From: Mumia xiangluensis | Lineage (GTDB): Bacteria > Actinomycetota > Actinomycetes > Propionibacteriales > Nocardioidaceae | Assembly: GCF_010994095.1 (NCBI RefSeq) | Contig: NZ_WJYO01000001.1 | Location: forward strand, 124,001 to 188,000 | Direction of reading: 5' to 3' | Length of the DNA stretch: 64,000 bases | Shown here: positions 1 to 64,000 of the stretch, piece by piece | How the letters are laid out: the number at the start of each line of letters is the position of its first letter | Position numbering within the stretch: position 1 is the first letter of the stretch | Made by a program: the position numbers and the translations under genes | The notes under the pieces: model-generated | The model's input: only the letters and a program-made list of their open reading frames with translations | The model's database searches: none | Told to the model about the DNA's origin: nothing

Positions 1-768
1 CGCTTGCGCCCGTGGCGGCGGCCGGTGGTGGTGCACCCGCAGTTCACCGAGCCCGACGTCGCGCTCGCCGAGGCCGGCCGCACCGTGACCCACGTGGTGC
101 TCGACGCGACGGGCGGCTACTCCCTCGACCCGGCGCGCGTACCCGGCGACGCCGACCTCGTCGTCGTCGGCAACCCGACGAACCCCACCAGCCGCCTCCA
201 CCCTGCAGACACGGTCCGAGCGGTCGCCCGACCCGGTCGGCTCGTGGTCGTCGACGAGGCGTTCATGGACTTCGTCCCCGGCGAGACCGCGTCGCTCGCC
301 ACCGCGCGAACAGCCGGCGTGCTCGTGATCCGCAGCCTCACCAAGCTCTGGTCGATCCCCGGGGTCCGCGCCGGGTACGTCCTCGGCGAGCCCGACGTGA
401 TCGCTGCCCTCCGCGCGGCGCAGGCGCCGTGGTCGGTGTCGACCACGGCCGGTGCGGCGATGCGTGCGTGCGCGACCGACGACGCAGCCGCCGAGGCCGG
501 ACGACGCGCGGCTACCACCGCCGCGTACCGGCAGGTCCTCACCGACGGCCTCGACGCGCTCTCGATCCCGTACGTCGCCGACCCCGCCGGGCCGTTCGTG
601 CTCGCCCGACCCGGCGCGGGCGTGCGCGAGCAGCTGCGAGAGGCGGGCTTCGCCCTACGGCGGTGCGACACCTTCCCGGGACTCGACGCGACCTGGGTAC
701 GCATCGCCGTACGCCCGCCCGACGTCACTGCACGCCTGCTCGACACCCTCCACGAGATCGCACGCTGA
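1..768 (+). CDS. cobC: CobC-like PLP-dependent aminotransferase, 5' end missing
   Basis: Fold-type I PLP aminotransferase of the histidinol-phosphate aminotransferase / CobC (Rv2231c-like) group. The frame is open to the first base of the window, so the N-terminus lies outside; about 255 residues are visible against a usual 330-360. Visible marks are the NPTNPTS loop, the VVDEAFMDF strand with the PLP-contacting Asp, the SLTKLWSIPGVRAGY segment carrying the Schiff-base Lys, and the C-terminal WVRIAVR that binds substrate carboxylate. In actinobacteria this gene sits in cobalamin clusters, where it is thought to act like a threonine-phosphate decarboxylase or an aminotransferase for the aminopropanol arm. 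The cbtBA-cobD genes downstream support the cobalamin assignment; a plain HisC paralogue is the alternative. Confidence 0.75.
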   Translation, partial: RLRPWRRPVVVHPQFTEPDVALAEAGRTVTHVVLDATGGYSLDPARVPGDADLVVVGNPTNPTSRLHPADTVRAVARPGRLVVVDEAFMDFVPGETASLATARTAGVLVIRSLTKLWSIPGVRAGYVLGEPDVIAALRAAQAPWSVSTTAGAAMRACATDDAAAEAGRRAATTAAYRQVLTDGLDALSIPYVADPAGPFVLARPGAGVREQLREAGFALRRCDTFPGLDATWVRIAVRPPDVTARLLDTLHEIAR

Positions 769-791
769 TCCCGACCCGCCGCCGCGCCCGC

Positions 792-797
792 GATAAT
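792..797 (+). promoter_or_regulatory. -10 element for a leaderless transcript
   Basis: GATAAT ends 6 bases before the ATG at 804, the spacing expected if transcription starts at the A of the start codon. No Shine-Dalgarno sequence is seen. Confidence 0.45.
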
Positions 798-803
798 GGC
801 GCG

Positions 804-1145
804 ATGGTGCTCGAGCTCGCGTTCCTCCTCGGCGCGTTCGGCGCGCCCGTGTGTCTCGCGGTCGGTGTGGTCGGGCTGGCAGAGACCCGCGTCCCGCGGC
901 GGCGGCGCCTCGCCCTCGCCGTACTCACCGCGGTCGCGTTCGTCGCCGTCGGCGCGCACGCTGCGGTGTGGTCGGCGGGCTGGCAGCACGTCGACACCGC
1001 GCGTGAGGCAGCGCCGTCGACGCTCGAGGACGCACTCCTCCTCACGTCGGGAGCGCTCTGCGCTGCGCTCCTGCTGGGTGCGACCTGGTGCCTCGTTCGT
1101 GCCTGGGGCTGGACTCCCGTGCGGACCCGCCCCGACTTCCGCTAG
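804..1145 (+). CDS. small integral membrane protein, unknown function
   Basis: I do not recognise a family. The 113-residue product has three likely membrane segments: residues about 3-25 (starting LELAFLLGAFGAPVCLAVGV), about 33-55 (LALAVLTAVAFVAVGAHAAVW) and about 76-97 (LLLTSGALCAALLLGATWCLV), with an Arg-rich loop (RVPRRRR) between the first two. The ATG is chosen because a GATAAT hexamer lies 6 bases upstream, so the message is probably leaderless. It sits between a cobC-like gene and the cobalamin riboswitch; no link to cobalamin can be shown from the sequence. Confidence 0.55.
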   Translation: MVLELAFLLGAFGAPVCLAVGVVGLAETRVPRRRRLALAVLTAVAFVAVGAHAAVWSAGWQHVDTAREAAPSTLEDALLLTSGALCAALLLGATWCLVRAWGWTPVRTRPDFR

Positions 1146-1164
1146 TCTCCACTCATCCACGACC

Positions 1165-1236
1165 GAGGAAGCCGGTGTGATTCCGGCGCAGTCGCGCTAC
1201 TGTGACGCTCCCCTGGGGCGAAGCCAGACCCGACGT
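1165..1236 (+). promoter_or_regulatory. cobalamin riboswitch upstream of cbtBA
   Basis: The stretch carries the conserved order of the cobalamin aptamer: GAGGAAGCCGGTGTGATTCC (GGGAA/GGTG/AATCC-like core), then CGCTACTGTGA (the CNACTGT core), then GAAGCCAGACCC (the B12 box). It lies 49 bases upstream of cbtB, whose AGGAGGAA ribosome site at 1276-1283 could be the controlled element. No intrinsic terminator is evident between them, so translational control is more likely than termination. Known class: adenosylcobalamin-binding leaders that shut down cobalt uptake and cob genes when the vitamin is plentiful. Confidence 0.88.
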
Positions 1237-1284
1237 CGAGGACATTCCATACGACGCAGGGACGCCGCATCCCTAGGAGGAAAC

Positions 1285-1497
1285 ATGTCTCAGGCACACG
1301 TTGTCACCCCCACGCCCACGGTTCCGACGATCTCCGTACGCGAGCTCGCACCGTGGGCTCTTCTGTTCGGTCTCCTCGCCGTCCTGACGATCTTCTTCGT
1401 CAGCGCCGACCAGGGAGCGGTCTCGATCCCGGCAGGCAATGCCATCCACGAGTGGGTCCACGACGGACGCCACCTCATGGGCTTCCCCTGCCACTGA
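1285..1497 (+). CDS. cbtB: cobalt transporter subunit CbtB
   Basis: The 70-residue protein has one membrane helix (about residues 22-42, WALLFGLLAVLTIFFVSA) and the family-typical histidine-rich C-terminus IHEWVHDGRHLMGFPCH, which probably binds cobalt. CbtB is the small partner of CbtA in predicted cobalt uptake systems that replace CbiMNQO. Start choice: ATG preceded by AGGAGGAAAC. The cobalamin riboswitch directly upstream and cbtA 72 bases downstream confirm the role. Confidence 0.93.
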   Translation: MSQAHVVTPTPTVPTISVRELAPWALLFGLLAVLTIFFVSADQGAVSIPAGNAIHEWVHDGRHLMGFPCH

Positions 1498-1569
1498 TCG
1501 CCTGACCCCAGCACCTGACCGCGTCGCCCGAGGCGTCGCGGCGGCTCGCGCTACCCCGAACGGACTCTC

Positions 1570-2373
1570 ATGACCCCCCGTACCTTCCTCGTCAACGGCC
1601 TCCTGGCCGGACTCGTCGCGGCGATCGCCGCCTTCGTGGTCGCCTACACCGTCGGCGAACCCCAGATCGACACCGCCATCGGCCTCGAGGAGGCCGCGTC
1701 GGCGACCGCCGGCGACGGGCACTCGCACGACCACGCGGAGGGCGACGAAGCCGCCCACACGCACTCGCACGGCGACGAGGGCACCTCGGTGTCGCGCGAG
1801 CACCAGGCCACCTTCGGCCTCGCAACGGCGATCCTCGCGCTGTCCCTCGCGTACGGCGGCGTGCTCGGCCTGATCGCCGCGTTCGCCACCGGTCGCCTCG
1901 GGCGACTCACGGCCGCGGGCAGTACGGCGGTGGTGTCGCTCGTCGCGTTCGTTGCCTACGCGCTGGTGCCGTTCCTCAAGTACCCCGCGACCCCGCCCGC
2001 GGTCGGCAGCGGCGACACCATCGGAGAGCGCACCGCGCTCTACTTCGGCTTCGTGCTCGTCTCCGTCGTCGTCGCGGCCGCCGCCGTCGTGCTGGCGGTG
2101 AAGCTGCTGCCCCGGCTCGGCGGCTACGGTGCGATCGTCAGCGGCGCCGCCGCGTACATCGCCGTGATGCTCGTCGCCGGCGGCCTCTTCTCGACGGTCA
2201 ACGAGGTCGGCGACTTCCCGGCCGACGTGCTGTGGTTCTTCCGTCGCGACTCGCTCCTCACCGTGGCGACCACCTGGGGCGTCCTCGGGGTGGTGCTGAC
2301 CGGACTGGTGCTGCGCTCGCAGAACCAGGCTGCGGCTGCCGCCTCGAAGCGTGAGGCAGCGCTGGCGCTGTGA
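1570..2373 (+). CDS. cbtA: cobalt transporter subunit CbtA
   Basis: This is a 267-residue membrane protein. A first helix (about 8-28, LLAGLVAAIAAFVVAYTV) is followed by an extracytoplasmic histidine-rich loop (HSHDHAEGDEAAHTHSHGDE, about 57-76) suited to metal capture, then five or so further helices. This matches CbtA, the predicted permease of the cobalamin-regulated cobalt uptake pair. It follows cbtB under the same riboswitch and is followed by cobD after 7 bases, so cbtB-cbtA-cobD look like one transcript. The start lacks a strong Shine-Dalgarno. Confidence 0.92.
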   Translation: MTPRTFLVNGLLAGLVAAIAAFVVAYTVGEPQIDTAIGLEEAASATAGDGHSHDHAEGDEAAHTHSHGDEGTSVSREHQATFGLATAILALSLAYGGVLGLIAAFATGRLGRLTAAGSTAVVSLVAFVAYALVPFLKYPATPPAVGSGDTIGERTALYFGFVLVSVVVAAAAVVLAVKLLPRLGGYGAIVSGAAAYIAVMLVAGGLFSTVNEVGDFPADVLWFFRRDSLLTVATTWGVLGVVLTGLVLRSQNQAAAAASKREAALAL

Positions 2374-2380
2374 CCTCCCG

Positions 2381-3316
2381 ATGAGCTCGCGCGCGGTCGG
2401 CATCGCCGCCGGCTTCGCCCTCGACCGGGTGTTCGGCGACCCTACGCGCCGGCACCCGGTCGCCGGGTTCGGGCGAGTCGCGGGTGCGCTGGAGCGACGC
2501 CTGTACGCCGATGGTCGCGGCGCCGGAGTCTCGTACACCGCCGTTCTCGTCGGGGGTACGGCGCTGGCCGGCGTCGCGCTCGACCGCGCGAGCCGCGGCC
2601 GGCCGGTGCTGCGCGCGGCGCTGACCGCAGCTGGGACGTGGGCTGTGCTCGGCGGCCGGTCGCTGGAGCGCGAGGCGCTTGCCGTCGCCGCCCACCTCGA
2701 GCGCGAGGACCTGCCGGCTGCCCGCCGGCGCCTCACCCATCTCGTCGGGCGGGACACGACGCAGCTCGACGCGTCCGAGGTGAGCCGCGCCGTCGTCGAG
2801 TCCGTCGCCGAGAACACCAGCGACGCCGTCGTCGCGCCCCTCGTGTGGGGTGCGGTCACCGGGTTGCCGGGCCTGCTCGCGTACCGCGCTGCCAACACGC
2901 TCGACGCCATGGTCGGCCACCGCAGCGTGCGGTACTCGCGCTTCGGCTGGGCCTCCGCCCGGCTCGACGACGTGCTGAACGTGCCGGGTTCCCGGCTGAC
3001 GGCTGCACTCGCGGCGGCGCTGGCGCCGACCGTGGGCGGGCGCTCGGCCGACGCCGTACGCGCGTGGCACCGCGACGCGGCCGGGCACCCGAGTCCCAAT
3101 GCCGGCCCGGTCGAGGCGGCGTTCGCAGGCGCGCTCGGGGTACGGCTCGGCGGGGTCAACCGCTACGGCGACCGGGTCGAGGACCGGCACGTGCTCGGCG
3201 ACGGTCGCGCGGCCGCGGTCGACGACGTGGCACGGGCAGCTCGGTTGGCACGGTGGGTCGACGTCGCGGCCTGCGTCGTGGCGGTCGCGTTCGCGGCCCG
3301 CGCCGTCTCCCGCTGA
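2381..3316 (+). CDS. cobD: adenosylcobinamide-phosphate synthase CobD/CbiB
   Basis: This integral membrane enzyme joins adenosylcobyric acid to (R)-1-amino-2-propanol or its phosphate to give adenosylcobinamide (phosphate). The 311-residue length is normal. Family blocks visible are GFALDRVFGDPTRRHPVAGFG near the N-terminus, SVAENTSDAVVAPLVW (about 139-154), YRAANTLDAMVGHRSVRY (about 168-185) and the C-terminal NAGPVEAAFAGALGVRLGG. The ATG starts 8 bases after the cbtA stop and has no clear ribosome site, suggesting translational coupling. The gene converges on cobK across an inverted repeat. Confidence 0.95.
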   Translation: MSSRAVGIAAGFALDRVFGDPTRRHPVAGFGRVAGALERRLYADGRGAGVSYTAVLVGGTALAGVALDRASRGRPVLRAALTAAGTWAVLGGRSLEREALAVAAHLEREDLPAARRRLTHLVGRDTTQLDASEVSRAVVESVAENTSDAVVAPLVWGAVTGLPGLLAYRAANTLDAMVGHRSVRYSRFGWASARLDDVLNVPGSRLTAALAAALAPTVGGRSADAVRAWHRDAAGHPSPNAGPVEAAFAGALGVRLGGVNRYGDRVEDRHVLGDGRAAAVDDVARAARLARWVDVAACVVAVAFAARAVSR

Positions 3317-3395
3317 TCGAGTAGCGGCGAGGAACGAGCCGCGTATCGAGATCCGGGTCTCGATACGCCCTCGGCTAGCGCCTCGGGCTACTCGA
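3317..3395. terminator. nested inverted repeat between cobD and cobK (repeat-family member)
   Basis: The outer arms TCGAGTAGC (3317-3325) and GCTACTCGA (3387-3395) and perfect 10-base inner arms CGTATCGAGA (3342-3351) and TCTCGATACG (3358-3367) with a 6-base loop form a strong hairpin between two convergent genes, so it may end transcription both ways. The right half resembles the window's recurrent element ending in CTCRACCAGCGG. The minus-strand cobK stop codon (TAG, 3390-3388) lies inside the right arm. Confidence 0.65.
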
Positions 3396-4137
3396 CCAGC
3401 GGGGTGGAATGCACCCAGGCGGCCGCCGCGGCAGGGTCGCCGACGGTACGACCGGCGTACGACGTCGACCCGCGCCGTACGACGACGACCGGGATCCCCA
3501 GCTCGTCGGCGGCAGCCATCTTCGGCCAGGTGTAACGCCCGCCGGAGTCCTTGGTGACCAGCACGTCGATGCCGCGTTCGTGCATCAGCGCCCGCTCACC
3601 GTCGAGGTCGTACGGCCCGCGGTCGAGGCGGACGTCCCACGACTCGGGCACCGCGATTTCGGGAGGGTCGACGACCCGGACGACTGCCCGGTGCTGGCGC
3701 AGTGGCTCGACGAACCGGTCGAGCGGCTGGCGCCCGACGGTGAGGAACGGTCGTTCCCCGAGGCGGGCGGTCTCGCGCGCAGCCGTGTCGTGGTCGTCGA
3801 CCCAGGTCCAGCGGTCCGCACCCGGAGCGTCCGCCCACCCGGGGCGCTCGAGACGAAGGAGGGGTACGCCGTCGGCCGCGCAGGCGGCGACGGCATTGGC
3901 CGAGATCCCCTCGGCGAAGGGGTGCGTCGCGTCGACGACGGCACGCACGTCGTGATCGCGGAGGTAGGCGCGGAGCCCGTCCACTCCCCCGAACCCCCCG
4001 ACCCGCACCTCGCCCACGGGCAGCCGCGGACGCGCGACCCGGCCCGCCAGCGAGGAGACGACAGCGATGCCGTCGGCGTCGAGCAGTGCAGCGAGCTCGC
4101 GAGCCTCGGCCGTGCCGCCGAGCACGAGGACGTTCAC
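3388..4137 (-). CDS. cobK: precorrin-6A reductase CobK
   Basis: This is an NADPH-dependent reductase of the corrin ring (precorrin-6A to -6B). The 249 residues show the family opening [17 protein letters not shown], the [20 protein letters not shown] block (about 66-85), and the C-terminal [20 protein letters not shown] and PVVVVRRG. The start is GTG, overlapping the cobQ stop as GTGA, so cobQ and cobK are coupled. The last residues (PLVE) and the stop codon are encoded by the repeat element at 3317-3395, which suggests the C-terminus was reshaped by insertion of that element; the enzyme core is intact. Confidence 0.94.
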
Positions 4138-5657
4138 CCGACGCCGCCAGGCGCGACCACGGGAAGCCCCGCTGGGGGGCCGTGCTCGATCAGCGTGAGG
4201 AGCGCGTCGACGTCGACGTGACGCTCGATCAGGTCGGCCAGCAGGTCGAGCCGCGCCGAGCGGGCCTCGGCGAAGGCGACCTCGCCCGGCGTCCAGTCAC
4301 GTCCGACGGCCGCCGCCATCTCGGCAAGCAGCGTGCGCCGCAGGTCGTCCGACTCGAGGCTGCCGTGCCACATCGTCCCGAACACCATCCCGCGCCGGGC
4401 GCCCCCGAGGAACTCCGCGTCGTCGCCACGGGTGATCCGTCCGTGGTGGATCTCGTACCCGTGCGCGTCCACGCCGAGGGCCGTCCCGGTCGGCAGCCGC
4501 ATCACCTTCTCGGCGTCGAACGTCGTCGTGACGTCGAGCAGCCCGAGCCCGTCCGCACGCGCTCCGACCTGACCCTCGACGCCTTCCGGATCGGAGATGC
4601 TGCGGCCCAGGATCTGGAAGCCGCCGCAGATGCCCAGCACCGGCCGGCCAGCGCGGGCGTGCGCGACCACCGCCGCGTCGAGACCCCGCTCGCGCATCCA
4701 CGCGAGATCGGACAGCGTCGCGCGGGTGCCGGGGACGACGACGAGGTCCGCTTCCGCGACGCGCCGAGGGTCGCTGACGAACGTCACGTCGACGCCCGGC
4801 TCGAGACCGAGTGCGTCGACGTCGGTGAAGTTGCTGATGCGCGGCAGCCGTACGACCGCGACCCGCAAGGGGTCCGCGGTGTCGGCGCGGCGACCCTCGA
4901 CGTCCATGCCGTCCTCGGAGTCGAGCCACACGTGCGGGCTCCACGGGAGGACGCCGAGCACGGGGCGTCCGGTCGTACGCGCGATCGCCGCGTTCGCCGG
5001 TGCCAGAAGCGTCTCGTCGCCCCGGAACTTGTTGATCATGAAGCCCCCGATCAGCGCCTGGTCCTCGGGCGAGAGCAGCGCGACCGTGCCGTGCATCGCC
5101 GCGTAGACCCCGCCGCGGTCGATGTCGCCGACGACGACCACCGGCATCGACGCGTGCCGCGCGAGCCCCATGTTGACGTAGTCGCTGTCGCGCAGGTTGA
5201 TCTCCGTCGGGCTCCCGGCGCCTTCGCAGACGACCACGTCGAAGCGCGCGGCCAGGTCGTCGTACGCGGCGAAGGCCGCCTCGGCGAGGTGCTCGCGCCC
5301 GCGGGTGAAGTCACGGGCGTCGAGCGTGCCGCCCGGCCGACCCATGACGACGACGTGGCTGCGTCGATCACCCCCGGGTTTGAGGAGGACGGGGTTCATC
5401 GCGGGCTCCGGGACGGCACCGGCGGCGACCGCCTGGATCCACTGGGCGCGCCCGATCTCGGCCCCTTGGCCGTCGGGTCCCGCCCCATCGACCGCGCCGG
5501 CTCCGGCGACGACCATCGAGTTGTTGGACATGTTCTGGGCCTTGTACGGCGCCACCTTCACGCCGCGTCGCGCGAGGAGCCGGCAGAGCCCCGTCGTCAC
5601 CACGGACTTCCCCGCGTCGGAGGTCGTACCGGCGATCATCAACGAGCGGGCGGGCAT
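4134..5657 (-). CDS. cobQ: cobyric acid synthase CobQ
   Basis: This glutamine-dependent enzyme amidates the b, d, e and g side chains of adenosylcobyrinic acid diamide. The 507 residues are full length. The N-terminal dethiobiotin-synthetase-like ATPase starts with [19 protein letters not shown] and has [11 protein letters not shown]. The C-terminal type 1 glutamine amidotransferase has the nucleophile in [10 protein letters not shown] (Cys about 343) and the HHGR region near 413. Directly upstream, minus-strand TACGCT (5670-5665) stands 7 bases before the ATG, consistent with a leaderless message. It forms an operon with cobK through a GTGA overlap. Confidence 0.96.
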
Positions 5658-5664
5658 GAGGTCC

Positions 5665-5670
5665 AGCGTA
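5665..5670 (-). promoter_or_regulatory. -10 element of the cobQ-cobK operon
   Basis: On the minus strand TACGCT is followed by 7 bases and the cobQ ATG, fitting a TANNNT hexamer of a leaderless actinobacterial promoter. The gap to the sigma-factor gene upstream is only 46 bases. Confidence 0.4.
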
Positions 5671-5703
5671 GGAGCCCGCGTGCGCCGCGCCCGATCCGGG
5701 CAG

Positions 5704-6576
5704 CTAACCCGGAAGGTCCAGGGAGGCGAGGCGGTCCGGGTCGGTCGTCGACACGATCTCGAGGATGCGCCCGTCGACCACGGTGCACGCCATCACGGCG
5801 ATCGGCCTGCCCTGCTTCCCCACCGCCAGGACCCCGGGCTCGCCATTCACGAGCACGGGTCGCGACGTCGCCGTCGCACCGGCTGCGAACTGTGCACGCG
5901 AGGCGACCTCCGTAGCGCCCAGCCTCACCACGACACCTCGTGCGGTGTAGCCGCGCCACCTCACGTCCGGGTCGAGCACCTGCAACAACCCCTCGAAGTC
6001 ACCGGCCCTCGCCGCCGCGAGGAACGCATCGACCACAGCGCGCGCTCGGCGGCGTGGGTCAGAGGGACGAGGCGCCTCCTGCACCTTCCGACGCGCGCGG
6101 CTGGCGAGCATCTTGGCCGCGTCGGTCGACCGGCCGAGGATCTGACCGATCTCGTCGAACGGCACCGCGAACATGTCGTGCAGAACGAACGCCAGGCGCT
6201 CGGCCGGGCGAAGCGAGTCCAGCACCATGAGGAGCGCAACCCCGACCGAGTCCGCGAGCAGTGCATCGTCCTCGGGAGCCCCGTCGTCCGCGGTGACGAC
6301 GAGGTCGGGCAGTCGGTCGTCGTACGGCGCCTCAGGCCGGGCTGTGCGCGATCTCAGTGTGTCGATGCAGACCCGGCTCACGACCGTCGTCAGCCAGCCG
6401 GCGAGGTTGTCGATCGTCGCCGCGTCCTGGCGCATCAGTCTCAGCCACGCCTCCTGCACCGCGTCCTCGGCGTCCGTCCGCGATCCGAGCATCCGATAGG
6501 CCACCGCCTCCAGGCGCCCGCGCTGCCCTTCGAATGCTTCCGCCAGGGCGTCGTCCCCCGCGTCCGGTCGCGTCAT
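5704..6576 (-). CDS. ECF41-type sigma factor (SigJ-like) with SnoaL-like C-terminal domain
   Basis: The 290-residue protein has sigma region 2 (about 16-85: GSRTDAEDAVQEAWLRLMR and LAGWLTTVVSRVCIDTLRSR), region 4 (about 125-172: LRPAERLAFVLHDMFAVPFD, then EIGQILGRSTDAAKMLASRA) and a C-terminal NTF2/SnoaL-like domain (about 182-285). That layout defines ECF41 factors, which lack a classical anti-sigma factor and are modulated by their own C-terminal domain. The start is supported by GCAGGAGGTAACGGC just before the ATG. A divergent DoxX gene lies across an 80-base gap with a perfect palindrome and a plausible ECF41 promoter directed at this gene. Stimulus unknown. Confidence 0.9.
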   Translation of the reverse strand: MTRPDAGDDALAEAFEGQRGRLEAVAYRMLGSRTDAEDAVQEAWLRLMRQDAATIDNLAGWLTTVVSRVCIDTLRSRTARPEAPYDDRLPDLVVTADDGAPEDDALLADSVGVALLMVLDSLRPAERLAFVLHDMFAVPFDEIGQILGRSTDAAKMLASRARRKVQEAPRPSDPRRRARAVVDAFLAAARAGDFEGLLQVLDPDVRWRGYTARGVVVRLGATEVASRAQFAAGATATSRPVLVNGEPGVLAVGKQGRPIAVMACTVVDGRILEIVSTTDPDRLASLDLPG

Positions 6577-6600
6577 GCCGTTACCTCCTGCCAGCCAGGT

Positions 6601-6641
6601 CCGTCATACCTGATGACGGGCTCGCAAGGGCAGACGTAACA
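6601..6641 (-). promoter_or_regulatory. candidate ECF41-type autoregulated promoter and palindrome
   Basis: On the minus strand TGTTACG (6641-6635) and CGTC (6618-6615) are exactly 16 bases apart; the known ECF41 promoter is TGTCACA-N16-CGTC, so the -35 matches at 5 of 7 positions. The -10 lies in a perfect 7-base palindrome (CCGTCAT 6601-6607, ATGACGG 6613-6619). Transcription would begin about 30 bases before the sigma gene. Confidence 0.4.
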
Positions 6642-6656
6642 GACAAGGGGAAGCTC

Positions 6657-7040
6657 ATGGACCTCGCACTGTGGATCATCGCCGGACTCCTGGCAGCAGT
6701 CTTCCTCCTCGCAGGCGCGAACAAGCTGTTCGTTCCTCGGGAGACGCTGGCGAAGGCCCCCGGCGGGGGTTGGGTCAACGACTTCAGCCCCCGCTTCATC
6801 AAGACCCTCGGCGCGCTCGAGATCCTCGGCGCGCTCGGCCTGATCCTGCCGGCTGCCCTGGGCATCGCACCGGTCCTGGTCCCGCTCGCGGCGGTCGGCC
6901 TGGCGACGATCATGGTCGGCGCGGCGATCGTGACGTACCGCCGGCACGAGGTCGCGCACGCGATCCTGGACCTGACGTACCTCGCCCTGATCGTCTTCCT
7001 GGCGGTCGGCCGGTTCGGTCCGGAGGCATTCGGGTCGTAG
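6657..7040 (+). CDS. DoxX-like four-helix membrane protein
   Basis: The 127-residue protein has four predicted membrane helices: about 3-21 (ALWIIAGLLAAVFLLAGAN), 48-65, 71-90 and 98-117. The opening LLAAVFLLAGANKLFVPRE and the ALEILGALGLILPAALG block are typical of the DoxX / DoxX-like family, thought to act in redox or thiol stress. It is divergent from an ECF41 sigma gene, and DoxX-type and carboxymuconolactone-decarboxylase-type genes are common ECF41 neighbours, so it may be a target. Exact biochemical role not known. Confidence 0.82.
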   Translation: MDLALWIIAGLLAAVFLLAGANKLFVPRETLAKAPGGGWVNDFSPRFIKTLGALEILGALGLILPAALGIAPVLVPLAAVGLATIMVGAAIVTYRRHEVAHAILDLTYLALIVFLAVGRFGPEAFGS

Positions 7041-7050
7041 CGGGCGCGCC

Positions 7051-7056
7051 TAGGAT
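7051..7056 (+). promoter_or_regulatory. -10 element for a leaderless transcript
   Basis: TAGGAT ends 8 bases before the ATG at 7065 with no ribosome site between, as in leaderless actinobacterial genes. Confidence 0.4.
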
Positions 7057-7064
7057 TTCGTCGC

Positions 7065-7700
7065 ATGGACCTTCGGGACGACTCCTTCGTGACCGCAGCG
7101 CACATCGCTCTCACTCTTGTCACGCGACCAGAGGTCGCCGCGCGGTGGGACACGCCGAGCACGTTGCCCGAGATGACGGTCGGCATGCTCGCCTGCCACC
7201 TCGGCCGGCAGACCGTCCGTGCGCACGAGCTGCTGCCGTTCGTCGCGACCGAGGCACCGCTGGCGAGCGCGATCGACCACTACCGGCGCGCGGCGTGGGT
7301 CACCACGAGCGACCTCAAGGACCCGGCGAACGACCGGTCGAACGACTCGGAAGACGCGGCTCTCGGGTTCGAAGCCCTGCGTACGCGTTGCGCCGCCGCG
7401 TTCGACGACGTGCGGGACGACCTCATGTCCGGTGCGGCCGCCGACGTGGTCGCGATCCCGTGGCAGGGCTGGAGCCTGCGGCGCCCCGACTTCCTGCTCA
7501 CCCGGACGGTCGAGATCGTCGTGCACGCCGACGACCTCGCGCGCAGCGTGGACGTCCCGACGCCCGAGTTCCCGGACGACGTCTACCTTCCCGTGGTGCA
7601 CCTGCTCGTCCAGCTCGCCGCCGAGCGCCACGGCCAGGCGGCGACGACGAGTGCGCTCGCGCGGCGTGAGCGGATGCCGGAGACGATCAGCGCGTTCTGA
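7065..7700 (+). CDS. mycothiol-dependent maleylpyruvate isomerase / DinB-like protein
   Basis: The 211-residue protein matches the maleylpyruvate isomerase N-terminal (DinB-2) fold. The histidine in MLACHLGRQTVRAHELLP (about 46) and the TVEIVVHADDLARSVD segment (His about 154) are placed like the family's metal-binding triad. Members use mycothiol as cofactor or are metal-dependent transferases of unknown substrate; in actinobacteria they are numerous and mostly unassigned. The TAGGAT hexamer upstream supports the ATG. It stands alone and runs into the tandem repeat region at 7702-7834. Confidence 0.75.
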   Translation: MDLRDDSFVTAAHIALTLVTRPEVAARWDTPSTLPEMTVGMLACHLGRQTVRAHELLPFVATEAPLASAIDHYRRAAWVTTSDLKDPANDRSNDSEDAALGFEALRTRCAAAFDDVRDDLMSGAAADVVAIPWQGWSLRRPDFLLTRTVEIVVHADDLARSVDVPTPEFPDDVYLPVVHLLVQLAAERHGQAATTSALARRERMPETISAF

Positions 7701-7701
7701 G

Positions 7702-7834
7702 GGTTTCGACTCGCTTCGCTCGCTCAACCAGCGGAGGGGGGAGGCAGCTCAACCAGCGGAGGAGCGAGGAGCTCAACCAGCGGAGGGGGGGTCGAGCTCA
7801 ACCAGCGGAGGCGGGTGGAGCTCAACCAGCGGAG
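7702..7834 (+). repeat. intergenic element with five tandem copies of its terminal motif
   Basis: A 33-base element (7702-7734; begins GGTTTCGACTCGCTTCGCTC and ends GCTCAACCAGCGG) is followed by four more copies of its last 13 bases. Copies of GCTCAACCAGCGG start at 7722, 7747, 7771, 7796 and 7820, a period of 24-25 bases with G/A-rich spacers. The same 33-base element, differing at one variable base, occurs at 45430 and 49475. The last copy provides the TetR stop codon on the minus strand. Confidence 0.85.
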
Positions 7835-8418
7835 GGGGGAGGCAGCAGGAGCGAGCGGATGGTGTCCGTGAACGCGTGCACGTCGAGCGTCGGGTCGAGC
7901 GACCGCTGCGCGCCCAGCCCGATGCCGATGCTCAGCAGCACGAGCGCGACCTGGTCGGCGGGCACCGCCAGCCGCATGCCGGTCCGCGCCTGCAGGTCGA
8001 GCAGCATCGCGGCGATCGCGTCGCGGATCTGCCGGTGCCGCGCGGCAAGCTCGGTCGCGACGAACGGGCTGGTCCGGACCACGGCGGCGAACTCGACCTC
8101 GAGCGCCGTCCATCGAGGCTGCCCGAGGCGGAGCTTCAGCCAGCCTTCGAACGCGCCCAGCGAGTCCTCGTACGTCGTCACGGCGGCCAGCGCCGAGACG
8201 ACCTCGACCACCATCTCGCCGTGGATCTGGTCAAGGACGGCGAGGCCGAGCTCCTCCTTGCTCTTGAAGTTCGAGTAGACCGCGCCCTTCGAGAACCCGG
8301 CCTCGACGGCGACGCGGTCGAGGCTCGTGGCGGCGTAGCCGTCGTCGAGGAAGAGCGTGCGTGCCGTCGCGATCAGCGACTCGCGCGTCTGCGCCTGACG
8401 TACTGCCCGGATGGACAT
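7822..8418 (-). CDS. TetR/AcrR-family transcriptional regulator
   Basis: The 198-residue protein has an N-terminal helix-turn-helix (about 8-54: TRESLIATARTLFLDDGYAA, TSLDRVAVEAGFSKGAVYSN, FKSKEEL) and a TetR_C-type ligand domain. It is divergent from a Baeyer-Villiger monooxygenase and P450 pair, its likely targets. The ATG is chosen because GAGGGGGACG precedes it. The tail PPPSAG and the TGA stop come from the repeat array at 7702-7834, so the original C-terminus may have been replaced. A dyad (GATAC / GTATC) over the monooxygenase promoter is a candidate operator. Confidence 0.9.
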   Translation of the reverse strand: MSIRAVRQAQTRESLIATARTLFLDDGYAATSLDRVAVEAGFSKGAVYSNFKSKEELGLAVLDQIHGEMVVEVVSALAAVTTYEDSLGAFEGWLKLRLGQPRWTALEVEFAAVVRTSPFVATELAARHRQIRDAIAAMLLDLQARTGMRLAVPADQVALVLLSIGIGLGAQRSLDPTLDVHAFTDTIRSLLLPPPSAG

Positions 8419-8453
8419 CGTCCCCCTCACGTACGAATATGACATCAAGAGTG

Positions 8454-8485
8454 TTGCATTCCGCTCGGATACCGTTAGTATCTGA
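8454..8485 (+). promoter_or_regulatory. promoter and dyad operator of the monooxygenase-P450 unit
   Basis: TTGCAT (8454-8459) and TAGTAT (8476-8481) are 16 bases apart; the GTG start follows 6 bases later, so the transcript is probably leaderless. GATAC (8468-8472) and GTATC (8478-8482) form a dyad overlapping the -10, well placed for the divergent TetR regulator. Confidence 0.5.
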
Positions 8486-8487
8486 CC

Positions 8488-9978
8488 GTGATCACCCAAG
8501 ATATCGTCATCGTCGGCACCGGGTTCTCCGGCATGGGCATGGCCATGAAGCTCGCCGAGGCAGGGCGCGACGACTTCGTCATCCTCGAGAAGGCCGACGA
8601 GGTCGGTGGCACGTGGCGTGACAACACCTACCCGGGCTGCGCCTGCGACGTCCCCAGTCACATGTACTCGTTCTCGTACGAGCTCAACCCGCGCTGGTCC
8701 AACTCCTTCTCGGGGCAGCCCGAGATCTGGGACTACATGCGCAAGGTCGCCGACGAGCACGGCATCCGCAAGCGGATCCACTTCGGCAAGGAGGTCGTCG
8801 GCGCCCACTGGGACGACGACCGCCGGCGCTGGGCGATCCACACCTCCGACGGCGACGTGTACGACGCCCGCGTGCTGGTCTCGGGCATGGGCGGCCTGCA
8901 CATCCCGAACGTCCCGCACATCGAGGGCGCCGAGTCCTTCACCGGTCCGCGGTTCCACTCGGCCGAGTGGGACCACAGCGTCGACCTGACGGGCAAGCGC
9001 ATCGCCGTGATCGGCACCGGCGCGAGCGCGATCCAGTTCGTGCCGATCATCGCCGAGCAGGCGTCCCACCTCACGCTGTTCCAGCGGACGCCCCCGTGGG
9101 TGCTGCCGAAGCGTGACAAGCCGATCGGCGCGACCAAGCAGGCGATCCTCGAGCGGGTCCCCGGTGCCAATCGCGTCTATCGCGACGCGCTCTACTGGGC
9201 GCTGGAGTCCCGCGCGATCACGTTCAACGGGCACGTCCCGGCGTTCCTGAAGATCGCCGAGAAGGTCGTCCACGCCCACATCGCCCGCCAGGTCGAGGAT
9301 CCTGCGATCCGCGAGAAGCTGACCCCCGACTACCGGCTCGGCTGCAAGCGCGTGCTGCAGTCGAACGACTACTACCGCACGTTCAACCGTGACGACGTGA
9401 CGCTCGAGACCACCGGCGTCGCCCGGATCGTCCCCGAGGGGGTCGTGGACGCCGACGGGACGCTGCATGAGGCCGACGTCATCGTCTACGGCACCGGCTT
9501 CCACGTTGTCGACGCGTTCGACCACCTCAACATCACCGGCCACGACGGCGTCGGCATGGCGGAGCAGTTCCAGCGGGACGGCGTCGAGACCTACCTCGGC
9601 ATCAACGTCACGAACTTCCCGAACCTGTTCCTGATGCTCGGACCCAACACGGCGCTCGGCCACAACTCGGTGGTCTTCATGATCGAGCAGCAGGCGAAGT
9701 ACATCGTCCGGTCGCTCGACACGATGGACCGTCTGCGTGCGGACGTGATGGAGCCGACGCGGCTCGCGCAGGACGCCTACAACGCCGACATCCAGGAGCG
9801 CGTCAAGAAGGGCATCTGGACCCAGGGTGGCTGCACGTCGTGGTACCTCGACAGCCAGGGCAACAACCGTACGATCTGGCCGAAGTTCACCTTCCAGTAC
9901 TGGTGGGACACCCGCAAGGTTCGCGAGGACGACTACGTCTTCAGCCGGTCGGAACGCAGGGATAAGGTCGCCGCATGA
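8488..9978 (+). CDS. Baeyer-Villiger-type flavin monooxygenase
   Basis: This FAD/NADPH-dependent monooxygenase (496 residues) would insert oxygen next to a carbonyl to make esters or lactones. It has the FAD Rossmann motif GTGFSGMG (about 11-18), a GGTWRDNTYPGCACD block, the type I Baeyer-Villiger fingerprint FTGPRFHSAEWD (151-162), the NADPH Rossmann motif GTGASAIQ, and a C-terminal ATG-type segment (YGTGFHV). The GTG start is supported by the promoter spacing upstream. It is followed after 85 bases by a P450 and controlled by a divergent TetR gene, suggesting a two-enzyme oxidative route for a hydrophobic ketone, terpenoid or steroid-like compound. Substrate not determinable. Confidence 0.92.
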   Translation: MITQDIVIVGTGFSGMGMAMKLAEAGRDDFVILEKADEVGGTWRDNTYPGCACDVPSHMYSFSYELNPRWSNSFSGQPEIWDYMRKVADEHGIRKRIHFGKEVVGAHWDDDRRRWAIHTSDGDVYDARVLVSGMGGLHIPNVPHIEGAESFTGPRFHSAEWDHSVDLTGKRIAVIGTGASAIQFVPIIAEQASHLTLFQRTPPWVLPKRDKPIGATKQAILERVPGANRVYRDALYWALESRAITFNGHVPAFLKIAEKVVHAHIARQVEDPAIREKLTPDYRLGCKRVLQSNDYYRTFNRDDVTLETTGVARIVPEGVVDADGTLHEADVIVYGTGFHVVDAFDHLNITGHDGVGMAEQFQRDGVETYLGINVTNFPNLFLMLGPNTALGHNSVVFMIEQQAKYIVRSLDTMDRLRADVMEPTRLAQDAYNADIQERVKKGIWTQGGCTSWYLDSQGNNRTIWPKFTFQYWWDTRKVREDDYVFSRSERRDKVAA

Positions 9979-10063
9979 GCGCGAGGAGCCGGAGCGGAGG
10001 TACGCCGAGGTACGAGGTGTGCCGGAGCGAGGCACCGCAGCGCTCAGGCACGTTGGGCGCGGC

Positions 10064-11353
10064 ATGAGCCTGCCCCCAGGACCGCGGTGGCCCGCTTCCG
10101 TCCAGACGGTGGCGTTCGTCGCGTTCCGGGGGCCCTTCTCCCGCATGCTCGTCCGCCGGTACGGACCCGCCTACACGATCCGCATCCATCCGGGTCCGCG
10201 CACGATCGCGACGGTCAGCGATCCCGAGCACATCAAGCAGGTCTTCGCCGGCAGCGCCGCGGAGTTCCACGCCGGCGAGGGCAACCAGGTTCTCCGCCCC
10301 GTGATGGGCGACCACTCGGTGCTGCTGACCGACGAGGCCGAGCACCTGCGGGCCCGCAAGCTCCTCATGCCGGCGTTCAACGGCGCGTCGCTTCGCGGCT
10401 ACCGCAGCCTCGTCGACGCCCTCGCCAAGGCGGAGGTCGACCGCTGGCACGACGGTGAGCGTCTCGTCACGCACGACCGGATGAACGCCCTGACGCTCGA
10501 GGTGATCCTCCAGGTCGTGTTCGGCGTCACCGACGAGGACACGCTGCTCGCCCTGCGTCCGCGCATCCGCCGGATGGTGGAGATCGACCCGGTGATGTTC
10601 GTCGGGTGGATCTTCCCGCGCCTGCGGGCGTACGGGCCGTGGAAGCGCTACTTCGACAACCAGCGGCAGGTCGACGCGCTCATGTACGCGGAGATCGCGG
10701 CACGCCGTGAGGTGCCGGACCTCGACGCACGCACGGACGTGCTCTCACGTCTGCTCGGCGCGCGCGCGGAGGCCGGCGTACCAGCACTGACCGATGCCGA
10801 GCTCCGCGACCAGCTCGTCACGCTCCTGCTCGCCGGCCACGAGACGACGGCGTCGGCGCTGTCGTGGACGTTGTACGAGCTCGCTGCCAACCCGGACGTG
10901 CAGGCCGAGGCGCTGCGCGCCGCCGACGACGGGGACGAGGCGTTCCTCGAGGCATGCCTCAAGGAAGGCATGCGGCGGCATCCGGTGATCGACTCCGTCG
11001 TACGCCGCCTCACGACGCCACAGCGGATCGGACCGTGGGAGATGCCTGCGGGCACCGTCGTGTCGCCGTCGATCGCCGGCGTCCAGGCGTCGCAGAGCAG
11101 CTTCGCGCAGCCGCGACGTTTCCGGCCGCGGCGCTTCCTCGATGACGAGGTCGCCCCCAACACGTGGATCCCCTTCGGCGGCGGGGTGCGCCGGTGCATC
11201 GGCGCCGGGTTCTCGTTGATGGAGGGCACGGCGGTGCTGAAGGAGATCCTGACCCGCTACCGCGTGAGCGTGGACGGCGCCGAGGTCGACATGCTCCGCA
11301 ACATCACGCACGTGCCGAAGCACAAGGCCGTGGTGACGCTCCACGCCCGCTGA
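10064..11353 (+). CDS. cytochrome P450
   Basis: The 429-residue class I bacterial P450 is complete. The I-helix oxygen-activation motif AGHETT is at 257-262, ExxR (EGMR) at 301-304, and the heme loop FGGGVRRCIG places the thiolate Cys at 378. The opening MSLPPGPRWP and PFSRMLVRRYGPAY resembles CYP110/CYP138-like families, but I do not assign a subfamily. The ATG at 10064 gives a normal N-terminus; the 85-base gap after the monooxygenase contains repeated GAGGTACG and CGGAGCG words. It is probably co-transcribed with the monooxygenase. No ferredoxin gene is adjacent. Confidence 0.94.
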   Translation: MSLPPGPRWPASVQTVAFVAFRGPFSRMLVRRYGPAYTIRIHPGPRTIATVSDPEHIKQVFAGSAAEFHAGEGNQVLRPVMGDHSVLLTDEAEHLRARKLLMPAFNGASLRGYRSLVDALAKAEVDRWHDGERLVTHDRMNALTLEVILQVVFGVTDEDTLLALRPRIRRMVEIDPVMFVGWIFPRLRAYGPWKRYFDNQRQVDALMYAEIAARREVPDLDARTDVLSRLLGARAEAGVPALTDAELRDQLVTLLLAGHETTASALSWTLYELAANPDVQAEALRAADDGDEAFLEACLKEGMRRHPVIDSVVRRLTTPQRIGPWEMPAGTVVSPSIAGVQASQSSFAQPRRFRPRRFLDDEVAPNTWIPFGGGVRRCIGAGFSLMEGTAVLKEILTRYRVSVDGAEVDMLRNITHVPKHKAVVTLHAR

Positions 11354-11469
11354 CGTCTCGAAGGGCTTGTCCTGAGGAGCCCGAGCTTGCGAGGGCGTCT
11401 CGAAGGGCTTGTCCTGAGGAGCCCGAGCTTGCGAGGGCGTCTCGAAGGGCTTGCGTCTCGAAGGGCTTG
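11354..11469 (+). repeat. 42-base tandem repeat with two truncated copies
   Basis: Two perfect 42-base units (11354-11395 and 11396-11437; each begins CGTCTCGAAGGGCTTG) are followed by two 16-base copies of the unit's start (11438-11453 and 11454-11469) and a decayed third start. Each full unit holds GGGCT and AGCCC arms separated by 10 bases, so the array may also help end the P450 transcript. Confidence 0.85.
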
Positions 11470-11491
11470 CGTCTCGACAGCCGGGTTACGA

Positions 11492-11514
11492 CTAAGCGCC
11501 CGCTTAGGTAAGGT
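11492..11514 (+). promoter_or_regulatory. perfect palindromic operator overlapping a leaderless promoter
   Basis: CTAAGCG-CC-CGCTTAG (11492-11507) is a perfect 16-base palindrome of the kind bound by TetR-family regulators. It immediately precedes TAAGGT (11509-11514), a -10 hexamer ending 6 bases before the ATG at 11521, so bound repressor would cover the core promoter. No regulator gene is adjacent. Confidence 0.55.
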
Positions 11515-11520
11515 CAGGCC

Positions 11521-12489
11521 ATGCGCGCAGTCCAGATCACATCGTTGAAAGGTCCCTCCGCCGTCGAGGTCGTCGACATCGACGCACCCGAGCCGGGACC
11601 CGACCAGGTCGTCATCGACGTCAAGGCGTCGGGTGTCTCGTTCCCGGAGGTGCTGCAGACGCGCGGCCTCTACCAGGTGAAGCCGCCGCTCCCCTTCGTC
11701 CCGGGCTCCGAGATCGCCGGCGTGGTGGTGTCCGCTCCGTCCGGGTCCGGGTTCTCCACCGGTGACCGCGTCGCCGCCTTCCCGATGCTCGGCGGCTTCG
11801 CGGAGCGCGTCGTCGCCAACACCGACCTGACGTTCCACCTCCCCGACAACCTGTCCTACGAGGAGGGCGCGGCGCTCCCCCTCAACTACCTGACCGCCCA
11901 CTTCGCGCTGCTCAAGCGCGGCTACCTGCGCCACGGCGAGTCTGTCCTGGTCCAGGGCGCTGCGGGCGGCGTCGGCACGGCGTCCATCCAGATCGCCAAG
12001 GCGTACGGCGCGGGCCAGGTCATCGCCGTGACGTCGACCGACGCGAAGGGCGAGGTCGCCAAGGCGGCCGGCGCCGACGCGTACGTGCTCGTCGACGGGT
12101 TCAAGGACGCCGTCAAGGACCTCACCGGCGGTCGCGGCGCGGACATCGTCGTCGACCCGGTCGGCGGCGACCGCTTCACCGACTCGCTCCGGGCACTCGG
12201 CGACGACGGGCGCCTGCTCGTCATCGGCTTCACCGCCGGCGCGATCCCCGAGGTGAAGGTCAACCGCCTGCTGCTCAACAACATCGACGTCCGCGGCGTC
12301 GGCTGGGGTGCGTACGTGTTGAAGCGGCCCGGCTACGTCGCCTCGCAGTGGCAGGAGCTCACCCTGCACCTCGAGGCGGGCGTGCTCACGCCCCCGATCG
12401 GTGCACGTTTCCCGCTCGAGGACGCCGCACGTGCGCTCGCGTCGATCGACAACCGCGAGGCGGTCGGGAAGGTCGTCCTCGTCCCCTGA
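11521..12489 (+). CDS. NADPH:quinone oxidoreductase, zinc-free MDR family
   Basis: The 322-residue medium-chain reductase has a GroES-like N-terminal domain (about 1-115, with GVSFPEVLQTRGLYQVKP and FVPGSEIAGVVV) and a nucleotide domain with QGAAGGVGTASIQIAKAYGA (about 145-164). The structural and catalytic zinc ligands of alcohol dehydrogenases are missing, which places it with quinone oxidoreductases / zeta-crystallin-like enzymes. The start follows a palindromic operator and TAAGGT, so the message is probably leaderless and repressible. In mycobacteria similar palindromes control lipid and sterol genes; whether this enzyme is part of such a regulon is inference. Confidence 0.9.
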   Translation: MRAVQITSLKGPSAVEVVDIDAPEPGPDQVVIDVKASGVSFPEVLQTRGLYQVKPPLPFVPGSEIAGVVVSAPSGSGFSTGDRVAAFPMLGGFAERVVANTDLTFHLPDNLSYEEGAALPLNYLTAHFALLKRGYLRHGESVLVQGAAGGVGTASIQIAKAYGAGQVIAVTSTDAKGEVAKAAGADAYVLVDGFKDAVKDLTGGRGADIVVDPVGGDRFTDSLRALGDDGRLLVIGFTAGAIPEVKVNRLLLNNIDVRGVGWGAYVLKRPGYVASQWQELTLHLEAGVLTPPIGARFPLEDAARALASIDNREAVGKVVLVP

Positions 12490-12490
12490 C

Positions 12491-12505
12491 GCCGGCACCA
12501 CCGGC
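12491..12505 (+). terminator. short hairpin after the quinone oxidoreductase gene
   Basis: GCCGG and CCGGC arms with a 5-base loop lie just after the stop codon; there is no T-run. The remaining bases to 12599 hold no gene I can support. Confidence 0.3.
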
Positions 12506-12599
12506 GGGTGCAAGGCGGGGCGATGCGACCTTCGCGCTGCGCCACACTCCGTCCAGGCGTCGGCCCATCCGTGCGGCCCGCCGGGACGGAGAAGAGACC

Positions 12600-13151
12600 A
12601 TGCGAGCTTCGGCGATCGCGGCGGTGGCCCTAGGCGCTGGCGGCCTGATCCTGGGTGGCGTCGTCGTCGCCCAGGCGGCCCCGACGACCGGCACCGTGAA
12701 GGTGTGCACGACCAAGAAGAACGTCGTGGTCAGCGCGACCAAGAGCGGCAGGTGCGCCAAGGGCCTGAAGAAGGTCACGCTCAACACGCGCGGACCTGTC
12801 GGGCCTGCTGGCGCACGCGGTGCCACCGGCGCGCGCGGGCCGGCGGGCGCGCAGGGCCCGGCCGGCACGACGGCGTTCGGCAAGGAGACAGGCTCGTTCG
12901 CCGCGGGTGCCGGCTACGGCTGCGTGCTCGGCGAGGTACGCCTGTACGCCGGCTACGTCGGTGCAGGTGTCCCCGCCAACGGGCAGGTCCTCCCGATCAG
13001 CACGAACACCGCGCTCTTCAGCCTGCTGGGCACGAGGTACGGCGGGAACGGGACGACGACCTTCGCCCTGCCCGACCTTCGTGCCGCCGCCCCGAACGGC
13101 CTGACCTACTTCATCTGCGTGGACGGCACGTTCCCGGCGCGGGTCGACTGA
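12600..13151 (+). CDS. secreted collagen-like / tail-collar domain protein
   Basis: The 183-residue protein has an N-terminal signal or anchor helix (about 4-26, ending AQAA), a small conserved region with KVCTTKKNVVVSATKSGRCA, eight Gly-X-Y collagen-like triplets (about 65-88: GPVGPAGARGATGARGPAG and on), and a C-terminal domain with GEVRLYAGYV, VLPISTNTALFSLLGTRYGG and TTFALPDLR. That last set is the signature of the phage tail-collar / microcystin-dependent-protein family. The collar domain is normally a trimeric tip on a fibre, so a short triple-helical stalk with a trimeric head is a reasonable model. No phage genes are near. Function unknown. Confidence 0.75.
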   Translation: MRASAIAAVALGAGGLILGGVVVAQAAPTTGTVKVCTTKKNVVVSATKSGRCAKGLKKVTLNTRGPVGPAGARGATGARGPAGAQGPAGTTAFGKETGSFAAGAGYGCVLGEVRLYAGYVGAGVPANGQVLPISTNTALFSLLGTRYGGNGTTTFALPDLRAAAPNGLTYFICVDGTFPARVD

Positions 13152-13164
13152 GACACAGGTCGAA

Positions 13165-13207
13165 GGTGCGCCGCGCCGGATCCCCCCGTGGCCCGGCGTG
13201 GCGCACC
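13165..13207. terminator. bidirectional terminator between convergent genes
   Basis: A 15-base stem (13165-13179 with 13193-13207; arms GGTGCGCCGCGCCGG and CCGGCGTGGCGCACC, one G-T wobble) with a 13-base loop separates the tail-collar gene from the permease. Confidence 0.6.
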
Positions 13208-13220
13208 CTCAGTCGTGGGG

Positions 13221-14750
13221 TTACTCGGTGTTGCCCTTGAGGATCTCGTCCTCGATGGTTCCGCCGAGTCCTTCCTTCTCCGGGTCGTAGCCGTGCAGGC
13301 CTCCGGAGACGGCGTACTCCTCCTCCGGCGACAGCACCAGACGGTGGCGTCCCCAGAACGCGAACAGCAGGAGCATCACGGCGTAGATGACGACGATCGC
13401 GACGACCGCCGGACGGTAAGCCTCGTTGAGCAGCACGCCGATGAACGTGATCGCCGCGATCACTCCGGCGACGACCGCGCCGGCGACACCGACCGGGCTC
13501 ACGTACGGGCGTACGGCGTTCGGGAACTTCCTGCGGAGCATCACGAAGGCGACCATCTGCAGGAAGTAGGCGAGGACCGCGCCCCACACCGCGATGTTCA
13601 GGACGATGTCGCCGGCCGCGGAGCCGACGATGTCCACGACGAACAGCGCCACGAGCCCGATCAGCGCACCGGCGACGAGCGCGACCCACGGGGTCTGCCG
13701 CGCACCGGTGAGCGAGAGGAACTTCGGGTAGTAGCCGGCTCGCGACAGCGAGTACATGTTGCGGCCGTAGGCGAACATGATGCCCTGCAGGCTCGCGAGC
13801 AGACCGATCAGCGCAAACGCCGACAACAGGGCGGCGAGGTCGGCCGACAGGAACGCCCGGAACCCGTCGAGCAGAGGCTCGTCGGACCCGCGGATCTCCT
13901 CGGAGCCCGTGACCGCCGGGTTGAGGAACAGCACGATGGCCGCCGTCGCGATCAGCGTGAGCAGGCCGCCGATGCCGGCGCGCGGGATGTCCTTCTGAGG
14001 CTCGTGCGCCTCCTCCGCCGCGAGCGGGAGCTCCTCGATCCCGAGGAAGAACCACATCGCGAACGGCAGCGCGTACAGGACGCCCTCCCAGCCGAACGGG
14101 AGGAAGTCGGAGTTGCCCGGGTCCGGCGCGATGTTGTTGAGGTTGTCGAAGTCGATCGCGCCGTTGGCGAACGCGAGGATCGCGAAGAGGACCAGGACGC
14201 CGATCGAGATGACCGAGACCACGATCGCGAACGTGAACGAGATCGCCGCGCCCAAGGTGTTGAGGCCGACGAACACGGCGTAGAGGACGATCCACCAGAT
14301 CCACATGTTGTCGCTGAGGTCGAGCCCGATCAGCTCGTCGGTGATCGAGTTCGCGTAGCTCGCCGAGAAGAGGACGATCACGCCGGTGGTGAAGACGTAC
14401 TCGATCGTCTCGGCCAGACCGGTGACGAAGCCGCCCCACGGACCCATGGCCGCACGCGAGAACGAGTACGCGCCGCCGGTGTGCGGCATCGCGGCCGACA
14501 TCTCGCCGATCGAGAACAGCATGCCGAAGTACATGATGACGATGACGACGGTCGCGATGACCAGGCCGCCCCACCCGGCCATGTCCAGACCGAAGTTCCA
14601 GCCGGAGAAGTCGCCGGAGATGACGGCGCCGACCCCGATGCCCCACAGGCCCCAGAAGCCGGCGGCGCGCGTGAGCTGGCGCTTCTCGAAGTAGCCCTCC
14701 TGAGCATGGGAGTAGGTCGCCCCCGATGCCGTACGCCTCTCATCGGCCAT
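13221..14750 (-). CDS. APC-family amino acid/amine permease, ethanolamine-permease-like
   Basis: The 509-residue transporter has about twelve membrane segments and an opening of the ethanolamine permease type: RAAGFWGLWGIGVGAVISGD, then FSGWNFGLDMAGWGGL. IEELPLAAEEAHEPQKDIPR marks the mid-protein loop of that subfamily. It is divergent from a glutamine-synthetase-like ligase and downstream amine-catabolic genes, so its cargo is probably ethanolamine or another small amine. GAGAGGAGAAG stands before the chosen ATG; the open frame extends far upstream but only as the antisense of the ligase gene. The convergent neighbour is separated by a strong terminator. Confidence 0.85.
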   Translation of the reverse strand: MADERRTASGATYSHAQEGYFEKRQLTRAAGFWGLWGIGVGAVISGDFSGWNFGLDMAGWGGLVIATVVIVIMYFGMLFSIGEMSAAMPHTGGAYSFSRAAMGPWGGFVTGLAETIEYVFTTGVIVLFSASYANSITDELIGLDLSDNMWIWWIVLYAVFVGLNTLGAAISFTFAIVVSVISIGVLVLFAILAFANGAIDFDNLNNIAPDPGNSDFLPFGWEGVLYALPFAMWFFLGIEELPLAAEEAHEPQKDIPRAGIGGLLTLIATAAIVLFLNPAVTGSEEIRGSDEPLLDGFRAFLSADLAALLSAFALIGLLASLQGIMFAYGRNMYSLSRAGYYPKFLSLTGARQTPWVALVAGALIGLVALFVVDIVGSAAGDIVLNIAVWGAVLAYFLQMVAFVMLRRKFPNAVRPYVSPVGVAGAVVAGVIAAITFIGVLLNEAYRPAVVAIVVIYAVMLLLFAFWGRHRLVLSPEEEYAVSGGLHGYDPEKEGLGGTIEDEILKGNTE

Positions 14751-14906
14751 CTCGGCTTCTCCTCTCGACGGACGCGTCGCTTGGACAGAGAGTAGACCCG
14801 TCAATGGTGGCCTGCACCTACCTTTGACTCTGGATCTCACTATTTTCGCAGCGATCTTTGCCTGCCACCCCTGCCCCAATGGTTGGTTCGGCGTGATTGA
14901 CTGACG

Positions 14907-14918
14907 CATGACCATGCT
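14907..14918. promoter_or_regulatory. short palindrome in the permease/ligase intergenic region
   Basis: GCATG-AC-CATGC lies just upstream of the GGGAGG ribosome site of the ligase gene. It is a possible operator for the GntR regulator at 19202, but no second copy was found near the permease start. The rest of 14751-14930 is comparatively AT-rich with no promoter I can fix. Confidence 0.25.
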
Positions 14919-14930
14919 GCGGGAGGGCAC

Positions 14931-16298
14931 ATGAGCGTCACGTCGGGCAACCTGACCCTGGACCAGCTGACGGACGACGTCGCGACGGGGGACATCGACA
15001 CCGTCATCGTGGCGTTCGGCGACATGCAGGGCCGGATGACGGGCAAGCGCGTGTCGGCGCGGCTGTTCCTCGAGGACGTCGCCGAACACGGCGCGGAGTG
15101 CTGCAACTACCTGCTGGCGGTCGACGTCGACATGAACACCGTCGACGGCTACGCGATGTCGAGCTGGGAGACCGGCTACGGCGACATGGTGATGCGCCCC
15201 GACTTCGCGACGCTGCGCCGCATCCCGTGGCTCCCCGGCACGGCGCTGGTGATCGCCGATCTCGAGGACCATCACGGCGAGCCGGTCGCGGCGGCTCCTC
15301 GGACGATCCTCCAGCGCCAGGTCGCACGGCTCGCCGAGCGCGGCCTCGTGCCGTACGCGGGGACGGAGCTCGAGTTCATGGTGTTCGACACCGGCTACCG
15401 CGAGGCCTGGGCGAAGGGATACCGCGAGCTGACGCCGGCGACGGACTACAACGTGGACTACGCGATGCTCGCCTCGACCCGCATGGAGCCGCTGCTGCAC
15501 GAGATCCGGCAGGGCATGGACGGTGCCGGGATGTACTGCGAGGGCGTCAAGGGCGAGTGCAACCTCGGCCAGCAGGAGATCGCCTTCCGCTACGCCCACG
15601 CGCTCGCGACCTGCGACAACCACACGATCTACAAGAACGGCGCGAAGGAGATCGCCGACCGTCACGGCAAGAGCCTGACGTTCATGGCGAAGTTCGACGA
15701 GCGCGAGGGCAACTCGTGCCACGTGCACCTGTCGCTGCGCGGGGACGACGGCAGCGCCGTGTTCGCCGACAGCGACGGCCCGCACGAGATGTCGCCGATG
15801 TTCCGTCACTTCCTCGCCGGACAGCTGGCGACGATGCGGGAGCTGACGCTCTTCTACGCGCCGAACATCAACTCCTACAAGCGCTTCGCCGAGGGCAGCT
15901 TCGCCCCCACCGCGGTCGCGTGGGGCCTCGACAACCGCACCTGCTCGCTGCGGGTGGTGGGCCACGGGCTCGGGATGCGGATGGAGTGCCGTGCGCCGGG
16001 AGGCGACGTCAACCCCTACCTCGCCGTCGCCGCCCTGATCGCCGGCGGCCTGCACGGGATCGACCAGGAGCTCGAGCTCGACGCCCCGCTCGAGGGCAAC
16101 GCCTACACCAGCGGCGCCGAGCACCTCCCGACCACGCTGCGCGACGCGGCCGCCCTGTTCGCTGAGTCTGAGATCGCCCGCGACGCGTTCGGGAAGGACG
16201 TGGTCGACCACTACCTCAACAACGCGCACGTCGAGCAGACCGCGTTCGACGCCGCAGTCACCGACTGGGAGAGGGTGCGCGGATTTGAGCGACTCTGA
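14931..16298 (+). CDS. glutamine-synthetase-like gamma-glutamyl-amine ligase (GlnA4-like)
   Basis: The 455-residue GS-fold ligase has the metal/ATP signature GTELEFMVFD (about 144-153), the substrate-loop block NSYKRFAEGSFAPTAVAWG followed by DNRTC, and the C-terminal MECRAPGGDVNPYLAVAALI. It lacks the NLYxLP adenylylation site of true GlnA. In Streptomyces such GlnA-like enzymes (GlnA3/GlnA4) glutamylate polyamines or ethanolamine. Here it is followed, with a 14-base overlap, by a PuuD-like hydrolase and then an aldehyde dehydrogenase, which fits gamma-glutamylation of an amine. GGGAGG precedes the ATG. Which amine is used cannot be read from sequence. Confidence 0.88.
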   Translation: MSVTSGNLTLDQLTDDVATGDIDTVIVAFGDMQGRMTGKRVSARLFLEDVAEHGAECCNYLLAVDVDMNTVDGYAMSSWETGYGDMVMRPDFATLRRIPWLPGTALVIADLEDHHGEPVAAAPRTILQRQVARLAERGLVPYAGTELEFMVFDTGYREAWAKGYRELTPATDYNVDYAMLASTRMEPLLHEIRQGMDGAGMYCEGVKGECNLGQQEIAFRYAHALATCDNHTIYKNGAKEIADRHGKSLTFMAKFDEREGNSCHVHLSLRGDDGSAVFADSDGPHEMSPMFRHFLAGQLATMRELTLFYAPNINSYKRFAEGSFAPTAVAWGLDNRTCSLRVVGHGLGMRMECRAPGGDVNPYLAVAALIAGGLHGIDQELELDAPLEGNAYTSGAEHLPTTLRDAAALFAESEIARDAFGKDVVDHYLNNAHVEQTAFDAAVTDWERVRGFERL

Positions 16299-17016
16299 GC
16301 GTCGGCCCGTCATCGGCCTGAGCACCTACCTCGAGCAGTCCGTCACCGGTGTCTGGGACGTGCCTGCGTCGTTCCTGCCGCGCATCTACATCGACGGGAT
16401 CACCCGGGCCGGCGGTGTCGCCGTCCTGCTGCCGCCGCAGCCTGCGGACGGCGCGGCGTACGCGCTCGACGGACTCGACGGACTCGTCCTGACCGGCGGA
16501 CGTGACGTCGACCCCACCTCATACGCCCAGGAGCCGCACCCGCGGACGGACGAGCCCCGGCTCGACCGCGACGCGTGGGAGCGCGCGCTGCTCGACGGCG
16601 CGCTTGAGCGCGATCTCCCGGTGCTCGGAATCTGCCGCGGGATGCAGGTGCTCAACGTCGCCCTCGGCGGCACTCTCCACCAGCACCTTCCCGACGTCGT
16701 CGACCACCCGCGCCACCAGCTCGGCGACGCCGTCTTCTCGACGACCGTCGCCCGGATGGTGCCGGGCACCCGGCTCGCGGCGATCGTCGGTGAGACCGTC
16801 GACGGCCAGTGCTACCACCACCAGGGCCTGGACCGCCTGGGCGAGGGACTCGTCGTCAGCGGGCGGGCCGACGACGGCACGGTCGAGGCGGTCGAGCTGC
16901 CCGGGGCCACGTTCGTCGTGGCCGTGCAGTGGCATCCCGAGGAGACCCTCGACGACCTTCGTCTGTTCGCGGCCCTCGTCGCCGCGGCCCACGACCGGCA
17001 GGAGCTCCGCGTATGA
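16285..17016 (+). CDS. gamma-glutamyl-amine hydrolase, class I glutamine amidotransferase-like (PuuD family)
   Basis: The 243-residue enzyme has the nucleophile elbow VLGICRGMQVLNVALGGTL (Cys about 115) and the catalytic VQWHPEE (His about 215). RPVIGLSTY near the start is typical of gamma-glutamyl-GABA hydrolases (peptidase C26). It should remove the gamma-glutamyl group after the amine has been oxidised. The start is TTG, 14 bases inside the ligase gene, with GAGAGGG upstream; the stop overlaps the next start as ATGA. These overlaps show a tightly coupled operon. Confidence 0.88.
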   Translation: MSDSERRPVIGLSTYLEQSVTGVWDVPASFLPRIYIDGITRAGGVAVLLPPQPADGAAYALDGLDGLVLTGGRDVDPTSYAQEPHPRTDEPRLDRDAWERALLDGALERDLPVLGICRGMQVLNVALGGTLHQHLPDVVDHPRHQLGDAVFSTTVARMVPGTRLAAIVGETVDGQCYHHQGLDRLGEGLVVSGRADDGTVEAVELPGATFVVAVQWHPEETLDDLRLFAALVAAAHDRQELRV

Positions 17017-18398
17017 CCACCACCGACCTCCACAACCCGGCCGACGGCTCGTTGCTGATGACGCTGGACCTCCTCGACGCCGACGCCGTCGACGACGCCG
17101 TCGACCGAGCCCGTACGGCGCAGCGCGCGTGGGCCCGCCTCGCCCCCGTCGAGCGCGGCCAGGCGCTGCGTGCCTTCGCCGACGTCGTACGCGCACACGT
17201 CGACGAGCTCGCTCTCCTTGAGGTCACCAACAGTGGCCACCCCATCGGGCAAGCGCGGTGGGAGGCAGGGCACGTCGCCGACGTCCTCACCTACTACGCG
17301 GCCGCGCCCGAGCGGCTGTTCGGACGGCAGATCCCGGTCGCGGGAGGCATCGACGTCACCTTCGCGGAGCCGATCGGCGTGATCGGAGTCATCACCCCGT
17401 GGAACTTCCCGATGACGATCGCGTCGTGGGGGTTCGCGCCGGCGCTCGCCGCGGGCAACGCCGTCCTGGTCAAGCCCGCGGAATGGACGCCGCTGACGAC
17501 GATCCGGCTCGGCGAGCTCGCGCTCGAGGCCGGACTCCCGGCCGGTCTGCTGCAGGTGTTGCCGGGGCGCGGCTCGGTCCTCGGTGAGCGGCTCGTCACC
17601 CATCCCGGCGTCGGCAAGATCGTGTTCACCGGGTCGACCGCGACCGGCGCACGCGTGATGGCCGCAGCGGCTCCGACCGTCACGAACGTGACCCTCGAGC
17701 TCGGCGGCAAGAGCGCCAACGTCGTGTTCGCCGACGCCGACCTCGAGCGCGCGGCGGCCACCGCGCCGTACGGGGTCTTCGAGAACGCCGGCCAGGACTG
17801 CTGCGCCCGCAGCCGCATCCTCGTGCAGGAGTCGGCGTACGACCGCTTCATGGAGCTGCTCGAGCCTGCCGTCGCCGGTGTCCGCGTAGGCGACCCCGCC
17901 GACGAGGCCACCGAGATGGGTCCTCTCGTGTCCCGACCGCACTGGGAGAAGGTCGCGTCGTACGTGCCCGACGACGCACCGGTCGCGTTCCGCGGCACGG
18001 CGCCCGACGGCCCGGGCAACTGGTTCCCGCCGACCGTCCTGACGCCGACGTCGCGCACCGACCGCACCGTCGTCGAGGAGATCTTCGGACCCGTCGTCAC
18101 GGTGCTGCGGTTCCGCGACGAGACTGACGCGATCGCGCTCGCGAACGACACGGCGTACGGGTTGTCGGGGTCGATCTGGACCCGTGACGTCTCGCGCGCC
18201 TTCCGTGTCGCGCGAGCGGTCGAGGCGGGCAACCTGTCGGTGAACTCGCACTCGTCCGTGCGGTACGCGACCCCGTTCGGCGGGTTCAAGCAGTCCGGGA
18301 TCGGCCGCGAGCTCGGTCCGGACGCGCCACTCGCCTTCACTGAGACGAAGAACGTCTTCCTGGCGCTGGAAGACGCAGCACCCGAGGAGTCCGCATGA
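17013..18398 (+). CDS. NAD(P)-dependent aldehyde dehydrogenase
   Basis: The 461-residue ALDH has VITPWNFPMTIASWGFAPAL (oxyanion Asn and cofactor region), VLVKPAEWTPLT, FTGSTATGARV (Rossmann loop), the general base Glu in TLELGGKSANVV, and the nucleophile in GQDCCARSR (Cys about 263). The C-terminal EEIFGPVVTV and PFGGFKQSGIGRELG are standard. In this operon it most likely oxidises the aldehyde formed from a gamma-glutamylated amine. It is coupled on both sides by ATGA overlaps. No amine oxidase or transaminase is seen inside the operon, so the amine-to-aldehyde step must be done by the SDR or by genes elsewhere. Confidence 0.92.
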   Translation: MTTTDLHNPADGSLLMTLDLLDADAVDDAVDRARTAQRAWARLAPVERGQALRAFADVVRAHVDELALLEVTNSGHPIGQARWEAGHVADVLTYYAAAPERLFGRQIPVAGGIDVTFAEPIGVIGVITPWNFPMTIASWGFAPALAAGNAVLVKPAEWTPLTTIRLGELALEAGLPAGLLQVLPGRGSVLGERLVTHPGVGKIVFTGSTATGARVMAAAAPTVTNVTLELGGKSANVVFADADLERAAATAPYGVFENAGQDCCARSRILVQESAYDRFMELLEPAVAGVRVGDPADEATEMGPLVSRPHWEKVASYVPDDAPVAFRGTAPDGPGNWFPPTVLTPTSRTDRTVVEEIFGPVVTVLRFRDETDAIALANDTAYGLSGSIWTRDVSRAFRVARAVEAGNLSVNSHSSVRYATPFGGFKQSGIGRELGPDAPLAFTETKNVFLALEDAAPEESA

Positions 18399-19177
18399 AG
18401 CCTGTCGACCTCACCCAGCGGCTCGCCGGCCGCGTCGCCGTCGTGACCGGAGGAGCCAGCGGCATCGGTCTCGCGGCTGCACGCCGGATGGCCGCCGAGG
18501 GTGCCCGGATCGTCGTGGGCGACCTCGACCAGGCCGCCGGCAAGGAGGCGGCCGAGTCCGTCGGCGGGCTCTTCGTCCCCGTCGACGTCGCGGTCGAGGC
18601 GCAGGTGGACGCGCTGTTCGACGCGGCGGCGGACGCGTACGGGTCGGTGGACGTCGCGTTCAACAACGCCGGCATCTCCCCGCCGGAGGATGACCTCATC
18701 GAGGTGACGGGCATCGAGGCGTGGCAGCGCGTGCAGGACGTCAACCTGACCTCGGTCTACTTCTCGTGCCGGGCCGCGCTGCGCCACATGGTGCCCGCGG
18801 GGCGCGGATCGATCATCAACACGGCGTCGTTCGTCGCGGTGATGGGGTCGGCGACCTCGCAGATCTCGTACACCGCGTCGAAGGGCGGCGTGCTCGCCAT
18901 GTCGCGCGAGCTCGGCGTCCAGTACGCCCGCCAGGGGATCCGCGTCAACGCGCTGTGCCCGGGACCCGTCAACACGCCGCTCCTGCAGGAGCTGTTCGCG
19001 AAGGATCCCGAGCGCGCCGCGCGCCGTCTCGTCCACGTCCCCGTCGGGCGGTTCGGCGAGCCGGAGGAGATGGCCGCCGCGGTGGCGTTCCTCGCCAGCG
19101 ACGACGCGTCCTTCATCACCGGCTCGTCGTTCCTGGTCGACGGCGGCATCAGCTCGGCGTACGTGACGCCGCTCTGA
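18395..19177 (+). CDS. short-chain dehydrogenase/reductase
   Basis: This classical SDR of 260 residues has TGGASGIGLAAARRMAAEGA (cofactor motif, about 16-35), NNAGISPP, catalytic Ser in NTASFVAVMGSATSQ, and YTASK (Tyr/Lys) about 155-159, then PGPVNTPL. It could oxidise an alcohol group on a glutamylated hydroxy-amine such as gamma-glutamylethanolamide, which would feed the aldehyde dehydrogenase; this is inference from order. Its ATG overlaps the previous stop (ATGA). Similar enzymes are often labelled 3-oxoacyl-ACP reductase, which the context does not favour. Confidence 0.88.
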   Translation: MKPVDLTQRLAGRVAVVTGGASGIGLAAARRMAAEGARIVVGDLDQAAGKEAAESVGGLFVPVDVAVEAQVDALFDAAADAYGSVDVAFNNAGISPPEDDLIEVTGIEAWQRVQDVNLTSVYFSCRAALRHMVPAGRGSIINTASFVAVMGSATSQISYTASKGGVLAMSRELGVQYARQGIRVNALCPGPVNTPLLQELFAKDPERAARRLVHVPVGRFGEPEEMAAAVAFLASDDASFITGSSFLVDGGISSAYVTPL

Positions 19178-19188
19178 CCGGCAGGAGA

Positions 19189-19194
19189 TAGGGT
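19189..19194 (+). promoter_or_regulatory. -10 element for a leaderless GntR transcript
   Basis: TAGGGT ends 7 bases before the ATG at 19202, so the regulator may have its own promoter besides read-through from the operon. No ribosome site lies between. Confidence 0.4.
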
Positions 19195-19201
19195 CACCGC
19201 G

Positions 19202-19939
19202 ATGAGCACCGCACCGTCCGACGGGTTCGAGGACGGCGGAGTGGAGGACGCGCTCCTGCGCCCCGTCCGGACCGGCAACGCGTTCGAGGACACCGTCTCG
19301 CGACTCCTGCAGACGGTGCGTCTCGGCGTGATCGCGCCCGGGGAGTCGCTGCCGTCGGAACGGGACCTCGCGCTGCGGCTCGGCGTCAGCCGCGACACGG
19401 TGCGCGAGGCGATCCGGACCCTCAACGACGCCGGCTACGTGCAGACGCGCCGGGGCCGGTACGGCGGCACGTTCGTCGTCGACGACCTGCCCGAGCGCGC
19501 GCACCACGGCCCAGCCCCGGCGCCGGACTTCGACCTCGACGACGTGCTCCGCCTCCGCGAGATCCTCGAGGTGGGCGGTGTGCGCATGGCGGCCGCCCGG
19601 TCGCTGAGCGCGAGCGAGCGCGACACGCTGTGGACGCGCCTCCAGGAGCTCCGCTCCGCCGACCCGGTCGACTACCGGCGGCTCGACTCACGACTGCACC
19701 TCACGCTCGCCGAGATGACCGGATCGCCGTCGCTGCTGCCGCTGGTGGCCGACGTCCGCATGAAGCTCAACGTCTTCCTCGACGACATCCCCCTCCTCCC
19801 CCGCAACATCGCGCACTCCGACGAGCAGCACGAGACGATCGTCATCGCCGTGCTCACCGGTGACTCCGACCGCGCCGCAGCCGCGATGGAGGAGCACCTC
19901 GCGGGCTCGGCGTCGCTGCTGCGCGGGTTCTTGAGCTGA
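19202..19939 (+). CDS. GntR-family (FadR/FCD) transcriptional regulator
   Basis: The 245-residue protein has a winged helix (about 27-92: PGESLPSERDLALRLGVSRD, TVREAIRTLNDAGYVQTRRG, then RYGGTFVV) followed by an alpha-helical FCD ligand domain (about 102-240) with the metal-binding pattern LREILEVGGVRMA, RLDSRLHLTLAEM and DEQHETIVIAVLTGD. It ends the amine operon and probably represses it and the divergent permease in response to a pathway acid. A TAGGGT hexamer 7 bases before the ATG suggests a separate leaderless promoter. Confidence 0.9.
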   Translation: MSTAPSDGFEDGGVEDALLRPVRTGNAFEDTVSRLLQTVRLGVIAPGESLPSERDLALRLGVSRDTVREAIRTLNDAGYVQTRRGRYGGTFVVDDLPERAHHGPAPAPDFDLDDVLRLREILEVGGVRMAAARSLSASERDTLWTRLQELRSADPVDYRRLDSRLHLTLAEMTGSPSLLPLVADVRMKLNVFLDDIPLLPRNIAHSDEQHETIVIAVLTGDSDRAAAAMEEHLAGSASLLRGFLS

Positions 19940-19952
19940 GGCCCAGGCCGCT

Positions 19953-20831
19953 CTACGAGGGTGTGCTGAACTCCTCGATCATCACGGGATACTGCTCGCC
20001 ACCGTGCCCGGCAGCGATCGCTCGGTCGGCCATCGCCTTGATCATCCTGGGCAGCTGGGTGCTGACGCCGGCGGCCTCGCTCTCCTCGATCAGGTGCTCC
20101 ATCGCCCGGACGTCGGTCTCGAGTGCCGACACCTCGGCCGGGAAGCGGTCTGCGTCGATCTGCTCGGCGTAGCCCGGTAGCCACCCGGCGACCTCGACCG
20201 CGATCTGCTGAGCGAACGGCGCGTACGTCGCGGCGTCGACACCGACCGTCCTGAGCAGGGCCGTACCCTGCAGCCAGGCGTTGAGCACGCTCCACATCAT
20301 CGCCAGGCCGGCGGAGTCGTACAGCGCTGCGAGACCGTGGTTCGCGCCGAGGTGGGTGATGGTGCCGAGCGCTCGCAACGTCGGTTCGTGGGCCTCGAGG
20401 TCCTCGGCCCGCCCGGCCTGGAGGATCACCGCCTCGGGCGTCCCGATGGCTGGCGGTACCGCCATGATGGCGCCGTCGAGGTAGCGCGCGCCGCGCTGCT
20501 GCGCCCAGTGCGCGGTCTCCCGTGCCTGGTCCGAGCTTCCGGACGTGAGGTTGACGAGCGTCGCTCCGTCCAGCGCACGCTCACCGGCTCCGAGGATGCT
20601 GCGGACGGCCCGGTAGTCCGTGACGCAGATGATCGTCAGTGGGCTTGCGTCGAGAGCATGCCCCTCCGAGGGTGCTCGTCGTGCGCCCTTGGCCACCAGG
20701 CGGTCGACCTTCGCGGACGTCCGGTTCCACACGGTCGTCGGATGACCCGCGGACAGGAGCGCCTCCGCGAGCGCCTGGCCCATCAGGCCGAGTCCGATGA
20801 CTGTCACTGGTGCTCTGCTCTTGTCGTCCAT
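19953..20831 (-). CDS. NADPH-dependent imine-reductase-like oxidoreductase
   Basis: This beta-hydroxyacid-dehydrogenase/imine reductase-type protein has the Rossmann motif VIGLGLMGQALAEALLSAGH close to the start, WNRTSAKVDRLV (NADPH 2'-phosphate contact Arg) and a C-terminal all-helical dimerisation domain with LYDSAGLAMMWSVLNAW. The Asp/Tyr catalytic position and overall length (292 residues from 20831) fit the imine reductase / reductive aminase group rather than 6-phosphogluconate dehydrogenase. An ATG at 20852 is also in frame but lies inside the predicted MerR operator, so 20831 is preferred. It is divergent from a MerR regulator. Confidence 0.8.
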   Translation of the reverse strand: MDDKSRAPVTVIGLGLMGQALAEALLSAGHPTTVWNRTSAKVDRLVAKGARRAPSEGHALDASPLTIICVTDYRAVRSILGAGERALDGATLVNLTSGSSDQARETAHWAQQRGARYLDGAIMAVPPAIGTPEAVILQAGRAEDLEAHEPTLRALGTITHLGANHGLAALYDSAGLAMMWSVLNAWLQGTALLRTVGVDAATYAPFAQQIAVEVAGWLPGYAEQIDADRFPAEVSALETDVRAMEHLIEESEAAGVSTQLPRMIKAMADRAIAAGHGGEQYPVMIEEFSTPS

Positions 20832-20837
20832 GGCACC

Positions 20838-20869
20838 ATCGTCAACGTTCATACCGGTGTGAAGGTCAA
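20838..20869 (-). promoter_or_regulatory. MerR-type promoter with long spacer and dyad
   Basis: On the minus strand TTGACC (20869-20864) is followed directly by the 16-base near-perfect dyad TTCACACCGGTATGAA (20863-20848), then GACGAT (20843-20838) as a possible -10 with a 20-base spacer. Over-long spacers with the dyad between the boxes are the hallmark of MerR-activated promoters. The start point would fall at or next to the ATG at 20831. Confidence 0.5.
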
Positions 20870-20881
20870 GCGAGGTGTGGA

Positions 20882-21238
20882 GTGCTGATCGGGGAGCTCA
20901 GCCGTCAGACGGGGGTCAACACCCACCAGCTGCGGTACTACGAGGCACAGGGCCTGCTGGAGGCCGATCGTGGCGTGAACGGCTACCGCGAGTTCGGGCC
21001 GAACGCTGTGCTCAGGGTGAGGCAGATCCGTCATCTGCTCGGCGCCGGCCTCTCGTCCGACGACATCGCGTACCTGTTGCCGTGCGCGACCGGGGAGGCG
21101 CCCGAGCTGGTCGGTTGTCCTGAGCTGCTCAGTGCCATGCGGTCGAGGCTCGAGCGGTTGGACGGCGAGATCACGCGGCTCGGCCGGTCCCGTGAGGCCC
21201 TGCTCGACTACATCGAGACGGCCGAGCGACGAGGCTAA
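20882..21238 (+). CDS. MerR-family transcriptional regulator
   Basis: The 118-residue protein begins LIGELSRQTGVNTHQLRYYE (winged helix-turn-helix), then GLLEADRGVNGYREFGPNAV and a long coiled dimerisation helix (about 80-115). Two cysteines (PCATGEAPELVGCPEL) lie in the region where some MerR members bind metal or small molecules, but the spacing does not match a known metal sensor. The GTG start is the first codon that keeps the family N-terminus. It is divergent from the imine-reductase-like gene, whose promoter has a MerR-type dyad. It converges with the ECF operon; the stops overlap. Confidence 0.88.
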   Translation: MLIGELSRQTGVNTHQLRYYEAQGLLEADRGVNGYREFGPNAVLRVRQIRHLLGAGLSSDDIAYLLPCATGEAPELVGCPELLSAMRSRLERLDGEITRLGRSREALLDYIETAERRG

Positions 21239-22095
21239 GGACCGACGCGGGACGCCGCGCCCGCTCCGGGACTGCCCGCACCGGACCTGCCGAACGTGGC
21301 GGCCCGACCGAACGACGCTCTGCGCGCCGCCCGCCGCAGCGTGAGCAGCACCGCCGGTCCCAGGACGACGATCGCGACCGCGTTGGTGATCGCCCGCCCG
21401 GTGTCCCACGAGCCGCTGGACGTGAGCAGCGTGAACCAGAAGAAGCGCTGCAGGTTCTCGGCCAGCGAGGCGCCGGGGACGAACGCGAGCCCCTGCTCGC
21501 CGCTCGGGTCCACCCCGGCGAGGAACGGCCAGAACCAGAGGTTGAGGAGCGCGCCGTAGAAGTACGCGGAGAACACCCCGTACGCCGCGAGCATCGCGAT
21601 CTCCCGCTTTCCCGTGACGCGCTTCGGGAGGAGTCCCGCGCCCAGCCCGAGCCAGGCGGCGCACATCATCTGGAACGGGAGCCACGGCCCGACGCCGGCG
21701 GTCAGCAGCGCTGACGCGAACAGCGACGTGCACCCGAGCAGGAAGCCGAACCCCGCACCGAACACCCGGCCACCGAGGATCAGCAGGAAGAAGACCAGGT
21801 CCAGCCCCGCCGTACCAGCGCTGAGGGCACGCAGACCGCACTGGATCGCCGACAGCACGCCGAGCATCGCGAGCGCCTTCGCGTCCATCCCGCCTTCGGA
21901 CAGCTCGGCGAGCACGACGAGGATCAACAGCGGCAGGAGCAGCACGAAGTACATCGGCGACTGCGCGTCCTGCTGGCCCGACGACGGCTCGAACAGCAGT
22001 GGCCAGCCGAACATCGCGAGCCCTGCGATCGAGGCGACCACCAGCACCGCGGTCGAGCGCGGCCGCAGCGCGATCGCCGTACGAGGGGTGCTCAT
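21235..22095 (-). CDS. ECF transporter S component (predicted cobalamin-related)
   Basis: The 286-residue membrane protein has about seven hydrophobic segments, including VLVVASIAGLAMFGWPLLF, YFVLLLPLLILVVLAEL and GAGFGFLLGCTSLFASALLT; LLPKRVTG follows the central helices. The layout matches large S components of group II/III ECF importers, which bind the vitamin. The operon order DUF4430 protein-EcfT-fused ATPase-S component and the cobalamin riboswitch at its head point to B12 or a corrinoid precursor. Its ATG overlaps the ATPase stop (ATGA). The C-terminal 25 residues are low-complexity. Substrate remains inference. Confidence 0.78.
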   Translation of the reverse strand: MSTPRTAIALRPRSTAVLVVASIAGLAMFGWPLLFEPSSGQQDAQSPMYFVLLLPLLILVVLAELSEGGMDAKALAMLGVLSAIQCGLRALSAGTAGLDLVFFLLILGGRVFGAGFGFLLGCTSLFASALLTAGVGPWLPFQMMCAAWLGLGAGLLPKRVTGKREIAMLAAYGVFSAYFYGALLNLWFWPFLAGVDPSGEQGLAFVPGASLAENLQRFFWFTLLTSSGSWDTGRAITNAVAIVVLGPAVLLTLRRAARRASFGRAATFGRSGAGSPGAGAASRVGP

Positions 22096-23714
22096 GCCGG
22101 CGCCTCGTCCGACCGCTCCAGCGCGAGGCGTACGTCGCGGACCGTGAGCCACTCCGGGCCGAGGACCTTGGCGACCTGGGGGGCGAACGCCGGCGAGGAC
22201 GCGAGGACGTGCTGCACGTCGCCGGAGGCGATCACCTCGCCCTGAGCCATCACGACGGCGTGGTCTGCCACCTCGGCGACGAACTCGACGTCGTGCGTCG
22301 CGACGAGGACGGCGCCGCCCTCGTGGGCGAGGTCGCGGAGCATCGTCGCGAGCTCGGCCTTCGCGGTGTAGTCGAGACCGCGGGTCGGCTCGTCCAGCAG
22401 CACGACGCGGGGTGCGGCCGTGAGCTGGACGGCGAGGACGAGGGCGAGCTTCTGGCCCTCGGAGAGGTCGCGCGGGTTCGTCGTGGCGTCGATCGTGCCG
22501 GCCAGTCGGGCGAGGAGGGCGGCGCACGTGCCGGCGTCGGCCTCGGCCTCCGCGTCGGCGGTCGCGCACTCGGTGGCGACGGTCTCGAGGTAGAGCAAGT
22601 CGCTCGCGGTCTGGGGTACGAGGCCGATCCGCGCGCGGGCCTCCTTGCGCGAGAGGCCCGCCGGGTCCGACCCGCCGACGCGGACGTCGCCGCCGTGCCG
22701 TGCGCCGGAACCCTGCAGCGCCCACAGGAGCGTCGACTTCCCGGAGCCGTTGCGCCCCATCAGCGCGGTGACGGTGCCGGCGGGCAGCTCGAGGTCCACG
22801 TCGCGGACGGCGTGCAGCGGGCCGTACCGCACCTCGACGCCGCGCGCCGCCAACAGCGCCTCCCCTGGTCGTGTCCCAGACCCGGGACCGGGAGGCGGCG
22901 CGTCGGCGAGCGCCTTGCGGAGCGGCTTCGACGAGCGACGAGCCTCGCGCACGGTCAGCGGGAGCGGCTCCCACCCGGCGAGGCGACCGAGGTCCACGAT
23001 CGGGGGTGCGACGGGACTCGTCGCGAGCATCGGCGCGGGCGCGCCCGCAGTCACCGTGCCGTCCGTCCCGACGTAGACGAGCACGTCGGCGAACGGCACC
23101 ACCCGCTCCAGGCGGTGCTCCGCGAGGACCACCGTCGTCCCGAGGTCGTGGACGAGCCGCGCGAGGGTCGCGAGCACGTCCTCCGCCGAGGTCGGGTCGA
23201 GCGCAGAGGTCGGCTCGTCCAGCACGAGGACCGGCGGGTTCATCGTCAGCACCGACCCGATCGCGACCCGCTGCTGCTGCCCGCCCGACAGCGAGCGCAG
23301 CGAGCGCGCCCGCAGGTCGGCGATGCCGAGCAGGTCGAGCGTCTCCTCGACACGTCGCCGCATCGCCTGCGGATCGACGCCGAGCTGCTCCATCCCGTAC
23401 GCGAGCTCCTCCTCGACCGTGTCCGTCACGAACCCGGCGAGCGGGTCCTGGCCGACCCAGCCGACGGTCGCCGCGAGCTCGCGGGGCGGATGGTGCTGCG
23501 TCAGCAGGCCCGCGACCGTCACGGTGCCGTCGAGATGGCCGCCGGTGAAGTGCGGGACGAGCCCGTTCACGAGCCCGAGCAGGCTCGACTTGCCGGCGCC
23601 GGTCGGCCCGGTGACGACGACGAGCTCGCCCTCCTCGATGTGGAGGTCGACGTCGCGCAGCACCGGCTCCGCCACGCCGTCGTAGGTGAACGTCACGCCC
23701 TCGATCGCGATCAC
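22092..23714 (-). CDS. ECF transporter double ATPase (fused EcfA-EcfA')
   Basis: Two ABC ATPase domains lie in one 540-residue chain. Domain 1: Walker A GPTGAGKSS (about 36-44), signature LSGGQQQR, Walker B VLVLDEPTSALD and H-loop AEHRLER. Domain 2: Walker A GRNGSGKST, signature LSEGQKLAL (Gly-Gly replaced by Glu-Gly), Walker B VVLLDEPTRGLD and H-loop ATHDVEF. Fused EcfAA' chains are common in actinobacterial ECF importers. The GTG start overlaps the EcfT stop as GTGA. It supplies energy for the S component and EcfT on either side. Confidence 0.93.
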   Translation of the reverse strand: MIAIEGVTFTYDGVAEPVLRDVDLHIEEGELVVVTGPTGAGKSSLLGLVNGLVPHFTGGHLDGTVTVAGLLTQHHPPRELAATVGWVGQDPLAGFVTDTVEEELAYGMEQLGVDPQAMRRRVEETLDLLGIADLRARSLRSLSGGQQQRVAIGSVLTMNPPVLVLDEPTSALDPTSAEDVLATLARLVHDLGTTVVLAEHRLERVVPFADVLVYVGTDGTVTAGAPAPMLATSPVAPPIVDLGRLAGWEPLPLTVREARRSSKPLRKALADAPPPGPGSGTRPGEALLAARGVEVRYGPLHAVRDVDLELPAGTVTALMGRNGSGKSTLLWALQGSGARHGGDVRVGGSDPAGLSRKEARARIGLVPQTASDLLYLETVATECATADAEAEADAGTCAALLARLAGTIDATTNPRDLSEGQKLALVLAVQLTAAPRVVLLDEPTRGLDYTAKAELATMLRDLAHEGGAVLVATHDVEFVAEVADHAVVMAQGEVIASGDVQHVLASSPAFAPQVAKVLGPEWLTVRDVRLALERSDEAPA

Positions 23715-24793
23715 GCCGCCACCTCCTGGCCCGTACGCGCGGTGGCGGGCGTCCGCAGCGCGGCGTACGGCGACACGGGCTCGGGTGTGAGCAGCGCCGG
23801 CAGCGCGGCGACGACGAGCGCGCCGAGCGTCACCGGGTCGAGCGTGTACGCGAAGAAGAACCCGACGGCGGCGACCACCCCGCAGAGCGCCGTGAACCAC
23901 TCCCACCCGAGCCACGGGTCCGGCCGGTAGCGGGTGTGCCCGACCTTGCGCCCGGACAGCCAGAACCCGACTCCCGCGACCCCGAAACCGACCACCAGCA
24001 TCGGCGCCGCGAGCACCCGCGGGGCGGTCAGGTCGGCCGTCGCGTACACGCCGACGCACACGCCGAGCAGCCCGACGAGGAGCAGCGCGCCGGTCACGAC
24101 GCGGGTCCGCTGGTCGGCCGTGCCGCGCCGGCCGTACCCCCGCGCGTCCATCGACGCGGCCAGCTGCATCGAACGGTCGAGCGCGTCCTCCATCACCGGG
24201 ATCACGATCGCCCGCAGCGCACGGAGGTTGCGCCCGGAGTCACCGCGCAGCCGCCGCGCCCTGCGGACACGGCCGATGCTCTCGGCCAGCTGTGGGAACA
24301 GCGTCAGCGCCACGACGACGGCGGCACCCACCTCGTACAGCGCGGGAGGCAGCGACTTCAGCAGCCTCCGCGGGTTGGCGAGGGAGTTCGCGGCGCCGAC
24401 GCAGACGATCAGCGCCGCGAGCTGCAGCCCGACCGCGAACGACCGCTGCACCGACTCCCACGTGACCGGCCCGAGGATCCGGATGCCGTTCGCCCACGAC
24501 GGCAGCGGGACCTCGGGCAGGTCGAGGATCACGGTGCCGGTCGACGAGCCCCCGAGAAGCACGCCGAACAGCACCCGGATCACGATCACCAGCGCGCCCA
24601 GCCACAGGTAGAGCCGGAACGACATCGCCCACGGCGCCACCGGCCGGCGCGCGACCACGACGAGGCAGGCGACACCGACGACGAGGCCGAGCAGCACGAC
24701 GTCGTACGTCCGGCTGGCCGCGACGGCGAGCCCGAGCGCCCACACCCACCATGCTCCGGGGTGCAGGTCGCGCCGGGCGCGACGGTCGGGCAC
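23711..24793 (-). CDS. ECF transporter transmembrane component EcfT
   Basis: The 360-residue membrane protein has the EcfT coupling region: the SMDARGYGRRGT motif (Ala-Arg-Gly, about 218-229) and the ERS-like helix with SIGRVRRARRLRGDSGRNLR before it. Hydrophobic segments flank both sides, with an extra C-terminal four-helix part. It bridges the ATPases and the S component. The start is GTG, 3 bases after the upstream stop. It belongs to the riboswitch-led operon. Confidence 0.9.
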   Translation of the reverse strand: MPDRRARRDLHPGAWWVWALGLAVAASRTYDVVLLGLVVGVACLVVVARRPVAPWAMSFRLYLWLGALVIVIRVLFGVLLGGSSTGTVILDLPEVPLPSWANGIRILGPVTWESVQRSFAVGLQLAALIVCVGAANSLANPRRLLKSLPPALYEVGAAVVVALTLFPQLAESIGRVRRARRLRGDSGRNLRALRAIVIPVMEDALDRSMQLAASMDARGYGRRGTADQRTRVVTGALLLVGLLGVCVGVYATADLTAPRVLAAPMLVVGFGVAGVGFWLSGRKVGHTRYRPDPWLGWEWFTALCGVVAAVGFFFAYTLDPVTLGALVVAALPALLTPEPVSPYAALRTPATARTGQEVAA

Positions 24794-24796
24794 GGG

Positions 24797-25474
24797 TCAG
24801 GCGTCCTCGCTGCGCCTGCGACGCACCAGCGTGAAAGCGACGCCGAGCGCGAGCAGCACGGCGATGCCGATGCCGATCCAGACGATCGAGGTGCCGTCGT
24901 CGCCGGCGCTGTCGCTCGCGTCGCTCGAGTCGGACTCAGCCTCCGGCGCCGGCGGGTTCGCCGGGTCGAAGTCCGGCATCGGCGTGCTGTCCATCGCCTG
25001 GTTGAGCTGGAAGCGCCAGCCCTCGTAGCCACCCGGGACGGCCTCGTTGGTGTCCGCGCCGGTCTCTGCGTACGCCCAGGCGCCGTCGGCCGGGGCGACG
25101 TAGTAGGACCAGTACGCCGCTGCCGGCGGGAACTGCTGGCACTCCTCGACGTAGTCGCGGCCGTCCACCTCGAGCGTCTGGTCCGCCGCGGGCTGCCCGT
25201 CGATGCGGCACGCGCCGGTCATCCCGCTGCCCGTCACGGGCTCGAGCTCGAAGCCGGCGGCCTCGAGGGCCTGCATCCCGGTCATCCCCTCGGAGTCCTC
25301 GGCGCACCCGACCTCGACGTGCCCACCGAGGTCGGTGAGGTCGACGACGACCGTGGTGCCCGTGGCGTCGTCGCAGACCTCGCCGACGGCGTGGCCGGAG
25401 GCCGGGGCCGCGAGAGTGGCGAGCGGGAGCACTGCTCCCGCCAGGAGAAGTGCGGCGGCGGCGGGTACACGCAT
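24797..25474 (-). CDS. membrane-anchored DUF4430 / transcobalamin-C-like protein
   Basis: The 225-residue exported protein has a signal peptide (about 1-28, ending PASGHA), an extracellular domain with GMTGMQALEAAGFELEPVTG and AYWSYYVAPADGAWAYAETG, and a C-terminal helix (about 195-215, SIVWIGIGIAVLLALGVAFT) ending in RRRR, so it is fixed on the outer face of the membrane. The WSYYV block resembles the DUF4430 fold, which is related to the C-terminal domain of transcobalamin and intrinsic factor. With the cobalamin riboswitch ahead and the ECF genes behind, it is probably the surface vitamin-capturing partner. AGGAAGGA precedes the ATG. Confidence 0.75.
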   Translation of the reverse strand: MRVPAAAALLLAGAVLPLATLAAPASGHAVGEVCDDATGTTVVVDLTDLGGHVEVGCAEDSEGMTGMQALEAAGFELEPVTGSGMTGACRIDGQPAADQTLEVDGRDYVEECQQFPPAAAYWSYYVAPADGAWAYAETGADTNEAVPGGYEGWRFQLNQAMDSTPMPDFDPANPPAPEAESDSSDASDSAGDDGTSIVWIGIGIAVLLALGVAFTLVRRRRSEDA

Positions 25475-25497
25475 GGCGCGCGTCCTTCCTGCTGCGA

Positions 25498-25514
25498 ACG
25501 GGCGCGGCGCCCGT
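25498..25514 (-). promoter_or_regulatory. hairpin in the riboswitch expression platform
   Basis: Arms ACGGGCG and CGCCCGT with a 3-base loop lie between the cobalamin aptamer and the AGGAAGGA ribosome site of the DUF4430 gene. It may take part in switching access to the ribosome site; there is no T-run. Confidence 0.35.
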
Positions 25515-25559
25515 CGTCCTCGGCAGCGTACGGAGGTGGCTCCGGGTCGCGGATCGGAC

Positions 25560-25650
25560 CTGGAGTGGCAGGAGGTGCTCCGGCTCGCCTCGGACGAGGC
25601 CTACGGTTGCGGGTCAGCGCCGGACTTGGACCGGCTTCCCCTCATGTCGC
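25560..25650 (-). promoter_or_regulatory. cobalamin riboswitch upstream of the ECF importer
   Basis: Read on the minus strand, the region holds GGGGAAGCCGGTCCAAGTCC (25641 downward), then GCTGACCCGCAACCGTAGG (CCCGCNACNGT core, 25613-25601) and GAGCCGGAGCACCTCCTGCC (B12 box, 25586-25567). These are the invariant elements of the cobalamin aptamer in correct order. The 5' part overlaps the last codons and stop of the protease gene upstream. Start of the first operon gene is about 90 bases further on. Confidence 0.85.
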
Positions 25651-27082
25651 CCTCAGGGTATCCGAGCCCGATCAGGTCCCGCGCGGACCGTCCCGCTGCG
25701 CCTCCGAACACCTCGGCGAGCATCCGCAGGTCGTCCGACGCGCGCCCGTCGTCGTCATCCGCCGCGTGGCGCTCCACGCGCATCAGCCCCGCGACGGCAG
25801 CGGCGACCTCCTCCTCCGTGAAGACGTGCTCGAGCATCGCGTACGCCGACGGCTCGACCAGCCAGTCACCGAACCCGCGGTCGAGCAGCCCGGCTGCATC
25901 CTCGTCGTACGCGACCGCTTCGGCGAGGGCGGGTGCGAGGCGATGGAGCGCGGAGCCGATGGCGCTGCCCGACGAGCCCTCGGCATCCTCGCTGAGGTAC
26001 TCGCGGCGGAACGACCCGACCATGCGGAGGTGCTCGCTCGTGCGCCGGGTCAGCAGCGCCCACCGGTCAAGGGCACGCGAGGTCACGGCGCGGCGGATCT
26101 GCGCGTTCAGCCCGCCCGTGCAGGCGGTGTCGAGATCGAGCAGCGTCATCACCGTGCCGAGCTCGCACGCCCAGGTGATGCCCCCCGACTGCCCGTCGCT
26201 CGCGAACACCAAACCTCGGGACGCCCCGCCGTCCGCGTCGACGACCAGCGAGCCGGAGTCGCCGGGCATCGCGCTGATCTCCCGCTCGCGCGACCGGATC
26301 GAGAACACCCCGCCTGGCCCGCCGATCTTGTAGCGGTCGCCGTTGCCCGCCGTGATGACCACCGTCATGTCGACCGCGTCGACCGTGCCCACGCGGTGCT
26401 GGGTGCGGAAACCCCTGCGGACCACCTCCAGTCCCTGGAACGGCGGAAGGACGACGTACGGGTGCCTCCCGATCTCGAGCACCCTGAAGGAGGCGCCGAT
26501 CCCCGGGTCGAGTGCGACGATCCCGGCATCGACGGTGCCGAACCAGCGATAGCCGGATGCACCGAGCGGCGCCATGATCATCGGGACCACGCGGCGGCTC
26601 TGTCCGACCTGAGCGCCGCCGGCAGGCTGGAAGATCCGCATGTCCGCAGGCAGCGCCGTCGGGTCGGCCAGGTCGGTGAGGACGTGGTTGTTGGTCAGCA
26701 GCACGACGTTGCCGTCACGACGGTCGTACATCACTGCCCCGGCGGTCCCCGCGCCACCGCCAGCAGTGCCGATCTGGCACCCGCCGACGACCGGCCGACG
26801 GACCGCCGTGTCGACGTCGACGAAGCGCGGCACGCCCACCTCGACGACGTCGGTGCGGACCTCGCTCTCGTCGATCGGCACGAGCGACGGGACCAGGTCT
26901 GCAGCGCTCAACGCCTCCTCGGGAACCTTGCCCGTGACGTACGTGACGACAGCGGGCTCGTCGGTGAGCTCGCCGCCGGTGCGGCGAGTCCCGGCCCCCA
27001 CGGCGACGACGTTCTGATGTCGCAGCAGAGCGTCGGTGTGCAGGCGAGCAGCGGCTCGGACGGTGACGGACGGCTCGGGCAT
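25601..27082 (-). CDS. trypsin-like (S1-type) serine protease
   Basis: The 493-residue protein has no signal peptide, so it is probably cytoplasmic or exported by another route. The triad can be placed: His in LLTNNHVL (about 134), Asp in VDAGIVAL (about 187) and Ser in MPGDSGSLVV (about 276). GGCQIGTAGGGAGTAG precedes the His region. A roughly 200-residue C-terminal helical region follows with no family I can name. GGAGGAGGCAGCC stands before the ATG at 27082; a further ATG upstream lacks this. Its final codons and TAG stop lie in the cobalamin riboswitch that serves the next operon. Confidence 0.78.
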   Translation of the reverse strand: MPEPSVTVRAAARLHTDALLRHQNVVAVGAGTRRTGGELTDEPAVVTYVTGKVPEEALSAADLVPSLVPIDESEVRTDVVEVGVPRFVDVDTAVRRPVVGGCQIGTAGGGAGTAGAVMYDRRDGNVVLLTNNHVLTDLADPTALPADMRIFQPAGGAQVGQSRRVVPMIMAPLGASGYRWFGTVDAGIVALDPGIGASFRVLEIGRHPYVVLPPFQGLEVVRRGFRTQHRVGTVDAVDMTVVITAGNGDRYKIGGPGGVFSIRSREREISAMPGDSGSLVVDADGGASRGLVFASDGQSGGITWACELGTVMTLLDLDTACTGGLNAQIRRAVTSRALDRWALLTRRTSEHLRMVGSFRREYLSEDAEGSSGSAIGSALHRLAPALAEAVAYDEDAAGLLDRGFGDWLVEPSAYAMLEHVFTEEEVAAAVAGLMRVERHAADDDDGRASDDLRMLAEVFGGAAGRSARDLIGLGYPEGDMRGSRSKSGADPQP

Positions 27083-27179
27083 GGCTGCCTCCTCCGGTCC
27101 GTCCCATGCAAGCACGGGACCGGTGCGTCGCTGCCACCCTTTGCACAGCGGTGAGCCTGAGCCCCGGTTGAATGGCGCC

Positions 27180-27731
27180 GTGCCTCCCCCCGCTGCGCCT
27201 CGTTCGACCCGCTCCTACGCCGTCGAGAACACGATCGCCCTGCTCGTCGTCCCGGTGAGCGCGCTCCTCGTGCCGTGGATCTGGTTCGGACGAGCCTTCC
27301 TCGGTGCCGGCGGCTGGTACCTCTTCATCTTCACGGTGACGCTCGTCCCCCTTCTGGTGGTCGCGCTGACCCTGACGTGCGCCCTGTCGTTCACCCAGCG
27401 GCGGTCGCCCGACGAAGGTCGACTGACGCTGCTCCAGGCGTGCCTGCACGTGGCCCTGTGGGTGGCACTGTTCATGTTCGGCCTGTGCTGGGTCGACTTC
27501 GGCGACAGCGGCCACGGATGGTCGGTCCTGAGCGTCCGTCTCGGCGGGAGCAAGCAGGACGTCGACCTCTCGATGGGGCTCGCGCTCGGCGCGGCCGCGG
27601 TGGCCGCGGTGACCTGGACCGCTCTCCTGGGCTCGTTGGTCGCCGGCAACCGGAACGCCAGGCGGCGCCGCCTCTCAGAGGCGCAGTGGCGGCAGCCCCA
27701 CGCGGCTCCACCAGGTCCACCACGGCACTAG
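27180..27731 (+). CDS. four-helix membrane protein, unknown function
   Basis: I do not recognise this family. The 183-residue product has hydrophobic segments at about 19-38 (TIALLVVPVSALLVPWIWF), 44-68 (GWYLFIFTVTLVPLLVVALT), 87-106 (QACLHVALWVALFMFGLCWV) and 131-155, with a basic, Pro-rich C-terminus facing the cytoplasm. The GTG at 27180 is the start that puts the first helix close to the N-terminus; the open frame extends further upstream but the divergent protease promoter must fit there. Start uncertain. Confidence 0.55.
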   Translation: MPPPAAPRSTRSYAVENTIALLVVPVSALLVPWIWFGRAFLGAGGWYLFIFTVTLVPLLVVALTLTCALSFTQRRSPDEGRLTLLQACLHVALWVALFMFGLCWVDFGDSGHGWSVLSVRLGGSKQDVDLSMGLALGAAAVAAVTWTALLGSLVAGNRNARRRRLSEAQWRQPHAAPPGPPRH

Positions 27732-27763
27732 CGCGGCACCTCGGGCTCCGGTAGAACTCGTCC

Positions 27764-29623
27764 ATGCCGCTGCCCCGCACGCGCACGACCGCCCTGCTCG
27801 CCCTCGCCGCCGGCGTGTGGGTCCTCGTCGATCTCGTCCGCGTCTGGGCACCGTCGCTGATCACGATCTTCGGCCAGGCCGCCTCGACCCCGCCCGAGCT
27901 GATGGGGGCGTACGCGCTGGGGTGCGTGGCGGTCGCCGTGGTCGTCGTCGCGCTGGCGGGCCGACGCGCCCCCGGCACCACGCTCGGCGTCGCGGTCGGC
28001 GTGATGATCGTGTGTCGTGTCGGCCTCCAGCTGAGCGACGGCGGTCGCCCTCAGCTGGTCCTGGCGTCCGTCGGGGTCGCTGCCTCGCTCGTGTGGCTCT
28101 CGCTCGCCGTCGTCCGGTACGGCGACGCGGCCGTCGCCGGCACGGTCACCGGGTTGGCCCTCTCCGTGACGACGCACGCGGCGCTCGGCACGTGGGGTGC
28201 GGTCTGGCGGCACGACTTCTGGGGATGGACGCTGCTCGTCGTCCAGGTCGCCGTCCTGGTCGTCGCGACGTACGCCTCTCGCGGGCGCGAACCTGACCCT
28301 GCTCCCGGCCGTCGGTTCGGGTGGCTGCTGATGCCCGGGTTGCTGCTCGCGGGCATCGTGGTCGGCAACGCCGGCCGGGCCAGCGCGGTCGCCGGCACGG
28401 TCGGCCTGGTCGTGATCGCCGCCGCGTCGGTCGCGGCGATCGCCCTCGCGGGATCCCGCCCGCGACCGGTGATCGCCTGGCTGGCGGCAGTCGCCCTGAC
28501 CGCATGCGTCGCGATCGCCCTCGTGGTCACGGTCGAGCAGGCGGGCATCCCGGCTGTGACGCCGCCGTGGGCCGTCGTCGCGTACGCCGTCGGTCTGCCG
28601 GCGCTCGCCACCGTCTGGGCTGCGGCCGCCCGCGGCACTGGAGCGTCGCCGGTCGCGGTCGCGTCGGGTGGCCTGATCTGGGTCGCCCTGCTGTTCGTCT
28701 ACTACGCCGGGTACGACCTCGGCTACCGCGCCGACCTCGTCGTCGTCGGTGTCGCTGCGGTGGTCGGACTGGTCGGAGCACTGGGGCTACGGCCAGACCT
28801 CGGCGACGGCGACGGGGCGGAAGTCGGATGGCCGGCGCTCGCGATCGCCGGCGCTCTCGCGATCACTGCGGCGTGGGCCGGCCCCGCCCTCACGGTTCGC
28901 CCGCTCGTCGACGAGATGTCCGACGACCAGGAGATCACGCAGGTCGCGGCGTACAACGTGCGCATGGGGTACGGCATGGACGGCACGTTCCGTCCGGCCG
29001 AGGTCGCCGAGGTCCTGCTCCGGTCCGACGTCGCGCTGCTCAGCGAGGTCGACCGCGGCTGGTACCTCAACGGAGGTCAGGACCACCTCGCGATCCTCGA
29101 GCGGCTGCTCGAGCGCGAGACCGTGTTCGCACCGGCGGCGGACCCGGTGTGGGGCGACGCGGTCCTCTCGAGCGCAGCGATCGAGGAGTCGGTCGGTACC
29201 CCGCTCCCCTCGCACGGTGCCGTCACCGGCGCGCAGGCGCTGTCCGCCCGGATCTCCGTGGAGGGCGTCCCCACGTGGTTCGTGTCGACGCACCTTCAGC
29301 CGAACGACGGCGACGAGGGCGTCCGGCAGCAGACCGACGACCTGGCCGACGTCGTACGCGCACGCCTCGACGACCAGATCCCGGTCGTGCTCGGGGGTGA
29401 TCTCAACACCGTCCCCGGGAGCGCGTCGTACGAGGTGCTCCTCGACCTCGGGCTCGTCGATGCCCTGGACGGGGCCGGACCGACGTCGCCCGCCGACGCC
29501 CCGACCCGGCAGATCGACCACCTCTTGGTGACGCCGGACCTCAGCCCGTCGTACCCCGTGGTCGGCACGACCCAGGCCTCCGACCACCTCCCGGTGTTCG
29601 TCACCGTCACACCGCGGCGCTGA
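27764..29623 (+). CDS. multi-helix membrane protein with endonuclease/exonuclease/phosphatase domain
   Basis: The 619 residues split into a membrane part with about eleven helices (residues 8-380) and an extracytoplasmic EEP-fold hydrolase (about 390-615). EEP marks are VAAYNVRMGYGMDG (metal Asn), LLSEVDRGW (metal Glu), STHLQPND, LGGDLNTVPGS (catalytic Asp/Asn) and the final ASDHLPVFVTV (Asp-His). Such enzymes hydrolyse phosphodiesters of nucleic acids, phosphoinositides or sphingolipids. The membrane part suggests a lipid or surface polymer substrate, but this is a guess. It follows the small membrane protein by 32 bases, possibly as an operon. Confidence 0.82.
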   Translation: MPLPRTRTTALLALAAGVWVLVDLVRVWAPSLITIFGQAASTPPELMGAYALGCVAVAVVVVALAGRRAPGTTLGVAVGVMIVCRVGLQLSDGGRPQLVLASVGVAASLVWLSLAVVRYGDAAVAGTVTGLALSVTTHAALGTWGAVWRHDFWGWTLLVVQVAVLVVATYASRGREPDPAPGRRFGWLLMPGLLLAGIVVGNAGRASAVAGTVGLVVIAAASVAAIALAGSRPRPVIAWLAAVALTACVAIALVVTVEQAGIPAVTPPWAVVAYAVGLPALATVWAAAARGTGASPVAVASGGLIWVALLFVYYAGYDLGYRADLVVVGVAAVVGLVGALGLRPDLGDGDGAEVGWPALAIAGALAITAAWAGPALTVRPLVDEMSDDQEITQVAAYNVRMGYGMDGTFRPAEVAEVLLRSDVALLSEVDRGWYLNGGQDHLAILERLLERETVFAPAADPVWGDAVLSSAAIEESVGTPLPSHGAVTGAQALSARISVEGVPTWFVSTHLQPNDGDEGVRQQTDDLADVVRARLDDQIPVVLGGDLNTVPGSASYEVLLDLGLVDALDGAGPTSPADAPTRQIDHLLVTPDLSPSYPVVGTTQASDHLPVFVTVTPRR

Positions 29624-29641
29624 CGACGCTCCGGCGTCGGG

Positions 29642-30850
29642 TCAGCGCACGGCGCTCCACTGCACGATCGGGCGCGCCGACTCCCACGCCACGTGGTCGC
29701 CGGAGGTCGTCACCGTGTCGACCCCGATCCGGACGAGCTCGCCGCCCTGCTTGCGGAACCGGTCGATCAGCGCGGCCTCGTCGTCGAGGGTCGCGGCGTG
29801 GACGACCAGGCGGCCACCCGGTCGGAGCGCGGACCAGGCGGCCTCGACCACGGCCGCGTCGGCAGCGTGCGACCCGAGGAAGATCGCATCGGGTGCAGCG
29901 AGGGTCTCGAGCGCCTCGGGGAGCGTGCCTCCGACGATGCGCAGCTCGCGGACGCCGAGGTCGATCGCCGACTCCCGTGTCCGCGCCACGTCGACAGCGG
30001 TCGGCGCGACCACGACCGCCGAGGCGAGCGGCGCGGCGCGCTGCCACTCGATGGCGACCGACCCGGCTCCAGGACCGAGCCCCCACAGGAGGTCGCCCGC
30101 CGCCGGAGCGAGACGGGCCAGCGCGGTCGTACGGACGTCTCGGGGGACGACGGTGAGGGCGTCGCCGAACGATGCGTCCGACAGCCCCGGCACGCACGAC
30201 GTCGCGGAACGCCGAGACGCGTCGGCGACGCACCGCAGGCAGATGACGTTGAGGTCGGGCGAGACCCGTTCCCGCCACGCGTCGGCCGTCGACTCCGTGC
30301 GCGACTCGGCCAGTCCGCCGAGGTCGCCGAACACCGTCATCACCGACTCGCCGTACCCCTGGGCCGTCAGCAGCGCCGCGACCGACGAAGGAGTCCCGCC
30401 GTCGGCCGACAGGACCACGAGCTTGCGGCCGGGTGCGAGGTGCGGGAGCAGCCGGCGTACGTCGTGGCCACCGAGCGCGACGAGCGCGGTCTCCTCGAAC
30501 GACCACCGCATGCGGGCGCGCGCCAGGGACTCCGAGGACACGGTGGGGATGACGTCGACGTCGTCGGGGTCGACGAGACGGACGAGCAGCGAGGCGATCC
30601 CGGCGACGAACGGGTCTCCGGACGACAGGACGACGATGCGCTTGCCCTCGTACTCCTCGAGCAGCGGCGGGAGGGCCTCGGCGACATCGGTCGGCCACTC
30701 CACCCGGACCTGCCACCACGACCACGGCACGGAGTCGAGGTGACGCTTGCCACCCATCACGACCTCGGCCTCGCGGACGAGTCGACGCGAGTCCATCGCG
30801 AGCCCGTCCCAGCCATCCGCACCGATGCCTACGACCGTGATCCGCTGCAT
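29642..30850 (-). CDS. cobL: precorrin-6Y C5,15-methyltransferase (decarboxylating) CobL
   Basis: The 402-residue fusion of CbiE and CbiT adds two methyl groups and decarboxylates the ring in corrin synthesis. The N-terminal tetrapyrrole methylase (about 1-200) shows ITVVGIGADGWDGL, VVLSSGDPFVAGIASLL and IPTVSSESLARARM. The C-terminal SAM domain (about 210-402) shows GDLLWGLGPGAGSVAIEW, LRIVGGTLPEAL and LRPGGRLVVHAATLD. The ATG (30850) gives the canonical N-terminus. It is divergent from cobA. cobM/cobJ/cobH partners are not in the window. Confidence 0.95.
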   Translation of the reverse strand: MQRITVVGIGADGWDGLAMDSRRLVREAEVVMGGKRHLDSVPWSWWQVRVEWPTDVAEALPPLLEEYEGKRIVVLSSGDPFVAGIASLLVRLVDPDDVDVIPTVSSESLARARMRWSFEETALVALGGHDVRRLLPHLAPGRKLVVLSADGGTPSSVAALLTAQGYGESVMTVFGDLGGLAESRTESTADAWRERVSPDLNVICLRCVADASRRSATSCVPGLSDASFGDALTVVPRDVRTTALARLAPAAGDLLWGLGPGAGSVAIEWQRAAPLASAVVVAPTAVDVARTRESAIDLGVRELRIVGGTLPEALETLAAPDAIFLGSHAADAAVVEAAWSALRPGGRLVVHAATLDDEAALIDRFRKQGGELVRIGVDTVTTSGDHVAWESARPIVQWSAVR

Positions 30851-31020
30851 GGGTGCTGACGTTATCCGGGTTGGCGGCCAGGACCCAAGCCCGATCCGGA
30901 TGTGATGCACGCCATGTCCGCGATGCGGCGGTTTCGCCGGGCGGCGACGCCTCGTGCCTACCATCGTGGCGCAGAGCCGCGGACGTCGCGGATCGCGATC
31001 CAACGAGAGGACGCCTGTTG

Positions 31021-32112
31021 ATGGCACGTTCCATCGGGTTCGGGGCAACGCTGTCGGTGTCCGGCCGCCGGGTCCTGGTGGTCGGCGCGGGAGGCTCGGC
31101 CCTGGGCCAGGTCGCCGCCCTGCGCGACGCGGGCGCGCGGGTGACCGTCGTGGCGCCGGACGCGGTCCAGTCGATCGCCGATCTCGCCGAGCGCGACGTC
31201 GTCCAGTGGCACGCACGCTCGTACGACGCCGCTGACGTGACCGGCCCGGACGCCGAGCTGGTGGTGGCCGCGACCGGTGACAGCGAGCTGGACGACCGGA
31301 TCGCCGCCGACGCCGCTGCCGCGGGCCGCTGGTGCACGGTCGCGACGACCGACGGCGCCGACGGGGCTACCCGCCACGCACGGCAGGCTGCCGGCACGGT
31401 CGTGCTCGTCGGCGGCGGACCCGGCGACCCCGGGCTGATCACCGTGGCGGGGATGGACGCCGTACGCGGCGCCGACGTGGTCGTCACCGACCGCCTCGCG
31501 CCCCTGGGCGTGCTCAACGACCTCGACGTCGAGGTCGTCGACGTCGGCAAGATCCCGCGCGGACGGTTCACGCCGCAGGAGGAGATCAACCGGATCCTGG
31601 TCGAGCAGGCTCAGGCCGGAAAGCGCGTCGTACGCCTCAAGGGCGGCGACAACTTCGTGTTCGGCCGGGGCGGCGAGGAGGTCGAGGCGTGCGCTGCGGC
31701 CGGGATCCCGGTCGAGGTGATTCCCGGGGTGACGTCGGCGATCGCCGGGCCCGCGCTGGCGGGGATCCCCGTGACGCACCGGGGTCTGAGCCAGGGCTTC
31801 ACGATCGTGTCGGGCCACGTGCCGCCAGGAGACCCGCGCTCGACCCTCGACTGGGCGGCGCTCGCCCGGTCCGGCACCGACCTCGTCCTCCTGATGGCTG
31901 TCGCGACGCTGCCCGCGATCACCGCGGCGCTGATCGCCGAGGGCCTCGACCCCGCGACCCCTGCCGCGACCGTCGCCGATGCCGCACTGCCGACGCAGCA
32001 GGTGGTGCGCGGCGACGTCGCGACCATCGCGGCGCGGATGACCGAGGCAGGGATCGGCGCGCCGGCTATCACCGTGATCGGCCAGGTCGCGGGCTTCGAC
32101 CCCCGCGCCTGA
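31021..32112 (+). CDS. cobA: uroporphyrinogen-III C-methyltransferase with CysG-like N-terminal domain
   Basis: The 363 residues form two parts. Residues about 1-120 are a precorrin-2-dehydrogenase-like Rossmann domain (VLVVGAGGSALGQVAALRDA, ELVVAATGDSELDDRIAADA). Residues about 125-360 are the SAM-dependent methylase that makes precorrin-2 (VVLVGGGPGDPGLITVAGMD, VRLKGGDNFVFGRGGEE, EVIPGVTSAIAGPALAGIPV, THRG). The CysG ferrochelatase segment looks shortened, so the enzyme may serve cobalamin more than siroheme. GAGAGG lies upstream of the ATG; a TACCAT hexamer at 30959 may be the -10. I see no riboswitch in the 170-base gap to cobL. Confidence 0.93.
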   Translation: MARSIGFGATLSVSGRRVLVVGAGGSALGQVAALRDAGARVTVVAPDAVQSIADLAERDVVQWHARSYDAADVTGPDAELVVAATGDSELDDRIAADAAAAGRWCTVATTDGADGATRHARQAAGTVVLVGGGPGDPGLITVAGMDAVRGADVVVTDRLAPLGVLNDLDVEVVDVGKIPRGRFTPQEEINRILVEQAQAGKRVVRLKGGDNFVFGRGGEEVEACAAAGIPVEVIPGVTSAIAGPALAGIPVTHRGLSQGFTIVSGHVPPGDPRSTLDWAALARSGTDLVLLMAVATLPAITAALIAEGLDPATPAATVADAALPTQQVVRGDVATIAARMTEAGIGAPAITVIGQVAGFDPRA

Positions 32113-32155
32113 ACGCGGCGGCGCGATCCGCCTCCACGACGCGCCGCCGATGCCC

Positions 32156-32225
32156 ACGAAGCCACGCGCGCTAGGACGAAGCCATGCCCGAAGCACGCGC
32201 TTCGTCCTAGGAACCGTGGCTTCGT
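32156..32225. terminator. long two-part hairpin downstream of cobA
   Basis: Outer arms ACGAAGCCACG (32156-32166) and CGTGGCTTCGT (32215-32225) and inner arms CTAGGACGAAGC (32171-32182) and GCTTCGTCCTAG (32199-32210) are all perfect, separated by a 4/4 internal loop and closed by a 16-base loop. The word GAAGC recurs in both arms and in the loop. It lies between convergent genes. Confidence 0.6.
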
Positions 32226-32240
32226 CGTACGACGCACCGC

Positions 32241-32271
32241 GCCCCCGAACCGCGTACGGCGGTCCGGGGGC
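32241..32271. terminator. GC-rich hairpin between cobA and the symporter gene
   Basis: GCCCCCG (32241-32247) pairs with CGGGGGC (32265-32271), and ACCGC with GCGGT inside. It is 28 bases beyond the symporter stop on the minus strand, so it probably ends that transcript. Confidence 0.55.
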
Positions 32272-32299
32272 GGCGGCGTGCCAGGCTGGAGGGGCCCGG

Positions 32300-33958
32300 T
32301 CAAGCGGTCGGCGACCCCCCGGCGGGCTCTCCGACCTCGGGCAGCTTCTTCATGACCCGCGGATCACCGGAGTCGGCGAAGTAGTCGCCCGCGATCGTGT
32401 CGTCGGCACCGTTGTCGACCTTGCCGGCGCGCAGCGCCAGCGTGATCACGGCGGCGACGGCGACGTTGATGACGAACGCGGTCAGCGCGATGTAGCCGAG
32501 CGCGCCGATGACCGGGATGTCGGCCAGCGAACCGCCGAAGTGGTCGCCGGTCACCGGGTTGATCACGTTGTACGCGCTGATCGTGCCGTAGACCATGCCG
32601 ACGGCCCAGCCGACGAGCAGGCCCCAACGGTGGAACCACTTCGTGTAGAGGCTGAACACGATCGACGGCAGCGTCTGCAGGATCCAGATGCCGCCGAGCA
32701 GCTGGAAGTTGATCGCGTTCTGCTTGTCGAGCGTGAGCACGAACAGGAGCGCGAACACCTTCACCACCAGCGACGCGAGCTTGGAGACCTGCGCCTCCTG
32801 CTTCGGTGTCGCGTGCGGCTTGATGAACTCCTTGTAGACGTTGCGGGTGAACGTGTTCGCCGCCGCGATCGACATGATCGCCGCCGGCACCAGGGCTCCG
32901 ATCGCGATCGCCGCCCAGGCGACACCCGCGAACCACGACGGGAACATGTCCTCGAACAGCTGCGGGATCACCAGCTGCGCGTTGGGCTCGCCGTCGAGTC
33001 CGACCGGGGTCGTCCCTGCCGCGATCGCCACCCATCCGAGCAGCGCGAGCAGGCCGAGGATGAAGGAGTAGGCCGGCAGGATCGACGCGTTGCGCCGGAT
33101 CGTGTTCCGGCTCTGACTGGACAGCGTCGCGGTGATCGAGTGCGGATACATGAAGAGCGCCATCGCCGACCCGAGCGCGAGCGTCGCGTACGCCCAGTGG
33201 GCGTCCATCCCGGTCGGGATGAAGGAGCCCGTGGGTGCACCGGTCGCCGGGTTCGGCGTCGCCATCTTGTCCTGGGCGGCGCCGAAGATCGCGTCCCATC
33301 CGCCGACCTTGGTGGGGAGGTAGATGATCGCGACGATGATGACGAGATAGATGAGCGTGTCCTTGACGAACGCGATCACTGCCGGCGCCCGCAGGCCCGA
33401 GGAGTACGTGTAGGCGGCGAGCAGCGCGAACGCGATGAACAGCGGCGCGTCCTTGGCGAGCCAGTTCGACCCGCCGCCGAGTCCGGCGACCTCGAGCACC
33501 GCCTGGATGCCGACGAGCTGGAGCGCGATGTAGGGCATCGTCGCGAGGAAGCCGGTGATCGCGATCGCCAGCGACAGCCCGCGGCTGCTGTAGCGCCCTC
33601 GGACGAAGTCGGCTGGCGTGACGTAGCCGTGCCGGTGGCTGACCGACCACAGCCGCGCCATGAACACGAAGATGATCGGGTACAGGATGATCGTGTACGG
33701 CACCGCGAAGAAGCCCGCGACGGCACCGGTCGCGAACATCGCAGCAGGCACCGCGACGAACGTGTACGCGGTGTAGAGGTCGCCGCCCAGCAGGAACCAG
33801 GTCACCCACGTGCCGAACTTGCGGCCACCGAGGCCCCACTCGTCCAGCGACTCCATCGACGGCGGCCGGCGCCAGCGCGACGCGTAGAACCCCATCACGG
33901 TGACGAGGGCGAACAGCAGGATCAGGACGGTCACCCCGACGCCGTTGACGTCGCTCAT
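32300..33958 (-). CDS. mctC: sodium:solute symporter, monocarboxylate-type (MctC-like)
   Basis: The 552-residue SSS-family carrier has about thirteen membrane segments. DEWGLGGRKFGTWVTWFLLG, the following GDLYTAYTF, and LFMYPHSITATLSSQSRNTI are typical of the MctC/ActP group that takes up acetate, propionate and pyruvate. Its ATG overlaps the stop of a DUF3311 gene (ATGA), the small partner seen with MctC. A perfect TGTGA-N6-TCACA site lies upstream of the pair, as expected for CRP/GlxR control of carboxylate uptake in actinobacteria. The exact substrate range is not readable. Confidence 0.88.
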   Translation of the reverse strand: MSDVNGVGVTVLILLFALVTVMGFYASRWRRPPSMESLDEWGLGGRKFGTWVTWFLLGGDLYTAYTFVAVPAAMFATGAVAGFFAVPYTIILYPIIFVFMARLWSVSHRHGYVTPADFVRGRYSSRGLSLAIAITGFLATMPYIALQLVGIQAVLEVAGLGGGSNWLAKDAPLFIAFALLAAYTYSSGLRAPAVIAFVKDTLIYLVIIVAIIYLPTKVGGWDAIFGAAQDKMATPNPATGAPTGSFIPTGMDAHWAYATLALGSAMALFMYPHSITATLSSQSRNTIRRNASILPAYSFILGLLALLGWVAIAAGTTPVGLDGEPNAQLVIPQLFEDMFPSWFAGVAWAAIAIGALVPAAIMSIAAANTFTRNVYKEFIKPHATPKQEAQVSKLASLVVKVFALLFVLTLDKQNAINFQLLGGIWILQTLPSIVFSLYTKWFHRWGLLVGWAVGMVYGTISAYNVINPVTGDHFGGSLADIPVIGALGYIALTAFVINVAVAAVITLALRAGKVDNGADDTIAGDYFADSGDPRVMKKLPEVGEPAGGSPTA

Positions 33959-34323
33959 CGGTCACCCTCCGTCCGGTCCTCGTCGGCGTCCCACGGGTCG
34001 CCGTCGAACAGGTCCGCGTCCGTCGGGTCTCCGATGTGGGCGCCGGGGGTCGTCATAGGCCGGTGCGGCCGCGCGACGAGCACGATCCGGTACGAGGTGT
34101 AGGTCAGGCCGGCGGTGAGGAAGACCCAGAGGAACTGGTACCAGAAGAAGAACGGCCAGGGACCGAGCTTGGGATCCTCCTTCGCGTACGAGTCGACCCA
34201 CAGCAGGGCGATCACGGGGATGGCGAGCAGCACGGCGGCCAAGGTCAGGAGCGCCTTGTTCGCCGGTGGTGGCGTCTCGTGCACGGTCGGGTCCTCGACC
34301 GTGGGAGGAGGTCCAGAGGTCAT
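33955..34323 (-). CDS. DUF3311 small membrane protein, symporter partner
   Basis: The 122-residue protein has two hydrophobic segments (about 26-45, LLTLAAVLLAIPVIALLWVD; about 57-83, PWPFFFWYQFLWVFLTAGLT) with the PFFFWYQ motif of DUF3311. Such proteins precede MctC-type symporters and are thought to be needed for their assembly or function. The chosen ATG (34323) has only a weak AAAGG upstream; an in-frame alternative at 34404 would add 27 residues that look non-conserved. The C-terminus is acidic. Confidence 0.8.
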   Translation of the reverse strand: MTSGPPPTVEDPTVHETPPPANKALLTLAAVLLAIPVIALLWVDSYAKEDPKLGPWPFFFWYQFLWVFLTAGLTYTSYRIVLVARPHRPMTTPGAHIGDPTDADLFDGDPWDADEDRTEGDR

Positions 34324-34389
34324 CGACAGCCTTTCGTGTCGCGGCCCGGTCGGGCCGGAGGTGCAGAGTGGCTGCCACAGCGGTACCCG

Positions 34390-34405
34390 TGTGACGGCGG
34401 TCACA
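34390..34405. promoter_or_regulatory. CRP/GlxR-type binding site
   Basis: TGTGACGGCGGTCACA is a perfect match to TGTGA-N6-TCACA and fully palindromic. It lies 67 bases upstream of the DUF3311 start in the 232-base divergent region with cobT. In Corynebacterium the equivalent carboxylate symporter gene is under GlxR control (established knowledge). Confidence 0.65.
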
Positions 34406-34513
34406 CACGTTGCCAGCGGGGCCCCGAACGGTCCACGCAGGCACGCGTCCTGTCGGTGAACGGTCCCGTTGACGCGACGGACGGTCGCCTGGGTCGTCGG
34501 GCGGCGTCCGGAC

Positions 34514-34519
34514 TAGGGT
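34514..34519 (+). promoter_or_regulatory. -10 element upstream of cobT
   Basis: TAGGGT lies 36 bases before the cobT ATG and would give a short leader containing GAGGAG. No cobalamin aptamer is seen here. Confidence 0.35.
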
Positions 34520-34555
34520 GAGGAGTCCTCGCACGACCGTCCGGAAGGCTCATCG

Positions 34556-35617
34556 ATGACTGACGCACCCCACGCCGCTGACCGCGTCGCGCCGCCGTCG
34601 GAGGCCGTACGCCGCCAGGCTGCGGACCGCCTCGCCGGTCTCGCGACACCGGCCGGCGCCCTCGGGCGGCTGGGCGAGGCCGCGGTGTGGCTGGCAGCCG
34701 TGCAGGGGCACTGCCCGCCCTCGCCGCCGTCCGACGTGCGGGTGGTCGTGTTCGCCGGGGACCACGGCGTGACCGCGCACGGGGTCTCCGCGTACCCGCC
34801 GGAGATCACGGGCCTGATGGTCCAGCAGTTCCTCTCCGGCGGCGCCGGCGTCGCCGTCCTCGCCCGGCTCCACGGCGCTGCCCTGCGGGTGCTCGACCTC
34901 GGTGTCGACGTCGACGCCGGTACGTTCCCGGCGGAGGTCAGCGCGTACAAGGTCCGCCGCGGTTCAGGTGCGATCCACATCGAGGACGCGCTGACGGGTG
35001 ACGAGACCCTGCGCGCGCTGGCGGCAGGCGCCGCAGTGGCAGCGGAGGAGGTCGCCGCCGGCGCCGACCTGCTGATCGCGGGCGACATGGGGATCGGCAA
35101 CACGACCCCTTCCGCGGCGCTGATCGCGGCGACGCTCGGGATCGGCGCGGACGAGGTCACGGGACGCGGCTCCGGCATCGACGTCGACGCGCTCGCGCAC
35201 AAGCAGGACGTGGTCGACCGAGCGCTCGAGCGGGCGGGGGCGCGGGTCGCCGATCCGGTCGACCGGCTGACCGCGCTCGGCTCCGCGGACCTGGCGGCGC
35301 AGGTCGGCTTCCTGGCCGAGGCGGCCCGCCTCGGCGTACCCGTCGTGCTCGACGGCGTCATCTCGGTGGCGTGCGCCCTCGTCGCCGAGGACTACGCGCC
35401 GGGGTCGTCGGCCTGGTTCGCCGCCGGTCACCGCTCCCCCGAGCCGGCCCAGTCGCTGGCGTTGGAGAAGCTCGGGCTGGAGCCGCTGCTCGACCTGGGG
35501 ATGCGCCTGGGCGAGGGCAGCGGCGCGGTCGCGGCGATCCCGGTGCTGCGGTCCGCCGCGGCGGCGCTCGCCCACGTCTCGCTCCTCGCGGACGTCCTCG
35601 GCGCGCAGGACGCCTGA
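34556..35617 (+). CDS. cobT: nicotinate-nucleotide-dimethylbenzimidazole phosphoribosyltransferase CobT
   Basis: This enzyme activates dimethylbenzimidazole to alpha-ribazole phosphate for the lower loop of cobalamin. The 353 residues contain VVFAGDHGVTAHGVSAYPPE (about 62-81), DMGIGNTTPSAALIA (about 180-194), TGRGSGIDV, AWFAAGHRSPEPAQ and the catalytic Glu in LGEGSGA (about 321). cobS follows after 7 bases on the same strand and cobU converges, so the whole loop-assembly set is together. Confidence 0.95.
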   Translation: MTDAPHAADRVAPPSEAVRRQAADRLAGLATPAGALGRLGEAAVWLAAVQGHCPPSPPSDVRVVVFAGDHGVTAHGVSAYPPEITGLMVQQFLSGGAGVAVLARLHGAALRVLDLGVDVDAGTFPAEVSAYKVRRGSGAIHIEDALTGDETLRALAAGAAVAAEEVAAGADLLIAGDMGIGNTTPSAALIAATLGIGADEVTGRGSGIDVDALAHKQDVVDRALERAGARVADPVDRLTALGSADLAAQVGFLAEAARLGVPVVLDGVISVACALVAEDYAPGSSAWFAAGHRSPEPAQSLALEKLGLEPLLDLGMRLGEGSGAVAAIPVLRSAAAALAHVSLLADVLGAQDA

Positions 35618-35624
35618 CCGCGCG

Positions 35625-36446
35625 GTGACAGCCGAGCACACCGCCCCGGACGGGCGCCGCGACGATCAGCCGGGACGGGCCACGCTGGCCGACGGGCTGC
35701 TGCTCGCGGCGGGCACCTTCAGCACGGTCCGCTTCCCTGCGCCCTCGACGGTCGACCGCGGGCGAGCGCGGGTCGCGATGCTGGCCGCCCCGATCGCTGC
35801 CGTCCCGCTGGGTGCCGCCGCAGCCCTGGTCTCGGCGCTCGGCGATCGACTCTCCCTGCCGGTGCTGGTCACCGGCGCGCTGGCGGTGGCCGCCGTCGCC
35901 CTCGGCACCCGCGCGCTGCACCTCGACGGGCTCGCCGACACGGTCGACGGTCTCAGCGCGCCGTACGACCGCGAGCGACGGCTCGCGATCATGAAGTCGG
36001 GAGACGTCGGGCCGGCGGGCGCGGTGGGACTCACGCTGGTCCTGCTGGTCCAGGCGGCGGCGCTCGGGTCGCTCGCTGGACGCGATCACGGCTGGCTGCT
36101 CGTCGGCACGCTCGTCTGCGTGTCCCGCGCCGCCGTGCTGGTCGCGTGCGCCGCCCCGGTCCCTGCAGCGACTCCGGGCGGGCTGGGCGCAGCGGTCGCC
36201 GGATCGGTGCCGGTCTTCGCAGCGGCCGGTGCGGCAACGGCGTACGCGGGAGTCCTGTCGCTGGCCTTCGCGGCGGCCGGTGTGCCGTGGTGGCAGGCAC
36301 CTCTGGCGGTGGGCGTCGCTGCGGTCGCCGTCGCGCTCCTCGTACGCCGCGCGGTGACGCTCCTCGGCGGGATCACCGGCGACGTGATCGGCGCGGCGAT
36401 CGAGGTGGCCCTCGTCGCGCTCGGCGTCGTGACCCTCGCGACCTGA
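35625..36446 (+). CDS. cobS: adenosylcobinamide-GDP ribazoletransferase CobS
   Basis: This membrane enzyme joins adenosylcobinamide-GDP with alpha-ribazole. The 273-residue protein has several helices and the conserved LHLDGLADTVDGL (about 105-117) and RRLAIMKSGDVGPAGAVGL (about 125-143) blocks with the metal-binding Asp residues. The start is GTG, 7 bases after the cobT stop, suggesting coupling. The C-terminal block with GGITGDVIGA is present. Confidence 0.94.
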   Translation: MTAEHTAPDGRRDDQPGRATLADGLLLAAGTFSTVRFPAPSTVDRGRARVAMLAAPIAAVPLGAAAALVSALGDRLSLPVLVTGALAVAAVALGTRALHLDGLADTVDGLSAPYDRERRLAIMKSGDVGPAGAVGLTLVLLVQAAALGSLAGRDHGWLLVGTLVCVSRAAVLVACAAPVPAATPGGLGAAVAGSVPVFAAAGAATAYAGVLSLAFAAAGVPWWQAPLAVGVAAVAVALLVRRAVTLLGGITGDVIGAAIEVALVALGVVTLAT

Positions 36447-36459
36447 CCTGCCTCGACCG

Positions 36460-36993
36460 TCAGAGGTGGAGGACGCGCCCCGCGACGACGAGGGCGACCT
36501 CTTCGGAGGCCTCGGCGAGCCGTTGGTTCGTGATCCCGAGGACGTCGCGGAAGATGCGCCCCGACCGGTGTCCGGGGACCACCCCGAACCCGACCTCGTT
36601 CGTGACCGCCACGCTCAGCTGGTCACGGGCCGCCCAGGCCTCGGCGAGGCTGTCGATGCGCTTGTCGACCTCCGGGCGCCACTGGGCGTCCGGTGCCTCC
36701 CATGCGGCGACCTCGTCGAGCACCGCGGTCACCCAGGTGCCGATGCAGTCGACCACGACGGGCGATTCGGTGCCCCGCAGAGCGCTCGCGACCTCGGCGG
36801 TCTCGACGGTGGTCCACCCTGCTGGGCGGCGCTTCTGGTGCTCGAGCACCCGCGCGCGCCACTCGGGGTCGCTGTCGTCCGGGATCGGACCCGGCGCGAT
36901 GTACGTGACGTGCTGCTCGTGCGCGAGCAACGACTCTGCGTACGTCGACTTGCCGGAGCGCACACCTCCGGTCACCAGCACCCTACGACTCAT
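36460..36993 (-). CDS. cobU: adenosylcobinamide kinase / guanylyltransferase CobU
   Basis: This bifunctional enzyme phosphorylates adenosylcobinamide and converts it to the GDP form. The 177 residues open with the P-loop VLVTGGVRSGKSTYAESLL (about 5-23), followed by HQKRRPAGWTTVE (the His of the HxxxR region is the GMP acceptor, about 53) and VTNEVGFGVVPGHRSGRIF. GAGAGGGGCGGAC stands before the ATG. It converges with cobS with 13 bases between stops. A possible degenerate cobalamin aptamer lies upstream. Confidence 0.94.
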   Translation of the reverse strand: MSRRVLVTGGVRSGKSTYAESLLAHEQHVTYIAPGPIPDDSDPEWRARVLEHQKRRPAGWTTVETAEVASALRGTESPVVVDCIGTWVTAVLDEVAAWEAPDAQWRPEVDKRIDSLAEAWAARDQLSVAVTNEVGFGVVPGHRSGRIFRDVLGITNQRLAEASEEVALVVAGRVLHL

Positions 36994-37014
36994 GTCCGCC
37001 CCTCTCGGCCCCGC

Positions 37015-37070
37015 GAAGGTCGTCCTGCTTCGTCCGCTCCGGGCAGCGTCGCACGTCGATCTTCCGAACG
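37015..37070 (-). promoter_or_regulatory. possible divergent cobalamin aptamer upstream of cobU
   Basis: On the minus strand the order CGGAAG, GTGCGA, CGCTGCCCG, GAGCGG, GAAGCAGGACGACCT resembles the cobalamin aptamer core and B12 box, but the CNACNGT core is broken and one base is missing from the box. It may be a relic, a variant or chance. Confidence 0.22.
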
Positions 37071-37180
37071 CACCCCCGGGTCTCACGCCGCAGACACGGG
37101 ACGCCCAAGCGCGGCCCTCGTGGAGCTGCTCGGCGACTCCTGAGGCGCGCTGATCCGGGACCACGGCGGCGCGTGCGTCG

Positions 37181-37186
37181 TACTGT
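37181..37186 (+). promoter_or_regulatory. -10 element for a leaderless transcript
   Basis: TACTGT ends 6 bases before the ATG at 37193. No ribosome site lies between. Confidence 0.4.
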
Positions 37187-37192
37187 CTCACC

Positions 37193-38353
37193 ATGCACCG
37201 GAGCGTCGTCGCGCTGGCGACCGTCGCGGCAGTCGCGACGGTCCTTGCCGCCTGCACGTCTGCAGCCGATCACGCGGAGCACCCCGCGTCTCCGACCCTG
37301 ACGCCGACCACGCTCCCCGGTGGCTGGCAGGCCGAGGCCCTGCCGCGACAGCTGAGGGCGGAGGTGCTCGCCAGCGACGGGAGCCGCGTCCTCGTCGGAG
37401 GGTCCGCCGGCGCGGGAGAGGGCAGAGAGCCCCGCCTCCTCGTGCGCGAGACCCGTGGATGGGACGGCATCTCCCTGACTCCCCGGACCGGGTACGGCGA
37501 GGTGGCCGCGCTCGTCCGACTGGCCGTTGGTCCGGGTGGGAACGTCGTCGCGCTGGGCAATGCGACGGGAGGGGCGCACCTCCTGCCGCGATGGACGGCG
37601 TGGTCCGGGTCGATGGACGGGGTCGGGGAGCGCCCGCAGGTGTTCGAGACGTTCGGAGGGCCGTCCGCGGGCGGGCTCGCCGGGGTCTCGGCGGCCCCGG
37701 TCGGCGCGGTCGTCGGCAGCTGGGCCACGACGTCCACACGCCTCTCTCCCGCGGTGTGGCACGAGGTCGGTGACCGCTGGGTCCGTCGGACCGACGCCAG
37801 CGGCTTCGCCTCCCGCGGGGACGTGCAGGCGCTCCCCGCGTCGGTCACGGCGAGCGGGGACGAGGTCGTGGTGGTCGGGACCGAGACGACGACGGATGCG
37901 CGCGGGATCCGCCAGGCCGCGATCGCGTGGACCACCTCGGACCTGACGACGTGGCGCCGCGTCGTCCTCGGCCCGCGCTCGGGTACGTCCAGCGGCGCGA
38001 CCGACGTCGCGTGCGCCGCCGACGGGTGCGTCGCGGCCGGGTGGGTCGGCGACCGGCTCGCCGCCTGGCGGCTCGAAGGGCGCGACGCCGGGCGGCTCGC
38101 ACTCCCCGCGATCGCCGTCGAGCCGTACGTCGCGAGGGCCAAGGTCGCGTACGACGGCGCGTGCACCGCAGTTCTCGCCGGGAGGGAGTCCCGCGCAGTC
38201 CTCACCTCGGGCGACCTCGTGCACTGGGCACGGTCGTCCGTCCCCGAGCCTCAGGTGGACGACGCGGTGATGGCGGACGGGCGGCTGTTCGTGCTCACTC
38301 CTGACGCGGGTACGGCGCTGGCGTCCCTGCCGGACCCGTGCGGGCGCCCGTGA
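37193..38353 (+). CDS. secreted lipoprotein, possible beta-propeller
   Basis: The 386-residue lipoprotein has a signal peptide ending in the lipobox LAAC (Cys about 21). The mature part has repeated beta-rich segments with W-containing strands (ETRGWDGISL, AWTTSDLTTWRRVVLG, TSGDLVHWARS), the look of an exo-sialidase-like or Kelch-like propeller, but I cannot name a family. A TACTGT hexamer 6 bases before the ATG supports the start. It stands between cobU and a Cache gene with no clear functional partner. Confidence 0.65.
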   Translation: MHRSVVALATVAAVATVLAACTSAADHAEHPASPTLTPTTLPGGWQAEALPRQLRAEVLASDGSRVLVGGSAGAGEGREPRLLVRETRGWDGISLTPRTGYGEVAALVRLAVGPGGNVVALGNATGGAHLLPRWTAWSGSMDGVGERPQVFETFGGPSAGGLAGVSAAPVGAVVGSWATTSTRLSPAVWHEVGDRWVRRTDASGFASRGDVQALPASVTASGDEVVVVGTETTTDARGIRQAAIAWTTSDLTTWRRVVLGPRSGTSSGATDVACAADGCVAAGWVGDRLAAWRLEGRDAGRLALPAIAVEPYVARAKVAYDGACTAVLAGRESRAVLTSGDLVHWARSSVPEPQVDDAVMADGRLFVLTPDAGTALASLPDPCGRP

Positions 38354-38374
38354 CCGCAGCGCTGCTGCTTGCCG

Positions 38375-39055
38375 TCAGGCGGGGATGACGACGGCGAACT
38401 CGAGGTCACCGCACCCCAGCGCCTCGCGCGACCGGGCGACGTCGACCCGCGAGCCGGTGGCGATGCGCGGGGACTGCGACACGACCGCACGGCCGGCTCC
38501 GTTGACGACGGTCGCGCCCTCACCCACTGCGCGCAACGACGGCAGCACCATCAGCTCGAGCGTCTCGACGAGCGTGTCGGCGCCGACCACGCCCACCATC
38601 TGGTCGTCGACGAGCACCGGGACGGTGGCGGTCAGCACGTACTCGTCGGTGCAGACGTAGTCGACGTACGGGCCGGCGACGTGCGGCCTGTGCGTCCGCT
38701 CGGGGACGCGGAACCACTCGTGCCGGGTGTAGTCGAGCGCATCGCCGGAGTCCGGGGCCTCGGCCTCGGCGAGCAGCTGGCGGTTCTCGCCCTGCCACCA
38801 CGCGAGATAGAGCGCCTTGTCGGACAGAGCGCGTCGCGCTGCGACGAACCCGGCTCCCATCCGCCGGGGGTCGGCGAGCGTGCGTGCGGCCATCGGCGCG
38901 ACCGCGTCGGAGACCTCGGCGGCGCTGACCGGACCGTTCGCGAACAGCGCTTCCATCGCGGCGCGCATGGCGTCGAGGTGGGCGAAGACGTCGGAGAAGT
39001 ATGTCGCGACGACGGCCGCGGGCGGCTCGAGATCGTGCGTGGCCTGGACCGTCAT
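38375..39055 (-). CDS. Cache-domain sensor-like protein
   Basis: The 226-residue protein lacks a signal peptide and membrane helix. Residues about 100-220 resemble a Cache small-molecule domain (HEWFRVPERTHRPHVAGPYV, DYVCTDEYVLTATVPVLVDD, QMVGVVGADTLVETLE). An N-terminal helical part precedes it. It lies directly after a GntR gene and divergent from potABCD, so it may bind the transporter's substrate in the cytoplasm and signal to the regulator, which is inference. AGGAGGGCTGC precedes the ATG. Confidence 0.65.
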   Translation of the reverse strand: MTVQATHDLEPPAAVVATYFSDVFAHLDAMRAAMEALFANGPVSAAEVSDAVAPMAARTLADPRRMGAGFVAARRALSDKALYLAWWQGENRQLLAEAEAPDSGDALDYTRHEWFRVPERTHRPHVAGPYVDYVCTDEYVLTATVPVLVDDQMVGVVGADTLVETLELMVLPSLRAVGEGATVVNGAGRAVVSQSPRIATGSRVDVARSREALGCGDLEFAVVIPA

Positions 39056-39069
39056 GCAGCCCTCCTGCG

Positions 39070-39846
39070 TCAGTGACCGCCAGAATCGCTGGTGGCGCCC
39101 GAACCAGGCAATGCTGCCTTCTGCGCGAGCAGCCACGCAAGGGATTGCACGACATGGTCACGAGCCTGTACGCGCGCGGCGTCGCCGTCGGCGCACTCCA
39201 GCGCGTCCAGCAGCGCGACCTGGCGCAGGCGGGCGCCGGTCCGAAAGCCCGGGTCCATCAGCGGCAGCCTGACCAGGGCGCCGAACGCGGCCTCGAGACG
39301 GACGAGCTCGCGGGTCAGCCGGGCGGACTGGGTCAGCGCCGCCAGCGACAGCATCAGCTCGGCATCGGCGTGCCGCCATCGCGCGGCGTCGGTCTCGTCC
39401 GGCGCGAGGACGAGCTCGCGCATGAGGGCGACGTCCTCCTCCGCGGCGTACGCAGCGGCGACCTCGGCGCACCCGGCGACGATGACGCCGTACAGGGTGG
39501 CGCGGTCGCGCAGCTCCACGTTCGACGTCGCCGCGAGACGGCCGTTGAGGACCGCGTCGTCGGGGTGGCGCGGCCGGTTGACGAAGCTGCCGCCCCCGCG
39601 GCCACGGGTCGTGGTGACGAGACCCTGGGCGCGCAGGGCGACGAGGGCCTCGCGGGCGGTGACGGTCGCGACCCCCAGCATCGCGGCGAGCTCCGGCTCG
39701 CTCGGCAGGCGCTCGCCGTCGGCGAGGACGCCGGAGTAGATGGCCTCCGCGATGCGCTTCTCGACGCGGGTGGCCCGGCCCTCGTCCCCGAGCGGAGCGA
39801 AGATCGCGGACCGGGGATGGGCAGCAGGTCGGAGGGGCCTCGCCAC
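39070..39846 (-). CDS. GntR-family (FadR/FCD) transcriptional regulator
   Basis: The 258-residue regulator has a winged helix (about 25-90: RIAEAIYSGVLADGERLPSE, PELAAMLGVATVTAREALVA, then LRAQGLVTTTRGRGGGSFV) and an FCD-type C-terminal domain. The start is GTG at the first plausible position. The gap of 112 bases to potA holds AT-rich DNA with dyads (AACGGAACCGTT), the likely operator. It probably controls potABCD and the Cache gene, which follows 14 bases downstream. Confidence 0.87.
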   Translation of the reverse strand: MARPLRPAAHPRSAIFAPLGDEGRATRVEKRIAEAIYSGVLADGERLPSEPELAAMLGVATVTAREALVALRAQGLVTTTRGRGGGSFVNRPRHPDDAVLNGRLAATSNVELRDRATLYGVIVAGCAEVAAAYAAEEDVALMRELVLAPDETDAARWRHADAELMLSLAALTQSARLTRELVRLEAAFGALVRLPLMDPGFRTGARLRQVALLDALECADGDAARVQARDHVVQSLAWLLAQKAALPGSGATSDSGGH

Positions 39847-39880
39847 GTGTCCTCCTCGCCCGAGATCGTCACAAAACCCT

Positions 39881-39907
39881 AACGGAACCGTTCCAAGTAT
39901 CTAATAT
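39881..39907. promoter_or_regulatory. divergent promoter/operator of the GntR-potABCD locus
   Basis: AACGG-AA-CCGTT (39881-39892), overlapping GGAAC-C-GTTCC (39884-39894), is followed by TAATAT (39902-39907), a -10-like hexamer in an AT-rich island that stands out in this GC-rich window. GGTTCCA recurs at 39910, a second half-site. Confidence 0.45.
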
Positions 39908-39958
39908 CTGGTTCCATATGTTTAAGACTTGTCGCCACAGCCCTTGCCAGGAGGATGC

Positions 39959-41056
39959 GTGACCGTCACGGAGACCGCCGACCGTCCCCCGCGACCGGCT
40001 CCCGAGCAGGCTGCCATCAGCCTGCGCGGCCTGCGCAAGGAGTTCGGAGACGTCGTCGCCGTCGACGGCGTCGACCTCGACATCGAGCACGGCGAGTTCT
40101 TCTCCATGCTCGGCCCGTCGGGCTCGGGCAAGACCACGGTCCTGCGCCTGATCGCCGGCTTCGAACGGGCCGACGTCGGCACGGTCACGCTCGGCGGCAC
40201 CGACGTCACGACGCGCGCCCCGTTCGAGCGGGACGTCAACACGGTCTTCCAGGACTACGCGCTGTTCCCCCACATGAACGTGCTCGACAACGTCGCGTAC
40301 GGTCTGCGGGTCCGCGGCGTCCGCAAGGCACAGCGCCGCGCCCGCGCCCTCGAGGCGCTCGGTACCGTCCAGCTGGGCCACCTCGCCGACCGCCGACCGA
40401 ACCAGCTGTCGGGTGGGCAGCGCCAGCGCGTCGCCCTCGCGCGGGCCATCGTCGTCGAGCCGTCGGTGCTCCTCCTCGACGAGCCGCTCGGCGCCCTCGA
40501 CCTGAAGCTCCGCGAGCAGATGCAGGTCGAGCTCAAGGCCCTCCAGCGCAACCTCGGGATCACCTTCGTGTTCGTCACCCACGACCAGGAGGAGGCGCTG
40601 ACCCTGTCGGACCGCGTCGCGGTCTTCCGTGACGGGCGCATCGTCCAGCTCGGCACACCGCAGGAGGTGTACGAGGAGCCGCGCGACCCGTACGTCGCGT
40701 CGTTCGTCGGCACCTCGAACCTCTTCGACAGCGCCGTGTCCCAGCAGATCCTCGGTCGCGCCGGCATCCACGCCCTACGGCCGGAGAAGGTCACGCTCAC
40801 CGACGCTGCTGCGACCCGCACCGACGAACCCGTCCGCGTCACGGACGGCGTCGTCGAGGCGCTCGGCGTGGTCGCCGAGACGATCTACCTCGGCGCCGCG
40901 CACCGCGTGATCGTCGACCTCGAGGCGGGCCCCCGGCTGGTCGTCCTCGAGCAGACCGCCGGCGCGCTCGCAGCCCCCGAGCACCGCGGCGACGTCGTCT
41001 GGGCGCGCTGGGCGCTCGACGACGTCGTCCCCCTCTCAGCCGAGGCGGACCAGTGA
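39959..41056 (+). CDS. potA: spermidine/putrescine-type ABC transporter ATPase
   Basis: The 365-residue ATPase has Walker A GPSGSGKTT (about 55-63), Q-loop VFQDYALFPHMNV, signature LSGGQRQR, Walker B VLLLDEPLGALD and H-loop VTHDQEE, then a C-terminal TOBE-type domain with ALRPEKVTL. This is the PotA / POT family. The GTG at 39959 follows AGGAGG after 4 bases. Genes for binding protein and two permeases follow in order, giving a complete potADBC operon. Confidence 0.92.
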   Translation: MTVTETADRPPRPAPEQAAISLRGLRKEFGDVVAVDGVDLDIEHGEFFSMLGPSGSGKTTVLRLIAGFERADVGTVTLGGTDVTTRAPFERDVNTVFQDYALFPHMNVLDNVAYGLRVRGVRKAQRRARALEALGTVQLGHLADRRPNQLSGGQRQRVALARAIVVEPSVLLLDEPLGALDLKLREQMQVELKALQRNLGITFVFVTHDQEEALTLSDRVAVFRDGRIVQLGTPQEVYEEPRDPYVASFVGTSNLFDSAVSQQILGRAGIHALRPEKVTLTDAAATRTDEPVRVTDGVVEALGVVAETIYLGAAHRVIVDLEAGPRLVVLEQTAGALAAPEHRGDVVWARWALDDVVPLSAEADQ

Positions 41057-41090
41057 GACCACCGCAACGAACAGACCAGAGGAGACCATC

Positions 41091-42278
41091 GTGAGCAAGC
41101 ACAGTCGACCGAGCGGGAGGCGCGTGTTCGGCGTCCTGCTGGCCTCGGTGTCGTTGGCGCTGATCGGAGCCTGCGGGGGCGACGACAGCGACTCGGGCAG
41201 TGACAGCGAGGCCCTGCAGGAGCTGGGCGAGAACGAAGGCCAGGTGTCGATCCTCACCTGGCCCGGCTACGTCGAGGACGGCAGCAACGACCCGGAGGTC
41301 GACTGGGTGACGCCCTTCGAGCAGGAGACCGGCTGCGAGGTGACGTCGAAGGTGTACGGCACCTCCGACGAGGCGTTCAACCTGGCCAAGACCGGCGAGT
41401 ACGACGTCATCGCGGCATCGGGCGACCTCTCGCTGCGGCTCGTCGCCGCCGACGAAGCCGCGCCCGTCAACACCGACCTGGTGTCCAACTACGACGGCAT
41501 CTTCGACTTCCTGAAGGACACGGAGTGGAACTCCGTGGACGGCGTGAACTACGGCATCCCTCACGGCTACGGCGCGAACCTGCTGATGTTCAACACCGAC
41601 GTCGTCCAGCCCGAGCCCACGTCCTGGTCGGCGGTGTTCGACGACGCCTCGAAGTACAAGGGCAAGGTGACGGCGTACGACTCGCCCATCTACATCGCCG
41701 ACGCCGCGCTGTACCTGATGAAGCACAACCCTGAGCTCGAGATCGAGAACCCGTACGCGCTCGACGAGGACCAGCTCGCCGCCGCGGTCGACCTGCTGAA
41801 GGCGCAGCGGGAGAACATCGGCGAGTACTGGTCGGACTACCTCAAGCAGATCTCGGCGTTCGAGACCGGCGACTCGGTGGTCGGCACGTCCTGGCAGGTG
41901 ATCGTGAACTCGCTCGACAGCGCCAACATCAAGGCGATCCTGCCCGAGGAGGGGTCGACCGCCTGGAACGACACCTGGATGCTCTCGTCGCAGGCCGAGA
42001 ACGTGAACTGCGCGTACGCCTGGATGGACTACATCGTGAGCCCCAAGGCGAACGCCACGGCGACCGAGTACTTCGGTGAGGCCCCGAACAGCGAGGCCGC
42101 CTGCGCGGAGACGGTGAACCCTGATCACTGCGAGATCTTCCACGCCGGCGACGAGGCGTTCTCCGAGCAGCTCTGGTACTGGCGGACGCCGATCGCCGAG
42201 TGCCTCGACGGTCGTACGGACGTCGAGTGCACCGACTACTCGCAGTGGACGGCAGCCTGGACCGAGATCAAGGGCTAG
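41091..42278 (+). CDS. potD: polyamine-type ABC transporter substrate-binding lipoprotein
   Basis: The 395-residue binding protein has a signal peptide with lipobox LIGAC (Cys about 25), then a Ser/Asp-rich linker. The fold shows the PotD/extracellular type 1 pattern: VSILTWPGYVEDG, FEQETGCEVTSKVYGTSDEA, YGIPHGYGANLLMFNTDVV and CAYAWMDYIVSPKANA. The pocket residues cannot be mapped with certainty, so a spermidine, putrescine or other cationic substrate is possible. Translation starts 34 bases after potA with AGAGGAGACC upstream. Confidence 0.9.
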   Translation: MSKHSRPSGRRVFGVLLASVSLALIGACGGDDSDSGSDSEALQELGENEGQVSILTWPGYVEDGSNDPEVDWVTPFEQETGCEVTSKVYGTSDEAFNLAKTGEYDVIAASGDLSLRLVAADEAAPVNTDLVSNYDGIFDFLKDTEWNSVDGVNYGIPHGYGANLLMFNTDVVQPEPTSWSAVFDDASKYKGKVTAYDSPIYIADAALYLMKHNPELEIENPYALDEDQLAAAVDLLKAQRENIGEYWSDYLKQISAFETGDSVVGTSWQVIVNSLDSANIKAILPEEGSTAWNDTWMLSSQAENVNCAYAWMDYIVSPKANATATEYFGEAPNSEAACAETVNPDHCEIFHAGDEAFSEQLWYWRTPIAECLDGRTDVECTDYSQWTAAWTEIKG

Positions 42279-42284
42279 CACCGG

Positions 42285-43187
42285 ATGACGGCCGAACCCC
42301 AGGAGATGGCCGCCTCCCGCACGCCGGGGGCGGCCATCTCCGCGTTCCTCAGCCGCAGGCCCTGGGTGCGCCTCACGGCGCTCCTCTCCGTGCCGCTGCT
42401 GTGGCTCGTGCTCGTGTACGTCGTGGCGCTCGCCGCGCTGCTCGTCACGGCGCTGTGGACGACCGACAGCTTCACGGGCGAGATCGACAAGACCTGGTCC
42501 CTCGACAACATCGAGACGGTGCTGACGACGGCGCTCTACCGGACGGTGACCCTGCGAACGCTCGGCCTCGCGGTGCTGGTCACCCTCATCGACGTCACGA
42601 TCGCCCTGCCGATCGCGTTCTTCATGGCGAAGGTCGCCTCACGCCGTACGCAGCGGATCCTGGTCGTCGCCGTCCTCACGCCGCTGTGGGCGAGCTATCT
42701 CGTGAAGGCGTACGCGTGGCGGTCGGTGCTCTCAGGGGGCGGGTTGTTCGAGTGGCTCGGGCAGCCGTTCGACGTCCAGTCGCCCGGCTACGGGATGACG
42801 GCGCTGGTGATCACCGAGGCGTACCTGTGGCTGCCGTTCGTCATCCTGCCGATCTACGCCGGCTTCGACCGGGTGCCCGACTCGCTGCTCGAGGCGTCGG
42901 GCGACCTCGGCGGCTCCGGCCCGCAGACGCTGCGGTGGGTCGTGATGCCGATGATCGTTCCGGCCGTCGTGGCCGGGGCGATCTTCAGCTTCTCGCTGAC
43001 CCTCGGCGACTACATCGCGGTGAACATCGTCGGCGGGACCAACCAGCTGCTCGGCAACCTCGTCTACACGAACGTCGGCGCGGCCAACAACCTCCCGCTC
43101 GCCGCCGCGATCGCGCTGATCCCGATCGCGATCATGATCGTCTTCCTCACCGCCGTACGCCGTACCGGCGCCCTCGAGAACCTCTAA
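42285..43187 (+). CDS. potB: polyamine-type ABC transporter permease PotB-like
   Basis: The 300-residue permease has six helices and the EAA loop LEASGDLGGSGPQTLRWVVM (about 204-223). The first helix (about 33-58) is followed by a long periplasmic loop as in PotB. It follows the binding-protein stop by 6 bases. Confidence 0.9.
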   Translation: MTAEPQEMAASRTPGAAISAFLSRRPWVRLTALLSVPLLWLVLVYVVALAALLVTALWTTDSFTGEIDKTWSLDNIETVLTTALYRTVTLRTLGLAVLVTLIDVTIALPIAFFMAKVASRRTQRILVVAVLTPLWASYLVKAYAWRSVLSGGGLFEWLGQPFDVQSPGYGMTALVITEAYLWLPFVILPIYAGFDRVPDSLLEASGDLGGSGPQTLRWVVMPMIVPAVVAGAIFSFSLTLGDYIAVNIVGGTNQLLGNLVYTNVGAANNLPLAAAIALIPIAIMIVFLTAVRRTGALENL

Positions 43188-43196
43188 GGAGCCGCG

Positions 43197-43997
43197 ATGA
43201 TCCTCAGCCGCCGTGTCCGGTGGGCGCTCGGGGCGCTGACCGTGCTCGTGCTCGCGTTCCTCTACCTGCCGCTGCTCGTGGTGGTCGTGAACTCGTTCAA
43301 CGCGAACCAGGCCATGACCTGGCCGCCGTCGGGGTTCACCCTGGAGTGGTGGGAGCGTGCCGCGAACAGCGAGGGCGCGCGCGACGCGGTCTGGACGAGC
43401 GTGCAGATCGCCCTCGTCGCCACAGCGATCGCCCTTCTGCTCGGGACGATGCTGTCGCTGGCACTGCAGCGCTACCGCTTCTTCGGGCGGTCCACCGTCA
43501 ACCTGCTGGTGATCCTGCCGATCGCCCTGCCCGGCATCATCACCGGCATCGCGCTCAACAACGCGTTCACCGGCATCCTCGACCTGAGGCTCACGGTCGG
43601 CACCGTGATCATCGCCCACGCGACGTTCTGCATCGTCACCGTCTTCAACAACGTGCAGGCCCGGCTGCGTCGGGTCGGCGGGAGCCTCGAGGAGGCGTCG
43701 GCCGACCTCGGCGCCGGCATGTGGACGACGTTCCGGCTCGTCACGTTCCCGCAGCTGCGCTCGGCGCTGCTCGCGGGCGGGCTGCTCGCGTTCGCGCTGA
43801 GCTTCGACGAGATCATCGTGACCACGTTCACCGCCGGCGCAGGGGTCACGACGCTGCCGATCTGGATCTTCAACAACATGTTCCGGCCCAACCAGGCGCC
43901 GGTGGTCAACGTCGTCGCCGTCGTGCTGATCATCGTCTCGATCGTCCCGATCTGGCTCGCGCAACGGCTGTCGGGCGATGCCGAAGGCAGGCCGTAG
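43197..43997 (+). CDS. potC: polyamine-type ABC transporter permease PotC-like
   Basis: The 266-residue inner-membrane permease has the EAA loop LEEASADLGAGMWTTFRLVT (about 163-182) and the PotC-type FSFDEIIVTTF-like block (ALSFDEIIVTTFTAGAGV). It ends the operon; the start has AAGGAGCCGCG upstream. After it, 43998-44084 holds short repeated words (CGGTCGCC, GAGTACG) and no gene. Confidence 0.9.
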   Translation: MILSRRVRWALGALTVLVLAFLYLPLLVVVVNSFNANQAMTWPPSGFTLEWWERAANSEGARDAVWTSVQIALVATAIALLLGTMLSLALQRYRFFGRSTVNLLVILPIALPGIITGIALNNAFTGILDLRLTVGTVIIAHATFCIVTVFNNVQARLRRVGGSLEEASADLGAGMWTTFRLVTFPQLRSALLAGGLLAFALSFDEIIVTTFTAGAGVTTLPIWIFNNMFRPNQAPVVNVVAVVLIIVSIVPIWLAQRLSGDAEGRP

Positions 43998-44084
43998 CCG
44001 GTCGCCGGCGGCTGAGTACGCCGGTCGCCAGGGTTGAGTACGAGCACCGGTCCGACGACCGGCCGGACTGGTGAGACTGAGCGC

Positions 44085-44591
44085 ATGACGATGACTCTCG
44101 GGAAGCGCGGTCTTGCCGCGCTCGCGCTCCTCGCCCTTGCCTCCCCCGCGCTCGCCGGCTGCATCGGGCCGGATGCGCCCATCGGCGGCTCCGCGGTCTC
44201 GCTCGACCCCTCCGGGCAGGTGACGTTCGTCGTCGCTCCCTGTGGCGAGGACGTCGCGGACATGACGTTGGTCGAGCTCGACGAGGACGACCCGGAGGCG
44301 GTGGACCCGACCGTGGGCGAGTGGGTCGCCGACTCGCCCGAGGACGCCACGGTCCTGACGCCCGCGGCACCGGCACGCGGCTGGACGGTCGAGCAGGACC
44401 CGGGCGCGCTGTCGCCGGATGCGGTGTACGACCTCAGCGCGGGCTACAGCGACGGCGAGAACGGCACCGGCCCGGCCACGTTCCGGCTGTCCGACGTCGA
44501 GGGGCTCGCCGCGGACCAGGTCGTCACCGGGAACCACGAGACCATGACGCGGGCGGCGTTCGAGGACTGGGCCTGCTCCGAGCCGGGCTGA
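44085..44591 (+). CDS. small secreted lipoprotein, unknown function
   Basis: The 168-residue lipoprotein has a signal peptide and lipobox LAGC (Cys about 26). The mature part is acidic, with one compact domain containing QVTFVVAPCGEDVADMTLVE and YDLSAGYSDGENGTGPATF. I do not recognise a family. The ATG at 44085 puts the basic residue pair just before the hydrophobic core; an upstream ATG in the same frame adds 17 polar residues. It converges on the sirtuin gene with 4 bases between. Confidence 0.6.
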   Translation: MTMTLGKRGLAALALLALASPALAGCIGPDAPIGGSAVSLDPSGQVTFVVAPCGEDVADMTLVELDEDDPEAVDPTVGEWVADSPEDATVLTPAAPARGWTVEQDPGALSPDAVYDLSAGYSDGENGTGPATFRLSDVEGLAADQVVTGNHETMTRAAFEDWACSEPG

Positions 44592-44595
44592 CCGG

Positions 44596-45411
44596 TCAGG
44601 CGACCAGCGCCTCCAGCACCTCGGTGCACCCAGCGTCGAGCTTGAGCGCCGCCAGCTCGTCACCGCGGGTCGTCCCGCGGTTCACGATCACCACCGGCGT
44701 ACCCGCCTTCGCCGCCTGCCGGACGAACCGCAGCCCCGACATCACGTGCAGGGACGACCCGACCACGAGCAGCGCGTCAGCGGCATCGACGAGGCCGCGG
44801 CAGTGCTCGACCCGGGGCTTCGGCACGTTCTCGCCGAAGAACACGACGTCCGGCTTCAGGAGCCCGCCGCACTCCAGGCACGGCGCCACTCGGAAGTCGG
44901 CCGTCTCCTCGAGCACCGCGTCGCCGTCGGGTGCGATCGCGTACGCGCCCTCGCCGTAGCCGGGGTTCAGGACGTCCAGCCGTTCGTGCAGCGCCGCCCG
45001 CGGCGTACGCGCTCCGCACGCGAGGCAGACGACGTCGGCGATCCGGCCGTGGAGCGCGACGAGCTCCTGCTGCCCGGCTGCCTCGTGCAGGCCGTCGACG
45101 TTCTGCGTGATCACCGCCGACACAGCACCCGATCGCTCGAGCGCGACGAGCGCGTGGTGACCGGCGTTCGGCTCGGCGCCGGTCATGTGGCGCCACCCGA
45201 CGTGCGCCCGCGCCCAGTACCGCTGGCGCGCCTGCGGGGTCGCCACGAACTCCTGGTACGTCATGGGTGACCGCGGCACGGACTCGGGTCCGCGGTAGTC
45301 CGGGATGCCCGAGTCGGTGCTGATCCCGGCTCCGGTGAGCACGACGACGCGGCGGCCGGCCAGCAGCGTACGGGCGTCCGCGACGGTCGGCAGCTCGGTG
45401 ACGGTTTCCAC
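44596..45411 (-). CDS. NAD-dependent protein deacylase, Sir2 family
   Basis: The 271-residue sirtuin has GAGISTDSGIPDYRG (about 27-41), VITQNVDGLHEAAG with the NAD-binding Asn/Asp, catalytic His in LHGRI (about 119), zinc-type cysteines in VCLACGA and PCLECGG, and VVFFGENVP and VVGSSLHVMSG. It would remove acyl groups from lysines using NAD. The length and two CxxC pairs match class II/III bacterial sirtuins. The start is GTG. A repeat array and the phosphate-locus control region lie upstream. Confidence 0.93.
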   Translation of the reverse strand: METVTELPTVADARTLLAGRRVVVLTGAGISTDSGIPDYRGPESVPRSPMTYQEFVATPQARQRYWARAHVGWRHMTGAEPNAGHHALVALERSGAVSAVITQNVDGLHEAAGQQELVALHGRIADVVCLACGARTPRAALHERLDVLNPGYGEGAYAIAPDGDAVLEETADFRVAPCLECGGLLKPDVVFFGENVPKPRVEHCRGLVDAADALLVVGSSLHVMSGLRFVRQAAKAGTPVVIVNRGTTRGDELAALKLDAGCTEVLEALVA

Positions 45412-45429
45412 CCTTCGAGGGTACGAGGT

Positions 45430-45512
45430 GGTTTCGACTCGCTGCGCTCGCTCAACCAGCGGGGAGGGCGCTGCGCTCGCTCAACCAGCGGGAAGGGCGC
45501 TCAACCAGCGGG
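45430..45512 (+). repeat. intergenic element with three copies of its terminal motif
   Basis: The 33-base element (45430-45462, same as at 7702 with one base different) is followed by two more copies of GCTCAACCAGCGG (starts 45450, 45479, 45499). It lies between the sirtuin start and the PHO-box-like site. Confidence 0.85.
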
Positions 45513-45530
45513 GGTCACCTGCCGTCCTGC

Positions 45531-45552
45531 GTTCGCCCGGCGTTCACGCAAC
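45531..45552 (+). promoter_or_regulatory. PHO-box-like direct repeat upstream of pstC
   Basis: GTTCGCCCGGC and GTTCACGCAAC are adjacent 11-base units with the GTTCAC-type start of actinobacterial PhoP sites. It ends 69 bases before the pstC ATG. A looser pair, GTTGAGTTCGT and TGTTGACGTT, follows at 45579-45600. Confidence 0.6.
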
Positions 45553-45621
45553 CCACGCCCCGCGGTTGCGCAGGTCTCGTTGAGTTCGTCTGTTGACGTT
45601 CCCCGGCATCACGGAGCCCGC

Positions 45622-46641
45622 ATGACCCCGACCACCACGCTGCGCACGGAGCTGCCGTCGCTCGACGCCGACGAACCCCGCCAGCTGGCGGGACGCACGT
45701 CGGGCAGCGACCTCGTCTTCCGCATCGTCGCCCGGTCGTTCGGCGGGATGGTCCTGCTGATCACCGGAGGGATCGGGTTCTTCCTCGCGCTCCAGGCCGT
45801 GCCGACCCTGCAGCGCTACGGGACGTCGTTCTTCACCGAGACGCAGTGGCAGCCCGAGGCGGACGTCCTCGGCATCGGCGCAGTCCTGGTCGGCACGGTC
45901 TCGGTCGCCGGTGTCGCGCTGGTCATCGCTTTCCCGCTGGCCCTGCTGACCGCGCTCTACATCAGCGAGTACGCGCCCCCGCGCCTGCGCCCGACGCTCG
46001 TCTCGTGCGTGGACCTGATGGCGGCCGTGCCGAGCATCATCTACGGGCTGTGGGGGTTCTTCCTGCTGCAGCCGCACGCGAGCGCCGTCGCGCACTGGCT
46101 CCACCAGCACCTCGGCTTCATCCCGTTCTTCGCCGTCGACGCCGACGCCGACGCTGCGGTCTGGGAGCAGACGCGCTACACGGCGTCCGCGTTCGTGGCC
46201 GGCATCGCCGTCGCGATGATGGTGCTCCCGATGACCTGCGCCGTGATGCGGCAGGTGTTCTCGCAGGCACCGGCCGGCGAACGGGAGGCGGCGCTCGCGC
46301 TCGGCAGCACCCGCTGGGGGATGATCCGCAGCGTCGTCCTGCCGTACGGTCGCGGCGGCATCATCGGTGGCACGATGCTCGGCCTGGGCCGCGCTCTCGG
46401 TGAGACCATCGCCGTCCTGCTGATCATCTCGCCCGCCTTCGACCTGAAACCGCGTGTCCTCGAGATCGGCACCAACACGGTGTCGGCGCTCATCGCCGGG
46501 CGCTTCGGCGAGGCGAGCGAGGCCCAGCTCTCCGCCCTTCTGACCGCCGGGTTCGTGCTGTTCGTCATCACGCTCGTCGTCAACACCTTCGCCGCGATGA
46601 TCGTCTCGCGCAGTCGCTCAGGGATCGGGACGGACGCCTGA
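45622..46641 (+). CDS. pstC: phosphate ABC transporter permease PstC
   Basis: The 339-residue permease has six main helices and the PstC-type EAA block EREAALALGSTRWGMIRSVV (about 220-239), followed by GRGGIIGGTMLGLGRALGET. The ATG at 45622 has GGAG 9 bases upstream; an upstream in-frame start would fall on the promoter. The stop overlaps the pstA start (TGATG). With pstA, pstB and two PstS proteins in the locus this is a high-affinity phosphate importer. Confidence 0.94.
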   Translation: MTPTTTLRTELPSLDADEPRQLAGRTSGSDLVFRIVARSFGGMVLLITGGIGFFLALQAVPTLQRYGTSFFTETQWQPEADVLGIGAVLVGTVSVAGVALVIAFPLALLTALYISEYAPPRLRPTLVSCVDLMAAVPSIIYGLWGFFLLQPHASAVAHWLHQHLGFIPFFAVDADADAAVWEQTRYTASAFVAGIAVAMMVLPMTCAVMRQVFSQAPAGEREAALALGSTRWGMIRSVVLPYGRGGIIGGTMLGLGRALGETIAVLLIISPAFDLKPRVLEIGTNTVSALIAGRFGEASEAQLSALLTAGFVLFVITLVVNTFAAMIVSRSRSGIGTDA

Positions 46642-47804
46642 TGTCGACGCTCACGACACCGCCGCCCGGTGGCACCCACCGCAGCGAGACGTCGACCGCC
46701 GAGGACGCACCCCGTACGTTCCTGCGCGCCGAGCTGCCCCAGGCCCACCGCGACGCCGTGCCGGAGGAGCGCCGCCTGCTGACCTCGATCCGTCCGGACG
46801 ACCGGCTCGCGATCGCCGGCAGCTGGATCGCCGCCGCGTGCCTGGCGTGGGTCATCTGCCGTCGCCTGATGCCGTGGGACGGTGTCCTGCCGTTCGTCGT
46901 GGTGATGCTCGTCTGCGCCCTGATCCTCATCGCGCTCACGACCGCCCTCACCGGCACGCGCGCGGAGGTCGGCGACCGTGTCGCGTCCGCGCTCGTGCAC
47001 GCGGGCGCCCTCACGGTCGGCATCGCGCTCGTGAGCACGATCGTGTTCGTCTTCGCCCGTGGCGCCGAGGCGCTGCCGCACCTCAACCTCTTCACCGAGG
47101 ACATGTCCGGTGTCGGGCCGCGCGACCCGTTCACGCGGGGCGGCGTCCTGCACGCGATCCTCGGCACGCTGATCCAGGTCGCGATCGCCGTCGTCATCAC
47201 CGTGCCGCTCGGGATCGGCGCTGCGGTCTTCATGACCGAGGTGGGCGGCCCCTTCGCACGGGTGGTGCGTACGGTCGTCGAGGCGATGACCGCGCTGCCG
47301 TCGATCGTCGCGGGCCTGTTCATCTACACGACGCTGATCGTCACCCTCGGGGTGGCACGGTCGGGCATCGCGGCCGCGCTCGCCCTGTCGGTGATGATGC
47401 TGCCGATCATCGCGCGGGCGGCCGACGTGGTGCTCCGGATCGTCCCGGGCGGACTGCGCGAGGCGAGTCTCGCGCTCGGCTCCTCACGGTGGCGCACGGT
47501 GTGGCACGTCGTGCTGCCGACCGCTCGTCCCGGTCTCGCGACCGCGCTGATCCTCGGTGTCGCCCGCGGCATCGGCGAGACGTCCCCGGTCCTGCTCACG
47601 TCCGGCGCGGCGTCGTTCGTCGTGGTCGACCCGACCGACGGCGTCATGAACTCGCTGCCGCTGTTCATCTTCTCCACCGTCCGCAGCGGCGAGCCGATCT
47701 ACATCCAGCGTGCGTTCGCCGCGGCCGCCGTCCTGATGGCGCTCGTCCTGATCCTGTTCGTCGTCGCGCGACTCCTGGCGCGCCCCAGAAAGGGAACCCG
47801 ATGA
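46641..47804 (+). CDS. pstA: phosphate ABC transporter permease PstA
   Basis: The 387-residue permease has an extra N-terminal segment (about 1-50 polar, then two helices about 57-96) before the usual six-helix PstA core. The EAA block is LREASLALGSSRWRTVWHVV (about 272-291), followed by PGLATALILGVARGIGET. The start codon shares a base with the pstC stop, and its stop overlaps the next start as ATGA, so pstC, pstA and the next genes are translated in series. Confidence 0.94.
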   Translation: MSTLTTPPPGGTHRSETSTAEDAPRTFLRAELPQAHRDAVPEERRLLTSIRPDDRLAIAGSWIAAACLAWVICRRLMPWDGVLPFVVVMLVCALILIALTTALTGTRAEVGDRVASALVHAGALTVGIALVSTIVFVFARGAEALPHLNLFTEDMSGVGPRDPFTRGGVLHAILGTLIQVAIAVVITVPLGIGAAVFMTEVGGPFARVVRTVVEAMTALPSIVAGLFIYTTLIVTLGVARSGIAAALALSVMMLPIIARAADVVLRIVPGGLREASLALGSSRWRTVWHVVLPTARPGLATALILGVARGIGETSPVLLTSGAASFVVVDPTDGVMNSLPLFIFSTVRSGEPIYIQRAFAAAAVLMALVLILFVVARLLARPRKGTR

Positions 47805-49411
47805 CCCCCGCCCTCCGCCGGCTCCACCTCCGTACGTGGGTGGTGGTGCTCGCCGCGCTCCTGACGGCGTTCACGCTCGTCCTCCGTACGGCCTCGCCCG
47901 CCCAGGCGGCGTACGCCCAGATCGAAGGCTCGGGGTCGACCTGGAGCGAGCTGATCGTGCGGCAGTGGATCGCCGACGTCGACGCCATGGGCATGAAGGT
48001 GACCTACAGCAGCGGCGGCTCGTCGCAGGGCCGCAAGAACTTCGCGCAGAACGTCACCGACTTCGGCATCAGCGAGATCCCGTACCAGGGTGTCGACGAG
48101 TACGGCGCCGCCGACACCGCGGGCAAGCGCGCGTTCGCGTACCTGCCGATCGTCGCCGGCGGCACTGCCTTCACCTACCAGGTGAGGGTCGGCGGCAAGC
48201 TGGTGAAGAACCTGCGCCTCTCCGGCGACACGATCGCCAAGATCTTCACCAACAAGATCACCGACTGGTCCGACGCAGCGATCACGAAGGACAACAACGG
48301 CCGCAAGCTCCCCTCGTTGCGGATCATCCCGGTGGTGCGCTCCGACGGCTCGGGCACGACGGCCCAGTTCACGACGTGGCTGGACAAGGAGCACCCGAAG
48401 GTGTGGCGCCCGTTCTTCGGCCGGTCGGGCCTGACCTCGTACTTCCCGCGCAAGGGCACCGCGATCGCGGCGTCCGGGTCGGACCAGGTGATGAACACGA
48501 TCTCCGGCGACGCGGGCAACGGCACGATCGGGTACGTCGAGTACTCGTACCCCGTGAGCAAGAAGTTCCCGGTGGTCAAGGTGCTCAACAAGGCCGGCTA
48601 CTTCGTGGAGCCGACCGAGCACAACGTCGCCGTTGCGTTGACGAAGGCGCGGATCAACGAGAACAAGAGCTCGCCGCTCTACCTGACGCAGATCCTCGAC
48701 GGCGTCTACCGAGCGACCGACAAGCGGGCGTACCCGCTGTCGTCGTACTCCTACATGCTCTTGCCGACCGGGGCGAAGGACCAGCGCATGACCACGGCGA
48801 AACGGCAGACCCTGGTCGACTTCATGTTCTACTCGCTGTGCGAAGGGCAGAGCAAGGCAGGCCCGTACGGCTACTCGCCGCTCCCGCTGAACCTCGTCCA
48901 GGCCGGGTTCGCCCAGCTGGCGAAGCTGGGCACCGCCGACAAGGGCGTCAACGTGAAGAACCGCGACGCACGCCGCTGCAACAACCCGACGTTCGTCAAG
49001 GGCGACCTCTCGCGCAACCACCTCGCCGAGATCGCGCCGCAGCCCGCCGCCTGCGACAAGGTGGGCGCCGGACCGTGCGGCACCGCGCCGGCGGCGGACA
49101 CCGGGGCGACCGACAAGCCGAAGGCCGGCGCGCAGCCGACGGCCGCCGCCGCGCCGGGCGCTGCCGCTCCGTCCGCGGGGGCGGCGCCGCAGGTCGCTGC
49201 GAGCACCGACCCCGAGACCGGACAACCCGTGGCGGCGGCTGCGGTCGTCGACCCGGAGTCGATCGCCGGTGTTCCGACCGAGCTGACGTCGAGCGCCCTG
49301 GGCGACCGCAAGGAGTGGTTCGGCGCGATCGCGATGCTCGAGCTGCTGCTCATCGTCACCGTCCCGGGCGCGCTGGCGCTCTACTTCCGCCGGCGGGGGG
49401 CAGCACGATGA
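47801..49411 (+). CDS. membrane-anchored PstS-like phosphate-binding protein
   Basis: The 536-residue protein has a signal peptide (about 1-36, ending PAQA), a PstS-type domain with GSGSTWSELIVRQWI and the phosphate loop SDGSGT (181-186), then a Pro/Ala/Lys-rich spacer (about 430-480) and a C-terminal helix (about 507-528, IAMLELLLIVTVPGALALYF) with RRRGAAR facing the cytoplasm. It is not a lipoprotein, since no lipobox Cys follows the signal helix. It is therefore a wall-spanning binding protein held by its C-terminus. It is coupled to pstA and the next gene by ATGA overlaps. Confidence 0.88.
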   Translation: MTPALRRLHLRTWVVVLAALLTAFTLVLRTASPAQAAYAQIEGSGSTWSELIVRQWIADVDAMGMKVTYSSGGSSQGRKNFAQNVTDFGISEIPYQGVDEYGAADTAGKRAFAYLPIVAGGTAFTYQVRVGGKLVKNLRLSGDTIAKIFTNKITDWSDAAITKDNNGRKLPSLRIIPVVRSDGSGTTAQFTTWLDKEHPKVWRPFFGRSGLTSYFPRKGTAIAASGSDQVMNTISGDAGNGTIGYVEYSYPVSKKFPVVKVLNKAGYFVEPTEHNVAVALTKARINENKSSPLYLTQILDGVYRATDKRAYPLSSYSYMLLPTGAKDQRMTTAKRQTLVDFMFYSLCEGQSKAGPYGYSPLPLNLVQAGFAQLAKLGTADKGVNVKNRDARRCNNPTFVKGDLSRNHLAEIAPQPAACDKVGAGPCGTAPAADTGATDKPKAGAQPTAAAAPGAAAPSAGAAPQVAASTDPETGQPVAAAAVVDPESIAGVPTELTSSALGDRKEWFGAIAMLELLLIVTVPGALALYFRRRGAAR

Positions 49412-52077
49412 GGCGGCGACTCGTACGGGGCGGCCTGGCGCTGCTGGTCGTGGCGACGGCGGTGGTGGGGCCGGGGTTTCGACTCGCTCCGCTCGCTCAA
49501 CCAGCGGGGGCCGCTCCGGCTCAACCAGCGGAGGCCGCTCTCGCTCAACCAGCGGGGGCCGCTCTCGCTCAACCAGCGGGGGCCGCTCTCGCTCGGGCCG
49601 CTGCTGCGTCGTCCGCGTACGGCGCGTCCAAGACGCTGACCCGCGCGCACGTCGCCGCCGACGGCACGACCGAGGTCGTCGACGAGCGCAAGGTGACCGT
49701 GCGGGTCGACCAGACCACCGGGCTGCAGGGTCGGCAGCGGCTCCGTGTCAGCTGGACGGGCGCACACCCGAGCGCGGCACGCGCGGCGAACCCCTACGGC
49801 GAGGGCGGGATGGCGCAGGAGTATCCCGTCGTCATCCTCCAGTGCCGCGGCGTGGACTCGGCCAGCGTGCCCGCGTCCCAGCGGCTCTCGCCGGAGACGT
49901 GCTGGACCTCGACCCGTCAGCAGCGGTCCCAGATGGTGACGGAGCGAGCCGCGATCTGGCGCAAGGACCGCGCCGCGTCGACCGGCGAGCGCGAGCAGAA
50001 GACCGGCATCTCCCCGTGGCCGAGCGCGAAGGTCTGCCCGGACGTCGACTTCATGTCGACGCACCTGACCCCGTTCGTCGCCCGCTCGGGCAAGGTCTTC
50101 CCTGCGTGCTCGTCCGAGACGATGCCGCCCGAGGCCGCCACCGGCGCGTCGTTCCCGCCGGCCGAGATCGCAGCGTTCACCGACCTCGAGGGCAAGGGCG
50201 AGGTGCAGTACGAGGTCCGCAGCGCCGTCGAGAACGAGTCGCTCGGCTGCTCGCGCTCGGTGCGCTGCTCGATCGTCGTCATCCCGATCATGGGGATCAG
50301 CTGCGGCAGGGACGCGGCCACGCCGGCTGACGAGGAGTGCCGCAAGCCCGGTCAGTGGACCGCAGGCTCGAGCAACTCGGCGAGTCTCGGCGTCGACGCC
50401 GCCGTCTCCCCGTCGTACTGGTGGTCGGAGTCGAACTGGAAGGGCCGCTTCAGCGTGCCGTTGTCGTTCGGCCTCCCGCCGGACGCGTGCAACGTCCTCG
50501 ACAGCCGGGCGCCGGTCGCGTTCTACGGCTCCGAGCTGCTCAGCCAGGCGGCGCTCCAGTGGGCGCCCGCGTACTGCCTGCGCAAGGACCGGTTCAAGTT
50601 CCAGCACAACCGGATGGCCGACGACGTCGCCTTCACCCTGATGCAGGGCGGTGGCGCCGCAGCGGCATTCGTCTCGCGCGGCCACGCGGACGAAGGGGCG
50701 ACACCGGTCGGGTACGCGCCGGTCGCCGTGACCGGGTTCGCGGTCTCGTACGTCGTGGACAAGCCCGGCAACACAGGCGAGGCACTGCGGCTCCGGTTGA
50801 ACGCCCGCCTGCTCGCGAAGCTGCTCACGCAGAGCTATCCCGCCTCGTACTCCGGACGTCAGCGCCCGGGCCTCGAGAAGAACCCGCTCTCGCTCAACAC
50901 CGATCCCGAGTTCATCGCCCTCAATCCGGGACTCGACAAGCAGGCCCGCGAGGCGACGGCGACCGTCCTGTCGCTGTCGGAGTCGTCGGACGTGATCCGG
51001 ACGCTCACCGCCTACATCGCGGCGGACCGCGACGCCGCCGCCTTCGTGAAGGGCAAGGCGGACCGGTGGGGCATGAAGGTCAACCCGGCGTACAGGGCGA
51101 TCGGCCTGCCGCGCGCCGAGTGGCCGTTGAAGGACACGTTCGTCCCGAGGTCCGAGCTGGAGTGCCGCAAGGAGAACCCCGCCCCGTACCTCAGCCAGGT
51201 CGCCGCACCCGTCAGCAGCCTGCGCAAGATCGCCGAGGCGGTCCTCGACGCGTGGCCGAACGTCCAGACGCGGTGCGAGCGCGCGACGATGTCGGACCCG
51301 TGGAAGCTCGGCCGCATCGAGCGCCAGGGCGTCGGCAACCGCTTCATGATCGGCATCGTCACGCTCGGCGACGCCGAGCGCTTCGGCCTGCGCACCGCCG
51401 AGCTCCAGACGCAGCGCGCGTCGGGAGGTCGTCCCGCCAGGTTCGTCGCGCCGACCAGCACGGCGCTGAAGGCCGCCGTCCGCGAGGCGGACGGCGGCAC
51501 GCTCGGCAAGGCGTTCACGCTGGACCCGACGACGCTGCGCGCTGAGGCGCCACGCGCGTACCCGGGCACGATGATCGTCTACGCCGCCGCGCGCCTGGAG
51601 GGGCTCGCGAAGAAGCAGGCCGGCGACGTCGCGCAGTTCATCGAGGTGGCGACGCGACGAGGCCAGCGCGTCGGCACCGGCAACGGCGACCTGCCTCCGG
51701 GCTACCTGCCGATCACCAGGACCGGAGCCACGGCAGACCTGTACGCCTCCGCGCAGGAGGCGGCGGACGCGATCCGCGCGCAGAAGGGTCTGCCGGGCTC
51801 CGCTGACGAGGGTGACGACAAGTCCGACACGCCTGCGGCGGACTCCCCTGCACCCTCCGCTCCGGCAGCGCCGCTCGCGGTGCCCACGGCAGCCGCCACT
51901 CCGCCGACCAAGAGCAGCGCCGTCGCCACGACGCGTGCCGTGACGACTGCCCCGACCGGGGACACTCCAGCCCCGCTCGCCGGAATCGCGCTGCCGCTCC
52001 TGCTGGGGCTGGCCATGGTGCTCGGCGTGGCCGCGCCCGCCGCGAAGCAGCTCGTCCAGCGGAGGTCGCGCCGATGA
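49408..52077 (+). CDS. large exported PstS-related protein with C-terminal membrane anchor
   Basis: The 889-residue protein has a signal helix (about 8-22), an Ala/Pro/Gln-rich repeat region (about 23-64) coded by the repeat element, and a long extracellular part. Segments such as RMADDVAFTLMQGGGAAAAF, VGYAPVAVTGFAVSYVVDKP, LLAKLLTQSYPASYSG and NRFMIGIVTLGDAERFGLRT recall the two-lobed phosphate-binding fold, but the SGSGT phosphate loop is not seen. About ten cysteines suggest disulfides. A low-complexity stalk (about 800-850) leads to a last helix (LAGIALPLLLGLAMVLGVAA) and RRSRR. Role in phosphate capture is inferred from coupling (ATGA overlaps both sides). Confidence 0.75.
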   Translation: MRRRLVRGGLALLVVATAVVGPGFRLAPLAQPAGAAPAQPAEAALAQPAGAALAQPAGAALARAAAASSAYGASKTLTRAHVAADGTTEVVDERKVTVRVDQTTGLQGRQRLRVSWTGAHPSAARAANPYGEGGMAQEYPVVILQCRGVDSASVPASQRLSPETCWTSTRQQRSQMVTERAAIWRKDRAASTGEREQKTGISPWPSAKVCPDVDFMSTHLTPFVARSGKVFPACSSETMPPEAATGASFPPAEIAAFTDLEGKGEVQYEVRSAVENESLGCSRSVRCSIVVIPIMGISCGRDAATPADEECRKPGQWTAGSSNSASLGVDAAVSPSYWWSESNWKGRFSVPLSFGLPPDACNVLDSRAPVAFYGSELLSQAALQWAPAYCLRKDRFKFQHNRMADDVAFTLMQGGGAAAAFVSRGHADEGATPVGYAPVAVTGFAVSYVVDKPGNTGEALRLRLNARLLAKLLTQSYPASYSGRQRPGLEKNPLSLNTDPEFIALNPGLDKQAREATATVLSLSESSDVIRTLTAYIAADRDAAAFVKGKADRWGMKVNPAYRAIGLPRAEWPLKDTFVPRSELECRKENPAPYLSQVAAPVSSLRKIAEAVLDAWPNVQTRCERATMSDPWKLGRIERQGVGNRFMIGIVTLGDAERFGLRTAELQTQRASGGRPARFVAPTSTALKAAVREADGGTLGKAFTLDPTTLRAEAPRAYPGTMIVYAAARLEGLAKKQAGDVAQFIEVATRRGQRVGTGNGDLPPGYLPITRTGATADLYASAQEAADAIRAQKGLPGSADEGDDKSDTPAADSPAPSAPAAPLAVPTAAATPPTKSSAVATTRAVTTAPTGDTPAPLAGIALPLLLGLAMVLGVAAPAAKQLVQRRSRR
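49475..49600 (+). repeat. repeat element and 24-base tandem array inside a coding sequence
   Basis: The 33-base element (49475-49507) and copies of GCTCAACCAGCGG at 49495, 49519, 49543 and 49567 have a period of exactly 24 bases, which keeps the frame and encodes the 8-residue unit ALAQPAGA. The same element at 7702 and 45430 is intergenic with uneven periods. Confidence 0.88.
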
Positions 52078-53063
52078 CGACAGCCCTCGGCCCGTCCGCC
52101 CAGACCACCGAACGGGCTCCCGCGCCGGCGCCTCCGGCGCCCGCGCCCGAAGGCCCGGACGAGATGCTGCCCGAGTCCACCCCCGAGCCCGCGCCGTCCG
52201 GTTCCCACCCCGGCGCACCGCGCCCGGACCGGTCGTCGTTCGTGGTCCTCGACGCACTGACCGTGCTCGCCCTGGTCTGCGCGTGGACCGTGCTCCAGGT
52301 GCTCGTGCTGTCCGGGATCTCCCAGCAGCGGAGCCAGGACCTCCTGTACGGCGCCTTCCGGACCGAGCTCGCCTCCGCGACGGCGCCGGTCGGCGGCGTG
52401 ATCCCCGTCGGTGCCCCGGTCGCCCTGCTCGAGGCGCCGTCGATCGACCTCGAGCAGGTGGTCGTCGAGGGCACCAGCGGCCGTACGCTCCTCGCCGGGC
52501 CCGGGCACCGTCGCGACACGCCGCTGCCGGGTCAGGCCGGCACGTCGCTGGTCTACGGACGAGCACAGACGTACGGCGGTCCGTTCGGGCAGATCAGCTC
52601 GCTCGCACCCGGCGACACCGTAGCGACGACCACCGGCCAGGGGCGCGCGACGTACGTCGTCGAGAAGGTGCGCCGCGCCGGCGATCCTCTGCCGCAGCCG
52701 TTGGCCGCCGAGCAGGGGCGCCTGACGCTCACCAGTGCCGAAGAGTCCGGTGGCCGGCTGGGAGCGCTGCGGCCGCAGGGCACGCTCTACGTCGACCTGC
52801 GACTGACCTCGAAGCCCTTCCCGACCCCGGCCGGTCGCCCGGCGGCCGTCACCGACGCTGAGCGCGCGATGGGTACGTCGACCGACGACATCGCAGCGCT
52901 CGCGTTCGCCCTCCAAGGGATCCTGCTCGTCGTCGTGGCCGTGGTCCTCGCACGACGCCGCCTCCCCGGTGCCGTCGTCTGGGTCATCGCGGCGCCCGTG
53001 ACCATCGCGCTGGCGTGGTGGTGCACGGACCTGGCGATGCCGATGCTGCCGAACCTGATGTGA
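52074..53063 (+). CDS. sortase-fold protein lacking catalytic His and Cys
   Basis: The 329-residue protein has a Pro-rich cytoplasmic N-terminus, a helix (about 59-82), a sortase-like extracellular domain and two C-terminal helices (about 280-298 and 303-320). The sortase pattern is clear: APSIDLEQVVVEGTSG, LPGQAGTSLV, FGQISSLAPGDTV and ATYVVEKVRRAG. Where active sortases have the His of AGH, this has YGR (Arg 163), and where they have TLxTC this has TLTSA (Ala 222); the Arg (about 228) remains. So it is probably a non-catalytic scaffold or assembly factor. It is coupled to the preceding gene by ATGA. Confidence 0.78.
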   Translation: MTTALGPSAQTTERAPAPAPPAPAPEGPDEMLPESTPEPAPSGSHPGAPRPDRSSFVVLDALTVLALVCAWTVLQVLVLSGISQQRSQDLLYGAFRTELASATAPVGGVIPVGAPVALLEAPSIDLEQVVVEGTSGRTLLAGPGHRRDTPLPGQAGTSLVYGRAQTYGGPFGQISSLAPGDTVATTTGQGRATYVVEKVRRAGDPLPQPLAAEQGRLTLTSAEESGGRLGALRPQGTLYVDLRLTSKPFPTPAGRPAAVTDAERAMGTSTDDIAALAFALQGILLVVVAVVLARRRLPGAVVWVIAAPVTIALAWWCTDLAMPMLPNLM

Positions 53064-53112
53064 GAGCGGTCCGCGGTGACCCGCTGACGCACTCCCCGCG
53101 CGGACGCGAACC

Positions 53113-53134
53113 GGTCACCGAGTGTTCACCGCAC
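53113..53134 (+). promoter_or_regulatory. PHO-box-like direct repeat upstream of pstS
   Basis: GGTCACCGAGT and GTTCACCGCAC are adjacent 11-base units of the GTTCACC type recognised by PhoP in actinobacteria. It lies 83 bases before the pstS ATG in a 154-base gap. Confidence 0.65.
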
Positions 53135-53172
53135 GCCAGTCCTGTGTCCAGCCTGCGCCCCCACGATCGAGT

Positions 53173-53191
53173 CGGAGTCGCGTCGACTCCG
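53173..53191 (+). promoter_or_regulatory. 8-base stem hairpin in the pstS leader
   Basis: CGGAGTCG (53173-53180) and CGACTCCG (53184-53191) are perfect arms with a 3-base loop, 26 bases before the ATG. It may be an operator or stabilise the mRNA. Confidence 0.35.
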
Positions 53192-53217
53192 TCGCACACA
53201 GAATGAGGTCATCTCCC

Positions 53218-54816
53218 ATGTCACCAAGGCCCCTGACCGCCGTCGGCGTCGCCGCGCTCAGCGCTGCCCTCGTCCTCGGCACTCCGCTCGCCGCCTCCGC
53301 GGACCCGACCAGCACCCCCGCTGCCACCGACATCGTCGGTGTCGGCTCGGACACCACCCAGTTCGTCCTCGGCTACCTCGCGAACGGCACCACCGTCAAC
53401 GGCACCGTGCTGAAGGGCTACAACGAGGGCCGCGCCACGGGGAAGCTCGCGAGCTTCGACGCGATCAAGGCCGACGGCACGACCGGCGATCCGATCGTGC
53501 TGAAGACCGGCGCCGCCTCGATCGCGCGCCCGAACGGCTCGAGTGCCGGCAAGGGCCTCCTGTACGGCGCGAGCCCCAACGCGAACGTGAACTACGCCCG
53601 TTCGTCGAGCTCGCTCAGCGACCCCGAGAAGGCCGCCAACCTCTACCAGATCCCGTTCGCGATCGACGGCATCAAGCTCGCCGTCCGCAAGGCCGGCAGC
53701 AACGCACCGGCGGCCATCTCGGGCGCGGACGTCGTGAAGATCTACAACGGCACCTACACGAACTGGAACCAGCTGGGCGGCGCCGCAGGCGTCATCAAGC
53801 CGCTGATCCCGCAGAGCGGCTCGGGCACCCGCTCGGTCTTCGAGGGCCAGCTCAAGGCGCTCAACGGCGGCGTGGCCGTCGTTCTCGCGCCGGGTGTCGC
53901 CGAGACCCAGGAGCACAGCGACGCGGACGTCAAGAACGACGCGAACGCGATCGTGCCGTTCTCGACCGGCCGCGCCAAGGTCACGCCGACGATCACTCTC
54001 TCCGGCGGCTGGTCGTTCACGCGTGCGCTCTACAACGTCGTGCGCGTGACCGACCTCGGTTCGCCGTGGGCGGCCGGAATCTTCCTCGAGAACGGCTTCG
54101 CCTGCAGCGCAGCCGCGAAGCCCCTGATCGAGGCCGCCGGCTTCGAGCAGCTCGCCACGCCCGCCAAGGGCGGCGTCTGCGGCGAGCCCACCCAGGACGC
54201 GACGTCGAACTTCACGACGTCGGCGGACACGCCCGCCAAGGTCGCGTCGACGACCTCGGTCGCCGTCCCCGGCGCCGCGTCGTACGGCAAGACCCGGACG
54301 GTCGTCGCGACGGTGCGTCGCGGCGGCGCTGCAGCGACGGGCTCGGTCGTCGTGAAGGTCGGCTCGCGTCCTGCGCAGACCGTCGCCCTTTCCGGAGGCC
54401 GCGCCTCGGTCACCCTGCCTGCCTCGCTCGGCGCAGGCGCGTACGCGGTCACGGCGTCCTTCGGCGGGAACGCCACCACGGCGGCCTCGAAGACGCAGGG
54501 CGTCCTGCGGGTCACGAAGGCGTCCTCGAAGGTCGGCTTCACGATCTCGCCGAAGAAGCTCACCGCGAAGAAGCGCGCCAAGGCGGCCGTCAAGGTGAGC
54601 CTGCCCGGCCTGCCGGCATCGATCCGCCCGTCGGGTCGCGTCCTCGTCCTCGACGGCAAGAAGGTCGTCGGCCGCGGCACCGTCTCGGCCAAGGGCACGG
54701 TGACCGTCAAGCTCGCGAAGCTCAAGAAGGGCAAGCACAAGCTCAAGGTGACCTACGCCGGCAACGGCAACGTCTTCGCCTCGACGTCGAAGGTGATCAA
54801 GGTCCGCGTCCGCTGA
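53218..54816 (+). CDS. pstS: secreted PstS phosphate-binding protein with Ig-like C-terminal domains
   Basis: The 532-residue protein has a signal peptide (about 1-28, ending ASA) and a PstS domain (about 35-345) with [12 protein letters not shown] and the phosphate loop SGSGT (about 201-205). Two Ig-like beta repeats follow (about 365-450 and 455-532; [40 protein letters not shown]) that are Lys-rich. There is no lipobox or C-terminal helix, so retention may rely on the Ig-like repeats or wall binding. The ATG follows GAGG by 10 bases and a PHO-box-like site lies upstream. Confidence 0.9.
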
Positions 54817-54847
54817 CGTAGACCGCCCACCGCACTCACCCGCTCGC

Positions 54848-54881
54848 GCCGGGGTCGACCTCGTTCGAGGGCGGCCCCGGC
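54848..54881 (+). terminator. attenuator-like hairpin between pstS and pstB
   Basis: GCCGGGG (54848-54854) pairs with CCCCGGC (54875-54881), with an inner CCTCG/CGAGG stem. It lies 31 bases after the pstS stop and before the GAAGGAAG ribosome site of pstB, so it could reduce read-through and keep binding protein in excess. Confidence 0.5.
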
Positions 54882-54907
54882 CGAGCCGTACACGAAGGAA
54901 GCACACC

Positions 54908-55747
54908 GTGGCGATCGACCAGACGCTCCAGATCCCCGGGTTCCCGCCCGCACCCTCGTCCCGCTCGCTCGCGCTCGCCGAGCTGGCGGCGTACGACGTG
55001 TCGGCGTGGTTCGGCACCCACAAGGTGCTCGACCGGGTCAGCCTGACCATGCCCGCGGGCGAGATCACCGCGCTGATCGGCCCGTCCGGCTGCGGCAAGT
55101 CGACGTTCCTGCGGATCCTGAACCGCATGCACGAGCTCGTGCCCAGCGCGTCCATGGCCGGCGAGGTGCAGCTCGACGGCGAGGACGTCTACGCGCCGAC
55201 CCGCAAGCTCACCGACGCGCGCAAGGCGATCGGCATGGTGTTCCAGAAGCCGAACCCGTTCCCGGCGATGTCGATCGAGCAGAACGTGCTGGCCGGCCTC
55301 AAGCTGACCGGCACGCGCGCCAGCAAGGACACCCGCGAGGAGCTCGTCCAGTCGTGCCTCACGAAGGCAGGCCTGTGGAAGGAGGTCAAGGACCGTCTCT
55401 CCGCGCCGGGTGGCGGCCTGTCCGGCGGACAGCAGCAGCGCCTCTGCATCGCCCGGTCGCTCGCGGTGCGTCCGCGGGTCCTCCTGATGGACGAACCGTG
55501 CTCCGCACTGGACCCGACGTCGACACGAGTGATCGAGGAGACGATGCTAGAGCTGGCAGAGGAGGTCACCATCGTCATCGTCACGCACAACATGCAGCAG
55601 GCTGCTCGTGTCTCGAGCCGCTGTGCGTTCTTCCTCGCTGCCCAGGGCACACCGGGTGTGATCATCGAGCACGGCGACACCCCCGCGATGTTCGGCGCGC
55701 CGCAGGACCGCCGTACGGCCGACTACGTGAGCGGCCGCTTCGGGTGA
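54908..55747 (+). CDS. pstB: phosphate ABC transporter ATPase PstB
   Basis: The 279-residue ATPase has Walker [10 protein letters not shown] (58-66), Q-loop [13 protein letters not shown], signature LSGGQQQR, Walker [14 protein letters not shown] and H-loop [12 protein letters not shown]. These are the diagnostic PstB blocks (KPNPFP, NMQQA). The GTG start has GAAGGAAG upstream. It energises PstC-PstA and follows pstS; its stop overlaps the next start as GTGA. Confidence 0.95.
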
Positions 55748-56529
55748 GTGGAGGCCTCGTGCGCGGACCTGTCCTGGTCGCCCTGGTGGGGGCTGCCGGG
55801 GTGTTCGCCGCGACCGCGGCGCTGCTCTCAACCTCGGGCAGCGGCGAGGCGAGCGTCGGCGAGCTCGCCCTGGTCGATCCTGCCGCGATCGCGCCCGCCG
55901 CGGCGCCGACCGCGGTCGCCGCGGCCGAGGTTCCCGGTGGCGTGACCGCCTCGCTCGACCGGCCCGAAGCCGCCGCGGTGTGGGTCGAGAGCACCGCCGC
56001 TCGGGTCGGCATCGGCCAGGTCGCGGTCGCCGCGTACGCGAACGCCTCCCTGCGCATCGGCGTCGAGCAGCCCGGCTGCAACCTCGAGTGGACGACGCTC
56101 GCCGGCATCGGCTGGGTGGAGTCCCAGCACGGCACGCTGGGCGGCAACGAGGTCCTGCACGACGGCACGACCCGGGAGCCGATCCTCGGCCCCGCCCTCG
56201 ACGGCTCGGAGGGCGTCGGCGCGATCCGACCCGGCGCCGACGACACCGCCGCGCACGGCAACACCGACTGGGACCACGCCGTCGGCCCGATGCAGTTCAT
56301 CGGCAGCACGTGGAGCCGATGGGGATCCGACGGCGACGGCGACGGCGTCGCGGACCGCGGTGACATCGACGACGCTGCCTACTCAGCCGGCCGCTACCTG
56401 TGCGGCGACGGGTACGACCTCGCGACCGGCACCGGATGGACGGCCGCGATCTTCGCCTACAACCACTCCGACGCCTACGTCACGTCGGTGCTCGCCGCCG
56501 CGAACACGTACGCCGAGAGCTCGGGCTGA
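55744..56529 (+). CDS. lytic transglycosylase-like protein
   Basis: The 261-residue exported protein has a signal helix (about 8-30) and a lysozyme-like domain: [18 protein letters not shown] (catalytic Glu about 128), [20 protein letters not shown] and [20 protein letters not shown]. This matches the SLT/RpfB-like membrane-bound transglycosylase family B, which cuts peptidoglycan. It overlaps pstB (GTGA), so wall remodelling is tied to phosphate starvation. The GTG at 55744 is chosen for the overlap; a GTG at 55759 with GGAGG upstream is possible. Confidence 0.85.
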
Positions 56530-56542
56530 GCTCTCGGCGTAC
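56508..56542 (+). terminator. 15-base perfect hairpin at the end of the phosphate locus
   Basis: Arms GTACGCCGAGAGCTC (56508-56522) and GAGCTCTCGGCGTAC (56528-56542) are perfect with a 5-base loop and overlap the transglycosylase stop codon. No T-run follows, but the stem is strong enough to end transcription. Confidence 0.6.
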
Positions 56543-56590
56543 GGGTAGTTCGGAGTACGGGTCGTTCGGCGTACCGGTCCTCCGGCGTCA
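56534..56590. repeat. 16-base tandem repeat between convergent genes
   Basis: Three copies of a 16-base unit of the form TCGG(C/A)GTACSGGTMGT start at 56534, 56550 and 56566, and a partial fourth runs into the end of the MMPL gene. The first copy shares the hairpin's right arm. Confidence 0.6.
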
Positions 56591-58801
56591 GGCCCTGACC
56601 GGCTCCGGCGCCTTCTCGGTGCGCTCACCGAGGCGCTTGGCCAGCTGGTCGCCCTCGATGTCGAGGTTCGGGATCAGCCGGTCCAGCCATGCAGGCAGCC
56701 ACCACGCGGACTTGCCGGCGATCGCCATGAAGGCCGGGATCAGCGTCATCCGGACCAGGAACGCGTCGGCGAGGATGCCGAACGCGAGCCCGAACCCGAT
56801 GGGCTTGATCATCGCCATCGGGCTGATGATGAAGCTGCCGAACACCGAGATCATGATGATCGCCGCGGCGGTGACCACGCGGGCGCTGTGGCTGAAGCCG
56901 GTCACGACCGACGTCTGGGCGTCGCCGGTGTGGACGTAGTCCTCGCGCATCCGCGAGACCAGGAACACCTGGTAGTCCATCGCCAGTCCGAACAGGATGC
57001 CCACCATGAGGAGCGGCAGGATGCTGATGATCGGCCCCGGGGTGTCGACCCCGAACAGGCCGGACAGCCAGCCCCATTGGAAGACGGCGACGGTCGCACC
57101 GAGCGCGATCCCGACGGTCAGCAGGAACCCGACCACCGCGGACAGCGGGACCAGGATCGAGCGGAACACCAGGATGAGCAGGATGAACGCGAGGCCGACG
57201 ACGAGCGCCAGATAGACCGGGAGCGCGTCGGCGAGCTTCTCCGACACGTCCACCGAGACCGCCGTCTGACCGCTGACCAGCACGTCAGCACCGGTGTCGG
57301 CGTTGACTCCGCTGACGGCGTCCCGGATCTCGTGGACGAGGTCCTGCGTCGCCGCCTCCGCGGGGCCGCTGGTGGGGATCACGGTGATCGTCGCCAGGTC
57401 GGCGTTCGGGATGACCTGAGCCGGGACCACGGCTCCGACCTTGGTGTCGATGCCTTCGATCGCTGCGGTAGCAGCCGCGACCGCAGCGTCGGGGTCCGCC
57501 GCGTCCTTCGTGTCCACGACGACGAGCAGCGGCCCGTTGGCGCCGGCGCCGAAGCTCTCGGAGATCATGTCGTACGCCTTGCGCTGCGTCGTGTCGACCG
57601 CGGCCGTGCCGTCGTCGGGCAGCGACTCCTGAAGAGACAGGACCGGGATCGAGGCGACTGCCGCGACGAGCACGCCGACGACGGCGACGACGCCCTTGCG
57701 CCGCGAGACCAGGCCCGCCCAGCGCTGACCCATGGTGGGCTTGCCCGAGTGGTCGTCGGCCTCGGGGTCGTGCTGGCGCAGGCCGGGGATCTTGCCCTTG
57801 GTGATGCGCCGCTTGGCGAAGCCGAACAGCGCCGGCAGGAGCGTGAGGGCGATCAGCACGGAGATCGCCACGGTGGCGGCTGCGGCCAGACCCATCTCGG
57901 TGAGGATCGAGATGTTCACGACGGAGAGCCCGGCCAGCGCGATGACCACGGTGAGACCGGCGAAGACCACGGCACTGCCGGCGGTGCCGACGGCGCGACC
58001 GGCAGCCTCCTCGGGCTCGCGGCCGGCGATCACCTCGCTGCGGTAGCGGGACACGATGAACAGGGCGTAGTCGATACCGACGGCGAGGCCGAGCATCGTC
58101 GCGAGGATCGGCGTCGTCGATCCCAGCGACATGAACCCGGTGAGCGCGGTGATGCCCGAGATCCCGATGCCGACGCCGATCAGGGCCGTCAGCAGCGGCA
58201 TGCCGGCCGCGATCAGCGACCCGAAGGTGATGAGGAGGACCACCATGGCGACGACGATGCCGATGAGCTCCGACGAGCCGGTCTCCGGCATCTCCTGGAG
58301 CGCGTCACCGCCGACCTCGACGGTCATCCCCGCTTCGCGCCCGGCGTCCGGAGCCTCTTCGAGCGCGTCGACCTGGGCCTCGGAGAGGTCGATCGACTGC
58401 GTGTCGTAGCTGATGGTCGTGTAGGCGACCGTCTCGTCCGGCGACACCTGCTGGGCCTGGAACGGGTCGACGGCGCTGATGACGCCGTCCTCGCCGCCCA
58501 GGTCGGTCACGGTCTGCGTGACGACGGAGGCGAACTCCGGGTCCGTGATCTTGGAGCCCTCGGGAGCCTGGAAGACGATGCGGGCTGTCGCCCCGTCCGC
58601 CGCGGCGTCGGGGTTGCGCTCCTTCATGAGGTCGAACGCCTCGACGGACTCGAGTCCGGGCATGGAGAAGTTGTCCGAGGTCTTTCCGGACAGCGTCGCC
58701 GCGCCGGTGCCGGCGAGCACGAGCGCGAGCAGCCACGCGACGAGGACGCCCTTGCGGTGGCGGAACGACCACCGTCCGAGGCGGTAGAGGTACCAGGACA
58801 C
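56588..58801 (-). CDS. MMPL-family RND transporter
   Basis: The 737-residue membrane protein has twelve predicted helices and two extracytoplasmic loops typical of MMPL proteins. Motifs are NFSMPGLESVEAFDLMKERN near the start, ILATMLGLAVGIDYALFIVS (GxxxDY, about 237-256) and its repeat GILFGLAMDYQVFLVSRMRE, with the proton-relay Asp-Tyr pairs. It moves lipids, drugs or siderophore-like compounds. It lies 42 bases after a TetR gene in the same transcript, so expression is probably induced by the cargo. Confidence 0.93.
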   Translation of the reverse strand: MSWYLYRLGRWSFRHRKGVLVAWLLALVLAGTGAATLSGKTSDNFSMPGLESVEAFDLMKERNPDAAADGATARIVFQAPEGSKITDPEFASVVTQTVTDLGGEDGVISAVDPFQAQQVSPDETVAYTTISYDTQSIDLSEAQVDALEEAPDAGREAGMTVEVGGDALQEMPETGSSELIGIVVAMVVLLITFGSLIAAGMPLLTALIGVGIGISGITALTGFMSLGSTTPILATMLGLAVGIDYALFIVSRYRSEVIAGREPEEAAGRAVGTAGSAVVFAGLTVVIALAGLSVVNISILTEMGLAAAATVAISVLIALTLLPALFGFAKRRITKGKIPGLRQHDPEADDHSGKPTMGQRWAGLVSRRKGVVAVVGVLVAAVASIPVLSLQESLPDDGTAAVDTTQRKAYDMISESFGAGANGPLLVVVDTKDAADPDAAVAAATAAIEGIDTKVGAVVPAQVIPNADLATITVIPTSGPAEAATQDLVHEIRDAVSGVNADTGADVLVSGQTAVSVDVSEKLADALPVYLALVVGLAFILLILVFRSILVPLSAVVGFLLTVGIALGATVAVFQWGWLSGLFGVDTPGPIISILPLLMVGILFGLAMDYQVFLVSRMREDYVHTGDAQTSVVTGFSHSARVVTAAAIIMISVFGSFIISPMAMIKPIGFGLAFGILADAFLVRMTLIPAFMAIAGKSAWWLPAWLDRLIPNLDIEGDQLAKRLGERTEKAPEPVRA

Positions 58802-58843
58802 GAGGTCTCCTGTAGGTCGTGCGCCCGCGGGCGCGAGGGAGGG

Positions 58844-59431
58844 TCAGGGGGTGGTGGGAGGCGTGACACCGAGCGCGGGCAGCAGCACGGCGTCGAGGAT
58901 CTCGATGAAGTAGTCCGGTCCGCACTGCTCACCGGTGAGCGCCTCGCGGAGGATCGCCGGCCCGATGAGGGTGGGGACCACGAACGGGATGGCCGGGTTG
59001 TCGGCGGCCACCTCTCCGCGTGCGATCGCCCGGTCGACGACCGTGGTCACGACCTGCACCCGCGTCGCCACCACCCGGTCGTTGAACGACTGCGCGAGGG
59101 ACGGGTGGGACTTGCAGGCGTGGAGGATCGCCGCAGCGAGCGCGATGTCGCGGTCGTCGTCACGCGGCAGTGCCTCGAGCAGCGCCATGAGGTCACCGCG
59201 CAGGGTTCCCGTGTCGACGGACTCGGGGACTGCGGGGGCGTCGGCGTCGATCGCCGCGACCACCAGGGCTTCCTTGCTCCCCCACTGCCGGTAGAGCGTC
59301 GCCTTGCTCGAGCGGGTCTCCTCGGCGATCCGGTCCATGGTGAGCTTGTCGTAGCCGACCTCGGCGAGCAGCCGCAGGGTCGCTGCGTACAGCTCGTCCG
59401 TGCGCTCGGGCGTCAGACGGCTCATGGACAT
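58844..59431 (-). CDS. TetR-family repressor of the MMPL transporter
   Basis: The 195-residue protein has an N-terminal helix-turn-helix (about 7-53: TPERTDELYAATLRLLAEVG, YDKLTMDRIAEETRSSKATL, then YRQWGSKEALV) and a TetR_C domain. The start could be ATG 59431 or ATG 59425. A 23-base palindromic operator at 59440-59462 lies just before it, so it represses itself and the MMPL gene. Confidence 0.92.
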   Translation of the reverse strand: MSMSRLTPERTDELYAATLRLLAEVGYDKLTMDRIAEETRSSKATLYRQWGSKEALVVAAIDADAPAVPESVDTGTLRGDLMALLEALPRDDDRDIALAAAILHACKSHPSLAQSFNDRVVATRVQVVTTVVDRAIARGEVAADNPAIPFVVPTLIGPAILREALTGEQCGPDYFIEILDAVLLPALGVTPPTTP

Positions 59432-59439
59432 GCTCCTAT

Positions 59440-59462
59440 CGAAACGAAACGGTTTCGTATCG
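59440..59462. promoter_or_regulatory. TetR operator upstream of the TetR-MMPL unit
   Basis: Arms CGAAACGAAAC (59440-59450) and GTTTCGTATCG (59452-59462) match at 10 of 11 positions around one central base. The site is 9 bases before the repressor start codon. The GAAACG/CGTTTC type is common for TetR regulators. Confidence 0.75.
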
Positions 59463-59542
59463 ACCGTACGCCGTGAGGGCAAGAATCGGGAGGGGCCAGC
59501 ACCGTGGCCTCCCTCACAGCGCCGTCCCCGCCACTCCCGCTG

Positions 59543-59738
59543 CCGGTGCGCCCCCCACCCCCGCTGACCGGTGCGCCCCCCACCCCCGCTGACCGGTGCG
59601 CCCCCCACCCCCGCTGGTCGAGGCGCCCCCACCCCCGCTGGTCGGTGCACCCCCCACCCCGCAGACCGGTGCGCCCCCACCCCCGCTGACCGGTGCGCCC
59701 CACCCCGCTGGTCGAGGCGCGAAGCGATCGAGACCACC
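59543..59738 (-). repeat. C-rich tandem array attached to a repeat-family element
   Basis: Seven units of about 24-25 bases (starts 59543, 59568, 59593, 59618, 59642, 59666, 59690; typical word CCGGTGCGCCCCCCACCCC) end in a single element whose minus strand reads GGTCTCGATCGCTTCGCGCC followed by TCGACCAGCGG (59738-59705). The array is the minus-strand extension of that element's end. The minus strand is very G-rich. The rest of 59463-59758 holds no gene I can support. Confidence 0.8.
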
Positions 59739-59745
59739 ACCCCGA

Positions 59746-59751
59746 TACCGT
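59746..59751 (+). promoter_or_regulatory. -10 element for a leaderless acyl-CoA dehydrogenase transcript
   Basis: TACCGT ends 7 bases before the ATG at 59759, with no ribosome site between. It abuts the repeat element. Confidence 0.4.
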
Positions 59752-59758
59752 CGACCAC

Positions 59759-61696
59759 ATGGCCGACCTCGTCGCACCCCTCCGCGCCGCCCTCGATGGT
59801 CCGTACGCCGACGCCCGCGCCTCCGCACGCCGGCTGCTCACTGAGACCGGCACACTGACCGACCCGACGCTCTCGCTCGACGAGCAGCGCTCCCGCACCC
59901 GCGACGCCGTCCTCGCCCTCGCCTCCTCCGACGTGCCCGCCGCCGGGTTCGCCAAGGCGCACGGCGGCACCGGCGACATCGGTGCCTCGCTCGTCGGGTT
60001 CGAGATGCTCGTCTACGCCGACGTCTCGCTGATGGTGAAAGCCGGCGTGCAGTGGGGCCTGTTCGGCGGCGCGATCGAGAACCTCGGCACCGCCCGGCAC
60101 CACAACGAGCACCTCGCCGACGTGATCTCCGGCGACCTGCTCGGCTGCTTCGCGATGACCGAGACCGGCCACGGCAGCGACGTGCAGAGCATCGAGACGA
60201 CGGCGACGTACGACGTGGCGAGCGGCGAGATCGTGGTGCACTCACCATCGCCGAGCGCCCGCAAGGACTACATCGGCGGCGCCGCGCACGACGCGACGAT
60301 GGCGGCGGTGTTCGCGCAGCTGGTGACCGGGGGTCCGGGCGAGGAGCCCACGTCGCGCGGCGTGCACTGCGTCCTCGTCCCGATCCGCGACGCGGACGGA
60401 CGCGACCTGCCCGGCGTCACGACGTCCGACTGCGGCGTCAAGGGCGGCCTGAACGGCGTCGACAACGGCCGCATCGTCTTCGACCAGGTCCGCGTCCCCC
60501 GGTCGAACCTCCTCGACCAGTACGCGACGGTGGCCGAGGACGGCACGTACACCTCTCCCATCGACAACCCGAACCGCCGCTTCTTCACGATGCTGGGCAC
60601 GCTCATCCGGGGCCGGGTCAGCATCGCGGGGGCCAGCGGCGCGGCCTCACGACAGGCGCTGGCGATCGCCGTGCGCTACGCCCTCAAGCGCCGTCAGTTC
60701 GCGGCTCCGGGCGCGGCAGCGGACGAGGACGGCGGCGAGATCCTGCTGATGGACTACCGCACGCACCAGCGTCGGCTGCTTCCCGCGCTCGCCCGGTCGT
60801 ACGCGCTTCAGACCGCGCAGAACGAGCTCGTCACCACGCTCGCCCGGATCCAGGAGGCCGGCGCCGACGCCGACCCCCGCGAGCAGCGCGAGCTCGAGGC
60901 GCTCGCCGCGGGCCTCAAGGCGTACGCGTCCTGGCACGCCAGCGCGACCATCCAGCAGTGTCGCGAGGCGTGCGGCGGCGCCGGCTACCTCGCAGCCAAC
61001 CGGTTGACGACCCTGAAGGCAGACACCGACGTCTTCACCACCTTCGAGGGCGACAACACCGTGCTGATGCAGCTGGTCGGCAAGGAGCTGCTCACCGGCT
61101 ACGCGGACGAGGTACGCGGGCTCGACCCGGTCGGCATGGTGTCGTTCGCGGTGTCCAACGCGGCCGAGGTGGTGCTCGAGCGTACGGCGGTGGCGCCGCT
61201 GGTCGCCCGGCTGCGCGACGCCGCCCGCCGGGAGGGCGACGAGCCCGACCTGCTCGACCGCGGGACCCAGCTCGCCCTGCTCACCGACCGCGAGGAGCAC
61301 CTGCTCGAGACCCTGGCTCGCCGGATGCAGGCGGCCCGCAAGGCCTCGGGCGCGGACGCGTTCGCCGCGGTCAACAGTGCTCAGGACCACCTCGTGCACC
61401 TCGGTCGAGCGCACGTCGAGCGCGTCGTCCTGGAGGCGTTCGCCGCGGCGGTCGCCGAGGTCGAGGACGACACCGTACGCACTGTGCTGGACGCGGTCTG
61501 CGACCTCTACGCCGTCAGCGTGGTGGAGGACGACAAGGCGTGGTTCCTGGAGCACCGGCGCCTGTCCGTCGGGCGAGCCAAGAACGCGACCGTGGTGGTC
61601 AACGAGCTGTGCGAGCGGCTCCGCCCGTACGCAGCCGACCTCGTCGATGCGTTCGGCATCCCCGAGCACCTGCTCGACGTCGAGATGCTGGGCTAG
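59759..61696 (+). CDS. acyl-CoA dehydrogenase/oxidase, long form
   Basis: The 645-residue flavoprotein is longer than classical acyl-CoA dehydrogenases (about 380-400) and resembles the acyl-CoA oxidase / FadE-long group. The core has CFAMTETGHGSDVQSIETTA (FAD/substrate loop), GVKGGLNGVDNGRIVFDQVR and REACGGAGYLAANRLTTLKA, then TFEGDNTVLMQLVGKELL with the catalytic-region Glu. An extra C-terminal helical domain (about 460-645) follows. It probably acts on fatty or branched acyl-CoAs. TACCGT 7 bases upstream of the ATG suggests a leaderless transcript. Confidence 0.88.
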   Translation: MADLVAPLRAALDGPYADARASARRLLTETGTLTDPTLSLDEQRSRTRDAVLALASSDVPAAGFAKAHGGTGDIGASLVGFEMLVYADVSLMVKAGVQWGLFGGAIENLGTARHHNEHLADVISGDLLGCFAMTETGHGSDVQSIETTATYDVASGEIVVHSPSPSARKDYIGGAAHDATMAAVFAQLVTGGPGEEPTSRGVHCVLVPIRDADGRDLPGVTTSDCGVKGGLNGVDNGRIVFDQVRVPRSNLLDQYATVAEDGTYTSPIDNPNRRFFTMLGTLIRGRVSIAGASGAASRQALAIAVRYALKRRQFAAPGAAADEDGGEILLMDYRTHQRRLLPALARSYALQTAQNELVTTLARIQEAGADADPREQRELEALAAGLKAYASWHASATIQQCREACGGAGYLAANRLTTLKADTDVFTTFEGDNTVLMQLVGKELLTGYADEVRGLDPVGMVSFAVSNAAEVVLERTAVAPLVARLRDAARREGDEPDLLDRGTQLALLTDREEHLLETLARRMQAARKASGADAFAAVNSAQDHLVHLGRAHVERVVLEAFAAAVAEVEDDTVRTVLDAVCDLYAVSVVEDDKAWFLEHRRLSVGRAKNATVVVNELCERLRPYAADLVDAFGIPEHLLDVEMLG

Positions 61697-61709
61697 GGTC
61701 CTAGCCCAG
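61688..61709. terminator. perfect palindrome holding both stop codons of convergent genes
   Basis: CTGGGCTAGG (61688-61697) and CCTAGCCCAG (61700-61709) are perfect arms around GT. Each arm carries the TAG stop of one gene, so the dehydrogenase (LG-stop) and the SIMPL protein (LG-stop) end identically. It may serve as a bidirectional terminator. Confidence 0.55.
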
Positions 61710-62369
61710 CGTCTCGAAGTCCGCGGTCACGGCGCACGACACCTCGATGTCGTCGGGCCGCAGCTCCATGCCACCCCCGCCGGACGGCGCTGCCGCGGCA
61801 CGCATCGCCACACCTCCGACGCTCACGCCGCCGCCGACGTGCGGCCTCAGGCCGTCCTCGTACAGCGTGGTGAGTCGCACCGCGCCGAGGCCCAGAGCGT
61901 CGGCGTACGCGCGCGCCCGTACGACCGCGTCCCGCGCCGCCGACGCGCGCACCTCGGCGACGGCGGCGTCGCGGCGTACCTCCGTCAGCGCCCAGTCGAC
62001 GCCGCCGACGGACACGCCGTCGAGCAGCGCGACCTCGCTCGTCCAGCGCGACAGCGCGCGGAAGTCCCGGAACTTCACCCGGACCCCGGCGCTGGCCCGG
62101 AAGCGGCGGACCTTGACCTGCTCCTCCTGCGCGCTCGGCTTGATCCACTCGTCGTAGGTCCACGCCGACACCTGGTCAGCGCCCCACCACGTCGCAGCCC
62201 CCGCCGACACCTGAGCCTTGGCGCCGGACACGAGTGTCGCGTGGGTCCGCTCCGCGGCAGCGACGACGTCCTCGCGGCGTGCGCCCGAGTAGGAGACGGA
62301 CAGCCGGAGCGTCCCGCGCTCGGCCGGGAGGTGCTGGGTGGCCTGTCCGGCCACGGTGATCTTCGGCAT
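61701..62369 (-). CDS. SIMPL-domain protein
   Basis: The 222-residue protein starts with ITVAGQATQHLPAERGTLRL, typical of the SIMPL (BP26/OMP28, DUF541) family. It has VSAWTYDEWIKPS, RFRASAGVRVKFRDFRALSR and AARDAVVRARAYADALGL near the end. There is no signal peptide, so this member is cytoplasmic. Members form ring or channel-like oligomers and have been linked to oxidative stress or kinase interaction; the role here is unknown. The ATG at 62369 is followed by the conserved opening. Confidence 0.82.
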   Translation of the reverse strand: MPKITVAGQATQHLPAERGTLRLSVSYSGARREDVVAAAERTHATLVSGAKAQVSAGAATWWGADQVSAWTYDEWIKPSAQEEQVKVRRFRASAGVRVKFRDFRALSRWTSEVALLDGVSVGGVDWALTEVRRDAAVAEVRASAARDAVVRARAYADALGLGAVRLTTLYEDGLRPHVGGGVSVGGVAMRAAAAPSGGGGMELRPDDIEVSCAVTADFETLG

Positions 62370-62392
62370 GGCCCGAAGACTACGGGACCCGC

Positions 62393-62956
62393 TCAGGTCG
62401 CGACGGGCTCGAGGATCCGCTGGAAGAGGACGTGGTCCTGCCAGCGCCCGTCGATCCGCAGGTAGGCCTCGGCGACGCCGATCGCGGTGAACCCCGCGCG
62501 TCGGAGGACGGCCTGCGAGGGTGCGTTGTGCAGCAGCGTCGCTGCCTGCAGGCGGTGCAGGCCGAGCTCGGCGGCGTGGGTGCATACCGCGTCCACAGCC
62601 CGGGTCATGAGTCCATGCCCGGTGTGCCGCCCGTCGATCCAGTAGCCGAGGTGCCCGTTGTGGAAGGCGCCGAGCACGATGTCGTTGACGTTGACCGAGC
62701 CGACGACCTCGGCCCCGTCCACGATCAGCGTCGTGATGCTCGTCCCGAGGCTGTCCGAGGCATCGCGCAGCACGAGGCGACGCTTCTGCTCGTCGACGGT
62801 GTAGTAGTCGTCGTCGCGTGCCGGCTCCCACGGCGCGAGGTGCGCGCGGTTCCGTACGCACGCGGCGGCGAGCGCCTCGGCGTCGCTGACCTGCGCGCGC
62901 CGCAGCAGGTAGCCACCACCGAGCGGGACCGACAGGTCAGGCAACGCGTCCGTCAC
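62393..62956 (-). CDS. GNAT N-acetyltransferase, RimJ/RimL-like
   Basis: The 187-residue acetyltransferase has the RimJ/RimL-type pattern GYLLRRAQVSDAEALAAACV, VVGSVNVNDIVLGAFHNGHL, the GYWIDGRHTGHGLMTRAVDA acetyl-CoA loop (about 104-123) and GLHRLQAATLLHNAPSQAVL, then RRAGFTAIGVAEAYLRIDG. Targets are ribosomal N-termini or small molecules. The GTG start overlaps the NADH dehydrogenase stop as GTGA, so the two are co-transcribed. Confidence 0.88.
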   Translation of the reverse strand: MTDALPDLSVPLGGGYLLRRAQVSDAEALAAACVRNRAHLAPWEPARDDDYYTVDEQKRRLVLRDASDSLGTSITTLIVDGAEVVGSVNVNDIVLGAFHNGHLGYWIDGRHTGHGLMTRAVDAVCTHAAELGLHRLQAATLLHNAPSQAVLRRAGFTAIGVAEAYLRIDGRWQDHVLFQRILEPVAT

Positions 62957-64000
62957 GACGCGCGGGCGTCGGTCTCGGACTCTGCGTCGTCGTCCAGCGC
63001 GTCTGCCGGCTCGGCCGCTGCCGGCTCGGCCGCGGCCGGCTCGGACGCGGCGGGCTCGGACGCTGCATCCTCAGCCGGGACCAGGTCGCTCGACGGCGCG
63101 CTCAGGACCGCGCGCGGCGGTGCGACCCGCGCGATCACCGGCGGAGTCTCGCCCACGATCGCGTTGTGCCCACGTCGCCAGAAGATGTAGCGCGCACCGA
63201 GGTTGATCATGGTGGCGAGCCGGTTGCGGTACCCCAGCAGGTAGAACAGGTGGACGATGATCCAGACCACCCAGGCCGGGAAGCCGGTGAGCTTACCGGT
63301 GAACTTCGACTCCGCCACGGCCGAGCTGCGGCCGATCGTCGCCATCGTGCCCTTGTCGAAGTACTTGAAGGGCTTGTGCGCCTTGCCGGCGAGCCGCTTC
63401 TTGATGTCTTCGGCCGCGAACTTGCCGCCCTGCAGCGCCGGCTGAGCGAGCTGCGGCAGCGCACGGTCGCCGTCCTCGACGGCGACGTCGCCGACGGCGT
63501 ACACGTTCTCGAGGCCCTGCACACGCAGGTGGTCGTCGACCATGATGCGGCGACCTCGTCCGAGCGGCACACCCCAGTTCGCGATGACCGGGTGGGTCGT
63601 GATGCCGGAGCCCCAGATCACCATGTCGGCCGGGATGAACTCGCCGTCGTTGACCACGACGCCGTCCGGCCTGACCTCCTTCACGGAGGTGTCCATCCGC
63701 AGGTCGACGCCGCGCTTCTCGAGCGACTTGCGAGCGTAGTCGCGGAGCTTCGGCGCGAACGGGCCGAGCACGTGCGGGGCCATCTCGACGAGCGTGATGT
63801 GGACGAGGTTGTTGTCGATCTCGGGGTACGTGATCGGCATGTCGATGTTGCGCATCTCGGCGAGGGCACCGGCGGTCTCGACACCGGTCGGCCCGGCGCC
63901 GACCACGACGGCACGGAACTCCCTGTCCTGGCCGTTGATCGCCGCGTCCTCGAGGATCGCGAACAACCGGTCGCGCACCGCGAGCGCCTGCGAGCGGCGG
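62953..64000 (-). CDS. ndh: type II NADH dehydrogenase, N-terminal part outside window
   Basis: This membrane-associated FAD enzyme passes electrons from NADH to menaquinone without pumping protons. The frame is open at the window's right edge, so the FAD-binding N-terminus is missing; about 348 residues are visible. VVVGAGPTGVETAGALAEMR is the NADH-binding Rossmann motif, DMVIWGSGITTHPV and NVYAVGDVAV the FAD-contact blocks, and HLFYLLGYRNRLATMINLGA the membrane-binding region. The C-terminus carries an unusual acidic Ala/Pro tail with repeated SEPAA/AEPAA units. The stop overlaps the acetyltransferase start. Confidence 0.92.
   Translation of the reverse strand, partial: RRSQALAVRDRLFAILEDAAINGQDREFRAVVVGAGPTGVETAGALAEMRNIDMPITYPEIDNNLVHITLVEMAPHVLGPFAPKLRDYARKSLEKRGVDLRMDTSVKEVRPDGVVVNDGEFIPADMVIWGSGITTHPVIANWGVPLGRGRRIMVDDHLRVQGLENVYAVGDVAVEDGDRALPQLAQPALQGGKFAAEDIKKRLAGKAHKPFKYFDKGTMATIGRSSAVAESKFTGKLTGFPAWVVWIIVHLFYLLGYRNRLATMINLGARYIFWRRGHNAIVGETPPVIARVAPPRAVLSAPSSDLVPAEDAASEPAASEPAAAEPAAAEPADALDDDAESETDARAS

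Follow-up and report, generated by a model that had tools for sequence, protein, structure and literature searches.

Here we describe SrtL, by its sequence profile a class-E-like pseudoenzyme of the sortase fold, which is encoded in a variant pst locus of Mumia xiangluensis occupying positions 45622-56529 of the window (the whole stretch of 64,000 nucleotides that was analysed). Sequence comparison makes it most likely that, within a Pst-type importer, SrtL serves without catalysis as a scaffold or as a site for a ligand, and suggests that a sortase has been recruited to a nutrient pump as a structural or sensing component. To the whole explanation, i.e., a Pst importer built with tethered surface proteins in which SrtL is the non-catalytic scaffold, we assign a probability of about 0.45. 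Among pseudoenzymes, kinases and proteases have been well studied; neither a natural pseudo-sortase nor a sortase-fold transporter part was found among the papers listed by the literature searches. If the proposed role is correct, SrtL would, to our knowledge, be the first known family of pseudo-sortases and also the first transporter component with a sortase fold.

The genes follow the order pstC, pstA, S1, L889 and srtL, and then S2, pstB and a transglycosylase gene. The features of the locus are:

45531..45548, + strand: PHO-box-like direct repeat 5′ of pstC, GTTCGCCCGGCGTTCACG (2 mismatches, 12/14 consensus bases)
45622..46641, + strand: pstC, phosphate permease subunit (TIGR02138, 257.5 bits, exceeding the cut-off of 196.45)
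46641..47804, + strand: pstA, phosphate permease subunit (TIGR00974, 217.6 bits, exceeding the cut-off of 193.45)
47801..49411, + strand: S1, PstS-like protein with a signal peptide, a P-T-x-L stalk motif and a C-terminal TM segment with RRR tail (profiles, PDB match and alignment)
49408..52077, + strand: L889, exported protein of 889 aa with a conserved Cys, a degenerate PstS-like region at about residues 366-772 and a C-terminal TM segment (its profile matches PstS)
49495..49580, + strand: 24-bp repeat in four copies, towards the 5′ end of the L889 coding sequence (about residues 30-58)
52074..53063, + strand: srtL, sortase-fold pseudoenzyme with an N-terminal TM segment, an extracytoplasmic domain and a C-terminal hydrophobic region (profiles and alignments)
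53113..53130, + strand: PHO-box-like direct repeat 5′ of S2, GGTCACCGAGTGTTCACC (1 mismatch, 13/14)
53203..54816 (start possibly 53218), + strand: S2, secreted PstS-like protein with Ig-like (Big_3_5) repeats
54908..55747, + strand: pstB, ATPase (TIGR00972, 330.7 bits, just below the cut-off of 343.2)
55744..56529, + strand: lytic transglycosylase-like protein (SLT_2, 27.4 bits, cut-off 24.3)

The initial annotation had proposed an eight-gene phosphate locus with overlapping genes, and the open reading frames bear this out: the start of pstA (46641) overlaps the end of pstC by 1 base, and the starts of S1, L889 and srtL (47801, 49408 and 52074) each have a 4-base ATGA overlap with the preceding gene. 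The gene set is seen again in more than 100 loci, in many Actinomycetota, and is therefore more than a chance assemblage; its conservation elsewhere, for which the initial annotation had proposed a search, runs through at least six gene arrangements. In related loci the transglycosylase gene is frequently, but not invariably, found at the end. The host genome additionally carries a canonical pstSCAB (locus L123, whose gene identities were read from the translations) and one further copy of the module. The 24-bp repeats inside L889 have a core identical to that of intergenic repeats at 45450-45512.

Residues 119-201 of SrtL match the Pfam sortase model PF04203 (E 3e-13; 50.1 bits against a cut-off of 26.6). 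In profile comparison its best matches among solved structures are class E-type sortases, and its best NCBIfam match is the class E model NF033747, at 55.3 bits, well below the cut-off of 160. When it is aligned with the sortases of its own genome, Arg163 occupies the position of the catalytic His, Ala222 that of the Cys and Thr237 that of the Arg; the retention of the fold motifs and the first two replacements, already pointed out in the initial annotation, thus stand on both the Pfam match and this alignment. The hydrophobic region at the C terminus, interpreted as a pair of TM helices and ending in LPN, is absent from the aligned sortases of the host. Since the Pfam sortase model matches SrtL, annotation by that model would be expected to mislabel proteins of this type as wall-anchoring enzymes.

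The same catalytic positions are changed across 109 srtL loci sampled from Actinomycetota, so that we are not dealing with the decay of one strain. The His position holds Arg in 103 rows and Lys in five, one row being truncated; Cys is found in 0/109 rows at its own position, which is occupied by Ala (77), Ser (21), Gly (7), Thr (3) or Val (1); and the column of the catalytic Arg, on beta8, retains this residue in 1/109 rows, versus 13/13 resolved controls. All 17 control sortases keep His and Cys (His in 16/16 aligned, L172 being read separately; Cys in 16/17 aligned, L172 being misaligned but having TTC). An orthologue with an intact His/Cys pair, the observation that would have spoken against a pseudoenzyme, was sought and none exists among the 109 loci. 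The substitutions predicted for other genomes are thus there as regards the two positions, while the residues vary (Arg/Lys at one, Ala/Ser/Gly/Thr/Val at the other). As regards the catalytic Arg, locus L187 visibly retains an ERLVV segment. Furthermore, R200 (103 of 109 rows), G203 (98), D204 (94), P207 (95) and D241 (100) are strongly conserved, and together with Arg at 163 they indicate that selection has favoured a new function.

If srtL were the decaying remnant of a housekeeping sortase that the operon drags along, the disappearance of all three catalytic residues would be accounted for, but neutral change would also be expected at 163, 200 and 204, and it is absent from the alignment. 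Moreover, srtL is open and conserved in families within and beyond the class and is retained in small genomes (G296, G323 and G420; 1.4-1.7 Mb, 93-100% completeness), the His is always replaced by a positive residue, the new residues are fixed, the linkage with the module is strict, and the host has other sortases that keep His and Cys (L113-L116). We judge a vestigial srtL very unlikely, its chances being close to negligible, with conservation and linkage both against it. It is also quite improbable that SrtL carries out some other chemistry, independent of His and Cys: the conservation of R200, G203, D204 and D241 would be in keeping with it, but the old site offers no conserved nucleophile (A/S/G/T/V), and a sortase-fold enzyme able to do without Cys is not known to us.

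The same residues could be seen as those of a receptor, in which the former active site (Arg163, perhaps with Arg200 and Asp204) would bind an anion (phosphate itself, an ester of it or a phosphopolymer of the wall) and report it or pass it to PstCA. The positive residue at 163 in 108/108 resolved rows, Arg200 in 103/109 and the exclusively small residues at the Cys position, as if a pocket were kept open, are consistent with this role. Nevertheless, the Arg might equally form a structural salt bridge, and the AlphaFold model of SrtL, which would have to show 163 and 200 sharing a pocket, is weak (mean pLDDT 57.8) and falls below 50 at residues 127-170, around Arg163. We hold the receptor to be possible, if rather doubtful.

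An active sortase with L889 and S1 as substrates was rejected. The initial annotation had taken orthologues active on LPxTG-type proteins as the case that would contradict it; the examined orthologues have no His/Cys pair, and LPxTG or LAxTG occurs in the C-terminal 90 residues of 1/69 S1, 0/74 L889 and 0/67 S2 proteins.

The association of srtL with the module is tight. A module gene adjoins it in 107/109 loci, the remaining two of which stop at contig edges, and the linkage persists through the at least six arrangements; the 14 control sortase loci showed no module genes apart from weak ABC matches. The search of 147 genomes for L889 gave matches in 33, and srtL is present in 33/33 of these; L889 was not detectable in locus L187, the deepest branch. 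Pairwise distances of SrtL, L889 and S1 correlate (r 0.92-0.95; 68 loci), and in the Mantel test 0/300 permutations were as high for each protein pair. This indicates co-inheritance, not contact, since shared vertical descent alone also correlates distances. A chance neighbourhood was rejected on the strength of the permutations and of the control loci. In the tree built from all columns, 46 pseudo rows lie on one side of one branch (92/89; 88% of 200 bootstrap trees); once the active-site columns are masked, two changes are required on the best tree and only 48% of the bootstrap trees have a single one, so that the dead form may have had one origin or more. Catalysis may have been lost independently, L187 being one deep locus where this could have happened.

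In turn, relatives of the WxLIP-type proteins of loci L093/L096 occur in 23/121 sequences searched, 23/23 being srtL loci, while the window locus yielded no WxL-interacting-protein-like gene. The presence of such genes in related loci would favour a surface assembly. SrtL could also be thought of as an assembly or quality-control factor, inserting or spacing C-terminally anchored proteins outside the working importer; srtL is directly 3′ of anchored-protein genes in most loci of the order, and other surface-protein genes (WxLIP-like, Ig-repeat) are near it in some. However, in many (not all) rearranged loci it adjoins pstB and not the anchored-protein genes, and such strict tracking of one importer would be unnecessary for this task, which we consider unlikely to be its function.

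The preferred reading, that of SrtL as a scaffold within the importer, calls for a closer look at the binding proteins. S1 scores 192.4 bits with TIGR00975, just under the cut-off of 205, and matches PstS in the PDB with E 7.3e-34. It keeps the residues R180, D182, S184, G185 and T186 of the RSDGSGT loop (R-x-D-x-S-G-T), and has Glu in 56/66 rows where PstS has a key Asp, on account of which its ligand may be other than plain phosphate. Its hydrophobic stretch spans residues 506-530; directly before this anchor lies the stalk motif P-T-x-L (P in 45/69, T in 46/69 and L in 61/69), near which A490, R499 and G501 are likewise fairly conserved. The motif could serve anchoring instead of docking. 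As a single sequence, L889 gave no significant Pfam, NCBIfam or PDB match; its profile aligns with S1 (hhalign, probability 97.5, E 5e-12) and, in the PDB, with Mycobacterium tuberculosis PstS1, its closest solved relative (E 6.5e-10). The phosphate loop is lost, RSDGSGT being aligned with SLSESSDV. Profiles and TM stretches therefore uphold what had been said of both proteins, S1 as PstS-like and C-terminally anchored, L889 as exported and PstS-related. The AlphaFold model of L889 is uninformative (pLDDT 40.0) and that of SrtL is weak, so that the proposed remodelling of the groove is read from the alignment.

S2, which gave no usable match in profile comparison with L889, does carry the Ig-like repeats attributed to it. 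Its start at GTG 53122 is improbable because the PHO-box-like repeat overlaps this GTG; the in-frame ATG at 53203 or 53218 would fit better. The other such repeat begins at 45531, the very base from which the initial annotation had counted the region. The whole window contains seven PHO-box-like matches versus 4.4 expected, so that the support for a PHO box comes from its conservation 5′ of pstC, where at least 11/14 bases are found in 39/57 loci (mean 10.7 vs 8.7 in shuffles); a good box is absent in 18/57, including a divergent subgroup with the host's own second copy. On the S2 side, only 7/66 loci reach 11/14, and that box, though well formed in the window, may be local.

Altogether, the locus would code for a modified Pst importer, probably switched on when phosphate is scarce; in place of the free or lipid-anchored PstS it would have several tethered surface proteins. 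S1 would be the phosphate-binding subunit, held beside PstCA by its C-terminal helix, and L889 a large PstS derivative deprived of the usual phosphate binding. SrtL, a class-E-type sortase that has presumably lost catalysis, would sit with PstCA through its TM helices. Its former substrate groove, remodelled by the fixed Arg163 and the R-x-x-G-D-P-x-P segment, would grip S1 and/or L889 by their C-terminal stalks, the tails of these proteins resembling sorting signals (in S1, P-T-x-L, a TM segment and an Arg-rich end), and the binding proteins would thereby be positioned at the permease beneath the thick wall. Phosphate as the substrate, the formation of a complex, the docking in the groove and the scaffold role are what we infer. 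From an evolutionary perspective, an early event in Actinomycetota could have made the sortase fold a lasting subunit of an ABC importer, with the active site given over to binding an anion or docking a peptide. The subunit would then organise a tethered surface assembly of PstS and pseudo-PstS through which phosphate, or else a phosphorylated ligand of wall or polymer type, is imported alongside the ordinary PstSCAB; we advance this tentatively, somewhat short of even odds. That a set of genes is so well conserved within one phylum, and in this genome accompanies a canonical pst operon and has PHO-like repeats, suggests that the picture of phosphate uptake in these bacteria is incomplete.

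With class E sortases (PDB 5go5/5go6, SrtE1 5cuw, NF033747) SrtL shares the G-x-GH...LPGQ.G...YG.PF..L..GD motifs and the N-terminal TM segment, but it differs from them in the replacement of the active-site His, Cys and Arg, in its location in pst loci and in the extra C-terminal hydrophobic region. Compared with the sortases L113-L115 of its own genome, its beta6-beta7 stretch is 9-21 residues shorter and carries R-x-x-GDPxP. The surface loci of WxL and WxL-interacting proteins of Gram-positive bacteria have WxLIP relatives in common with 23 srtL loci, and we know of no Pst importer in known WxL loci. With the canonical PstSCAB, the window locus shares the PstC, PstA and PstB families, a PstS with phosphate loop and a PHO-box-like control that is putative for the window locus; it departs from it by the Glu in place of the key Asp in S1 and by the addition of L889, srtL and the Ig-repeat PstS. 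Whereas the PstS of L123 has a lipobox-like LSAC, S1 is anchored by a C-terminal TM segment. Finally, L889 lacks the RSDGSGT loop of M. tuberculosis PstS1 (1pc3, 7dm1), is about 2.5 times longer, has a conserved Cys and is TM-anchored.

In its 4.6 Mb host genome, where the window spans G000:C1:124001-188000, the locus at 45622-56529 has the gene content that the initial annotation had described, as its open reading frames confirm: pstC, pstA, a C-terminally anchored PstS (S1), an 889-residue PstS-related protein (L889), a sortase-fold protein (srtL; 52074-53063, + strand), a secreted PstS with Ig repeats (S2), pstB and a transglycosylase. PstC and PstA score above the NCBIfam cut-offs, PstB and S1 just below them. 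By hydropathy, S1 and L889 each combine a signal-like N-terminal stretch with a single hydrophobic stretch at the C-terminus, Arg-rich at its end; in S2 only the N-terminal one is present, and srtL carries one near its N-terminus and a long C-terminal one, folded into two helices in a weak structural model predicted from only eight sequences. In the surroundings, translations point to a polyamine-transporter-type substrate-binding protein with two permeases (41091-43997) and a divergent Sir2-type deacetylase-like ORF (44596-45411, - strand) upstream, and an MMPL/RND-type transporter-like ORF on the opposite strand (56588-58801, - strand) after the locus.

Residues 119-201 of srtL match the Pfam sortase model (E 3e-13), and a profile from 61 srtL relatives has its best PDB matches in class E-type sortases (5go6, E 5e-19); by sequence profile, srtL would have a sortase fold. 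The replacement of the catalytic His and Cys, also claimed beforehand, was borne out by alignment: srtL reads GR163 and SA222 where three true sortases of the host genome (L113-L115) show GH and TC. At the third catalytic position it reads TL, against R(L/S) in these three; the more distant host sortase L116 also has the His and the TC.

The family alignment comprises 109 rows, counted after removal of the duplicates L047 and L074 and with near-identical pairs retained (e.g., L058/L062, L067/L068). Its His column holds R in 103, K in five and one gap (L169, a truncated contig), and its Cys column A in 77, S in 21, G in seven, T in three and V in one, while R200, D204 and D241 of srtL are kept as R in 103/109, D in 94/109 and D in 100/109. 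Control sortases show H in 16/17 and C in 16/17 rows, the odd row being the misaligned L172, which, read directly, presents AGHR and TTC. From these column counts, the predicted loss of catalysis is general across the family, a positively charged residue always takes the place of the His, and, on the alignment, constraint acts on new positions. The rival explanation with the best claim is that R163 and R200 would form an anion site; the simplest reading is that srtL, as a pseudo-sortase, would still hold the stalk motif of S1. Outside the class, srtL of locus L187 (8817-10157) has Arg for His and Ser for Cys and retains a catalytic-Arg-like ERLVV, and L889 is not detectable there; it would be the deepest pst-linked form and looks like an intermediate.

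The motif that srtL is proposed to hold, P-T-x-L, lies directly before the S1 anchor (P in 45, T in 46 and L in 61 of 69 rows). A490, R499 and G501 are fairly conserved in the same short stretch, and the linker farther up is not. At this site, some loci of family f2 (L093, L094, L099) carry F-T-L-P-D-x-G, with a complete LPDTG once (L093). The motif looks like a sorting signal whose function would have been lost along with sortase activity.

In S1 the phosphate loop (R180-x-D182-x-S184-G185-T186) is retained, as is the S-T-W segment, but Glu92 stands at the key Asp position of PstS (E 56, D 10 in 66 resolved rows); a review relates phosphate/arsenate discrimination to the pocket aspartate (PMC7866108). 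L889 matches PstS over about residues 366-772 (hhalign probability 97.5; PDB PstS1, E 6.5e-10), with SLSESSDV replacing the loop and D528 in 72/74 rows. S2 is similar to two phosphate-binding proteins, 1twy and 4q8r, and retains a GSGTR loop. These comparisons suggest that the module couples one probable binder, one loop-less PstS-like protein, one further secreted PstS-like protein and a dead sortase.

The distribution of srtL is patchy: 63 of 293 genomes of the order (73 loci; E <1e-34, next match 1e-14), 24 genomes outside the order, in 12 families, in the class search of 197 (E <1e-19, next 2.7e-16), and four outside the class, in three families, in the phylum search of 198 (E <1e-27). Small genomes of 1.4-1.7 Mb and 93-100% completeness (G296, G323, G420) are among the 24 from the class search; in the search of the order, the genus of the window was represented by three further genomes (G085, G088, G277), none of which gave such a match.

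The recurrent neighbours of srtL are the other six module genes. In 105 loci of order and class, profiles found L889 in 96, S2 in 97, S1 in 90, pstB in 94, pstA in 78 and pstC in 72; the nine loci without L889 all have srtL at most 3.7 kb from a contig end or lie on a contig of about 3.5 kb. Outside the class, L889 accompanies three of four loci, and S1 and pst genes all four (in L186 on the opposite strand). No module gene was seen in two of 109 loci (L149, L169), both ending at contig edges. Control sortase loci had a module gene in 0/5 in the class search and weak pstB (ABC) matches only (34-63 bits) in 3/9 in the phylum search, with 4/14 being partial controls about 4 kb or less from a contig end (L174, L190, L191, L195); for the sortases of the host itself, weak ABC matches number two at L113 (72 and 74 bits) and none at L114 or L115. 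At least six arrangements occur (C, A and B, pst genes; X, up to three genes):

Arrangement 1: C-A-S1-L889-srtL-S2-B
Arrangement 2: C-A-S1-srtL-X-S2-L889-B
Arrangement 3: S1-L889-S2-X-srtL-B
Arrangement 4: X-L889-C-A-S1-srtL-B
Arrangement 5: X-S2-L889-srtL-B-C-A-S1
Arrangement 6: B-C-A-S1-L889-srtL-S2

Searching 147 genomes with an L889 fragment gave 33 matches, srtL being present in 33/33, and this set coincides with the 33 srtL genomes numbered up to G146; an srtL genome without L889 is unlikely among those searched. Both the co-occurrence and the correlation of distances speak for joint inheritance of the module proteins, not for contact.

In 23 loci (L093, L096, L147, L160, L184 and others) the stretch that holds srtL also encodes a relative of the WxL-interacting-protein-like proteins; PF06030 was confirmed for those of L093 and L096, where this gene and one for an Ig-repeat secreted protein stand between S2 and srtL. 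The window also contains a repeat core, GCTCAACCAGCGG(G/A), 12 times against 0.07 expected, at 7722-7833, at 45450-45512 (intergenic, before pstC) and at 49495-49580, where four 24-bp units in the L889 frame encode Ala/Pro/Gln-rich repeats after the signal peptide.

Upstream of pstC, a PHO-box-like repeat with at least 11/14 consensus bases was found in 39/57 loci (mean 10.7 vs 8.7 in shuffles), a count in which wrong start guesses may conceal a few. It was not found in a divergent subgroup (L044, L086, L088, L089, L092, L098, L103, L106), nor, e.g., in L001, L048, L051, L060, L083-L085 and L091. A closely similar repeat, GTTCACnnnnnGTTCaC, is reported in a Microlunatus phosphovorus study as footprinted for PolR (PMC6754071). 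L044 (G000:C2:836000-855000) is the second module copy of the host genome, with an srtL about 42% identical, no good PHO box and two extra genes before pstB, one of 228 aa and the other for an Ig-repeat protein of 405 aa. The srtL module is additional, since the same genome has a canonical pstS-C-A-B, whose pstS matches PF12849 (154.9 bits); the genes around this pstS, Pit- and ppk-like ones among them, were recognised from translations.

Among the open-access papers listed, PMC9723661 included, neither pseudo-sortases nor sortase-phosphate links came up; as the search covered open-access literature, priority is not proven. The module is apparently a Pst-type importer in which two old functions, sortase catalysis and PstS binding, would have been put to new use. 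Compared with the true sortases L113-L115 of the same genome, srtL has a beta6-beta7 stretch of 20 residues, containing R-x-x-G-D-P-x-P, against 29, 41 and 33.
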